From Gammaproteobacteria bacterium (GTDB lineage Bacteria; Pseudomonadota; Gammaproteobacteria; Arenicellales; JAJDZL01): a stretch of 40,467 bases of DNA. The position numbers and the translations under genes were made by a program. Below are positions 1-40,467 of the stretch, piece after piece; the first letter of the stretch is position 1; the number at the start of each line of letters is the position of its first letter. Under the pieces are notes generated by a model. That model did no database searches. It saw only the letters and a program-made list of their open reading frames with translations, and was not told where the DNA came from. The stretch is from NCBI GenBank assembly GCA_022823405.1, contig JAJDXD010000149.1:1-40467 (forward strand), given 5' to 3'.

Positions 1-3000
1 TATTTCAAGCAGTTCGGGTCTGCCGATTACTTCGTCCAAACTGCGTTTGCCCATTGATGCGAGTATTTCGCGAACTTCGCTAGCGACAAATCGAAAATAC
101 CGAACAACACGCTCTTTGGTTCCAACAAAATGGCGTTTTCTCAGGTTGTCATTCTGTGTTGCAACACCTGTAGCGCAATTGTTCAAATGACAGACTCGAA
201 GGTATTTGCATCCCATCGCGAGCATCGGAGCGGTACCAAATCCAAATGAATCTGCTCCCAGGATGGCAGCTTTGACTACATCCACTCCAGTTTTCAAGCC
301 GCCATCGACCTGCAGGCGCACCATATGCCGAAGACCATTCATTCTGAGAGTCTGCTGCGTTTCTACCAGACCAAGTTCCCAGGGACTGCCAGCGTACTTA
401 ACTGATGTGATTGGACTGGCTCCCGTTCCACCGTCGTAGCCGGCGATTGTGATCAAATCTGCATATGCTTTGGTAACACCTGCGGCAATGGTGCCAACAC
501 CAGCTTCGGACACCAGCTTTACGGACACCAAGGCTTCCCGGTTGACCTGCTTGAGGTCAAAAATCAACTGCGCGAGGTCTTCAATCGAATAGATGTCATG
601 GTGTGGTGGTGGTGAAATCAACGATACACCTGGCGAGGAGTAACGCAGTGATGCAATCATATCGTTGACTTTGTGACCGGGTAATTGTCCGCCTTCTCCA
701 GGCTTTGCGCCTTGCGCAATTTTAATCTGCAGCACTTCGGCGTTCACCAGGTAGTGCGGAGTTACGCCAAATCGGCCCGATGCAACCTGTTTGATCTTTG
801 AAGTTCGGAATGTGCCGTATCGGTTCGGGTGTTCGCCGCCTTCTCCGGAATTAGAGCGCCCGCCAATTTCATTCATTGCTTCGGCGAGCACTTCGTGAGC
901 TTCGGGTGACAGGGCTCCCAAGGACATTGCAGCGCTGTCAAATCGAGACAGTATTGATTCGACCGGTTCGACCTCTGAGAGGTCAACCGGGCTGTCAATG
1001 TCTGTACGAATTTTGAGGAGATCTCTCAAAACAGCGGGTGATCGATCGTTAATCAGTGCCGCCAACTTTCTGTAATCTTCTGTATCCCCGCTCTGAACGG
1101 CAGTGTGGAGTGTGTGAACAACGTCTGGATGGTAGGCATGGTATTCACTGTCGTTTGCAAATTTCAGAAGACCACCGTGTCGGATTGGTTTTCTGGGGTC
1201 CCAAGCAGCTTTCGCAAGTGCAATCTGATCTTTTTCAATATCGTCAAAGTTGGCCCCTTGTATTCTGGAAACAGTACCGGTAAAACAAAGATCAACGACT
1301 TCATCACATAACCCTACAGCCTCAAACAGTTGTGAGCCCCGATAACTGGCAACTGTTGATATTCCCATTTTCGACATAATTTTGAACAGGCCTTTCTTGA
1401 TGCCCTGACGATAGGCGCGAATAGCTGAAAGTGAATGGGTTTCGCTGGCATTTTCACCAACTAATTCTCTCACTGTGGAGTACGCCAAATAAGGATAAAT
1501 TGCAGTGGCGCCGTATCCAATCAGCACTGCGAAATGATGCGGATCGCGGGCTGTGGCTGTTTCAACGATGATATTGGCATCGCAGCGTAAGCCTTCTCGA
1601 ATCAGTCGGTGATGAACGGCACCAGTGGCCAACAGTGCATGAATAGGCAAAGTGGTCGAATCTATATTACGATCCGACAGTGTGATGATCAGGAATCCAG
1701 CTTTAACCGCTTTTGTTGCTTCATCGCAAATTCTTTCAATGGCGTTTCGCAGTCCCTCTTCAGCTGGATAGACAATGTCAATTCGGTATACTCGGAAGGT
1801 TGGGTATTCCTGTTCCATCAATGTTTGGAATTTCCGTCCCGACAGTACCGGTGAACCGATTGTCAGCCGGACCGCTTGCTCGCTTGATTCCTCAAAGAGT
1901 CCCATGGTTGCACCGATAGTGGATTCCAGCGACATCACGATTTTTTCGCGAAGAGGGTCAATTGGAGGGTTGGTGACCTGGGCAAACTGCTGCCGAAAAT
2001 AATCGTACAGAGAACGAATTTGTGAAGAAAGCACTGGTAGAGGTGTATCGTCACCCATGGACCCAACGGCTTCCTGTCCGAGTTCACTTAGAACGCGGAT
2101 GACCTGTTCCTGCTCTTCATAAGACAGGTTGAACAGTTTTTTGTAAATTTTCCGTTCAAACGGATTTAGCTTGATGCTCAGGTGGGAGTAGTCAAGCAAT
2201 CGGGTTAATAATCGTAGCTGCTGCTGTTTTAACCAGCGATTGTACGGTTGTCGGTTTGCCATCAGTTGGTTGATGTCATCGGGGAGCAGCAGTTCACCCG
2301 TACGAGTATCTGCGGCAACCATTTCTCCAGGTTTTAATCGGCCTTTCTGAACGATGTCCTTTTCCTCGTAGTCATACACACCGATTTCTGTACATAGAGT
2401 GATATACCGGTCTTTGGATATGACATATCTCGCGGGTCGAAGGCCGTTTCGGTCCATGACGCATGCTGCGTAGCGCCCATCGGTTAGTACAATGCCAGCG
2501 GGTCCATCCCAGGGTTCAGAATGCAGAGAATTGAAACTGTGAAAGGCGCGCAGATTTGGTTCGATGACGTCGACGTTCTGCCAGGCTGGTGGTACTAGAA
2601 TTTGCATGGCCCGGAAAATGTCCATACCGCCGGAGATGAGAAAATCCAGCATGTTGTCGAGACTCGCAGAATCTGATGAGTCGAAATCAACAAGCGGCAG
2701 CAGTTCATCAATGTTTTCATGCAATGAATCTGTAAATTTACCGCTTCTTGCAACTGCCCAGTTGCGGTTGCTTTGAATGGTATTGATTTCGCCGTTATGT
2801 GCGAGCATGCGAAACGGTTGAGCAAGGTGCCATGTTGGGGCTGTATTGGTCGAAAACCGTTGATGAAAAACTGCAAGCGATGATTCGAGTTCTGGGTCCT
2901 TAAGTTCTGGAAAAAATACCGTGAGGTAATCCGGCATGACCAGTCCTTTGTAGACGATTACTTTTGAGGACAGGCTGCAGATATAGAATTGAGAATCAGT

Positions 3001-3540
3001 CGGTGAAATTCTATTTTCTGAAATGCGTCTGGCAGAGTAAAGCCGACGCTCAAACTGATCTGTGGAGAGGTTACTTGGCGCGTTGACAAATATCTGCTCA
3101 ACGTGCGGCATAACTTTAAGAGCTGCATCGCCAAGCGCTGTCTGGTCAGTGGGAACGACTCGCCACCCGACTGGTTCCAAGCCTTTTTTCCTGAGTTCTT
3201 CTTCAACTATATTGCGGGCGTGATTGGCCTTTTCCGGGTTCGGGTTCTGAAAGATCATTCCGACCGCAAATTTCTTGGAAAGGTAGATATTTTCGACCAT
3301 TGCAGCACTGCGAAAATATCGGTCAGGAATTTTTAGTAGGAGACCGCAACCGTCCCCGGTTTTACCATCGGCGGCAATCGCACCGCGATGGGTCAGGTTG
3401 GACAGTGCCTTGACCGCTGTCTGCACCAGCCAGTGTGAAGGCATACCGTCCATATGCGCAATTAGGCCAAAGCCGCAGCCGTCTTTTTCAAACTGCGGGC
3501 GATATAAACCAGTATCGTGTTGTTGCTGATAGTGTTTCAA
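1..3540 (-). CDS. gltB: Glutamate synthase (NADPH) large subunit, 3' end outside window
   Basis: Large subunit of glutamate synthase: it hydrolyses glutamine and passes ammonia to 2-oxoglutarate to make glutamate. Translating the minus strand gives about 1180 open residues running off the left edge; the E. coli protein is about 1500. The N-terminal glutaminase starts after a short propeptide: with TTG at 3540 as residue 1, the nucleophile is Cys22 in KDGCGFGLIAHMDG. The central and FMN-binding synthase domains follow. The 3Fe-4S cysteines lie near residues 1111, 1117 and 1122 (GCKYLRVCHLNNCATG). No ATG exists between the in-frame TAG upstream and the nucleophile. TTG 3540 or TTG 3618 must therefore be the start, and neither has a strong ribosome binding site. 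It lies downstream of aroK-aroB, a familiar gammaproteobacterial order; gltD would be expected beyond the left edge. Identity is certain, the start is not. Confidence 0.96.
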   Translation of the reverse strand, partial: MKHYQQQHDTGLYRPQFEKDGCGFGLIAHMDGMPSHWLVQTAVKALSNLTHRGAIAADGKTGDGCGLLLKIPDRYFRSAAMVENIYLSKKFAVGMIFQNPNPEKANHARNIVEEELRKKGLEPVGWRVVPTDQTALGDAALKVMPHVEQIFVNAPSNLSTDQFERRLYSARRISENRISPTDSQFYICSLSSKVIVYKGLVMPDYLTVFFPELKDPELESSLAVFHQRFSTNTAPTWHLAQPFRMLAHNGEINTIQSNRNWAVARSGKFTDSLHENIDELLPLVDFDSSDSASLDNMLDFLISGGMDIFRAMQILVPPAWQNVDVIEPNLRAFHSFNSLHSEPWDGPAGIVLTDGRYAACVMDRNGLRPARYVISKDRYITLCTEIGVYDYEEKDIVQKGRLKPGEMVAADTRTGELLLPDDINQLMANRQPYNRWLKQQQLRLLTRLLDYSHLSIKLNPFERKIYKKLFNLSYEEQEQVIRVLSELGQEAVGSMGDDTPLPVLSSQIRSLYDYFRQQFAQVTNPPIDPLREKIVMSLESTIGATMGLFEESSEQAVRLTIGSPVLSGRKFQTLMEQEYPTFRVYRIDIVYPAEEGLRNAIERICDEATKAVKAGFLIITLSDRNIDSTTLPIHALLATGAVHHRLIREGLRCDANIIVETATARDPHHFAVLIGYGATAIYPYLAYSTVRELVGENASETHSLSAIRAYRQGIKKGLFKIMSKMGISTVASYRGSQLFEAVGLCDEVVDLCFTGTVSRIQGANFDDIEKDQIALAKAAWDPRKPIRHGGLLKFANDSEYHAYHPDVVHTLHTAVQSGDTEDYRKLAALINDRSPAVLRDLLKIRTDIDSPVDLSEVEPVESILSRFDSAAMSLGALSPEAHEVLAEAMNEIGGRSNSGEGGEHPNRYGTFRTSKIKQVASGRFGVTPHYLVNAEVLQIKIAQGAKPGEGGQLPGHKVNDMIASLRYSSPGVSLISPPPHHDIYSIEDLAQLIFDLKQVNREALVSVKLVSEAGVGTIAAGVTKAYADLITIAGYDGGTGASPITSVKYAGSPWELGLVETQQTLRMNGLRHMVRLQVDGGLKTGVDVVKAAILGADSFGFGTAPMLAMGCKYLRVCHLNNCATGVATQNDNLRKRHFVGTKERVVRYFRFVASEVREILASMGKRSLDEVIGRPELLEI

Positions 3541-3934
3541 TGGGCAAAACCCAGCTAGTGCATCGGTAGTGAATTGCTTGTTGGATTGTCCGCAGCGACT
3601 TCTTGGCTGAGTATCCAACTACTTGGTTTAGCGCTTACGCGAGCGGTGAGTCTGGCGTTAGTACAAAGTTGCCGACTCAATTTTACGACAGTGTAACGAA
3701 AATCAGCAATTTTCGACTGCTTTTGATCAACGTATGAATCAACAAATAGCGGATTTTATCAATATTGTCGTCTATGGTTCATCAGTCAAGTTGCTAAGTT
3801 CCAAATGAAATGTCTTGAAATTCATTGATGTACCGTTACAAGATTTGTACTTTCAGTCATTTCGGATTTCATTGAAATTCGTCAAATGAGATTTGACCAG
3901 CTTAAGACAAATATTGCGAGTTCAAGGGACCGAA
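3541..3934 (-). promoter_or_regulatory. aroB-gltB spacer with candidate gltB promoter
   Basis: This 394-nt spacer separates the aroB stop from the gltB start, both on the minus strand. I see no convincing gene in it. On the minus strand a plausible sigma-70 promoter is TTGCTG (3709-3704), an 18-nt spacer and TAAAAT (3685-3680), which would start transcription near 3672 and leave a leader of about 130 nt before TTG 3540. The region is AT-rich, as expected for a promoter. The promoter is inferred from consensus similarity only. Confidence 0.3.
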
Positions 3935-5029
3935 TCAGTTCGAGTTCCGTCTGACAATATCAGTGAGCATTCCTTTCAGAATTGGCATTGGGTATTCATC
4001 GATCACAATTGCCTTTCCAATTCCTTCCAGAACGATGAATCGAATTTTTCCAGCTTCGACTTTCTTATCGACAGCCATGGCATCCATAAAGTCACTTTCT
4101 GTCATTCCATTTGGTGGTAGAACCGGCAGTTTGAAGCGACGAACAATTTGTTCGACTCTTGATTGCTGCTCCAAGTCAATCAGGTTCAAACGTCGTGAAA
4201 ATTCTGCTGCGATAACCATTCCCGCAGCAACGGCTTCACCATGTAGCCAGCTCTTGTAGTTCAGTTTATTTTCGATTGCATGGCCGAACGTGTGTCCAAA
4301 ATTTAGTAACGCCCTCAGGCCCGATTCTCTTTCATCAAGTTCAACAACTTCTGCCTTATTAGCGCAGGAGCGTTCAATCGCATAGGCAAGAGAATCTAAA
4401 TCCCTGGACAGCAAGCTGTCAACATTGTCTTCCAGCCAACCGAAAAACTCAGGATCTCGAATCAAGCCATATTTGATCACTTCAGCAAGACCAGCCAGGA
4501 TTTCACGTTCTGGAAGCGTCTTCAGGGTGTCAATATCTGCAACCACACACTTTGGCTGGTAGATTGCCCCAATCATGTTTTTCCCTAGTGGGTGGTTTAC
4601 TCCCGTCTTACCTCCAATCGAAGAATCGACCTGTGCGAGCAGGGTGGTTGGAACATGAATGTAGGGAATACCGCGCTGATAACAGGCAGCCGCGAATCCT
4701 GAGATGTCTCCAACAACACCACCGCCAAGCGCAATTATCGTTGTCTTACGATCACAAGGAATTGAAAGCATGTGGTCAAATATCCCACTGACTGAAGTCA
4801 AGTCTTTGTAAACCTCACCATCGGGCAAATGGTATTCTTCAACAAGAGCAAACTGGCCTAAAGTCTCGGAAATCGCATTGGCGTATAAAGGTGCAACGAC
4901 TTCATTGCTAATGATTACCACCCGGTTTCCAGTCACATGAGGTTGAAACAATTCGACATTTTGGAGCAGATCGCGGCCGATATGAATCGGGTACTTCCGA
5001 TCATCGAGATTTACTGTGATTGTCTTCAT
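3935..5029 (-). CDS. aroB: 3-dehydroquinate synthase
   Basis: Second enzyme of the shikimate pathway: it converts DAHP to 3-dehydroquinate with NAD and a divalent metal, in the cytoplasm. The 364-residue length is normal. Diagnostic segments are the NAD-binding GGGVVGDISGFAAACYQRG, the following VPTTLLAQVDSSIGGKTGVN, and the metal-ligand region around LLNFGHTFGHAIE and WLHGEAVAAGM. The start ATG overlaps the aroK stop in an ATGA junction (5026-5029), so the two are translationally coupled. gltB follows downstream. No anomaly is visible. Confidence 0.98.
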   Translation of the reverse strand: MKTITVNLDDRKYPIHIGRDLLQNVELFQPHVTGNRVVIISNEVVAPLYANAISETLGQFALVEEYHLPDGEVYKDLTSVSGIFDHMLSIPCDRKTTIIALGGGVVGDISGFAAACYQRGIPYIHVPTTLLAQVDSSIGGKTGVNHPLGKNMIGAIYQPKCVVADIDTLKTLPEREILAGLAEVIKYGLIRDPEFFGWLEDNVDSLLSRDLDSLAYAIERSCANKAEVVELDERESGLRALLNFGHTFGHAIENKLNYKSWLHGEAVAAGMVIAAEFSRRLNLIDLEQQSRVEQIVRRFKLPVLPPNGMTESDFMDAMAVDKKVEAGKIRFIVLEGIGKAIVIDEYPMPILKGMLTDIVRRNSN

Positions 5030-5583
5030 TGATTGACCAAATATTCCTCAATCTTTTTGGTTAGTGATTCTACCGTTTGATTGTCCGAATTCACTACATA
5101 ATCGGCCTCTGCACGATAAAGGGGTTCGCGTTTTTGCATCAATTCAGAGAGATTTTCGATGGGCCTCTCTGGATCAAAGTTTGGTCGGTGTTTACGGTTT
5201 CTGATACGTAGATATTGTTGGGTTGGGGTTGTATGAAGATATATGACAATTCCATTTCGCATCATTCGTCGATTGGTTTCTGACAGAATTGCGCCACCGC
5301 CGGTCGAAATGACTGTTCCGCTGAGACAGCAGTATGCCTCAAGTGCCTCAGTCTCTCGCTGTCTGAATCCGGCTTCGCCCTCCTGCTCAAAAATTTTTGT
5401 TATTGACCGATCTGCCATCTTTTCAATCTCGTGATCAATGTCGACAAAATTTAGGTGCAGTCTTTTTGCCAGACGGTTTCCGACCGTCGTTTTTCCAGCA
5501 CCCATTGGTCCGACCAGAATGATCATCGGGTCGGATAGTCGATAGGACGCGATTCTTTGTTCCAAATGAGATTTATCACTCAT
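5026..5583 (-). CDS. aroK: Shikimate kinase
   Basis: Phosphorylates shikimate at the 3-hydroxyl using ATP, in aromatic amino acid synthesis. The 185-residue protein carries the P-loop GPMGAGKTTVG near residue 25, the DxD shikimate/Mg site in FVDIDHEIE, the GFRQRETEAL segment with the substrate-binding arginine, and STGGGAI. About 20 residues precede the P-loop strand, slightly more than in many family members. It is the first gene of aroK-aroB and is divergent from the cytochrome c' gene across a 286-nt spacer. The pilQ gene often found upstream of aroK is absent. Confidence 0.97.
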   Translation of the reverse strand: MSDKSHLEQRIASYRLSDPMIILVGPMGAGKTTVGNRLAKRLHLNFVDIDHEIEKMADRSITKIFEQEGEAGFRQRETEALEAYCCLSGTVISTGGGAILSETNRRMMRNGIVIYLHTTPTQQYLRIRNRKHRPNFDPERPIENLSELMQKREPLYRAEADYVVNSDNQTVESLTKKIEEYLVNQ

Positions 5584-5869
5584 GACGGAGAAAAATCAAT
5601 GTAGGTGTATCAAGTGGGTCGAGTTAGTCAATAACAGTCGTATCGCAGGACACGCTTCAGGTCATTTTATTCATTTAGCAAAGTACGGTGTTCAAGTGAA
5701 TCAAATTGAGAGCAACTTCATGAAAAGCTGTTGCCGTTAAAATCAAATTTTGTAGAATTTTAACTGACTGATTTCGTCGAATTTCGGTCAGTGGGAGGGT
5801 GCGAATGGCAGTTCAGAGTGAGACATAATGTGAACTATCAGGCCATTTGTTGATCAATTTACAATTTCT

Positions 5870-6358
5870 ATGTGCGTTTACAGTTATTCAAACTTCAAAT
5901 CACTTCTTTCTGTAGTATTGGTAGTTTCAATTTCTCTAGCTGTGAGTAATTCAGCGTACGCTCATGGAGGTGGACCGGTTTACGAGAAACGGCATGTTTA
6001 CATGAATGAACTAGGCGACATTATGAAGGCGTTCGGAAATTTTGTGAAACGGGGAAAGGGCGATTTAACGGATTTAAGCCAAAAAGCGGCCCGAATCATC
6101 GATCTGGCCCCAGAACTTCCGTCGCACTTTCCGCCAGATACCGGGTTGAATCACAACAAAGAAAGTCAGGCGAAGCCAATCATCTGGGAAAAATGGGATG
6201 ACTTCATTTCCGCTTCGGAGCGGTTGGTCGATCTTGGTAAAGGTTTGGAATCTGCATTTGCATCTGAAAATGAAGCTCAAATATCTACAGCAGTCAAGCA
6301 AATGGGCGAAGAAGGGTGTCGTGCTTGTCACTCGCAATTTCGCATAAAAAAGAACTAA
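5870..6358 (+). CDS. Cytochrome c'/c-556 family protein, exported monoheme
   Basis: A 162-residue protein with an N-terminal signal peptide (hydrophobic core about residues 10-25, likely cleavage after SAYA). A single heme-binding CRACH lies almost at the C-terminus, the layout of the four-helix cytochrome c'/c-556 family rather than of class I cytochromes. The N-terminal helix carries MNELGDIMKAFGNF, in the position where this family places its distal axial ligand. It probably acts in the periplasm in electron transfer or gas-ligand binding; the substrate is unknown. It stands alone between aroK (divergent) and mrcA, about 9 kb from transcription unit neighbours that encode other cytochromes. 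The ATG start has only a weak upstream ribosome binding site, but it is the one that preserves a complete signal peptide. Confidence 0.8.
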   Translation: MCVYSYSNFKSLLSVVLVVSISLAVSNSAYAHGGGPVYEKRHVYMNELGDIMKAFGNFVKRGKGDLTDLSQKAARIIDLAPELPSHFPPDTGLNHNKESQAKPIIWEKWDDFISASERLVDLGKGLESAFASENEAQISTAVKQMGEEGCRACHSQFRIKKN

Positions 6359-6540
6359 CGCCAATAGTCTGAAGAGCACAGTGAAAAAAAAGCGACGCCA
6401 AACCCAAACGCATTGATCCCGTCTTTGCAGGGTGCTGAAGATTAGTCATTGCCAAAAAATCAACTCAGTATCGATAATGGTCTGGTACTTCGTAGTATTA
6501 TTCATGTCAGAACGTTGGCAAATTTAGCGGAGTAAGGTAA

Positions 6541-8988
6541 ATGTTCGTAAAAGCACACAAAAGACATGGCGCAGCCAGAGTTCTTTCTGTTGCTTTGAGC
6601 ACGATCAGCAATCTCTTTATGACAGCGCTGGCTGTGGTTGTCATTGTGATAATGTTGCTAGTGCCCGGTTTGCCAGACATTGAGACAATCAAGACTCTGC
6701 AACTCAAAGTTCCGCTTCGCATCTATTCGAGTGATGGGCTTTTGCTGGGAGAATTTGGTGACCAGCGGCGAATTCCCATTGAGATTGCTGACACGCCGCC
6801 AGCACTGATTGCCGCTGTACTTGCTGCGGAAGATGATCGTTATTATCAGCATGCCGGTGTTGACTATCGCGGTGTGTTACGTGCAATGTACGCCAACTTC
6901 GTTTCCGGCAGCAGAGCACAAGGTGCAAGTACGATAACCATGCAGGTTGCTCGGAACTACTATCTGACTAAAGAGAGAACCTATCTTCGTAAGGCACGAG
7001 AGGCCCTACTTGCTCTACGGTTGGAGCAATACCTGACCAAAGATGAAATTCTGGAGCTCTATCTGAACAAAATTTTTCTTGGACACCGTGCTTACGGATT
7101 CGGCGCGGCAGCCAATGTCTATTATGGCAAGCCGCTTGGTGAACTTGACATTCCTCAGTATGCGATGCTTGCAGCATTGCCAAAGGCACCATCTAGTGTT
7201 AATCCGTTAAGCAACCCGAAAGATGCAAAAATAAGACGCGATTACATTCTCGGTCGCATGCGAGATTTAGGATTCATTTCCCTGACTGAACACAGTGATT
7301 ATGTCGAATCATCACTGACGGCGGAACTGCACATTTCTGAAGTGGAGTTGAAAGCACCTTATGTTGCAGAACAGATTAGAAGAGAGATGTTAGATCGTTT
7401 CGGTGAGGCAGCCTACGAAGACGGGTATAGCGTCTATTCGACAATTATCTCCACAAATCAACTGGCGGCTAGTGAAAGTCTGCGCGAAGGTTTAATTCAG
7501 TACGACCGGCGGCACGGTTTTCGCGGTCCAATTCGAAACTGGGACCTTGATCAGTTGGGAACAGAAGAACAGATCTATGACGTACTGCGACATATTGAAC
7601 CGAGTCAGGACATCATTCCCGTAATCATTACAGAGGTGCACGAGGACCGTGTAACTGCTGTCAACAAGTCTTCCGAGACGATTACCATTTCATGGGAGAA
7701 TATGCAGTGGGCGAGACGCTATCAGACAGCTCGCCTGCTTGGTCCAAAACCTCAAACTCCGGGTGAAGTTCTTGATCTCGGCGATATTGTGTTCGTACGG
7801 CTGGTCGAAGACTCTGGCTGGACGTTGGTGCAAATTCCTGACGTGAACGGCGCGATCATCTCAATTAATCCGAAAAATGGTGCCGTTTTGGCGATGGTGG
7901 GTGGTTTTGACTACTACCTGGATAAGTTCAATCGCGCGACTCAGGGCAAGCGTCTGATGGGATCCACAATTAAGCCTTTTGTCTACTCTGCGGCAATTGA
8001 CAACGGGTTTACTTCAGCAAGTTTGATCAGCGGTGCTCCGATTGTGGTCGAAGATCAACAATCTGAAATATTGTGGCGACCGCAAAACTATAGTGGCAAG
8101 TTCACTGGGGAAACACGCTTACGCGAAGCACTTGCAAGATCGTTAAATCTGGTTTCAGTTCGACTGATTCGAGGTTTGGGTATAGATACGACCATCAATC
8201 ACATTACAAAATTTGGATTTGATCGAACGTCGCTTCCGAGTGGGTTTTCTCTCGCGCTGGGTTCAGCTGAGGAAACGCCGCTGAATGTGGTCACTGGCTT
8301 TGCAGTGTTTGCCAATGGCGGTCATGTCGTTGAACCTTATTTTATCGATATTGTTAAAGACCAGTATGACCGGGTTGTATTGCGCGGCAAGACCACAGAA
8401 GTTTGCAGCGGTTGTCTCTTTAAATTGGACTCAGAAATTGAGAGGTTGGAGTCACTTTCTCATACGCCTGTCAAGCGCGCTGAAAGGGTAATTTCCAGTG
8501 CTAATGCCTATATCATGACCGATCTTTTGCGCGGCGTAGTTCGAGATGGGACCGGACGCAGGGCTCTGTCGCTCAATCGTGCAGATCTTGCTGGCAAAAC
8601 CGGCACTACCAATGATTTTGAAGATGCGTGGTTTTCAGGATTCAATGCGGATATTGCCACAACTGTCTGGGTTGGATTTGACAAGCCAGCTGATTTGGGT
8701 CGAAATGAACATGGATCCGGATTGGCACTTCCGATTTGGATAGACTACATGAAAACTGCGTTGGAGAGTGTGCCGGAATCACCACTCGAGCCTCCGGACA
8801 ACATCGTTACACAGTTTATCAATGCAAAAACTGGAGATGCCGTACCTGAGGATAGCTCTGATGCGCTCCGGGAGTCATTTATTGCTGGAACTCAGCCGAT
8901 ACTGGATATTGCTCACGTTAGTTTGAAATCTGAAGCATCTGAGCAGTCAGATGCCAGTGAAGAACCCACCGAAAGCCAACTTTTTTAA
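6541..8988 (+). CDS. mrcA: Penicillin-binding protein 1A (class A bifunctional PBP)
   Basis: Inner-membrane peptidoglycan synthase that polymerises lipid II and cross-links the strands. The 815-residue length is normal. One N-terminal transmembrane helix (about 22-42) is followed by the GT51 glycosyltransferase with catalytic Glu97 in AAEDDRYYQHAGVD and the GASTITMQVARN and LELYLNKIFLG motifs. An OB-like linker domain follows. The transpeptidase has Ser475 in STIKPF, SLN at 534-536 and KTGT from Lys686. The C-terminal tail is Ser/Glu-rich. The start is supported by AGTAAGG just upstream. mrcA near aroK is common in gammaproteobacteria, though usually next to pilM, which is missing here. Confidence 0.96.
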   Translation: MFVKAHKRHGAARVLSVALSTISNLFMTALAVVVIVIMLLVPGLPDIETIKTLQLKVPLRIYSSDGLLLGEFGDQRRIPIEIADTPPALIAAVLAAEDDRYYQHAGVDYRGVLRAMYANFVSGSRAQGASTITMQVARNYYLTKERTYLRKAREALLALRLEQYLTKDEILELYLNKIFLGHRAYGFGAAANVYYGKPLGELDIPQYAMLAALPKAPSSVNPLSNPKDAKIRRDYILGRMRDLGFISLTEHSDYVESSLTAELHISEVELKAPYVAEQIRREMLDRFGEAAYEDGYSVYSTIISTNQLAASESLREGLIQYDRRHGFRGPIRNWDLDQLGTEEQIYDVLRHIEPSQDIIPVIITEVHEDRVTAVNKSSETITISWENMQWARRYQTARLLGPKPQTPGEVLDLGDIVFVRLVEDSGWTLVQIPDVNGAIISINPKNGAVLAMVGGFDYYLDKFNRATQGKRLMGSTIKPFVYSAAIDNGFTSASLISGAPIVVEDQQSEILWRPQNYSGKFTGETRLREALARSLNLVSVRLIRGLGIDTTINHITKFGFDRTSLPSGFSLALGSAEETPLNVVTGFAVFANGGHVVEPYFIDIVKDQYDRVVLRGKTTEVCSGCLFKLDSEIERLESLSHTPVKRAERVISSANAYIMTDLLRGVVRDGTGRRALSLNRADLAGKTGTTNDFEDAWFSGFNADIATTVWVGFDKPADLGRNEHGSGLALPIWIDYMKTALESVPESPLEPPDNIVTQFINAKTGDAVPEDSSDALRESFIAGTQPILDIAHVSLKSEASEQSDASEEPTESQLF

Positions 8989-9008
8989 CTCACCTGCACA
9001 GTTTCGTC

Positions 9009-9596
9009 GTGCCAAAGTCAGCAAGTCGTTTGCGCCGTTCGTTACGCTATGAAGCTGCAAGAATCATGGCGGATGAGGGAGTTCGCGATTTTCGAATAGC
9101 AAAGGAGAAAGCCTGCTCAAGGCTCGGTGTTTCGACGCATCGATCCATTCCAACCAACCTGGAAATTGAGAATGCGCTTGAGGAGCAGCTATCGATTTTT
9201 AAATCTAATCGAGATGTCGAGCGTAAGCATTACCTGGAAACATCGTTGTCAATTATGAATTTGGTTTCTGAGTACTCACCAAAGCTTACCGGTGCGGCAG
9301 TAACTGGAGTAATCACATCAGTCAGGCCAGTTGAAGTTCACGTCTTTCCCCCAACGGTTGAAGAAGTTTGTGAGTTGCTGTATGAGGCGCAGGTGCCGTA
9401 TGATCAAATTGAAAAACGCAAGCGATTTGCAGGCAAGCGTTTTGAAAATATTCCAGGCTTTGAATGGACTGCTGCTGAAGTCAATGTTGAGCTTTTTTGC
9501 TTCTTGCCGGAGATGCCTTATCCACCGCTAAGTTCGATCACTGGCAAGCCAATTCGCAGCGTCTCTCAGAAGAAAGTGAAAAGATTGCTGGAGTGA
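9009..9596 (+). CDS. Conserved-looking protein of unknown function, possibly nucleotidyltransferase-like
   Basis: A 195-residue soluble protein with no signal peptide or membrane helix. The N-terminus is rich in arginine (SRLRRSLRYEAARIMADEG). An Arg-rich helical half is followed by an alpha/beta segment, LTGAAVTGVITSVRPVEVHVF. This faintly resembles small nucleotidyltransferase-fold proteins (G-S/T then an acidic or His strand), but the catalytic DxD is not evident, so the assignment is only a suggestion. It begins with GTG 20 nt after mrcA; a start at ATG 9066 (residue 20) is also possible. It is convergent with topA, with a 69-nt gap that holds no clear terminator. I do not recognise the family. 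Confidence 0.7.
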   Translation: MPKSASRLRRSLRYEAARIMADEGVRDFRIAKEKACSRLGVSTHRSIPTNLEIENALEEQLSIFKSNRDVERKHYLETSLSIMNLVSEYSPKLTGAAVTGVITSVRPVEVHVFPPTVEEVCELLYEAQVPYDQIEKRKRFAGKRFENIPGFEWTAAEVNVELFCFLPEMPYPPLSSITGKPIRSVSQKKVKRLLE

Positions 9597-9665
9597 CTTT
9601 TAGATTCAATAGTTCGCAATTTGCATCGACGTTGTAGTCTGATGCTATGCACCTTTATTGAAGTA

Positions 9666-12245
9666 TCAGGCACTATTCGCTTTGCGAATGGCGGTTGAAT
9701 TTTTTCTGGACGCTGTACGCTTCTTTGGCTTGCTTTTTCTTTTCTTCTCAAGCAACTCCATGCAGGTTTCGAGTCTTAACTCGGAAGCAACCAGGGAAGG
9801 TGGCACACTGGCATTGATTTTACCGTCTGTCACGTAGGGTCCGTATCGTCCATCCAGAACTTGAACTTTCGAGTTTTCAAATGATTTTATTGTGGTGCGC
9901 TGCCCCCTTCTCGAACCGGCTCTTGATTTAGAGGCGTTAATAACGTCGATCGCGCGTTCAAGAGTGACTGTTGTAGGATCATCAGTTTTTCCTAGGCTCA
10001 CGTTGAATTTGCTCCCATCTGCGCGAATTACCGACAGATAAGGACCAAATCGACCACGATTGGCGAGAACTTCTTTATACTCATCAGATTTCCCCAAACT
10101 GCGAGGCAATTTTGGCAAAAGAAGAATTGATTCAATGTCTTCAATGGTTGTGGCAAAAGGGTCAATATCGCTGTCCAAATTAAATGTTTCGACTTTCCCC
10201 GCATCATCAGTACATGTGAAATAAGGCCCGTAGCGACCGGACTTAATTTCAACGACTCTTCCATCTCGCGTTCTCTCATTCAAAATGCGAGGTAGCACTG
10301 GACCTCTGAACTGTTCAACAGCATCTTCATATGAAACTGAACCCGGATCTGTTCCTTTTGGTAGTGGTCGAAAGACTGGCTTCTCCGCATCGGTTCTGCG
10401 ACCTAACTGAAGGAAGGATCCTCCGTTTCTTACCTTGACGAGAAGTTCGCGTTTGGTGTCTGGTTCTTCACCTAGACTGATTTCAAAGACAGGAGCCTTG
10501 AGTTTCGTTTCGAGTTGGGCTGAAAAGTCCTTCCAAAATTCGCCAAGCACAGACAACCGATTCAGTTCACCTCGCGCTATTTCGTCCAGTTTGTCTTCTA
10601 CTGTTCCGGTAAATCCGTAATCAACATATCTTGAAAAGTGCTGATTCAGATAATCTACGACTATGCAACCGAGGCTTTCAGCGTAGAAACTCTGTTGTTC
10701 GACAGTGACGTAATTGCGACTTTGCAGTTTCGTGATGATTGTTGGCCACGTTGACGGTCTGCCGATACCGAATTCTTCCAGTTGTCTTATGAGGCTGCCA
10801 GTGGTATAGCGCGGTGGCGGTTTTGTGAAGTGTTGTTCAGGCTTTATTTGTTTAACCGGGACTAATTCACCTTCTTCAAGGTGCGGTAATGTGCGATTGC
10901 TTTCGGAATTATGGTTCTGATTTACTGAATCTCTCGAGACTACCTGCCAACCAGCATATTTGAGAGTGGAGCCGGTTGAGTGAAATCGATGATCCGCCAC
11001 TACCAAATCGACCGACACCTGATTAAAAATGGCATCCTTCATTTGTGATGCGACAGTGCGTTTCCAAATGAGTTCATAGATGGCTAACTGCTCTCGGTTC
11101 AAAGACGACCTGACTTTATCTGGAGTGAGATTAACATCTGTTGGTCGGATTGCTTCGTGTGCCTCCTGTGCCGTTTTTGAGGTGGTTTTATAAATACGAG
11201 CCGATTTTGGAATGTGCTGACTACCGTAAGTTTTACTGACAAACTCACGAATCTGTCCTGTTGCCAGAGTAGACAAAGTTAGCGAATCAGTACGGGTATA
11301 GGTTATCAATCCCGTTTGTACCCCATTAATTTCGAGGCCTTCATAGAGTTTTTGTGCAATTTGAGTCACCTCGACCGCACTTCTCTTCAATATTTGTGTA
11401 GCACTCTGTACAAATGTGGAGGTTTTAAATGGTGGTGGTGGTCTTTTCTTCAGGTCTTTTCGATTAATCGTCGCAACTGTGAGTTTTCGCTCTGATCGCT
11501 CCAACTCCTTTTCGATCGATGCAACAGCTGAATTTGCTGCTTCTTGACTGGTAATTTCTTGCTTCGCAAGCTTTTTGCCGCTCAAGTAAGTCAGTTGGGC
11601 AACAAAAGAGTTCGAATCATCAAAATTGTTTTTGGACAGTCCAGCCCCAATCGTCCAGAATTCGACGGGTGTGAACTGATTAATTTCTCGCTGTCTTTCA
11701 ACAATTAATCGCAGTGCAGGACTCTGTACCCGGCCAGCGGAGATATGGGGAGTGCGAAGTTTTCGAATGAGAAGTGGTGACAGATTAAATCCGACTAATT
11801 GGTCAAGCGCATCTCGGGACTGCTGTGCTTCAACCAAATTTTTCGAAATTTCGCTTGGATTCGAAAGAGAATCCAGTACTGCCTTACGGGTAACTTCGTA
11901 AAAGACAATGCGGTGTACTTCTTTGCCATTTAAAATGCCGCGCTTATTGAGGTAGTCTCTTACGTGCGCTGAAATAGCCTCACCTTCGCGGTCAGGGTCA
12001 GTTGCCAGGTACAATCGATCGGCTGATTGCATGGCTTTCTCAATCTGTTTGACTGCGCTGCGTTTGGAGTCAATCAGTTGATATTCATGCTTGAAGTCAT
12101 TTTTAACGTCTACTTTGTGTGACTCATATATGTGTCCACCTGTGGCTAATATTCTGTATTCGCCTTCCAATTTGGAGCCGTTATTCAGATATTTGCCAAT
12201 TGTTTTCGATTTCGCTGGTGATTCAACGACGACGAGATTAAACAT
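9666..12245 (-). CDS. topA: DNA topoisomerase I (type IA) with Toprim C-terminal repeats
   Basis: Relaxes negative supercoils through a transient 5'-phosphotyrosine break. The Toprim domain has Glu9 in VVVESPAK and the acidic triad Asp83/Asp85/Glu87 in ATDPDREGE. The catalytic Tyr316 is in GLITYTRTDS, and ISAGRVQSPALR is the conserved hinge segment. The 859-residue length is normal. The C-terminal 220 residues carry repeated 'GRYGPY/GRFGPY' units (Toprim C-terminal repeat domains) and a Lys/Arg-rich tail. The four-cysteine zinc ribbons typical of the E. coli enzyme are absent. It is divergent from def, across a 198-nt spacer that must carry both promoters. Gene order topA/def-fmt-rsmB is typical, but dprA and lysM-domain genes are missing between them. 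Confidence 0.97.
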   Translation of the reverse strand: MFNLVVVESPAKSKTIGKYLNNGSKLEGEYRILATGGHIYESHKVDVKNDFKHEYQLIDSKRSAVKQIEKAMQSADRLYLATDPDREGEAISAHVRDYLNKRGILNGKEVHRIVFYEVTRKAVLDSLSNPSEISKNLVEAQQSRDALDQLVGFNLSPLLIRKLRTPHISAGRVQSPALRLIVERQREINQFTPVEFWTIGAGLSKNNFDDSNSFVAQLTYLSGKKLAKQEITSQEAANSAVASIEKELERSERKLTVATINRKDLKKRPPPPFKTSTFVQSATQILKRSAVEVTQIAQKLYEGLEINGVQTGLITYTRTDSLTLSTLATGQIREFVSKTYGSQHIPKSARIYKTTSKTAQEAHEAIRPTDVNLTPDKVRSSLNREQLAIYELIWKRTVASQMKDAIFNQVSVDLVVADHRFHSTGSTLKYAGWQVVSRDSVNQNHNSESNRTLPHLEEGELVPVKQIKPEQHFTKPPPRYTTGSLIRQLEEFGIGRPSTWPTIITKLQSRNYVTVEQQSFYAESLGCIVVDYLNQHFSRYVDYGFTGTVEDKLDEIARGELNRLSVLGEFWKDFSAQLETKLKAPVFEISLGEEPDTKRELLVKVRNGGSFLQLGRRTDAEKPVFRPLPKGTDPGSVSYEDAVEQFRGPVLPRILNERTRDGRVVEIKSGRYGPYFTCTDDAGKVETFNLDSDIDPFATTIEDIESILLLPKLPRSLGKSDEYKEVLANRGRFGPYLSVIRADGSKFNVSLGKTDDPTTVTLERAIDVINASKSRAGSRRGQRTTIKSFENSKVQVLDGRYGPYVTDGKINASVPPSLVASELRLETCMELLEKKRKSKPKKRTASRKNSTAIRKANSA

Positions 12246-12443
12246 TGAGAGCAGTTGCTAAAATATGATCGAAGAAAAGTGGGTGGATAGCTTTGCTTTT
12301 TATATATTAATTCTTGAGAGTTTTCGTAACACTACAAATTTGGTATCCGACCTAGAACTAATCAATGAGAAATCTTGATTAACCTTCCGACTATAGTTCA
12401 AAACCGTCTGGAGTGAGTCGGTCCGGAGAATGACTGCATTCCA

Positions 12444-12971
12444 ATGGCTATATTAAACATTCTTGTTTATCCCGACCCTAAATTGCGTCGCGTAGCTGAA
12501 CCGGTCGCTGATTTTAATTTAGAAATTCGGGACATCGTTAATGACATGGCTGAAACCATGTATGCGGCACCTGGTATAGGGCTGGCTTCTATCCAAGTAG
12601 GGATACCACACAGTATCATTGTTATCGACGTATCCGATGATCACAATGATTTGAAAGTTCTCATTAATCCCCAAGTCATTGATTCGGATGGTGAACAGAT
12701 CGTTGAAGAAGGTTGTTTGTCGTTTCCTGGATATTTCGCGGAAGTCAAACGGGCGGAATGGATACGCTTTCGAGCCCAAGACGTGCAGGGAGAACCGTAT
12801 GAAACAGAAGCTGAAGGCTTGTTTGCAGTATGCGTTCAACATGAAATTGATCATTTGAGCGGCAAACTGTTTACAGACTACCTGTCCCGATTAAAACGCC
12901 AGCGAGTTACCAAACAATTTCAAAAGGCAGCCCGGCAACGCCAACGCGACATGGCCCGTAGAGTCGGTTAA
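12444..12971 (+). CDS. def: Peptide deformylase
   Basis: Removes the formyl group from the initiator methionine of nascent proteins, using a metal (Fe or Zn). All three family motifs are present: GIGLASIQVG (44-53; the usual form is GIGLAATQVG), EGCLSFP (89-95, metal ligand Cys91) and HEIDH (133-137, two metal-ligand histidines and the catalytic Glu). The 175-residue length is normal. It is the first gene of the def-fmt-rsmB group. The ribosome binding site is weak (GGAG lies about 16 nt upstream), but the N-terminus MAILNILVYPDPKLR fits the family exactly. Confidence 0.97.
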   Translation: MAILNILVYPDPKLRRVAEPVADFNLEIRDIVNDMAETMYAAPGIGLASIQVGIPHSIIVIDVSDDHNDLKVLINPQVIDSDGEQIVEEGCLSFPGYFAEVKRAEWIRFRAQDVQGEPYETEAEGLFAVCVQHEIDHLSGKLFTDYLSRLKRQRVTKQFQKAARQRQRDMARRVG

Positions 12972-13032
12972 GATTCGCTTCAACATTGGAGCATGAATTG
13001 CATGACGTCTGTCAGTGTTGTAGTTTGAAGTC

Positions 13033-13986
13033 ATGAACAATCTGCGAGCCATATTCGCCGGGACACCGGAATTTGCACTACCGAGTTTGCAATGTCTAGT
13101 CGAAAGCGACGTTGAAGTCATCGCGGTGCTCACTCAGCCAGACCGACCAAAGGGTCGAGGACGAAAACTGACTGCACCACCAGTCAAGCTTTTTTGCGAA
13201 GATAAAGGGATTCGAGTTCTTCAAACCCATCGCATCACGAGAGAATTGATTGAAGAACTGCAAAAATTGTCACCGGATGTGATGGTTGTTGTTGCTTTTG
13301 GTCTTTTACTACCAGCTGAGCTTTTGCAACTGCCAAAGTATGGATGCATTAATGTACATGCGTCTCTGCTTCCCAAGTGGCGCGGTGCTGCACCGGTTGC
13401 GCGTGCAATCGAAGCAGGTGACGGTAAAACGGGAGTAACGATCATGCACATGGATGTCGGACTTGATACAGGGCCGATGCTGTCGCAGCTTGAGTGTGCA
13501 ATTCAGTCGGATGACACAACAGACACGCTACAGCAAAAGCTGGCTGTGTTGGGTGCTCAAGAATTGCTGAAAACCCTGAATACATTGCCTCAAAAACTGA
13601 AGGAGTCGTCACCACAATTGGACAGTCAGGCATCCTATGCTTCAAAACTTACAGTTGCCGAGTCATTCATCGACTGGAATTTATCGGCCGATGAAATTGT
13701 TCGCAAAGTGCGCGCCTATAACCCATGGCCAATTGCAAAAACAATCTACCAAGGAATGGGAATTCGAATTTGGGCGGCACAGGTCTTTTCATACTCAGGG
13801 ATGGCTACTCCCGGTGAAGTGATTGAATGCAGCAGCGGTGGTGTGATAGTTGGTGCTGGACACGATGCGGTGAAAATTTTGTGTTTGCAGCGCGATGGCA
13901 AAAAGAGAATGAGAGTCCAGGAATTTCTGTCAGGACTTCCGATATCGCCGGGTTCAATATTTGGGCATGGGTCGAAGGTGGACTGA
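13033..13986 (+). CDS. fmt: Methionyl-tRNA formyltransferase
   Basis: Formylates Met-tRNA(fMet) with 10-formyltetrahydrofolate for translation initiation, the reaction whose product def later reverses on proteins. The 317-residue protein has the N-terminal AGTPEFALPSL segment, the catalytic INVHASLLPKWRGAAPV region (His and nearby Asn) and the catalytic Asp in MDVGLDTGPM. A C-terminal OB-like tRNA-binding domain follows. It starts 61 nt after def and is followed 3 nt later by rsmB, so all three are probably cotranscribed. Confidence 0.97.
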   Translation: MNNLRAIFAGTPEFALPSLQCLVESDVEVIAVLTQPDRPKGRGRKLTAPPVKLFCEDKGIRVLQTHRITRELIEELQKLSPDVMVVVAFGLLLPAELLQLPKYGCINVHASLLPKWRGAAPVARAIEAGDGKTGVTIMHMDVGLDTGPMLSQLECAIQSDDTTDTLQQKLAVLGAQELLKTLNTLPQKLKESSPQLDSQASYASKLTVAESFIDWNLSADEIVRKVRAYNPWPIAKTIYQGMGIRIWAAQVFSYSGMATPGEVIECSSGGVIVGAGHDAVKILCLQRDGKKRMRVQEFLSGLPISPGSIFGHGSKVD

Positions 13987-13989
13987 TCA

Positions 13990-15294
13990 ATGTCCCAAGC
14001 GCAAAATCCCCGAACAATTGCTGCGCGGGCAATTTTTTATGTGGTATTTCGGGGTCGACAGCTGAATCGGGTTCTCAATCATGCACTGGATCAAGCGAAG
14101 TCTGAAGATCGGGGAATTGTTACAGAGCTAACCTACGGGGTCGTAAGGTGGTTCTGGCTACTTGAGCACCAATTGAACCAATTGCTTGCTCGTCCGTTAC
14201 GTCGTAAAGATCAGGATGTACTATGCCTCTTATGTGTGGGTCTTTATCAGTTGAAGTTCATGAGAATTCCGCAATATGCGTGTGTGTCTGAGACAGTTGA
14301 TGCGACTGTTGAACTTGGAAAGCCCTGGGCACGCGGTCTTGTCAATGCTGTTTTGCGACAATTCTTAAGTTGTGAGGATCAGTTTAAGTCAAACGGCTTG
14401 ACGGATGATTGTCGCTTCTCTCATCCTCGGTGGATTGTTGATCTCATTAAGCAGGAGTGGCCGGAAAGCTGGGAGGAAATCCTGCGCGCCAACAACTGTC
14501 GGCCGAAGATGACGTTGCGACTGAATATGAACAAAACCAGTGTGTCCGAGTATCTCGACATACTGAAAGAAAGTCAAATTCTTGCAAGTGTTGACCAGAC
14601 CTCTCCAGTCGCGCTTCAGCTTGCAAAGCGTATCAGTGTTGAAAATCTACCCGGATTTAGTAATGGTGTAGTATCGATACAGAGTTCAGCCTCTCAGCTT
14701 GCTGCACTGTCGATGGAATTGGCACCGGGCCAAAGGGTACTGGATGCCTGTTCTGCCCCGGGTGGGAAACTAGTTCACATGCTTGAAATAGAACCGAAAT
14801 TGGATGAAATTTTCGCAATCGATATTGATCAGGCGCGTACGACTGAGATTGTGGATAATTTGAGCAGAGTGCAAAATGATGTTCAAGTCATAACAGCTGA
14901 CGCTGCGCGTCCCGACGAATGGTGGGATGGAAAACCATTTGATCGAATTCTGGTTGATGCTCCATGCTCAGCTCTCGGAGTAGTCAGCAAGCATCCTGAT
15001 ATCAAGCATCATCGGAAGCCTGCGGACATTGACCGGGTCGTTGAACAACAGCGCTACTTGCTTGAAGGGCTGTTACCGCTCTTGAATCGAAATGGAAAAC
15101 TGCTATACACAACTTGTTCAATTCTGGCTCGTGAGAATGATGGTCAGATTGAAGCCGTTCTACGCAACCATCCAAACATTAGCATTGATCCCTTGCCTCC
15201 GTCTCTCGGGCACCAAACGCGCTTTGGTCGACAGCGGTTACAGGATGATACAGGTGGGGATGGGTTCTATTATGCGAGGTTGAAAAACCAATGA
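13990..15294 (+). CDS. rsmB: 16S rRNA m5C967 methyltransferase
   Basis: SAM-dependent methyltransferase that modifies C967 of 16S rRNA. The N-terminal NusB-like RNA-binding domain is seen in about residues 5-135 (RTIAARAIFYVV, ELTYGVVRW, CVSETVDATVELGK). The Rossmann catalytic domain has the SAM loop DACSAPGGK, the catalytic motif DAPCSALGVVSKHPDIK and the second cysteine motif TTCSI. The length of 434 residues is normal. The stop overlaps the start of the DUF4390 gene (ATGA at 15291-15294), indicating translational coupling. Confidence 0.96.
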   Translation: MSQAQNPRTIAARAIFYVVFRGRQLNRVLNHALDQAKSEDRGIVTELTYGVVRWFWLLEHQLNQLLARPLRRKDQDVLCLLCVGLYQLKFMRIPQYACVSETVDATVELGKPWARGLVNAVLRQFLSCEDQFKSNGLTDDCRFSHPRWIVDLIKQEWPESWEEILRANNCRPKMTLRLNMNKTSVSEYLDILKESQILASVDQTSPVALQLAKRISVENLPGFSNGVVSIQSSASQLAALSMELAPGQRVLDACSAPGGKLVHMLEIEPKLDEIFAIDIDQARTTEIVDNLSRVQNDVQVITADAARPDEWWDGKPFDRILVDAPCSALGVVSKHPDIKHHRKPADIDRVVEQQRYLLEGLLPLLNRNGKLLYTTCSILARENDGQIEAVLRNHPNISIDPLPPSLGHQTRFGRQRLQDDTGGDGFYYARLKNQ

Positions 15295-15881
15295 GTCGGA
15301 GAGACCGATTGACGGTGCGAAAGATTTGTATCGGTAAAATCGCCCGGTTCGTTACATTGTTTGTGCTCTGTATGACGGTGTCACCATCTTTTGGATTTTC
15401 CATTGTGTCTACTGAAGCCTTGCGTGATTCTGATTCTATGGTGACCGTCGTTGTGGATTCCAGGATCGAACTTTCGGATGACGTCGTTGAAGCGTTGAAT
15501 TCAAGTATTCCGATTACTGTTCAGACCACGATTAAGATCTATCAAGTACGAAATAATTTTTGGGATAAAAACATCTATGAATTCGTCACTCGAGATGTAA
15601 TCAGTTACAGAAGCCTGTACCGAGACTATTTGCTGAAATCCACTGATCGAAATGTGAATGGTGGTTACACCTCACTTGAGGCGATGCTGGAAGCACTGGG
15701 CAGACAACGAACATATCAAGTCGAACTAACTGAAGCCAATCTCAATAGGGATAGGTCTTACGTTGGGAGAGTAAGAATTTCGATTGATCGGTCAGCATTG
15801 CCTTCCGTCATGCGACTGCCTGTGTTTTTCAATGATGCTTGGCGTTTGAAGAGCGAACGGGTGAAATTCGACATCAAGTGA
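15291..15881 (+). CDS. DUF4390 family exported protein
   Basis: A 196-residue protein with an N-terminal signal or anchor sequence (hydrophobic residues about 17-36, ending near SFG). A beta-rich domain of the DUF4390 type follows, with characteristic runs such as LSDDVVEALNSSIPITVQTTI and a FFNDAWRLKS-type C-terminus. No biochemical function is established to my knowledge. This family regularly sits between rsmB and the NtrY/NtrX-like pair in gammaproteobacteria, which suggests an envelope role linked to that two-component system. It is coupled by overlap to rsmB upstream and to the kinase downstream (GTGA at 15878-15881). Confidence 0.85.
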   Translation: MSRRDRLTVRKICIGKIARFVTLFVLCMTVSPSFGFSIVSTEALRDSDSMVTVVVDSRIELSDDVVEALNSSIPITVQTTIKIYQVRNNFWDKNIYEFVTRDVISYRSLYRDYLLKSTDRNVNGGYTSLEAMLEALGRQRTYQVELTEANLNRDRSYVGRVRISIDRSALPSVMRLPVFFNDAWRLKSERVKFDIK

Positions 15882-18394
15882 CACAAGTTTTCGTTAAGCG
15901 CTTTTACACGGCTGCCTTAGCAGTGGCAACAGTGCTGTTTCTTTTCGTAATGGTGCAGTTGGGTGCCGTAATTTCAGATACGGCATCAGCCGATTTGCTC
16001 ATTCAGTACGATGCAGAACTGCTGGTCGCCAACCTGGTTGCGGCGATTCTATTTCTCCTGTTGATTGGTGTGTCTGCCTATCAGCTTATTCGCGAGTACA
16101 GGCAGCGCGAACCAGGCACCCAACTGGCACTACGGATTCTGCGAAATATCGCCCTCATAACATTTTTCTCGATGGCTGTAGTTTACGTTTTTTCCTTTCT
16201 CGCTTTAAGTCGTGGAATCGATAACTGGTTTGAGCTTCAGGTGGGTGAAGCGATCGAAGAAGCCAATCAATTGCGAGTCCTTGTTTTCGATTCGTTCGAG
16301 ACGAGAATAAGAAACGAGTTGAATGATGTGGTTGAGGAACTTGCGAACCTGCTTCGCCAGCAAAGTGGTGAGGGGATACCCGCAGTATTCAGTAATCGCC
16401 AAACTGATGAACCAGCCACTGGCTCAATTATTTCAATGGAACATACCATTTCGAGTGAAGAGGAGTTCAGTATCACAGTGATTGTTGGCTCACAGGCGCC
16501 TGACACTACAGATACTGAAAATGAGACCGCTGAACCTGCAACTCTAAGCGAAAGAATCTTTGAGCTGATTTTTCGAGCGAGTCAGTCTGCCGACTATGAA
16601 GAAATTACTTATTTTGAAGATCTGACTCGTGCGGAAGGAATGGTCGTCTCCAGTAGTACGAGAACTGAATCTCTGTTACCCGTTCAACCAAGCCGGCGAT
16701 TGATTGAGCAGTTTTTTCTAGATCCTGATCCCATGTCATCTTTGGAATCATCAAGTGTTCAAGAGTCTGGAGAACGTCCAGCCGGGACAGAAGAACCAGG
16801 GCGCGATCGACGGTCAGGCTGGGAACTGTACCATGGAGAAGATGGCAGTGCGCTGCTTCGCATGCTGATTCCAATTCCAATTGCAGGTCCGACGCATCAG
16901 CACTATCTACAGGTGCTAACGACTTTGCCGTCAAGTTCTCAACGGCTCGCTGAACGGATCAGCCAATTGAACGAAAGACATGAACGCCTGGAGTACCTTA
17001 GAAATCCACTGAAAATCAGCTTTGTATTGGCCCTGACTTTTGTTACGCTTTTTGTTATGTTGCTCGCTACGTTGGCAGCCATTGGATTAACCCGCCACTT
17101 GGTCGAGCCCATTCGTACGTTGCTTGAAGGTACAAAAGCGGTTGCTGAGGGTCGATACGAGAGTCTTCAGCACACAACCGTTCGGGATGATTTTTGGGTT
17201 CTGGTTAACTCGTTTAACGAAATGACAGGGCGCATTAAAGTATCGCAGGAGCAAATCAGTCAAAGTCGTTTGCTTGCCGAAGAGCACAGTGCGTATCTTG
17301 AGATTGTGCTCGAGCATCTGTCTTCGGGAGTCATGTTTTTTGATCGGGACCAGCGACTAACGAACATCAACTTAGCGACTGAGAGTATTCTAGGCATTAA
17401 CGCGGCGGATTTAATTGATGATCATTTAAGCGCTATGATCGAACGATGGGACACTTACTCTCCTCTTTTTGAATCGATTGCTAGAGGAATCGATAAAAAG
17501 GACTCTGAATGGAGTGATACCGTCAAGCTCCATTCTCGACAGGGCGATCAAATTTTGGCTTACAGTGGAACCAAGTTGCCAATTCCTGCCAGCGCATCGG
17601 CAACACACGTTGTAGTTGTCGAAGATATTACCGCCTTGGTCGAGGCTCAGCGAGGTGAAGCGTGGAAGGCAGTTGCACAGCGAATGGCGCACGAAATGTT
17701 AAATCCTCTTCAGCCGATTCAACTGGCAGTTGATCGCATTCAGTACAAAACCGACGCCACTCTAACTGACGAGCAGCGGCAATCTCTTGAACTTTCATTT
17801 GCTGCGATTGGTCGGCAATTGAATACATTGGGACGAATCGTCAAGGACTTCCAGAACTATTCCAAACCGATAAATCTGCAGATTTCTTCAGTGAATTTGA
17901 ATGAATTGATTCGTGAGGTAACCGAACTGCATGAGAAAAACGAGCAGATTGAACAAATTTCTTTGCAGCTTGATCCGAATTTACCAGAGATGTCGGGTGA
18001 TCCGGACAAACTGGTACAGGTATTTAATAATTTGATCAATAACGCTAGAGAAGCAACAGAAGATTCTAAAAAATCAGTGCTACAAATTGAGTCACAAACT
18101 ACTGTTGAAGGGAATATTGTTGTTTCAATTATTGACAATGGTCCTGGATTTGAAAGTGAAGTGCTAGGTAAAATGTTCGAGCCGTACGCAACTACAAAAA
18201 AACGAGGTATGGGCCTAGGACTTGAGATCGTCAAGCGGATTGTCGAAGCACATGATGGTACGGTATTCGCTGAAAATGTTGCCAATGGAGTTGGTGCAAA
18301 AGTTCAATTGGAGTTCCGTCTTGAGCCTCAGCGTTCTATCTCTAGGGGTGAACTTGCAGGTCACTATGACTTCGATAATGAAGAATTACAATGA
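15878..18394 (+). CDS. NtrY-like sensor histidine kinase
   Basis: Membrane sensor kinase for the response regulator encoded next. Three transmembrane helices lie near the N-terminus, then a long extracytoplasmic region of about 270 residues, a fourth helix, HAMP, PAS, dimerisation/phosphoacceptor and ATPase domains. The H-box is AHEMLNPLQPIQLAVDRI with phospho-His about residue 605; most NtrY proteins have HEIKNPLTPI, so this box is unusual. The ATP-binding motifs NNLINNAREA, DNGPGF and GMGLGLEIVKRI are intact. I chose GTG 15878 because it forms a GTGA overlap with the preceding stop. TTG 15839 would add 13 residues but overlap by 43 nt. The signal sensed is unknown; coupling to trkAH suggests envelope or redox/ion status, which is inference. 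Confidence 0.88.
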   Translation: MTQVFVKRFYTAALAVATVLFLFVMVQLGAVISDTASADLLIQYDAELLVANLVAAILFLLLIGVSAYQLIREYRQREPGTQLALRILRNIALITFFSMAVVYVFSFLALSRGIDNWFELQVGEAIEEANQLRVLVFDSFETRIRNELNDVVEELANLLRQQSGEGIPAVFSNRQTDEPATGSIISMEHTISSEEEFSITVIVGSQAPDTTDTENETAEPATLSERIFELIFRASQSADYEEITYFEDLTRAEGMVVSSSTRTESLLPVQPSRRLIEQFFLDPDPMSSLESSSVQESGERPAGTEEPGRDRRSGWELYHGEDGSALLRMLIPIPIAGPTHQHYLQVLTTLPSSSQRLAERISQLNERHERLEYLRNPLKISFVLALTFVTLFVMLLATLAAIGLTRHLVEPIRTLLEGTKAVAEGRYESLQHTTVRDDFWVLVNSFNEMTGRIKVSQEQISQSRLLAEEHSAYLEIVLEHLSSGVMFFDRDQRLTNINLATESILGINAADLIDDHLSAMIERWDTYSPLFESIARGIDKKDSEWSDTVKLHSRQGDQILAYSGTKLPIPASASATHVVVVEDITALVEAQRGEAWKAVAQRMAHEMLNPLQPIQLAVDRIQYKTDATLTDEQRQSLELSFAAIGRQLNTLGRIVKDFQNYSKPINLQISSVNLNELIREVTELHEKNEQIEQISLQLDPNLPEMSGDPDKLVQVFNNLINNAREATEDSKKSVLQIESQTTVEGNIVVSIIDNGPGFESEVLGKMFEPYATTKKRGMGLGLEIVKRIVEAHDGTVFAENVANGVGAKVQLEFRLEPQRSISRGELAGHYDFDNEELQ

Positions 18395-19758
18395 GTACTA
18401 AGCCACCCAAAATCCTTGTCGTTGACGATGAACCTGATATTCGCCAACTTATTGGTGAAATTCTCACCGATTTTGATTACGCCGTAACTGAGGTGCACGA
18501 TGCCGCGGCTGCTCGGACCGCGGTTCGCCTACAGCAGTTCGATGCCATTTTGCTGGATATCTGGATGCCTGGTGACGATGGAATTACCTTGCTGAAAGAA
18601 TGGTATGACGCAAACTTTGAAACCCCGGTGATAATGCTGTCTGCCCATGGTTCAATAGAAACAGCTGTCGAAGCGACCCGCTATGGTGCCTTCGACTACC
18701 TGGAAAAACCAGTGTCCATCGGCCGTTTGGACATCACGGTGCGAAACGCAGTAAGCAGCAGGGAGGTATCGACAAAGCACAGAGTAACTAGAAAATCAGA
18801 CGCTCAAGTTGATTTGGTCGGATCAAGTCCAGCAATTGCAACATTGCGTGGAGAAATCAACAAGCTATCTCAAGCAAGATCCGATGTATTCGTCATTGGT
18901 GAAGTCGGCAGTGGTCGGACAACGGTTTCTCGCATGATTCATCATGATCGTGGTAACGACAGAAAGAGTCTGATAATACTGGACTGGCAGACGAAAGAGA
19001 TTTGGCAACGTACTATTTCAGATGCGATCGAGGAAGCGAAACATGGCTCCATCTTGATTCGCGATATTCACACCTACGACAGATATTCTCAAAATCAGGT
19101 TTTAGGTCTGCACAACGAAATTATTGAGAGACGCTTCAGAGGTGATGACAGTGCGCCTGCGATTTTTGCAACGACGACCGAATCAATTTACCAGCGTATC
19201 AAGGAAGGAAAGTTTCGACCAGAATTGTTTCATCGGCTGAATGAATCGGTGATCCGGGTACCGTCGTTGCGTGACCGACTTCAGGATATTCCCGAATTGG
19301 TTGGTTATCTCGTTGACAAATTCAGTAGAAGCGGTGAACTGCCTTATAAACCGATTTCTACCGCAGCACTCAACTGTCTGCGCAACCATACGTGGAATGG
19401 GAATGTTGAAGAGTTGAAAAACGTTCTTCGAAAAGTTATTCAGGGTGCCAGTGTGGAGACTATTTCTGATGAAGAGGTACGTACGGTGCTTGAAACATGG
19501 GACGAACCGGCAATTGAGTCATTAGAAACAATAGAGGATGGTTCGCAGCTTTTTGGACTTCCATTTCGAGAAGCTAAGGATAATTTTGAGCGCGAGTACC
19601 TCAGATTTCATTTGCAGCGTTCAAAATCTCTCACAGAGGTCGCCGCAGCAACCGGATTACATCGGGCCAGTATATTTCGCAAAACCCGAGACCTCGGAAT
19701 TGAGGAAACTGCCAGCAGTCAAATTGAAATCACGACCAAAGACGGAGCTGAATCATGA
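18391..19758 (+). CDS. NtrX-like response regulator with degenerate sigma-54 AAA domain
   Basis: Partner of the upstream kinase, coupled by an ATGA overlap. The receiver domain (1-120) is intact: DDE at 12-14, phosphoacceptor Asp56, Lys106. The central domain aligns with AAA+ sigma-54 activators but is degraded. The P-loop reads GEVGSGRTT (170-178) with Arg176 replacing the essential lysine. The Walker B position reads HGSILIRDI (218-226) with Arg in place of Asp. There is no GAFTGA loop, and the segment between the two motifs is shortened. The KFRPELFHRLN arginine-finger region and the lid are recognisable. The C-terminus has a Fis-type helix-turn-helix (LTEVAAATGLHRASIFRKTRDLGI). It probably binds DNA under phosphorylation control but cannot be a standard sigma-54 activator. 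Confidence 0.88.
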   Translation: MSTKPPKILVVDDEPDIRQLIGEILTDFDYAVTEVHDAAAARTAVRLQQFDAILLDIWMPGDDGITLLKEWYDANFETPVIMLSAHGSIETAVEATRYGAFDYLEKPVSIGRLDITVRNAVSSREVSTKHRVTRKSDAQVDLVGSSPAIATLRGEINKLSQARSDVFVIGEVGSGRTTVSRMIHHDRGNDRKSLIILDWQTKEIWQRTISDAIEEAKHGSILIRDIHTYDRYSQNQVLGLHNEIIERRFRGDDSAPAIFATTTESIYQRIKEGKFRPELFHRLNESVIRVPSLRDRLQDIPELVGYLVDKFSRSGELPYKPISTAALNCLRNHTWNGNVEELKNVLRKVIQGASVETISDEEVRTVLETWDEPAIESLETIEDGSQLFGLPFREAKDNFEREYLRFHLQRSKSLTEVAAATGLHRASIFRKTRDLGIEETASSQIEITTKDGAES

Positions 19759-21161
19759 CTGGTGTCTTGATTGTAGGCGCTGGCACGGTGGGTTCCTCAG
19801 TCGCTCGAGCGTTAGACCAGGAAGGTTACGATATTACCATCATTGATCAGAGTGAAGCCGCGCTAAACCTGATGTCTCAGAATCTCGATATCCGGACAAT
19901 TTTGGGGGATGCTTCCGATCCTTTAGTCCTCGAAGAAGTGAATCCCGACAATGTAGATATGGTGTTGGCGGTTACAGACAATGATGCAACAAACATACTG
20001 GTGTGCCAATTAATGCATCGACTCGGTCTTGAGCCCAATTTGATTGCCCGCGTGCGCAACATGGAGTTTCACAAGCGCAAGTCTGAATTTTTCGGTACGG
20101 ATGAGAAGCAGATTCCAATTCACTCGATTATCAGCCCCGCTCAGCTGGTAACGGATGAAATCATCCGACTCATCAATTTGCCAGGTGCTCTGCAGGTTGT
20201 GGAATTTGCACACGGAAAAATTCAGTTAGCTGCAATGCGCGCGGAACATGGCGGAAAACTTGTCGGGCATAAGATCAGAGAGCTAAGTGATCACATGCCA
20301 AATGACGATGTACGGGTTGCAGCAATCTATCGTTCGGGTCAACCCATCATTCCAAAAGGCGAAACTGCCATTCTTCCGGGTGACGAAGTGTTCTTTATCG
20401 CAAATCCTGCAAATCTGACGCGTATGATGCAAGAATTGCGCACCATTGACAGGTCCGTTGGCAAAAGGGTGACGTTGGTTGGTGCAGGAAATATTGGAAT
20501 GCGTCTGGCAGAGGGACTTGAGTCTTTTGATTTGAGAGTCAAACTGATCGAGTATGACAGAGTCCGAGCCGAGCACGCTGCAATGACGCTTAACAATACG
20601 ATTGTTATTCATGGGAATGCCACAGATCAATACCTGATGACGCGTGAGAATATGGAAACGATGGAGGTGTTCTGTTCGGTTACCAACGATGACTCCGTCA
20701 ACATACTTTCAGCGATGATGGCGAAGTGGCTCGGTGCCAAGCGAACTATGGCATTGATCAACAATTCCAGCTATGTTGAAATGCTCGAGTCAACGCAAAG
20801 CGGTATTGATATCGTCATTTCTCCAAATCAGAACACAATTGGCCGGTTGCTAAGTTATATTCGCAGCGGTTCGACCGTAGAAGTACACTCCTTGCGCCGC
20901 GGGGTGGCAGAAGCCATCGAAACAATTGCGGTGGGTGAAAAACAACATTCTAGTGTTGTGGGTCGCCGCATAGAAGAACTAAATCTTCCACAGGGCGCTG
21001 TGGTCGGTGCGATTCTTCGAGATGATGAAGTTCTGATTGCACATCATGATATTGAAATCCAGACTGACGATCATGCCATTATTTTTGTCGCGGCAAAGTC
21101 ACTCAAGATGATTTCGGAAGTTCAAAGGCTGTTCGAACCCAATCCGCTCTTTTTCCACTAA
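19755..21161 (+). CDS. trkA: Trk potassium uptake system, NAD-binding regulatory subunit
   Basis: Cytoplasmic peripheral subunit that gates the TrkH potassium channel. It has two tandem RCK modules: the first Rossmann GAGTVG at residues 7-12 and the second in VTLVGAGNIGMRLAEGL near residue 240, each followed by a TrkA-C domain (for example AAIYRSGQPIIPKG and GAILRDDEVLIAHHD). The 468-residue length is typical. It overlaps the response regulator by ATGA (19755-19758), with GGAG upstream, and precedes trkH by 46 nt. Confidence 0.97.
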   Translation: MTGVLIVGAGTVGSSVARALDQEGYDITIIDQSEAALNLMSQNLDIRTILGDASDPLVLEEVNPDNVDMVLAVTDNDATNILVCQLMHRLGLEPNLIARVRNMEFHKRKSEFFGTDEKQIPIHSIISPAQLVTDEIIRLINLPGALQVVEFAHGKIQLAAMRAEHGGKLVGHKIRELSDHMPNDDVRVAAIYRSGQPIIPKGETAILPGDEVFFIANPANLTRMMQELRTIDRSVGKRVTLVGAGNIGMRLAEGLESFDLRVKLIEYDRVRAEHAAMTLNNTIVIHGNATDQYLMTRENMETMEVFCSVTNDDSVNILSAMMAKWLGAKRTMALINNSSYVEMLESTQSGIDIVISPNQNTIGRLLSYIRSGSTVEVHSLRRGVAEAIETIAVGEKQHSSVVGRRIEELNLPQGAVVGAILRDDEVLIAHHDIEIQTDDHAIIFVAAKSLKMISEVQRLFEPNPLFFH

Positions 21162-21207
21162 ATCCCCTGGCGTAACCGCCACTCCTTAACCTTAAACTCA
21201 TTCTGCC

Positions 21208-22659
21208 ATGCACTACCAGTCAGTATTCAAGATTATTGGGATCTTGTTCGGCATGTTCAGTCTAACCCTGTTGCCACCGATTGCCATCGCCATTCTTTTC
21301 GATGATGGCGCATTCTACGATTTGTTGATATCGTTTTTCGTAATTTTTCTGGCAGGATTTGCTATGTGGTATCCCGTACGCAGGAATCGTCAGCAACTGG
21401 GTATACGCGAAGGATTTCTGACCGTCGCTGCTTTTTGGGTGTCTTTAGCACTGGCAGGGACTTTGCCATTTCTATTGTGGCACAACCTGGAAATCAGTTT
21501 TACTGATGCTTTTTTCGAATCGATGTCCGGCCTGACAACAACTGGGGCGACGGTGTTCACTGGTCTGGATCAACTGCCTTACTCAGTCCTGTATTACAGA
21601 AGTCAACTACAGTGGATCGGTGGGATGGGAATCATTGTGTTGGCAGTTGCTGTTCTTCCAATGTTGGGAATTGGTGGCATGCAGCTCTATATGGCGGAGA
21701 TGCCCGGTGTCATGAAATCCTCCAAACTAACTCCGAGAATAAAGGAGACGGCGAAGGCACTATGGTACATTTACCTTGGTTTAACTATAGTCTGCGCCTT
21801 GGCATACTGGTTGGCTGGAATGACTCCATTTGATGCGATAACTCACAGTTACACAACCATTGCGATCGGCGGTTTTTCTACCCACGATGCCAGTTTCAGT
21901 GTTCATTTCAACGACCCCGTCATGTTTGTCGCAATCTTTTTCATGATTGTTGCCGGGATTAATTTTTCGCTGCATTTCATGGTATGGAGCAAAAAAAGCT
22001 TTCGGGCTTACATCCAGGATACGGAAGTTAAAGTTTATCTCTGTTTAATCGTTGCGTTCATTGTGCTGATTTCCGCAGTGCTGGTGTTTTCTAATACCAT
22101 GGATTCTGCTACGGTAGCGATTAAGCACAGTGTTTTTCAAGTAGTGGCAATTGCAACCACATCTGGATTCACCTCTACGGATTTTGCAGCCTGGCCTCTG
22201 TTTCTGCCAGCCTTATTAATGCTGGCCAGTATCATCGGAGGTTGCACCGGGTCAACTGCTGGCGGAATTAAAGTGATGCGGGTCATCATGCTATTCAAGC
22301 AGGGTCGAAGAGAAATTTTAAAAGCCATTCATCCGGCTGCAATCATACCAATCCGCATGGGTGGTAAGTCGGTACCAGACAACGTCGTTAACAGTGTTTG
22401 GGGATTTTTTGCGCTCTACATTCTGAGCTTTGTAGTGCTCTCAATTCTGGTTTTGGCAACGGGCGTAGATATGGTAACCGCCTATTCCACCGTAACTGCC
22501 TGTCTAAATAACCTAGGTCCAGCTCTAGGCGCAGCGGCAGACAACTATTCTCAACTACCATCAGCAGCGAAGTGGATTCTGGCATTTGCGATGCTACTTG
22601 GACGATTGGAACTATTGACACTGCTGATTCTTCTGACACCACGATACTGGCAGAGTTAA
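21208..22659 (+). CDS. trkH: Trk potassium uptake system, membrane subunit
   Basis: Inner-membrane potassium translocating subunit. The 483-residue protein has about ten hydrophobic helices and the four pore-loop signatures of the SKT superfamily: MSGLTTTGATVF, TTIAIGGFSTHD, IATTSGFTSTDF and ACLNNLGPALG. The N-terminus MHYQSVFKIIGILFG closely matches the TrkH family. It is the last gene of the def-to-trkH run. A weak terminator-like stem lies about 110 nt downstream. Confidence 0.97.
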   Translation: MHYQSVFKIIGILFGMFSLTLLPPIAIAILFDDGAFYDLLISFFVIFLAGFAMWYPVRRNRQQLGIREGFLTVAAFWVSLALAGTLPFLLWHNLEISFTDAFFESMSGLTTTGATVFTGLDQLPYSVLYYRSQLQWIGGMGIIVLAVAVLPMLGIGGMQLYMAEMPGVMKSSKLTPRIKETAKALWYIYLGLTIVCALAYWLAGMTPFDAITHSYTTIAIGGFSTHDASFSVHFNDPVMFVAIFFMIVAGINFSLHFMVWSKKSFRAYIQDTEVKVYLCLIVAFIVLISAVLVFSNTMDSATVAIKHSVFQVVAIATTSGFTSTDFAAWPLFLPALLMLASIIGGCTGSTAGGIKVMRVIMLFKQGRREILKAIHPAAIIPIRMGGKSVPDNVVNSVWGFFALYILSFVVLSILVLATGVDMVTAYSTVTACLNNLGPALGAAADNYSQLPSAAKWILAFAMLLGRLELLTLLILLTPRYWQS

Positions 22660-22770
22660 AAACTCGAACGGATTTCGGTTCAAACGAAGAGGTAAGTGCT
22701 CGTGTGCATTGAATAGAGCATTGCTGCCATCGAGTTCATAGGTACAGTTCGAGTGGCAGATGCCGCAACT

Positions 22771-22801
22771 ATCATTCCCAATTGTGAATGGTATTTTGTT
22801 T
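22771..22801 (+). terminator. Weak terminator-like stem after trkH
   Basis: ATCATTC (22771-22777) can pair with GAATGGT (22786-22792), with one G-T wobble, and is followed by ATTTTGTTT. The stem is short and AT-rich. Another stem at 22802-22820 (CAATCGCC/GGCGATTG, loop AAA) follows immediately but has no T-run. Together they may end trkH transcription; neither is a strong intrinsic terminator. Confidence 0.35.
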
Positions 22802-22849
22802 CAATCGCCAAAGGCGATTGCCAAACTTGATTGACAGCGAGAGGATTCG

Positions 22850-22993
22850 CTACTGATTTAGAATGGTCGGGCCGGCTCGTTTTGTCTCGCGCATCATTTC
22901 GATGGATTCAACCGAGTTCAAGACAAAAATAGCGACAATTGCAAATACCGCCAACAGAATGATCGGTAAGATTATTCGTAAAAAGAATTCCAT
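22850..22993 (-). CDS. 47-residue single-helix membrane peptide at end of cytochrome cluster
   Basis: Read directly from the minus strand: MEFFLRIILPIILLAVFAIV, then AIFVLNSVESIEMM and a basic, polar tail ending NQ. One transmembrane helix spans about residues 5-26. It starts 76 nt after the 79-residue membrane protein gene and shares its direction, so it may be the last gene of the oxidase cluster, like the small accessory subunits of other oxidases. No homologue is recognised. The ribosome binding site is weak, which lowers confidence. Confidence 0.5.
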   Translation of the reverse strand: MEFFLRIILPIILLAVFAIVAIFVLNSVESIEMMRETKRAGPTILNQ

Positions 22994-23069
22994 TTGCAAA
23001 AATAGGTTTTGGTTGGAATAAAACGGTAATCGAAGCAGGAATGAATCGAAATGCTAAACTGACAGAAAA

Positions 23070-23309
23070 CTAATGCTTTAATTTTGTTCTGACCTTATTA
23101 CTTGAAGCATAACGTCGCCAGGCTACAATGATCAGAATAAAAAATGGTAGCAGAATACTGGCCAGAAATACAAAATACAAAAACCACGGGACTGCCATTG
23201 ACATCTGTACATAGACGTACGGACTCACCTGACCCCAGGCTGGCATGATTCCGATAAAGAGTGCACCGCCAATCAGGCATCTTAAGACGACTTGCAGCGA
23301 CAGTTGCAC
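23070..23309 (-). CDS. Small two-helix membrane protein
   Basis: About 79 residues if GTG 23309 is the start. That start lies 5 nt after the stop of the thioredoxin-like lipoprotein gene. Upstream in-frame codons to 23444 lie inside that gene and encode an implausible polar stretch. There are two hydrophobic helices, the first ending at MPAWGQ and the second VPWFLYFVFLASILLPFFIL, then a basic cytoplasmic tail. The first helix plus AWG could alternatively be a signal peptide. It probably belongs to the oxidase cluster. The function is unknown. Confidence 0.55.
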   Translation of the reverse strand: MQLSLQVVLRCLIGGALFIGIMPAWGQVSPYVYVQMSMAVPWFLYFVFLASILLPFFILIIVAWRRYASSNKVRTKLKH

Positions 23310-23314
23310 GAATT

Positions 23315-23827
23315 TTAGCTGCTGGATATCAGCTTTTCGATTTCGAGTTCCAGTAGACCCAATTCGGTTTGGCCCGGAAAGATTGATGCGATTTTGCCCG
23401 TCGCATCCACGAAATACGTCCACGGCTCGCCCTTGACTCCCCACTCAACCCAGATATTATTGTCCTTGTAGCCATCGACATGCAGGAAGGCAAATTTGTC
23501 GCCGTACTTTTCTTCCATTACTGCAACCCGGACGATCTGATCAACGCACATCGTACAGTGTTGAGGTGTGCCGAATACCACCATGAATGGTTCGCCCTCC
23601 TCAATGAGATTCGCAATGGTCCACTTATACAACGGCACCTTCGTATCCATCGTCGAGACTTCATACCAATTGTTCTGATCTTCCACAGTAAGATTGGCAC
23701 TCTTTGGCGCCTCATCACCGATTTTCAGTTTTGCTCCAATGCCGGTTGACTGTTCACTGCAAGATACCAGTGCAAACAAGGCGGTTAGTGTAAGAATCAG
23801 GAGTGGGGTTTTCTTTGGAAATGTCAT
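23315..23827 (-). CDS. Thioredoxin-like (TlpA/SCO-type fold) lipoprotein
   Basis: A 170-residue envelope protein with a lipoprotein signal (lipobox LVSC, Cys23) and a thioredoxin-like fold. The redox motif is CTMC (Cys91, Cys94) after FMVVFGTPQH, and the partner loop is KGEPWTYFVDATGKI, where cis-Pro is usual. Placed at the end of an oxidase cluster, it most likely reduces apocytochrome cysteines or helps deliver copper during oxidase assembly, as TlpA- and SCO-type proteins do. This is inference. It lacks the extra histidine arrangement that would firmly mark it as SCO. It is followed at once by the 79-residue membrane protein gene and is divergent from a tiny plus-strand ORF. Confidence 0.8.
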   Translation of the reverse strand: MTFPKKTPLLILTLTALFALVSCSEQSTGIGAKLKIGDEAPKSANLTVEDQNNWYEVSTMDTKVPLYKWTIANLIEEGEPFMVVFGTPQHCTMCVDQIVRVAVMEEKYGDKFAFLHVDGYKDNNIWVEWGVKGEPWTYFVDATGKIASIFPGQTELGLLELEIEKLISSS

Positions 23828-23890
23828 ATCAACAGTTTCGGATCGTTTACAATTGATATTTTAGTATCAACTTACTGGAATTTCTATCTC

Positions 23891-24034
23891 ATGCTGGAAT
23901 TACCTTTTCTGACAATTTTGGCGCTGATTGTTTTTGGTCTCGGTGGTTGTTTTGCACTGGCGATCGTACCGTGGGCTTGTATCGGCACTGGCCTTTTTAA
24001 GGAACAGGACTATCAGTCAGGACCCTCTGAATAA
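23891..24034 (+). CDS. Possible 47-residue membrane peptide on the opposite strand
   Basis: The plus strand reads MLELPFLTILALIVFGLGGC, then FALAIVPWACIGTGLFKEQD and a polar end. One hydrophobic helix (about 4-30) with a polar tail gives it membrane-peptide character. It fills the 241-nt gap between two minus-strand genes of the cytochrome cluster, and the reverse strand of the gap has no alternative ORF. The ribosome binding site is poor (a GGAA about 12 nt upstream). It may be a real small gene divergent from the thioredoxin-like lipoprotein gene, or a chance ORF. Confidence 0.4.
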   Translation: MLELPFLTILALIVFGLGGCFALAIVPWACIGTGLFKEQDYQSGPSE

Positions 24035-24068
24035 GCCTAACGTCCCCGTCAACAGCGTTCTCTAGCAA

Positions 24069-24482
24069 CTACCCAGGGTCCGTCGCAACCCTTAGTGCCA
24101 TCAGGTACTCAGCTAACAAATCCAGTTCGTTTTCTGGTAAATGATTGTAGGGTGGCATCTTTAGTCGATATGGCTTTGGACTAACCCCCTGTTTTGGTGA
24201 TTTCAAGTAACTAATGAGCCACTGCTTGTCGCGCTTGCTACCGACACCATCCAAGCTCGGGCCGTAGGAAGCTCCATTTCCAAATATTTCATGACACGAT
24301 AAACAGCCTTCCCGGCGATACAGTGCCTCTCCTTGTCTTGTTGCAGCGGTTTCGGTGTACTCAAATTGGATCGGCGGCGGTCTAAGAAATATTAGTGTTC
24401 CAACGACACCTGCGAAGAGTACGATCAGTGCGGAGCCAACGATGACGATCCACTCACCGGCAGACAGTCGCACTTTTTGCAC
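24069..24482 (-). CDS. Membrane-anchored monoheme cytochrome c (CcoP-heme-domain-like)
   Basis: A 137-residue protein with one N-terminal membrane anchor (about 11-33) and one periplasmic class I heme domain. CLSCH is at 60-64 and the likely axial Met109 is in LKMPPYNHL. The segment GPSLDGVGSKRDKQWLISYLKSP closely parallels the cytochrome encoded at 24693-25139, so the two are probably duplicates. They may replace the two heme domains of canonical CcoP. The start is GTG; a second GTG at 24473 has better spacing from GGCAGG and may be the true start. It lies 8 nt after the CcoS-like gene. Confidence 0.85.
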   Translation of the reverse strand: MQKVRLSAGEWIVIVGSALIVLFAGVVGTLIFLRPPPIQFEYTETAATRQGEALYRREGCLSCHEIFGNGASYGPSLDGVGSKRDKQWLISYLKSPKQGVSPKPYRLKMPPYNHLPENELDLLAEYLMALRVATDPG

Positions 24483-24490
24483 CTGCCAGT

Positions 24491-24652
24491 TCAGTTGTAA
24501 CGATCATCATCACCTTCGGTAAAAATTTGGTCTTTAATATTTTCGTCAAATTGGTTGTTTCGGTAAGCCCAGAATATGACGACTACAATAGCAACGAGCA
24601 TGAGAAACCCTGTCGCTGCCCAGATAAATGGAATAAGTGATTCGGCGTTCAT
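24491..24652 (-). CDS. CcoS-like oxidase assembly peptide
   Basis: A 53-residue protein read directly from the minus strand. It has one transmembrane helix (about 8-29), then FWAYRNNQFDENIKD and an acidic end with DDD. The helix followed by [FL]WA-(K/R)xx-QFD and an acidic C-terminus is the pattern of CcoS, needed for cofactor insertion into CcoN of cbb3 oxidases. Similarity is by eye only. GAGG sits 9 nt upstream of the ATG. It sits between two similar cytochrome c genes, unlike canonical ccoGHIS clusters; no ccoG, ccoH or ccoI is in this window. Confidence 0.6.
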   Translation of the reverse strand: MNAESLIPFIWAATGFLMLVAIVVVIFWAYRNNQFDENIKDQIFTEGDDDRYN

Positions 24653-24692
24653 AAATAGTGCCTCGATGTTTTGTCTTTCAATAGAGTGAACG

Positions 24693-25139
24693 TTATTCTG
24701 ACTCGCGTTTGACTTTCAGAGGGTAGTTCGGTGAATTTGGATTGGCCCGAAGTCCAGAAAGAAATGCAGCCAGTTGTTCTCGTTCTTCGTTTTCCAGGAG
24801 TCTGAAGTCAGGTCCCAGGTTGCCGTAGTGAGCAGTACCCGGAACCAGGCTGCCGGGGTCAGTCAGATACTCTTTCAGCCATGGTAAATCCCTGCGGGTG
24901 CCAACACCGTCCAGTACTGGTGCGACACCGACTTCTCCAGTCCCCATTGCCCGATGACAACTGTTGCATCCCATTTTCCGATAGACTTCATGTCCTTGCA
25001 GGCCAACCTCGTCAAAGGAATAAAAATGCTTGGGTGGGGCAGGGTCTAAGTCAGTGAAGTGATGGTAACCCTTGGCAATTGCAGCCACGACAACGATCCC
25101 CGAAAAGATGAACATAAATTTTTCGCCGCGTTTTAGCAA
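24693..25139 (-). CDS. Membrane-anchored monoheme cytochrome c
   Basis: A 148-residue protein with an N-terminal membrane anchor (about 8-24) and a class I heme domain with CNSCH at 58-62. PVLDGVGTRRDLPWLKEYLTDP corresponds closely to the same region of the cytochrome at 24069-24482. The C-terminal tail is charged. No obvious methionine occupies the expected axial position near LGPDFRLL, so the sixth ligand is uncertain. It probably passes electrons to the CcoO-like or CcoN-like subunit in the periplasm. It lies 33 nt after the 68-residue membrane protein gene in the same cluster. Confidence 0.85.
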   Translation of the reverse strand: MLKRGEKFMFIFSGIVVVAAIAKGYHHFTDLDPAPPKHFYSFDEVGLQGHEVYRKMGCNSCHRAMGTGEVGVAPVLDGVGTRRDLPWLKEYLTDPGSLVPGTAHYGNLGPDFRLLENEEREQLAAFLSGLRANPNSPNYPLKVKRESE

Positions 25140-25172
25140 TCGACTTTTCTCGGCGATTCAAAGATATTTTGA

Positions 25173-25379
25173 CTAGAACACCACACGAAACAGAAGTTCA
25201 GTAGCAGCGTAGACAACGACCAGAACGATGCCCACAACACTCAGCGAAAGCACTATTTTTTCGGCTTTCTTGAGCGTACTCAGTGGTCCAATGACAAATC
25301 TCGACATAACGACATAAACCAGAACGCCGATTATGATCAGCGTAAAGATTAGAGCCGATATTTGATCAGTAAAGCCCAC
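25173..25379 (-). CDS. Small two-helix membrane protein (68 residues)
   Basis: Two hydrophobic helices (about 7-25 and 42-63) are joined by a short basic loop (SRFVIGPLSTLKKAEK). No cofactor-binding residues are evident. It lies 27 nt after the CcoP-N-like gene and 33 nt before a cytochrome c gene, inside the oxidase cluster. An accessory structural subunit of the oxidase, comparable in size to CcoQ or CcoH, is the simplest reading. No family is recognised. Confidence 0.7.
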   Translation of the reverse strand: MGFTDQISALIFTLIIIGVLVYVVMSRFVIGPLSTLKKAEKIVLSLSVVGIVLVVVYAATELLFRVVF

Positions 25380-25406
25380 CTGGCGAACGGTTAAAGATCG
25401 TCCGCT

Positions 25407-25778
25407 CTATTGAGAATCCTCTTTTCGCTTTTTGTTCTCTTCAGCGCGTTCTTTCCATTTTTGAATATTAATGTACCAGATGATTCCTGAAATACAGCTA
25501 AGTACCAGGATGATCTGGAACAGTACCATGTAGTAGCCCCAGTCCCACCACGGCTGCTTGCCGGTTGCGCTGACGAATGTCGTCGTAATGGTGTCGTACC
25601 GTTGCCCAAACCCTTGCCAAGGCATCGTCCAAAGAAAGGCTTGAAAGACAGTTACAGCAACGATGAGAACCAGCCACCAAGGAATTTTGCCATTACCTTC
25701 TTTGATGCCATCGTACTCTTCGTCGCCGAAGCGCCCAAAAACTTCACCTTTATCTTCGAGTTCGTTGTGATCGCTCAT
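25407..25778 (-). CDS. Heme-less CcoP N-terminus-like membrane protein
   Basis: A 123-residue protein with an acidic cytoplasmic N-terminus, then EEYDGIKEGNGKIPWWLVLIV. This matches the start of CcoP (xWDGIxExxNPLPxWW followed by a helix). It has two membrane helices (about 33-52 and 81-103) and a highly charged C-terminal tail (KWKERAEENKKRKED). It has no CxxCH, so the two heme domains of canonical CcoP are missing. The downstream monoheme cytochromes may supply them as separate chains. The gene follows the CcoO-like gene by 26 nt, the position normally held by ccoQ-ccoP. Confidence 0.75.
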   Translation of the reverse strand: MSDHNELEDKGEVFGRFGDEEYDGIKEGNGKIPWWLVLIVAVTVFQAFLWTMPWQGFGQRYDTITTTFVSATGKQPWWDWGYYMVLFQIILVLSCISGIIWYINIQKWKERAEENKKRKEDSQ

Positions 25779-25804
25779 TATTTCACCTAATTCAAAGACG
25801 GTCG

Positions 25805-26326
25805 TTATTTCAGTGTATCCAGGTATGCAATGATGGCATCCAGTTCTTCATCAGTCAGATGTACGAATGCTGGCATGATTGATCCTGGTGTAACAGCCCG
25901 CGGATCGCGGTGATGGACGTAATGCCATGCCTTGACGCGATTACGGCTGGCGATATGCAGTAAATCAGGCGCCTTGCGATCTGAACCGAACAGACTTGGT
26001 GCTTCGCCCTGAACATCACCAGCCACCGGTGGGTCGCCAAAATATGCCCAGTCCTGAGTCTGTTCGGGCAGCAGCGTATGACACCACCAACAGCCTTCCC
26101 GAATGAAGATTTTCTTGCCTTTTCCGGCAAGTGTCGGGGCATCATCACCTCTCATCCATGGGTCATGAATTGTCCAAGCGCTGTGTCCCAGCATTTTTTC
26201 TTTCTCAATCGCCAGCTGAGTTCGTGGTATTTCATTCATATACGTTGAACCACCTACGATAGTGATAGCAATCGACAGAAAAATGACCAGGACGACTAAT
26301 ACAGCGCCAACTACGTATTTCGGCAT
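25805..26326 (-). CDS. CcoO-like membrane-anchored monoheme cytochrome c
   Basis: A 173-residue protein with an N-terminal helix (about 4-26) and a heme motif CWWCH at 79-83. The downstream order is that of CcoO: SLFGSDRKAPDL (GSKRTGPDL in cbb3), AWHYVHHRDPRAVTPGS and the axial Met151 in SIMPAF. It is shorter than usual CcoO because parts of the N-terminal half are reduced. It should bring electrons to the CcoN-like subunit. I chose ATG 26326 because GAGGTAG precedes it and it yields MPKYVVGAVL. An upstream in-frame ATG at 26398 would lie inside the preceding gene. Confidence 0.88.
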   Translation of the reverse strand: MPKYVVGAVLVVLVIFLSIAITIVGGSTYMNEIPRTQLAIEKEKMLGHSAWTIHDPWMRGDDAPTLAGKGKKIFIREGCWWCHTLLPEQTQDWAYFGDPPVAGDVQGEAPSLFGSDRKAPDLLHIASRNRVKAWHYVHHRDPRAVTPGSIMPAFVHLTDEELDAIIAYLDTLK

Positions 26327-26348
26327 CGTTTCTACCTCTATCGATAAA

Positions 26349-27761
26349 TTATGCGGTGGCACCAACCGGTGTTTGACCACCAGTTGTTTCAGGTGCAATT
26401 TTCTTGCCGTACTTGGCAGTCATCCACATGTTGTAGAGGAAAATTGGCTGTGCAAAAATGATCATGCCACCGAAGATAACCCGACCAACCATGTACGGAT
26501 GCGTGGCAATGACCGACTGGATGTAAGGAATCTCGTAGACCTTGGCAGCGCCTTGTACCAGGCCAGCTGCGGTCAGAACTGACCAGAATCCAAGGAAACC
26601 GATCGCCATCATCCAGAAATGAAGTCGAGCCAGTTTTTCACTGTACAGTTGACGTTTCAGGAGTTTTGGCAAACCATAGTAGATCGCGCCAATTTCAATG
26701 AAACTTGAGAATCCAAGCAGTGCGAGATGCGCATGTGCCACAATCCAGTGTGTTCCATGAATGTACCAATTGAGCGCCCGGGTTTGCTGAAATGCACCTT
26801 GAATATTAAGTGGAATAGCGAACAGCACTCCAGTCAATGCCCACTGCAATGGAATGTTCTTGGCGTACATCCACCATTTGTCTTTCATGGTCATCAACAT
26901 ATTGACCACAAAGGCCAGTGCCGGAATCATGATCAAGACGCCGGAAACTGATGCAAATGACTTTAGCCACTCAGGAATTGGCGCTCCCATAAGGTGGTGG
27001 GCGCCAGGTGTTGAATAAAACGCTGCAATTGACCAGAAGTGCAGGTGCCCAATCTTGTGACTGTAAAGTGTGTTTCCGGAAATTTTCGGAATGATGTAGT
27101 ACGCAATGGCGGCGGATACAGGTGTAATCCACAATCCAAGAATATTGTGTGCATGCCACCAAGTCATGTACGCTTCTGCCAGACCGGTTACTGGAAACAG
27201 GTCCGGAACTGCGCCGATAAAATAGCTCAATATGATGAACAGCAGCGCTGCACCGAAAAACCACATCGTGACGTAAAGGCCTTGAGTTTGCCGATACAGC
27301 ATAGTCAGCCAGATGTTGACTGCGAGTGGTGCAAAGACAAACACCAGCACAAAAATATCCAACGGCCAGATCAGGTCCTGATATTCACGACCAGAGGTCA
27401 TGCCGTTGATCAGTGTGAAGAATACAAATACCATGCCAATATTCCAGGCCCAGCAGTTCCAGACTCCCAGCTTTTCACTCCACAACTTGGTTTTGCACAA
27501 AGCTGGAGCCATGTAACACATTGCGCCCGCGAAGGCCATGGAAATCCAGCCGAAAATCACAAAGTGTACGTGAACCGGGCGGATCCTTCCAAAGTGGAGC
27601 CAGGGTATATCGTTAGGGAATACATCGGGCCAAGCCAATCGCATGGAGGTTAGGAGTGCGAGGAAAACCCCGATGTTCAGCATCACAATCGACGAAAAGA
27701 AGAAGTGTTTTGCTGCAGTGCCTTCCGCGTAGTCGTTTCGGGTGAGTATGTTCGTAGCCAT
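26349..27761 (-). CDS. CcoN-like heme-copper oxidase subunit I
   Basis: A 470-residue, about 12-helix catalytic subunit of the C (cbb3) family. Ligands by position: low-spin heme His64 (RPVH), CuB His205 (WWHAHN), His255 and His256 (GAHHL), and His343 and His345 (AHAH) for the high-spin and low-spin hemes. Tyr249, six residues before the first of the paired histidines, sits where cbb3 has its His-Tyr cross-link. REYQDLIWPLDI matches the conserved calcium-site region. The NorB glutamate that follows WWVVH is absent. These features favour O2 reduction over NO reduction, though specificity is not proven. It is followed by the CcoO-like gene 22 nt later and preceded by a 72-residue membrane protein gene. 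Confidence 0.92.
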   Translation of the reverse strand: MATNILTRNDYAEGTAAKHFFFSSIVMLNIGVFLALLTSMRLAWPDVFPNDIPWLHFGRIRPVHVHFVIFGWISMAFAGAMCYMAPALCKTKLWSEKLGVWNCWAWNIGMVFVFFTLINGMTSGREYQDLIWPLDIFVLVFVFAPLAVNIWLTMLYRQTQGLYVTMWFFGAALLFIILSYFIGAVPDLFPVTGLAEAYMTWWHAHNILGLWITPVSAAIAYYIIPKISGNTLYSHKIGHLHFWSIAAFYSTPGAHHLMGAPIPEWLKSFASVSGVLIMIPALAFVVNMLMTMKDKWWMYAKNIPLQWALTGVLFAIPLNIQGAFQQTRALNWYIHGTHWIVAHAHLALLGFSSFIEIGAIYYGLPKLLKRQLYSEKLARLHFWMMAIGFLGFWSVLTAAGLVQGAAKVYEIPYIQSVIATHPYMVGRVIFGGMIIFAQPIFLYNMWMTAKYGKKIAPETTGGQTPVGATA

Positions 27762-27782
27762 AATAATTGTCCCTTATTTTCC

Positions 27783-28001
27783 CTACTTTCCTTGCTTGAC
27801 CATAACGGAGTTCATGTACCAGAAAGTCAGTGCCGATATGACGCCTGTACCGATTGAAATGGCGAACCCCCAGACCAGCAAACCGGTCCATTCTTCGTGG
27901 CTGCGCATGCCAATCAGTGGCAGAATACAGAGCTGAAAAACAGTTCCGAGTCCCACACCAACTATGAAGCCGTTGTATAGAAAGTTAAGCAACCGATGCA
28001 T
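27783..28001 (-). CDS. Small two-helix membrane protein (72 residues)
   Basis: Two membrane helices (about 8-30 and 39-62) are separated by a short loop, RSHEEWTG. No metal- or heme-binding motif is evident apart from isolated histidines. The gene overlaps the end of the half-oxidase gene by 17 nt and precedes the CcoN-like gene by 21 nt. A good GGAGG lies upstream. The tight packing suggests a subunit that assembles with the half-oxidase and CcoN-like proteins. No family is recognised. Confidence 0.72.
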   Translation of the reverse strand: MHRLLNFLYNGFIVGVGLGTVFQLCILPLIGMRSHEEWTGLLVWGFAISIGTGVISALTFWYMNSVMVKQGK

Positions 28002-28557
28002 TTGGTTGACCTCCGCGCCGTTTAAAAACGGTCATAAATATGTTAACAATAAAAATCCAGTAGCCAAACCCCATCAGGATAGCTGTTGAAATAATTAGGA
28101 TGTGATGAATTGGGCCGACGGCATCCAAGGCTTGCAGGTAGGTCATCCCGCTCAGTATCATGTTGCCTTCGACTATGCCCAGGAAGACTAAGGAGCTGAA
28201 AAATCCAAGTACTCCGATGGTAGAAAACCAAAAAGAAGTATTGGATAAAACCGGGCTGTAAATTGGTCGTTTTACGATTTTTGGCAGAACGTAGTAAAAG
28301 AGTCCCATAATCGCCATTGTTACCCCGCCCACGAGGTTAATGTGCGCATGTGCCAGAGGGTCGATCATGTGACCGGCAGGGCCGGTAGCCCGAATCCACA
28401 ATGCGAACTCAGGCAGCGTCTGAAGAACCCCTTGTACAGTTCCAATCAACAAATGAGTAACGGACATGATTATGAACTTCAAAATCAATACCGAATCGGT
28501 ATCGATGGTTACATCGTTAACTACAGGTGCTGCCATTAGTGCCGCTAAACTATCCAT
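27985..28557 (-). CDS. Stand-alone half heme-copper oxidase subunit I (helix IX-XII-like)
   Basis: A 190-residue, about 5-helix membrane protein that aligns by eye with only the C-terminal third of the neighbouring CcoN-like protein. Its GHMIDPLAHAHINLVGG (62-78) matches HGTHWIVAHAHLALLG, keeping both histidines of the HxH heme pair (His70, His72). YYVLPKIVKRPIY matches YYGLPKLLKRQLY, and the following FWFSTIGVLGFF and the last helix FIVNIFMTV also correspond. The CuB ligands, the WWxxHN helix and the first low-spin heme ligand are absent. It could bind a heme alone or pair with another subunit. It has its own start, overlapping the preceding cytochrome gene by 8 nt, so it is a maintained gene rather than debris. 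Confidence 0.85.
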   Translation of the reverse strand: MDSLAALMAAPVVNDVTIDTDSVLILKFIIMSVTHLLIGTVQGVLQTLPEFALWIRATGPAGHMIDPLAHAHINLVGGVTMAIMGLFYYVLPKIVKRPIYSPVLSNTSFWFSTIGVLGFFSSLVFLGIVEGNMILSGMTYLQALDAVGPIHHILIISTAILMGFGYWIFIVNIFMTVFKRRGGQPNASVA

Positions 28558-29002
28558 TTGCCAGGTAGACGCGTTGCAAATTCAGGTAGCGAAGATATCC
28601 AACAATCTGCTGTCGCTGAACCGGGCTGAGTGTATTGCCCCATGGAACCATTGCAGAACCTTCAATTCCATCCCGAATCAATGTGCTTAATTCCTCATCA
28701 GATTTGTTGACAACTGTCTCATTCATCAGATTGGCCGGCTTTGGAACCATTCGGTACCTGAACTCACCGTTTCCACTGCCGTTTTCGCCGTGGCACTGCG
28801 CGCACAACTGAACGTAATAACTGCGCCCTCGCTCCAGGTTTGCAAGATCAGCATCATCTGGTAAAGCATCGTAATTGATTTGTGCATAAGGTTTGATACG
28901 CAGGATGGTTCGATCCTCTGGAAAGTAAGTAACAGAAAACCAACTCAATAGCCCGGCAATGATTACACCGCCCCCGACCCAAATTGCTAGCTGTAGATTC
29001 AA
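28550..29002 (-). CDS. Membrane-anchored monoheme cytochrome c
   Basis: A 150-residue class I cytochrome c with an N-terminal anchor (about 5-26). The heme motif CAQCH is at 67-71, followed by GENGSGNG, and the probable axial Met118 is in GSAMVPWG. The domain form (RGRSYYVQLCAQCHG...YLRYL) matches cytochromes that feed alternative oxidases or reductases. It starts 18 nt after the diheme cytochrome gene and overlaps the half-oxidase gene by 8 nt. An electron donor to the half-oxidase or CcoN-like subunit is likely but unproven. Confidence 0.88.
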   Translation of the reverse strand: MNLQLAIWVGGGVIIAGLLSWFSVTYFPEDRTILRIKPYAQINYDALPDDADLANLERGRSYYVQLCAQCHGENGSGNGEFRYRMVPKPANLMNETVVNKSDEELSTLIRDGIEGSAMVPWGNTLSPVQRQQIVGYLRYLNLQRVYLANG

Positions 29003-29020
29003 CTGCCCAGAGGTAATTTC

Positions 29021-29977
29021 TCACTGCTCCATACTCACTTCAGCAACTTGCTTGCCTGTTGCAGCTGACATCATTTGAGTCCGTGTTGCCTCAAGGTCAA
29101 ATTCCGGTCGCAGGGATATCACATACCACACCAGCTGCCAGCGTTGCGTTTCATCAAGGAAATCGGCAAATGAGGGCATTGGCGTGCCATCAAGGCCGGT
29201 GGTAAACGTTTGATAAATTCCTTTTGGGTCGCTGGAACCGACAAACTGAGCTGCGTCAGTAAAGTCTCGAGGTACGATGGGCAGACCAGCATCATCTTCA
29301 AGTCCCGGTGCCGATGGGCCGTCGCCTTTTCCGACCGGGCCGTGACATTGTTCACATTGCATCAGGGCGTAGACTTCTTTACCCGCTACGATGGATTCTT
29401 CATCTGGAGGAGGCGGGTCTGTGATCTCGATAGGATCTTCCTGCCATTCTGCCTCTTCTTCCCAACGGTCAGAAAAGGTTTTGATGTAGGCAACCACTGC
29501 CCAGCGGTCACGTTCGGGCAGAAATTTAAATGCAGGCATGTCCTGTTCATGAATCAGGCCGCGTGAAATTGACTTGAACAGATCGACATCAGTTGGCAGC
29601 GAGCCACTTGGAGTTGACCGCAGTTTATAAACTGCTTCTGTGAAGTCGCGTGGTTTACGGGGTAGTTTGTGCTCTTTGGCGTATAAGTCGCCCAATTCCC
29701 AAACTGCACCATTGCCATCACCGGAAGCGCCGTGGCAGCCGATGCAAAGTCCTCGGAATACCCATTCGCCGTGTTCAAGCAGTCGCGGCGTAACTTCTAT
29801 TCCTTCACTCAACACCGGATCGATATTTCCGGTTGTGGCAGGGTAATCGAATAATGACCGGCCTGAGGTTACTTCGCCGGTTTTCCCGCCTGCAGTCTGC
29901 ATTGATAAGCCGATAATTGCGGCTGCGCCGACTGTGGCGACAATTGAAACTATTGCAATGATCTTTTTCAAGGGCAC
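29021..29977 (-). CDS. Diheme cytochrome c, membrane-anchored
   Basis: A 318-residue protein with an N-terminal anchor or signal (about 5-25). It has two class I heme domains: CIGCH at 78-82 with axial Met147 in QDMPAF, and CEQCH at 208-212 with Met268 in TPMPSF. A Pro/Glu-rich linker (about 172-195) joins them. The GTG start is preceded by GGAG at good spacing. It opens the second half of the cluster, 168 nt after the cytochrome of the front module, with stem-loops between. Two-domain proteins of this type commonly shuttle electrons to terminal oxidases, and it may replace part of the electron-entry role of CcoP. Confidence 0.9.
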   Translation of the reverse strand: MPLKKIIAIVSIVATVGAAAIIGLSMQTAGGKTGEVTSGRSLFDYPATTGNIDPVLSEGIEVTPRLLEHGEWVFRGLCIGCHGASGDGNGAVWELGDLYAKEHKLPRKPRDFTEAVYKLRSTPSGSLPTDVDLFKSISRGLIHEQDMPAFKFLPERDRWAVVAYIKTFSDRWEEEAEWQEDPIEITDPPPPDEESIVAGKEVYALMQCEQCHGPVGKGDGPSAPGLEDDAGLPIVPRDFTDAAQFVGSSDPKGIYQTFTTGLDGTPMPSFADFLDETQRWQLVWYVISLRPEFDLEATRTQMMSAATGKQVAEVSMEQ

Positions 29978-30043
29978 GGTTACTCCGCGATGATTAATTG
30001 GCGATACGCCGAGTATTAACTACGAAATTTGGGTGAAGAATTT

Positions 30044-30089
30044 GGGGGTGAGTAATGATTTGCGATATTCGTATCATTACAGCACCCCC
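30044..30089 (-). repeat. Long imperfect stem-loop before the diheme cytochrome gene
   Basis: GGGGGTG (30044-30050) pairs with CACCCCC (30083-30089), and after a small internal bulge TAATGAT (30053-30059) pairs with ATCATTA (30073-30079). The inner 13 nt can form a short extra stem. No T-run follows on the minus strand, so it is not a classic terminator. It sits 66 nt upstream of the GTG of the diheme cytochrome gene and may stabilise, process or regulate the transcript. Confidence 0.6.
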
Positions 30090-30100
30090 AACACTTTCAT

Positions 30101-30131
30101 GACCCCCAGTCGATTCAGACTGATCGGGGTC
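30101..30131 (-). repeat. Second stem-loop in the same spacer
   Basis: GACCCC (30101-30106) pairs with GGGGTC (30126-30131), and directly inside it CAGTC (30107-30111) pairs with GACTG (30118-30122) around the loop GATTCA, with a 3-nt bulge. It lies just after the stop of the SoxA-like cytochrome gene. There is no T-run. Together with the neighbouring stem-loop it separates the front trio from the oxidase genes, as expected for an attenuator or an mRNA processing point. Confidence 0.55.
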
Positions 30132-30145
30132 AGCTTACACTATCG

Positions 30146-30598
30146 CTAGTGACGTCCGGGATCCAGCACAGATCCGCGGTTTGACCAGTAGATGTAGGCT
30201 TCCAGCGCTTTCATCGCTTCACCATCCGGGTCTATTATTTCACCTTCATTTGGTTTCTCAATGCACCAGTTGATCATGTCACGCAAAGTCGCGAATTCGC
30301 TCATCTGCTCCTGGAACTTTGGATACTCATGTGGGTGAACATCTGACGAGAATGGATGGCACATTGCACAAGCCATACCGGTATTTGACATATTAATTCC
30401 TTCCATGGTTGCGCCATGAAATAGTTCATCACCAAGGATGACCTGCTCCATGAATGCGTCGTTGAAGGCTTTTAACGTCTCAGCGTCGTGTGACACTTTA
30501 TGTGCAGAAGCGCGATTTACCATAAAGACAAATGCGAGCGATACACACAAAAGCGCGCTTATGAAGGCGATTAGCCCTTTGCTTTTAAAGCTTTGCAT
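30146..30598 (-). CDS. Exported monoheme cytochrome c, SoxA-like motif
   Basis: A 150-residue protein with a signal or anchor (about 8-31) and a single CAMCH at 77-81. The following HPHEYPKFQEQMSEFATLRDMINWCIEKP resembles the heme domain of SoxA-type cytochromes, which share the phrase LRDMINWCI. It has a second conserved cysteine (Cys112). SoxA proper is longer and works with SoxX; neither soxX nor other sox genes are in the window, so a thiosulfate role should not be assumed. It sits immediately downstream of the metallophosphoesterase gene with a strong GGAGAG ribosome binding site. Donor and acceptor are unknown. Confidence 0.82.
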   Translation of the reverse strand: MQSFKSKGLIAFISALLCVSLAFVFMVNRASAHKVSHDAETLKAFNDAFMEQVILGDELFHGATMEGINMSNTGMACAMCHPFSSDVHPHEYPKFQEQMSEFATLRDMINWCIEKPNEGEIIDPDGEAMKALEAYIYWSNRGSVLDPGRH

Positions 30599-30623
30599 TG
30601 TTTACTCTCCTATTTATGGTAAA

Positions 30624-31736
30624 TTAGTCGCCGGTCCAGCCGCGATCCGAGATTCTCGGAGACAATTTCTGATTGACATTGTCACCAGTACCCGAATCTG
30701 CTCTTCCAACGCCAAACACCTGCTCACGCCACATCATGTATTCAACTTCCATGTGAGCTTCAGCGTTCATGGCTAGGTTACCCCAACCAACACCGTCGAA
30801 GTGATCACCTGGGTCTACTCGCAACATGGGTCTTGTGAGTTCCGGTACACCTTCTGGCGCATATGGCCACGGCCACGATGTGGCCAGCATGCCGATGCTG
30901 CGCATTCCACCGATTTCATTGTACAGTGGCTGGTGAACGTGTCCATGAATGTTGGTTACGTTCTGCCACGGTGCAAGAATTTCCTGTACTTCACGCCAAT
31001 CTCGAATCCAGAAATTCCAAGGTGGAAAGTACTCGTAGAACGGCGTATGAGAGAAAATGATTACCGGTGCATCTTTTGGCCAATCGGACAACGTGCTGGA
31101 AAGCCATTGACGCTGTTCACTGCCCAATCCTGACCAGGGACCCGCCTGTGATCCATCTAGTCCGGACATGTGCGCCATGCGTTCTTCATTTGACATTCCG
31201 CGCGCCGACCAGTAATCTGGTGCGCGACCGACTGAATCAACACCGATGATTCGAACACCCTTGTGATCAAACGTCCACGGTGTTTCGCCGAAGTGTTTAT
31301 TCCAGCTTTCGCCAAGGTCAAGGTACCAGTCGTGCTCACCAGGGATGAAGTGTTTCGGGATTGTAACTTCCTGAAGCAATTCAGCACCCAGTTCAATTTC
31401 GACTGGATGTCCAAGCTGAGCCAAGTCGCCTCCAAATACCATGAAGTCAAATTTGTCTCCCATTGCCTGGACTTCGCTAAAGGCACGGACAGTTTTGTCA
31501 ATGAAACGCTGGTTCAGTTCACGAGGATACAGATGAGTATCGGATACCCACGCAAAACTGAACGGCTCGCTCATCGCCGCACTAGCTATTTCCATGGAGG
31601 ATAGGGTTTGGAAAACCCCCACTGCGCTGCCGGTAGCTACAGCACCTCCAGTCAAAAGCGATTTGTGGAGAAAGGTACGTCTCGTAATATCGACGTTACC
31701 CACCACTTGATCGCGGTCATGCTTATTATCAGTCAT
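30624..31736 (-). CDS. Tat-exported calcineurin-like metallophosphoesterase
   Basis: A 370-residue protein with a Tat signal (TRRTFLHKSLLTGG, Arg19-Arg20) and the five metallophosphoesterase blocks: SDTH (Asp66, His68), GGD (Asp104), GEHD (133-136), FSHTPF (His230) and GHVH (265-268). The usual GNHD/E block has Glu134 in place of Asn, which may alter metal binding or specificity. The Tat signal implies that it folds and loads its metals before export. It is transcribed between the cupredoxin-like and SoxA-like cytochrome genes. A substrate cannot be assigned. AAGGAGG precedes the start. Confidence 0.88.
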   Translation of the reverse strand: MTDNKHDRDQVVGNVDITRRTFLHKSLLTGGAVATGSAVGVFQTLSSMEIASAAMSEPFSFAWVSDTHLYPRELNQRFIDKTVRAFSEVQAMGDKFDFMVFGGDLAQLGHPVEIELGAELLQEVTIPKHFIPGEHDWYLDLGESWNKHFGETPWTFDHKGVRIIGVDSVGRAPDYWSARGMSNEERMAHMSGLDGSQAGPWSGLGSEQRQWLSSTLSDWPKDAPVIIFSHTPFYEYFPPWNFWIRDWREVQEILAPWQNVTNIHGHVHQPLYNEIGGMRSIGMLATSWPWPYAPEGVPELTRPMLRVDPGDHFDGVGWGNLAMNAEAHMEVEYMMWREQVFGVGRADSGTGDNVNQKLSPRISDRGWTGD

Positions 31737-31798
31737 ATAGTTTCCTCCTTATAACAGCATAAACAGTGGTAAATAATTGATGGTTATTGTGTACTATG

Positions 31799-32509
31799 TC
31801 AGTTCAGATGCACTGACGCATCTGTCGTTGCACCCGCCTGAACAGTAACTGAAATTTCCGTTTCCCCAACTGATTCCTGCCAAACCACCAAGGTGTAATC
31901 GCCTGGTGGTACGTTATCGATCATGAAATTGCCATCAGCTCCGGTTTGCATATGGTAAGGATTGGGCACAACTACGACCCAGCCAAGCATCCAACCGTGT
32001 GCATCACAGTCTGTACGGACAACTCCATTGCGCTTCAGAATTTTTGTTACTTTGGCATCCTTAAAGGGCAATGCGACGTTAAAGGCTGTGGCTTTTCCGT
32101 AGTAACCGTGCGAGTTGTGCAAAACCGGGTCGGAATTCAAAATATCGACTTTTCCGCGCTTTGCAACTTGTACGCGTGGCTCAAATATGCAATCAACGTT
32201 ATTGATTACTGGTCTGGCCATTTCCGGCCAAGCTTTGCCAGAAGCGATTTCTTTTATGTAGACTACGGCGTCTTGAACCGCACCACCTTCACCGACTAAT
32301 ATTGTGGGTTCCTTGCGTGCCTTGCCACAGACCTCTTTGTCTTTGGTTGGAAGCACAGTTCTCATCTTGACTCTGCCTGTGTAAGTCACTTGTCCAGAAA
32401 TGCTACCGCCGTCAGCGACTTCCATTTCCTGATACTTTGCGGCTTGGGCTGGCAGAGCGAATAGGGCAGCCAGAACTGATACGACTACAATCTGAAAAAT
32501 ATGCTTCAC
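31799..32509 (-). CDS. Exported cupredoxin / carboxypeptidase-regulatory-like protein
   Basis: A 236-residue protein with a signal peptide (cleavage near ALPAQA, residue 22). The central domain contains a type 1 copper site pattern: His131 or His134 in LHNSHGYYG, then Cys168, His171 and Met174 in CDAHGWM. Then comes a beta-sandwich, GADGNFMIDNVPPGDYTLVVW, of the carboxypeptidase regulatory-like type. It probably carries electrons or copper in the periplasm. It is the first gene of the long minus-strand run, starting with GTG (AGGAG at good spacing), with candidate regulatory sites just upstream. Copper binding is predicted from residues only. Confidence 0.85.
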   Translation of the reverse strand: MKHIFQIVVVSVLAALFALPAQAAKYQEMEVADGGSISGQVTYTGRVKMRTVLPTKDKEVCGKARKEPTILVGEGGAVQDAVVYIKEIASGKAWPEMARPVINNVDCIFEPRVQVAKRGKVDILNSDPVLHNSHGYYGKATAFNVALPFKDAKVTKILKRNGVVRTDCDAHGWMLGWVVVVPNPYHMQTGADGNFMIDNVPPGDYTLVVWQESVGETEISVTVQAGATTDASVHLN

Positions 32510-32549
32510 TTCATCTCTCCTCTTGCTAATTGATGGAACCTAGTGCTTG

Positions 32550-32563
32550 TTGAATTTTCTCAA
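32550..32563. promoter_or_regulatory. FNR/DNR-like palindrome (imperfect)
   Basis: TTGAATTTTCTCAA matches the FNR-family consensus TTGAT-N4-ATCAA at eight of ten fixed positions, with the central T and A replaced. It is centred about 47 nt upstream of the GTG of the cupredoxin-like gene. That spacing would fit class II activation only with a very short leader. It is suggestive of oxygen- or NO-responsive control of a respiratory cluster, but a chance match is possible. Confidence 0.35.
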
Positions 32564-32631
32564 TTATCGGTGATATCTTCCCCCGAAAACCATACTCCGT
32601 CTGACTCAAAAATTCAATTTATGAAACTCAT

Positions 32632-32661
32632 TTGTTCTATATGTAAACGATTTTAGAACAA
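32632..32661. repeat. 8-bp inverted repeat, possible operator
   Basis: TTGTTCTA (32632-32639) and TAGAACAA (32654-32661) are perfect inverted copies with 14 nt between them. This is about 125-150 nt upstream of the cupredoxin-like gene start, in AT-rich DNA. The size and spacing suit a dimeric regulator. The regulator is unknown. Confidence 0.45.
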
Positions 32662-32828
32662 GTTCATTTTGAAATTCAAGAAATTTTGTACGCAAAAATT
32701 AATTATTTCTATGTCTATTAATCAAAAACCCGCTTGAAATTAAATTGGCCCCCAGACAGTGTGCCAAATCCAGCGTAATTTCCATGGTGTGGGGTTGATC
32801 GTAGTTGCCATAGGAGTCATTGCAGTTC

Positions 32829-33794
32829 TCAATAGATTGATGGTTCGCCTTCCGGTCGGGTACTAAACCGTTTGTGCAGCCAAAAGTATTGATCCGGGCT
32901 CTCGCGCACCAGTGATTCGACCAGTTGATTGAGCCTTTCAGCATCCGCCTGAGAGTCTCCGCTAATAAATTCTTCGGGCAGAAGTTCAGTGCGCATTTCA
33001 TAGCGCTTACGCGTATTAGACATCAGTGTGTGACACAAAAAAATTCTGGCATCCGCGAACTTGGAGAATCGCGTCAATGTGGTAAATGTCGATGCCGATA
33101 CGCCAAAAAATGGGGCAAAAGTGATGTGAGGCGGACGGTTGCCGTTCTGATCGGGCAGGTAGAAAAACGGCGTGCCGGACTTCAGCGCTTTGTAAAAAGG
33201 ACTCATGCTCCCGCGCGACGGAATCATCCGAAGATGATGATTGCCGCGTCTTTGGTAAATCTTGTTCAGCCATGGGAAGGGTGACTCGACTCCGGAGAGA
33301 GCACAGTGATAACCCATGTCAAAAATCGGATTGCGTGGTCGACGATAAATTGAAACAGCGGGTGTCAGCGAACCGATAGTACGGTAAGTCAGCATTGGAG
33401 CGGTGAAATGCGGACAGAGCAAAATCACGGGGCGTTTGAGCTTGATGAAAGTCTGAAATGAATCCCGTCCTTTCCACTCCACCTCGCGGTCAATTCGCCG
33501 CTGACTGGCGAATAGTCCAAAACCCCAACTTAACACCCCGCGACCAGCATTTCTGAACGTCTGCCTGGCTAACTGTTTACGTTCGGCCGTGGACTTTTCA
33601 GGAAAACACAATTCCAAATTTCGATGGACCACTCTGCGACGTGAACCAACCAAAAGGTAGAGTATGCTACCAATTGCACTGCCGATAGTCCATCGCATCG
33701 GCAATGGAAGCAGGCTCAGGCTGATCCAGAATATCGAACCGACGAAACCAAACGCTTGATGCTTCAGAGAAGGTTCAGTAGGGTGGGGTGCCAT
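32829..33794 (-). CDS. LpxL/HtrB-family acyltransferase, catalytic acid missing
   Basis: A 321-residue member of the lipid A late acyltransferase family. It has an N-terminal membrane anchor, the HRNLELCFPEKS segment and a C-terminal QYFWLHKRFSTRP like LpxL (WxHRRF). The catalytic HX4D/E motif reads CPHFTAPM, so the acidic residue is replaced by methionine. The downstream PDQNGNRPPHITFAPFFG resembles the family's DQ/FFG block. Either another residue serves or the protein is not a standard acyltransferase. It overlaps the 33775-34707 gene by 20 nt and probably arose by duplication. Confidence 0.82.
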   Translation of the reverse strand: MAPHPTEPSLKHQAFGFVGSIFWISLSLLPLPMRWTIGSAIGSILYLLVGSRRRVVHRNLELCFPEKSTAERKQLARQTFRNAGRGVLSWGFGLFASQRRIDREVEWKGRDSFQTFIKLKRPVILLCPHFTAPMLTYRTIGSLTPAVSIYRRPRNPIFDMGYHCALSGVESPFPWLNKIYQRRGNHHLRMIPSRGSMSPFYKALKSGTPFFYLPDQNGNRPPHITFAPFFGVSASTFTTLTRFSKFADARIFLCHTLMSNTRKRYEMRTELLPEEFISGDSQADAERLNQLVESLVRESPDQYFWLHKRFSTRPEGEPSIY

Positions 33795-34707
33795 TGTCGG
33801 GACGGGATTTGAACCAACGAAGAGTCCACAGGTATTGTTCCGGAGCAGCTGAAATCATATTTTCAAAAATGGCATTCATTCGACGTGCATTGGTGTAGCT
33901 GTCATCAGTGGGAAAGTTTTCCAGAGGTGCTTCAATCGTAATGTCGTATCGTCCGGTTTTGGAATCCAGGTAAGAGCGAACTGGTAAAACTTTTGCATTG
34001 GTCAGCCGGGCCATTCGTCCCAGCGTGTTAAGAGTAGCAACGGGAACGCCGAAGAAGGGGACAAAAATTGAGTTGTTCACACCGAAGTCTTCATCCGCAA
34101 TATAGTAGCAACTGACCTTTTTCTTGAGATTCTGTACCAATGGTAGCAGTCCTTGAGAGCGGGTGTAAAGTTTCAATCCAAAGCGTTTCCGATTGGCCTT
34201 GAGCCGATTGTTCAGAACTGGATTCTTATGGTCCCGCATCATTGTGCAGACTGGCAGGTGTCGGGATAGCAGCGTTCCAGCGATGTCGACACCAACCAGG
34301 TGAGGCGTAAGAAAAATGACTGCATGTCCTGCATTGCTGATTCTACGGTAGTTTTCGAAGCCCTCTATATTGATGACTGCGTTGAGTCTTTCTTCGCTCG
34401 ATAGAGATACCATTCCAAGATCAACAACCGCTTGCCCGTAAATCTTGAAATGTTCGCGAATTACCTGCTTGCGCTTTTCGAGTGGCCAGTGAGGAAAGCA
34501 TAATTCCAGATTGATGTGAGCGATTCGCCGACGTTTGGCATTGACAAGGTAAAACAGCCTTCCTACTTGGGCACCAAAGACGAGACGCAACTTGCCAGGC
34601 AACTGCGCCATAAGCGCCAATACACCGATAGCCAGCCATGCTGGCAGAAGCTTTAGCCGCTGCGTTGAGGGTTTGAGTCTTGAGGTGAAGTACATTGTGT
34701 TTGTCAT
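33775..34707 (-). CDS. LpxL/HtrB-family acyltransferase
   Basis: A 310-residue protein of the lipid A biosynthesis lauroyl/myristoyl transferase family, membrane-associated. The HX4D motif is intact in TPHLVGVDIAG. Family segments HINLELCFPHWP, YIADEDFGVNNSIFVPFFG and the C-terminal QYLWTLRWFKSRP are present. It may acylate lipid A or another lipid; ornithine-lipid or flavolipid roles are known in distant relatives. Directly downstream is its paralogue with an altered active site, overlapping by 20 nt. The glycosyltransferase-like genes lie upstream in the same direction. Confidence 0.88.
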   Translation of the reverse strand: MTNTMYFTSRLKPSTQRLKLLPAWLAIGVLALMAQLPGKLRLVFGAQVGRLFYLVNAKRRRIAHINLELCFPHWPLEKRKQVIREHFKIYGQAVVDLGMVSLSSEERLNAVINIEGFENYRRISNAGHAVIFLTPHLVGVDIAGTLLSRHLPVCTMMRDHKNPVLNNRLKANRKRFGLKLYTRSQGLLPLVQNLKKKVSCYYIADEDFGVNNSIFVPFFGVPVATLNTLGRMARLTNAKVLPVRSYLDSKTGRYDITIEAPLENFPTDDSYTNARRMNAIFENMISAAPEQYLWTLRWFKSRPDNGTPPY

Positions 34708-34806
34708 TCAGGCAGGTTTTACTCTGGTTGTTGAAGCCGAATCAGAAACTGACTCACAGCAAACTTGGCTGCTCCCAATACAGTGGTGTCAATCCAGTGA
34801 ATTGAG

Positions 34807-35442
34807 TTATTGCAGGAACTTTGAATATCGAGATTGGTTTTTGGCGAGGTCGACAAAGTCGCCCCAGTGATCAATGTCATTCAGGCATGGCAGCATTACC
34901 TCAACGGGCATTTTACACGCTTGCAGACGTTTAAGTGTAACCTCAAAAACTGTGGAAGTGCTCCACGGAATGTCGTTGAACATGCCTAACTGGCATTGTG
35001 TAAATCCTGCGAAATAAAACCCGCCATCAGTGCTGGGCCCCATCACATTGCGTCCTTCGAGTAGCCTGTTGCTCGCGAATTCCAAAATCGCTGGCGTTAC
35101 CGCGGGAATGTCACACCCCATGACTGCCGCCGCCGGGGCGTGCTGAAGCGCCTCGCAAATTGCCGACTCCATCTTGATACCCAAGTCACCTGCGGATTGA
35201 GTACGAAGTCGCAATTTGTACTGCTTCGCCAGCTGCATTAATTTCGGGTGGCAGGCATCAGGACTCACAAGTAACCAAATTTTTCCGGGCCAGCATGCAG
35301 CCGCCTTTTCGATCGTGTTGACAATCATTTCTAGAGCGATCGCACTTGCTGTTTCTGCAGATACGTGTGAAAGCAGTCGGGTCTTGACCTCACCCGGGAC
35401 TGGATTCTTGGTCATCAGTATCAGTGTGGGCTGTTTCTTCAC
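34807..35442 (-). CDS. DUF2064 / rSAM-selenodomain-associated transferase 1
   Basis: A 211-residue GT-A-like nucleotidyl/glycosyl transferase of the DUF2064 (TIGR04282) type. Evidence: the opening LILMTKNPVPGEVKTRLL, the metal-site-like VMGCDIPAVTPAIL, GPSTDGGFYFAGF, and PWSTSTVFEVTLKRL. It lies 9 nt after the TIGR04283-like gene, its usual partner. The pair is named after radical SAM/selenium-domain genomes and is sometimes linked to arsenosugar synthesis, but no radical SAM or arsenic gene is in the window. The product of this pair here is unknown. Confidence 0.85.
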   Translation of the reverse strand: MKKQPTLILMTKNPVPGEVKTRLLSHVSAETASAIALEMIVNTIEKAAACWPGKIWLLVSPDACHPKLMQLAKQYKLRLRTQSAGDLGIKMESAICEALQHAPAAAVMGCDIPAVTPAILEFASNRLLEGRNVMGPSTDGGFYFAGFTQCQLGMFNDIPWSTSTVFEVTLKRLQACKMPVEVMLPCLNDIDHWGDFVDLAKNQSRYSKFLQ

Positions 35443-35451
35443 AACACACCA

Positions 35452-36147
35452 CTACCGGTATAACCTGGCCAATGTCCTAGGTGATACCCCTACCCAAAAC
35501 AAAAACCGTATGAGCCACATCAAGAAAATGGTTCTCAGGTAACCGCGGGTTTCCCAGCGCCTTGCAGATGTGGTGACGGGTGTTCTGATTCGGATCGCCT
35601 GAGCTTCGCGTCGAAGTTTTTTTGTCAGTGCTATATCTTCAAGAAGCGGAATATTGGGGAATCCACCCATTTTGTGAAATTGTGACCGTAGTAGAAAAAT
35701 GGCCTGATCGCCGCTGCACACCCCGGTTAACCCCGAGCGCAGGTTTATCGCGAATGCAACCAGTCTCATGCGAGCGGATGGATTATCAAAGCGTATGTCG
35801 AATCGTCCCCAGGGCTTTTTTGTGGAAATTGATTCCAGGATGTACTCTACCGCACTTTCGGGTACGCTTGTATCGGCGTGGATAAACCACAGTATGCTGC
35901 CACTCGCATGAGCCCCACCCTGGTTCATTTGACGGGCGCGTCCGGCAATTTCCGAATTGATGACTCTAATAGAATTAAACTTTGACTGTAGTTCTTTCAG
36001 TTTGTCTGTGGTAGAGTGTTGGTCGCTGCAGTTGACAACCACCACTTCAGCAATTCCTTCAAAATTTACCAGGTCAGTCAGTTTACTGAGTGTGTCTGGA
36101 TCTTCATTTCGAACCGGCACGATGACCGATATGGTAGGTGGCTGCAC
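35452..36147 (-). CDS. TIGR04283-type family 2 glycosyltransferase
   Basis: A 231-residue GT2 enzyme: ISVIVPVRNED at the start, AGRARQMNQGGAHASGSILWFIHADT (sugar-nucleotide and metal region, with the HADT form typical of this subfamily), GLTGVCSGDQAIF, and FPNIPLLEDIALTKKLRR with the likely catalytic acid. A C-terminal hydrophobic stretch (FLMWLIRFLFWVGVSP) suggests membrane association. It precedes the DUF2064 gene and follows argG by 30 nt. The reaction is unknown; 'arsenosugar biosynthesis' annotation for this family should be treated cautiously here. Confidence 0.87.
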   Translation of the reverse strand: MQPPTISVIVPVRNEDPDTLSKLTDLVNFEGIAEVVVVNCSDQHSTTDKLKELQSKFNSIRVINSEIAGRARQMNQGGAHASGSILWFIHADTSVPESAVEYILESISTKKPWGRFDIRFDNPSARMRLVAFAINLRSGLTGVCSGDQAIFLLRSQFHKMGGFPNIPLLEDIALTKKLRREAQAIRIRTPVTTSARRWETRGYLRTIFLMWLIRFLFWVGVSPRTLARLYR

Positions 36148-36177
36148 GACAAAACGGCAAGTATGTACTTCGCTCCT

Positions 36178-37389
36178 TTAGTAGCTGCGGCCTCTGGCAG
36201 CGGCCACTCGAAGGCGTAAGGCGTTTAATTTAATGAACCCTGCCGCATCAGATTGTGTATAGGCACCGCTCTCGTCATCAAAAGAGACAATTGCTTCATC
36301 ATACATGGAGTGTCGTTCTGAACGACGGCCGGTAACCACAACGTTGCCTTTGTAAAGTTCGAGACGTACAGTACCCGAAACCACCCCTTGGCAGTCGTCT
36401 ATGATCTGCTGCAGCGCAACCCGTTCAGGACTCCACCAGTAGCCGTTATAGATCAATTTTGCATAGCGTGGCATGAGGTCTTGCATCAAATGAGCGATCT
36501 CCCGGTCCAGCGTAATCGATTCCATCGCTCGATGTGCTTTTATCAGGACCGTCCCGCCGGGTGTTTCGTAGCAGCCCCTGGATTTCATGCCAATGTAACG
36601 ATTTTCGACGATGTCAATGCGACCGATACCGTGTTTCGCACCTAGATCATTCAACCGTTTGAGAATTTCAGCCGGTGTTCCACGAACTCCATCAATTGCG
36701 ACTGCATCACCTTTTTCGAATTCAAGCTGGATGATTTGTGCTTCATTCGGAGCGTCCTTGGGCGATTGAACCCATCTCCACATACTGTTCGGCGGTGCTG
36801 ACCACGGGTTCTCCAGTTCTCCACCTTCGTAAGAAATGTGTAGAAGATTGGCATCCATGGAGTAGTCAGCCTGGCCGCTTGCTCTGCGGTCGACTGGGAT
36901 TTCCTCTTGCTCGGCAAATGCAACCAAATCTGCTCTGGATTGAAATTCCCATTCTCGCCATGGGGAGATGATCTGAATATCCGGCATTAACGCATAGGCG
37001 CCGAGTTCGAATCGAATCTGGTCGTTACCCTTGCCTGTTGCGCCGTGTGCTACTGCGTCAGCACCAGTTTCGCGCGCGATTTCAACCAATCGGGCGGCGA
37101 TTAGTGGGCGGGCAATTGAAGTTCCCAGCAAATATTCTCCTTCATAGAGTGCATTGATGCGGAACATCGGGTAGACAAAGTCGCGGGCAAATTCCTCCAC
37201 CAAATTTTCAACGAATATTTCCTTGCAACCCATTCCAGCGGCTTTTTTGGAGATGGACTCAAGATCTTCATTCTGACCAATATCGGCGGTAAACGCGACA
37301 ACTTCAGCGTTGTATTGGTTCTGCAACCAGCGCAAAATGATAGAAGTATCCAAACCGCCGGAATAGGCGAGTACGATTTTTTTTGGCAT
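36178..37389 (-). CDS. argG: Argininosuccinate synthase
   Basis: Joins citrulline and aspartate with ATP in arginine synthesis. The 403-residue length is normal. Signatures are the ATP-loop [15 protein letters not shown] at 9-23, [15 protein letters not shown], and [26 protein letters not shown], which is the proteobacterial short-form pattern. With argF about 1 kb away on the opposite strand, the window holds two consecutive steps of the pathway. The 260-nt upstream region lacks a clear ArgR box; TGGCATAATTTTCACG near 37455-37470 only weakly resembles one. Confidence 0.98.
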
Positions 37390-37649
37390 AAGAATGAGTC
37401 GACAGGCTTAAGTGGTTGCAATCCAATTTGGCAAGAAAGGCAGCTTATCACCCGTGAAAATTATGCCATAAAGAGCTTGGAAGGCGCGGCGATTGGTATA
37501 TGAAAACCTACTGGACATATAGTGCGACAAAGCAGATTAGATATACAAAATATCGAAGTCTTCAGGCATATCGAATTGAATATTCGGGTGTGACAAAGTA
37601 TCATGATATCTACGTTTATCTTTAAGTTTTTGAATCCGGGAGGATGGGA

Positions 37650-37742
37650 ATGAAAAATCCGCTTGAATCAATTGCCGGCACTATAGTTTTAGGTTTTGTG
37701 CTGACGCTGATCTTGTACGTATTTGCGAATTTCGCACTTTGA
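37650..37742 (+). CDS. 30-residue single-helix membrane peptide
   Basis: The plus strand encodes MKNPLESIAGTIVLGFVLTL then ILYVFANFAL and a stop. Nearly all of it is one transmembrane helix (about 9-27). A strong GGGAGG ribosome binding site lies 6 nt upstream, better than for most genes here, and argues that it is translated. An in-frame ATG at 37644 would add two residues but overlaps that site. It precedes the PuuD-like membrane protein gene by 47 nt and may be its partner. No homologue is recognised. Confidence 0.6.
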   Translation: MKNPLESIAGTIVLGFVLTLILYVFANFAL

Positions 37743-37789
37743 GTCGCCTGTGAGTTTTTTCAATGTCCTTAGATAAGAGGTTTTAAAAG

Positions 37790-38278
37790 ATGGATTTATT
37801 GCTGGACCGTTGGTTGCATATTCTTGCAGGCGTAACATGGGTTGGTCTGCTCTATTATTTCAATTTTGTACAGGTTCCGGGTCTGGCGGCAGCGAAAGCT
37901 GATGGAACTGCAGCTGGAATCACCAAGCATATCGCGCCACGGGCACTGCTGTGGTTTCGCTGGGCTGCGGTTGTTACCTGGCTAACGGGTGCGTATTACC
38001 TGGCAAGGTCAGGTACCTTCATGGATGCATTTGTTCTCCAGGGGCCGCATGCATACCTTGGTATAGGCGCTTGGCTGGGAACGATAATGTTGTTTAACGT
38101 GTGGGTGCTGATTTGGCCCAATCAGAAAAAAGTGCTGGGCATTGTGGAGGCATCCGATGCCGAAAAAGCCAAAGCGGCACGGACAGCTTTACTGGCGTCC
38201 CGAACCAACACAGCGCTTTCTATTCCAATGTTGTTTTTCATGGTTACCGGTTCAATTACACACATGGGTATGTTTTAA
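37790..38278 (+). CDS. Urate hydroxylase PuuD N-terminal-like membrane protein
   Basis: A 162-residue protein with about four transmembrane helices that resembles the N-terminal membrane domain of PuuD-type urate oxidases: DRWLHILAGVTWVGLLYYFNF at the start, PRALLWFRWAAVVTWLTG, and AYLGIGAWLGTIMLFNVWVLIWPNQ. The C-terminal cytochrome c domain of PuuD is absent, and so is any other purine gene. Conserved histidines (His10, His47, His85) could bind heme. A role as a small membrane redox or structural protein is more likely than urate oxidation. A perfect hairpin follows. Confidence 0.72.
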   Translation: MDLLLDRWLHILAGVTWVGLLYYFNFVQVPGLAAAKADGTAAGITKHIAPRALLWFRWAAVVTWLTGAYYLARSGTFMDAFVLQGPHAYLGIGAWLGTIMLFNVWVLIWPNQKKVLGIVEASDAEKAKAARTALLASRTNTALSIPMLFFMVTGSITHMGMF

Positions 38279-38316
38279 GCTGATCGGCCCATATTCAAGA
38301 AAATTTGATTTCACCT

Positions 38317-38349
38317 CATGAACCGGCCGCCGGCCGGTTCATGCATTTT
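38317..38349 (+). terminator. Perfect 12-bp GC-rich hairpin with short T-run
   Basis: CATGAACCGGCC (38317-38328) and GGCCGGTTCATG (38332-38343) form a perfect 12-bp stem with a 3-nt loop, followed by CATTTT. It lies 39 nt after the PuuD-like gene and about 40 nt before argF. It could terminate transcription, although the T-run is short, or act as a leader element of argF. Confidence 0.6.
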
Positions 38350-38381
38350 CAGCCCCTGTCAATTCATTTCTAATCCGTACC

Positions 38382-39290
38382 ATGGTCAGACATTTTCTAT
38401 CTTTGGAAGATTTTGAACCGGAAGAAATTCTGAATCTGCTTGAGCGCGCAGAGAAACTCAAAGCCATGTGGCGCAATCAACGCTTATGCCCACAGATAAT
38501 GCGCAATCGCTCAATCGCGCTGATGTTCGAAAAAGAGTCCACTAGAACCCGTCTTTCTTTTGAGGTTGCCGCATACCAGTTTGGTGGCAATGCGCTGTTT
38601 TTTTCGCCTGGAGATTCGCAACTGAAACGCGGCGAGTCTGCCGAAGATACTGCACGCATTCTGTCCGGTATGGTGGATGTGATTGTGACCCGTACGGGGT
38701 CTCATCAGACAGTCATGACCTATGCCGAACATGCGACAGTGCCAGTGATCAATGGTTTGAGTGACGCCTTTCATCCATGCCAGCTACTCGCTGATCTTTT
38801 GACTATGAAAGAATCCATCGGTTTTATCCAGAATGCGCAGGTTGCATGGATTGGCGACGGTAACAATATGTGTGTTACATGGGCGAGTGCAGCATCTTTG
38901 CTTGGCTTCCAATTGAAAATAGCGACACCGAAAAACTACCGCCCGAATCTGGCTGAATTACTAACACACCTGGATGATGGCCGTGTGGAGTTTGTGTCGA
39001 CAGCCAAAGAAGCAGCAAAGAATGCGGATGTGGTCGTAACAGATACATGGCTCAGCATGGGTCAGGATGACAGCGAAGGTAGTCGACCGAAAGAATTCCA
39101 GTCTTTCCAAGTTAATGACGATGTGATGGAACAGGCGGCATCTGGAGCGATTTTTATGCACTGTCTGCCGGCTTACCGAGGCAAGGAAGTTTCAGCCAGC
39201 GTACTTGACGGACGGCAAAGCGTGGTGTGGCAGGAGGCTGAAAATCGACTGCACGCTCAGAAAGCACTCATCGAGAAACTGCTGGTGTGA
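38382..39290 (+). CDS. argF: Ornithine carbamoyltransferase
   Basis: Makes citrulline from ornithine and carbamoyl phosphate. The 302-residue length is normal. Carbamoyl phosphate binding is shown by FEKESTRTRLSFEVAAYQFG and by HPCQLLADLLT, and ornithine binding by the DTWLSMGQ and MHCLPAYRGKEVS motifs. It is single-gene in this direction, ends at a strong bidirectional terminator and is convergent with rpoH. The catalytic Cys in HCLP is intact. Confidence 0.97.
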   Translation: MVRHFLSLEDFEPEEILNLLERAEKLKAMWRNQRLCPQIMRNRSIALMFEKESTRTRLSFEVAAYQFGGNALFFSPGDSQLKRGESAEDTARILSGMVDVIVTRTGSHQTVMTYAEHATVPVINGLSDAFHPCQLLADLLTMKESIGFIQNAQVAWIGDGNNMCVTWASAASLLGFQLKIATPKNYRPNLAELLTHLDDGRVEFVSTAKEAAKNADVVVTDTWLSMGQDDSEGSRPKEFQSFQVNDDVMEQAASGAIFMHCLPAYRGKEVSASVLDGRQSVVWQEAENRLHAQKALIEKLLV

Positions 39291-39308
39291 CCTTGATACT
39301 GTTGTAGC

Positions 39309-39346
39309 AAAAAAGCCGCAAAGTCTATTGACTTTGCGGCTTTTTG
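39309..39346. terminator. Bidirectional intrinsic terminator between argF and rpoH
   Basis: A perfect 16-bp inverted repeat (39310-39325 and 39330-39345) with a TATT loop. The stem has a GCCGCAAAGTC core flanked by A-runs on one side and T-runs on the other, so it works as an intrinsic terminator in both directions. It begins 20 nt after the argF stop and lies 44 nt after the rpoH stop. Confidence 0.93.
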
Positions 39347-39389
39347 AATTCTAACGAATAGGTTCGCGCGAATCGGATTTCAATTTGAA

Positions 39390-40262
39390 TCAGAATGCAA
39401 ACTCAGCATCACTGAATTCAGCACGCATTGTCTGCATCGCTTTTTCCTCGATCTGACGAATGCGCTCGGCGCTGACTTTGTATTTCTGAGCAAGACTGTG
39501 CAGGGTGGATTTGTCTTCGTTTAACCAACGCTGAACGATTATGTCTCGACTCCTTTCATCCAATACGCTAAGTACATGCTGGAGTTGCTCGCTACGGTGA
39601 TTGGCAACGGAATTTTCCTCATAAATATCTTCAGGATTGTAGGTTCGGTCTCCGAGATAATTTGACGGTGTCAGTGTAAACGCATCTTCACCATCATCTT
39701 CCAAACTGGGGTCGAAAGACACGGCGGTACCAGACATACGGATTTCCATTTCCCGAACAGTATCTTCTGGCACGTCCAACGCTTCGGAGAGTGCTGAAAT
39801 TTCACTCTCGGTCATCGACTCAAGACTTTGGCGATGACTGCGCAGATTAAAGAACAATTTGCGATGTGCTTTGGTTGTAGCAATACGCACGATTTTCCAG
39901 TTCTTTAGAATAAAGTCATAAATTTCAGCTTTAATCCAGTGCACTGCAAAGGAAACCAGGCGAACTTCCCGATCAGGATCATATCGCTTGACTGCTTTCA
40001 TCAGTCCGACGCTACCTTCCTGAATCAGATCAGGGAGCGGAATTCCATAACCCGCAAACTCCCGTGCAACCTTCACTACAAATCGCAGATGTGAAAGCAC
40101 GAGCTGGCGGGCAGCGTCCAGATCTTCGTGTTCCCGGTATCGGATCGCGTAATCGCGTTCTTCTTCAGCGGACAGTATGGGCTGTGCGTAAACTGTCGCA
40201 AGATAGGAAGAAAGTCCATTGCTATGGGGATTTAATGCAGCTGGAAAACTATCTTTTGGCAT
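39390..40262 (-). CDS. rpoH: RNA polymerase heat-shock sigma factor (sigma-32)
   Basis: A 290-residue sigma factor that directs heat-shock gene transcription. Region 2 reads AARQLVLSHLRFVVKVAREFAGYG, LPDLIQEGSVGLMKAVKRYDP and FAVHWIKAEIYDFILKNWKIVRIATTKAHRKLFFNLR. The RpoH box is the KIVRIATTKAHRKLFFNLR part. Region 4 contains SERIRQIEEKAMQTMRAEF (here with AERIRQIEE). Sigma-70 would be far longer. A perfect CIRCE site overlaps its likely promoter. The ftsEX genes that often precede rpoH are not seen; the upstream DNA instead has direct repeats and a possible mobile element start. Confidence 0.96.
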   Translation of the reverse strand: MPKDSFPAALNPHSNGLSSYLATVYAQPILSAEEERDYAIRYREHEDLDAARQLVLSHLRFVVKVAREFAGYGIPLPDLIQEGSVGLMKAVKRYDPDREVRLVSFAVHWIKAEIYDFILKNWKIVRIATTKAHRKLFFNLRSHRQSLESMTESEISALSEALDVPEDTVREMEIRMSGTAVSFDPSLEDDGEDAFTLTPSNYLGDRTYNPEDIYEENSVANHRSEQLQHVLSVLDERSRDIIVQRWLNEDKSTLHSLAQKYKVSAERIRQIEEKAMQTMRAEFSDAEFAF

Positions 40263-40295
40263 TTTCTACTCGATTAGTCTGTCTGATTCGTGACT

Positions 40296-40325
40296 ATTTT
40301 AGCACTCATTACATTAGAGTGCTAA
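40296..40325 (-). promoter_or_regulatory. CIRCE operator over the rpoH promoter
   Basis: TTAGCACTC (40299-40307), nine nucleotides, then GAGTGCTAA (40317-40325): an exact CIRCE element, the binding site of the HrcA repressor. On the minus strand a sigma-70-like promoter overlaps it: TAGCAC (40324-40319), a 17-nt spacer and TAAAAT (40301-40296). HrcA bound here would block rpoH transcription. The operator is seen directly; the promoter is inferred. Confidence 0.88.
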
Positions 40326-40336
40326 CAATAGTGTTG

Positions 40337-40393
40337 TCCAACGAGAAATGAGTCTGAAGCAGGATTCCGTTTCCAACGAGAAATGAGTCTGAA
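40337..40393 (+). repeat. Two 22-nt direct repeats, 35-nt period
   Basis: An identical 22-nt unit beginning TCCAACGAGAAATGAG occupies 40337-40358 and 40372-40393, 13 nt apart. Each copy contains an ATGAGTCTGAA, so the second could supply the start of a reading frame that runs off the edge. It may be a regulatory repeat or the subterminal repeat of an insertion sequence. Two copies do not make a CRISPR array. Confidence 0.75.
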
Positions 40394-40467
40394 AAACCGA
40401 GGTGATCGGGTTCATCATAGGCGGATGAAGACGATCATGAAACTGGAAGAAATCAGGACTCTGGAAG
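40383..40467 (+). CDS. Open reading frame entering from the right edge, unidentified
   Basis: Starting at ATG 40383, the plus strand encodes 28 residues (MSLKNRGDRV..., then MKTIMKLEEIRTLE) without a stop before the edge. Internal ATGs at 40425 and 40437 are alternative starts. The last stretch loosely recalls the N-terminus of some IS transposases/integrases, but this is too short to assign. Divergent from rpoH. Confidence 0.28.
   Translation, partial: MSLKNRGDRVHHRRMKTIMKLEEIRTLE

Follow-up and report, generated by a model that had tools for sequence, protein, structure and literature searches.

A conserved gene cluster for a probable divergent cbb3-related oxygen reductase, accompanied by a free-standing four-helix module resembling one arc of subunit I

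The window (the whole stretch of DNA analysed, 40,467 nucleotides) contains a run of genes in which parts of a cbb3-type oxidase lie among separate cytochromes, small membrane proteins and a fragment of subunit I, raising the question of whether an oxidase cluster has been dismantled here, as the preliminary description proposed, or whether the run encodes an intact enzyme of unusual build. As that description stated, the genes (17 in number) are tightly packed on a single strand, the minus strand, between positions 22850 and 32509:

31799..32509, minus strand: 236-aa secreted protein with a CarboxypepD_reg-like domain (W01), found in the window's sub-clade only
30624..31736, minus strand: 370-aa Tat-type calcineurin-like metallophosphoesterase (W02), sub-clade specific
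30146..30598, minus strand: 150-aa cytochrome with a SoxA/TsdA-type c domain (W03), one CxxCH
29021..29977, minus strand: 318-aa diheme cytochrome c (W04), two Cytochrom_C stretches, two CxxCH in orthologs; probable periplasmic electron donor
28550..29002, minus strand: 150-aa membrane-anchored monoheme cytochrome c (W05)
27985..28557, minus strand: 190-aa free-standing four-helix module (half subunit, type B), equivalent to subunit I helices IX–XII, invariant H70-A-H72
27783..28001, minus strand: 72-aa small membrane protein (W07), 72–99% identity among sub-clade relatives
26349..27761, minus strand: 470-aa CcoN-like catalytic subunit with heme/CuB ligands and cross-link Tyr
25805..26326, minus strand: 173-aa CcoO-like monoheme subunit, CWWCH, invariant Met155 in a SIM motif
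25407..25778, minus strand: 123-aa heme-free CcoP N-terminal (FixP_N) anchor, FixP_N 28.9 bits against a cut-off of 24.9
25173..25379, minus strand: 68-aa small membrane protein (W11), counterpart of a 90–115-aa protein in relatives
24693..25139, minus strand: 148-aa membrane-anchored monoheme cytochrome c (W12), of a family lacking a conserved Met ligand
24491..24652, minus strand: 53-aa CcoS/FixS-like peptide, invariant W28, QF, E37 and I39
24069..24482, minus strand: 137-aa membrane-anchored monoheme cytochrome c (W14), Met ligand conserved
23315..23827, minus strand: 170-aa thioredoxin-like lipoprotein, lipobox Cys23, C91-T-x-C94
23070..23309, minus strand: small protein of about 79 aa (W17) with a signal peptide and one TM helix, counterpart of a 92-aa protein in relatives
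22850..22999, minus strand: 49-aa single-TM peptide (W18)

The individual parts named in the preliminary description were all recovered. The CcoN-like subunit matches COX1 (E 3e-81) and retains every heme and CuB ligand; the CcoO-like monoheme cytochrome matches FixO (E 6e-20), carries one CxxCH and has its probable start codon in a conserved Met at 26326, the upstream TTG being less likely; and the CcoP-N-like anchor scores above the Pfam cut-off for FixP_N while lacking CxxCH. The pair of similar single-heme cytochromes (148 and 137 aa), the diheme and monoheme cytochromes (318 and 150 aa) and the thioredoxin-like lipoprotein with its CxxC were likewise borne out, as was the half subunit I (190 aa; COX1 65.8 bits, profile positions 305–430 of 436), and the CcoS-like peptide corresponds to the 53-aa reading frame, whose FixS score of 22.6 bits lies just below the cut-off of 23.1. 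To these were added a further cytochrome at 30146–30598 and, at the head of the run, the metallophosphoesterase and the CarboxypepD_reg protein. The proposal of an alternative respiratory complex stood as regards C-family membership, a CcoP represented by its anchor only, separate heme chains and a subunit I fragment that constantly accompanies them, but not as regards dismantling: nothing is decayed, and gene set and order are kept in five genomes of the same genus, mostly at 52–99% identity per protein (contig L066 breaks off within the thioredoxin gene, and in L067 the final three genes went undetected). The suggested check for recurrence of the gene order was thus answered within the genus, and the set was found rearranged in 79 further loci. 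Because set and order are conserved in this way, the cluster is not a product of chance; decay and assembly artefact are ruled out on the same grounds. We consider it probable (roughly 0.78) that the run holds, intact, all genes for an O2-reducing respiratory enzyme of unusual kind, which is distantly related to the cbb3 oxidase and occurs in many iron- and nitrite-oxidising bacteria.

The core subunits place the enzyme in the C-family. In the CcoN-like protein, H64, H343 and H345 correspond to the heme b/b3 ligands, H205, H255 and H256 to the CuB ligands and Y249, six residues ahead of the His-His pair, to the cross-link tyrosine; none of the seven residues varies, either among the clade members (30/30) or among canonical CcoN sequences (24/24). 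Its profile matches the cbb3 structure 3mk7 over the full length (E 6e-72), and it scores 235.7 bits against the NCBIfam ccoN equivalog (TIGR00780), below the cut-off of 583.15. In the tree, the CcoN-like proteins form a clade (100/100) separate from canonical CcoN, with which they share about 30% identity; since the separating branch is very long, the split is safe and the root is not, and the placement of Nitrospirota is weak (82/75). Position 323 (3MK7 numbering) is Gln in all 30 clade members and Glu in all 24 canonical proteins, so that the tuning or even the proton chemistry of the active site may differ from the canonical. The CcoO-like family has an invariant CxxCH and Met, as befits a monoheme CcoO subunit. 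Conversely, the diheme CcoP of canonical cbb3 oxidases was not found: the FixP_N domain lacks CxxCH, the anchor is heme-free in every relative examined, and heme cytochromes are encoded separately. As for assembly genes, the window holds the CcoS-like peptide, and CcoG-like genes occur only in the clusters of relatives.

The 79 further loci belong to Gallionella, Sideroxydans, Ferrovum, Nitrotoga, Mariprofundaceae and Nitrospirota (high-GC loci of the last read by tblastn), and contain, despite contig ends, ccoO in 76, ccoPN in 73, W11-like and W13-like genes in 67 each, W14-like genes in 65, the thioredoxin-like gene in 54 and half A in 46. In Nitrotoga fabula (G425), the COX1-family genes comprise the CcoN-like gene and two halves only, and CydA was not found; the sole-oxidase pattern is also seen in G130, G172, G288, G385, G228 and G202 (95–100% completeness). 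As the window genus additionally holds aa3 and canonical cbb3 oxidases, the sole-oxidase argument rests on relatives at 57–60% identity.

As a whole, the findings would best be explained by a complete, divergent C-family (cbb3-related) cytochrome c:O2 oxidoreductase. Judged by its residues, the CcoN-like subunit would hold heme b and a heme b3-CuB centre and reduce O2 there, receiving electrons from the CcoO-like monoheme subunit. CcoP is cut down to its N-terminal anchor, and the membrane-anchored cytochromes W12 and W14, tied to the oxidase by gene linkage only, may replace its heme relay; the periplasmic mono- and diheme cytochromes would in turn reduce W12 and W14. The CcoS-like peptide and the thioredoxin-like lipoprotein presumably act in assembly.

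Although the preliminary description knew of no enzyme with this set, the family has already been annotated and transcribed as cbb3-type, as the oxidase of the iron pathway, in iron oxidisers (PMC8788666, PMC7029218, PMC5371394), in which both 'proximal' and 'distal' cbb3 forms occur (PMC7029218, PMC8788666); for Ferrovum JA12, it was also noted that subunit III is missing and that co-localised cytochromes may stand in for it (PMC4725956). The family is thus known as 'cbb3-type' in genome papers, and the literature searched yielded no biochemical characterisation of it. The pertinent clusters are those of Ferrovum JA12 (FERRO_02570/02560), Sideroxydans ES-1, Tenderia (complex IV-2), Mariprofundus and Nitrotoga; compared with genomes of these genera, rather than with the published strains' loci, the window shows 57–60% identity in the CcoN-like protein and shares CcoO, CcoP-N, W11–W14 and the thioredoxin-like protein. 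Its sub-clade differs from them by a single half (B) where they have two, by a shorter CcoO and CcoP-N and by different upstream cytochromes, and its cluster lacks FGE, SpdSyn and CcoG genes. With canonical cbb3 (CcoNOQP, P. stutzeri 3MK7) it has in common the full CcoN fold, the ligands, the cross-link Tyr, a CcoO-like subunit, the FixP_N anchor and a CcoS-like peptide, but it differs in its identity of about 30%, the absence of a diheme CcoP, the separate monoheme cytochromes, Gln for Glu323 and the four-helix modules. The cbb3 of Nitrospina gracilis (PMC3578206), likewise atypical and from a nitrite oxidiser, is a fusion that includes a diheme subunit III part, and its Trp203 is replaced, whereas here the chains are split and the Trp is kept.

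The half subunit shows the fold of HCO subunit I through homology to helices IX–XII of CcoN, and within the genome it is closest to the CcoN-like protein's C-terminal arc. Half-subunit reading frames span 170–200 aa; 30 columns are invariant over many families (about 37–60% identity), and an invariant His-x-His (HxH) occurs in both types, A and B; most relatives have both, the window's sub-clade only B. No hidden half A was detected in the window genome (COX1 search, E 1e-3) or in same-genus genomes. At least one half was present in 24/24 CcoN-like-positive genomes tested, and the CcoN-like gene in 23/27 half-bearing genomes. AF2 models of the halves reached pLDDT values of 86 and 92, and the half B model superposes on 3mk7 residues 295–464 (Z 16.3, rmsd 3.2). 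Of the four-helix arcs of subunit I, the module copies the third, both axial-ligand histidines included, and half-module profiles match all three CcoN arcs by sequence alone. A four-helix monomer by itself cannot recreate the three-arc heme pocket. A plasmid search with the half subunit as query returned only cbb3 subunit I genes (27%). The literature searched makes no mention of free-standing four-helix modules, which are apparently undescribed there.

Judged by the two histidines, the most likely role of the module, at about even odds, is that of an accessory heme b-binding subunit. The main alternative, possible but less likely, is that the modules of the same oxidase are maturation factors mimicking the last arc of subunit I, which would keep heme b (or CuB) in place or insert it while CcoN is being assembled: in the wider family, half A directly adjoins the thioredoxin-like lipoprotein gene and half B lies near CcoG/FixH-like genes, and in one Nitrospirota genome both halves are grouped with thioredoxin, FGE-domain and CcoG genes, away from the NOP core. 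Against this, the module recurs as steadily as the cytochromes do, its gene in the window sits tightly between those of W05 and the CcoN-like protein, and to our knowledge canonical cbb3 assembly requires no comparable factor. It is unlikely that the modules (A and B, or an oligomer of B alone) form a multi-chain, pseudo-threefold heme b protein whose hemes would be held between neighbouring arcs by the two His of each HxH; if true, an HCO core built from separate arcs would exist beside a complete oxidase, echoing the triplication presumed to lie behind the superfamily. Similarly doubtful is a separate heme b/c membrane complex of the modules with W12, W14, W04 and W05, carrying electrons for instance uphill from cytochrome c to quinone and merely sharing an operon with the oxidase. 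The HxH of helix 2 would permit bis-His hemes between modules, the carriers are mostly lithotrophs with high-potential donors, and in Nitrospirota the modules can lie apart from the NOP core: in one genome the halves stand with W13- and W14-like genes on another contig, which also counts against the main reading; however, the quinone site is purely hypothetical, Gallionellaceae already possess bc1/ACIII for uphill transfer (PMC10734462), and reverse electron flow would be of little evident use to the window genus because DsrA and RuBisCO were not found in six genomes of the genus, the window's own included. Autotrophic sulfur oxidation by the window organism was discarded on the same absence.

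A nitric oxide reductase that arose from a cbb3 ancestor is a very improbable reading of the complex. The superfamily and the helix X HxH are shared with cNOR/qNOR, NorB gives a weak match (E 8e-12) and Glu323 is lost, but that similarity is far below the similarity to CcoN, and the invariant Y249 and three CuB histidines preserve an oxidase active site. The CcoN-like protein is almost certainly an O2 reductase, since these residues are kept and no other terminal oxidase was found in the aerobic nitrite oxidiser Nitrotoga fabula or in the six near-complete genomes; nitric oxide reduction was rejected on both counts. The idea of a decaying, functionless duplicate of the CcoN C-terminus can call on the half's nearest in-genome relative, and is rendered negligible by the 30 invariant columns and the confident four-helix fold.

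If the preferred reading of a divergent oxidase is right, the annotation 'cbb3-type' hides a differently built enzyme throughout an iron- and nitrite-oxidising lineage, without diheme CcoP, with Gln for Glu beside the active site and with constant extra chains. This bears on the route of high-potential electrons from Fe(II) or nitrite to O2, for example in Nitrotoga, and free-standing modules would make the threefold heme-copper oxidase architecture experimentally approachable. Additionally, W07 weakly matches a 74–75-aa protein encoded upstream of the CcoN-like gene in Nitrospirota.

The oxidase cluster consists of 17 closely spaced minus-strand genes at 22850-32509 of the window, with spacings mostly between a 17-base overlap and a gap of about 70 bases; two wider gaps precede the diheme cytochrome (168 bases) and the lipoprotein (241 bases). 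Family searches bear out the oxidase parts named in the preliminary description: a CcoN-like subunit (COX1, E 3e-81), a CcoO-like subunit (FixO, E 6e-20), a FixP_N anchor without CxxCH (28.9 bits against a cut-off of 24.9), cytochromes c with one or two hemes, a half subunit I aligning with COX1 positions 305-430, a thioredoxin-like protein and a FixS-like peptide of 53 aa. These searches additionally identified a metallophosphoesterase, a CarboxypepD_reg protein and a SoxA/TsdA-type cytochrome. Based on conservation, the start codon of the CcoO-like gene appears best placed at 26326.

This gene set, arranged identically, was found again in five same-genus genomes (two being the Arenicellales MAG chromosomes OY282380 and OX638343), thereby establishing that the gene order recurs and contradicting the initial view of the cluster as dismantled. 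Identities within the genus were 93-99% for the CcoN-like protein and mostly 52-99% for the other cluster proteins; one locus (L066) stops at a contig border within the thioredoxin-like gene, and the last three cluster genes were not detected in another (L067). Among 60 relatives searched, genomes belonging to the same taxonomic order but to other genera showed no full-length match above 33% identity.

Querying 84,980 species genomes with the CcoN-like alignment brought up 200 relatives; among the best 80 are Gallionella, Sideroxydans, Ferrovum, Candidatus Nitrotoga fabula, Mariprofundaceae/Zetaproteobacteria, Chromatiales and Nitrospirota. A maximum-likelihood tree placed 30 members of this clade apart from 24 canonical CcoN proteins; the split has 100/100 support, and the branches are very long. 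The clusters of window and relatives share CcoN, CcoO, CcoP-N (the heme-free anchor), the thioredoxin-like lipoprotein, W11- and W17-like small proteins, W12- and W14-like monoheme cytochromes and the W13-like FixS-type peptide, while those of relatives additionally hold a diheme c4 (Cyc1-like), CcoG, two free-standing half subunits (half A and half B) and two regular members with orthologs elsewhere:

L071, 9283-10338 and 11085-13748: FGE-sulfatase-domain protein and 880-aa spermidine-synthase-like membrane protein

Sub-clade II (the window, L070 and L088-L092) carries half B without half A, and the cytochromes encoded upstream are particular to it. A single 610-aa ORF at L088 (7436-9268) matches both the diheme cytochrome and the CarboxypepD_reg protein, hinting that these two may be functionally tied. 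In the Nitrospirota genome G430, the NOP core lies on one contig and the W13- and W14-like genes, both halves, FGE, Trx and CcoG on another. The CcoN-like protein occurs in 22 of 245 Nitrospirota genomes. In four of the 22 (loci L179-L182), the 20 kb around the gene revealed no recognisable partner, be it CcoO, CcoP-N, a cytochrome or a half module; the CcoN-like proteins at these loci show 57-59% identity, and two or three copies are present in some genomes of that sub-lineage.

The proposal that the CcoP functions are split into separate chains is not wholly new, since Ferrovum JA12 was reported with subunits I and II only, co-localised cytochromes being proposed to replace subunit III (PMC4725956). 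The Met ligand is conserved in 76 of 78 W14-type cytochromes; no conserved C-terminal Met was found at the expected place in the W12 type (window 24693-25139 and orthologs), for which bis-His or other ligation is possible. As canonical cbb3 is said to hold both His/Met and bis-His c hemes, the two types could mirror the two hemes of CcoP.

The two halves, A and B, are homologous to each other and have four helices each (AF2 pLDDT 92 and 86, respectively). Half B superposes on residues 295-464 (helices IX-XII) of the canonical structure 3mk7 (Z 16.3, rmsd 3.2), and half A has the same top Foldseek matches, cbb3 CcoN chains (TM ~0.77). Both retain an invariant HxH, the motif that supplies axial ligands to hemes b and b3 in CcoN. 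Their profiles match all three arcs of the window's CcoN-like protein (half A 28.5, 16.1 and 72.0 bits; half B 21.7, 16.3 and 54.5 bits; shuffled maxima 6.4 and 8.1) as well as three stretches of 3mk7 CcoN, a sequence-level trace of the threefold architecture. Searched for across the class, the half subunit turned up as free-standing ORFs, mostly of 170-200 aa, in about 35 of 369 genomes; identities were 39-67%, and most carriers had two. At least one half was present in all 24 tested genomes with the CcoN-like protein, which was itself found in 23 of 27 half-bearing genomes, the other four tending towards more fragmented or less complete assemblies. Most parsimoniously, the half module would act as a partner of the oxidase; its candidate roles are those of a heme b subunit, an assembly factor or a component of a neighbouring complex.

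All ligand residues and the C-family tyrosine are invariant in the clade, as is an additional histidine, H239. Glu323 of canonical cbb3 is replaced by Gln; since Glu323 lies next to the histidine proximal to heme b3, redox tuning may differ. The complex would seem to work like a cbb3 cytochrome c oxidase. Within the C family it forms a sister clade and is not a canonical cbb3 member, as it has no diheme CcoP, the defining subunit, and scores below the ccoN cut-off. Nitrotoga uses nitrite to respire O2, and neither Nitrotoga fabula nor six other genomes, each 95-100% complete, yielded another COX1-family oxidase or a CydA; the complex must therefore be the O2 reductase of Nitrotoga, unless an unknown oxidase exists. 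In Zetaproteobacteria mats cbb3 genes follow Fe(II) (PMC7029218), in Sideroxydans ES-1 both cbb3 clusters are highly expressed and one is linked to a Cyc1 homolog (PMC8788666), and Tenderia expresses its non-canonical complex IV-2 at levels among the highest for any gene, its canonical ccoNOPQ being expressed at a low level (PMC5371394). Expression in these relatives would agree with an O2-reductase role.

Several oxidase carriers possess RuBisCO large subunit or DsrA, whereas neither was detected in the window's genus (G000-G005). The cluster is flanked by:

15839-18394: histidine kinase, preceding the Trk-like genes
18391-19758: sigma-54 response regulator, likewise preceding them
19755-22659, plus strand: genes for potassium uptake, TrkA- and TrkH-like as judged from sequence, converging on the cluster
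32829-34707, minus strand, immediately upstream of the cluster: tandem pair of lipid A acyltransferase-like genes, one Pfam-confirmed

The acyltransferase-like pair is followed by genes for a DUF2064 protein and a glycosyltransferase.
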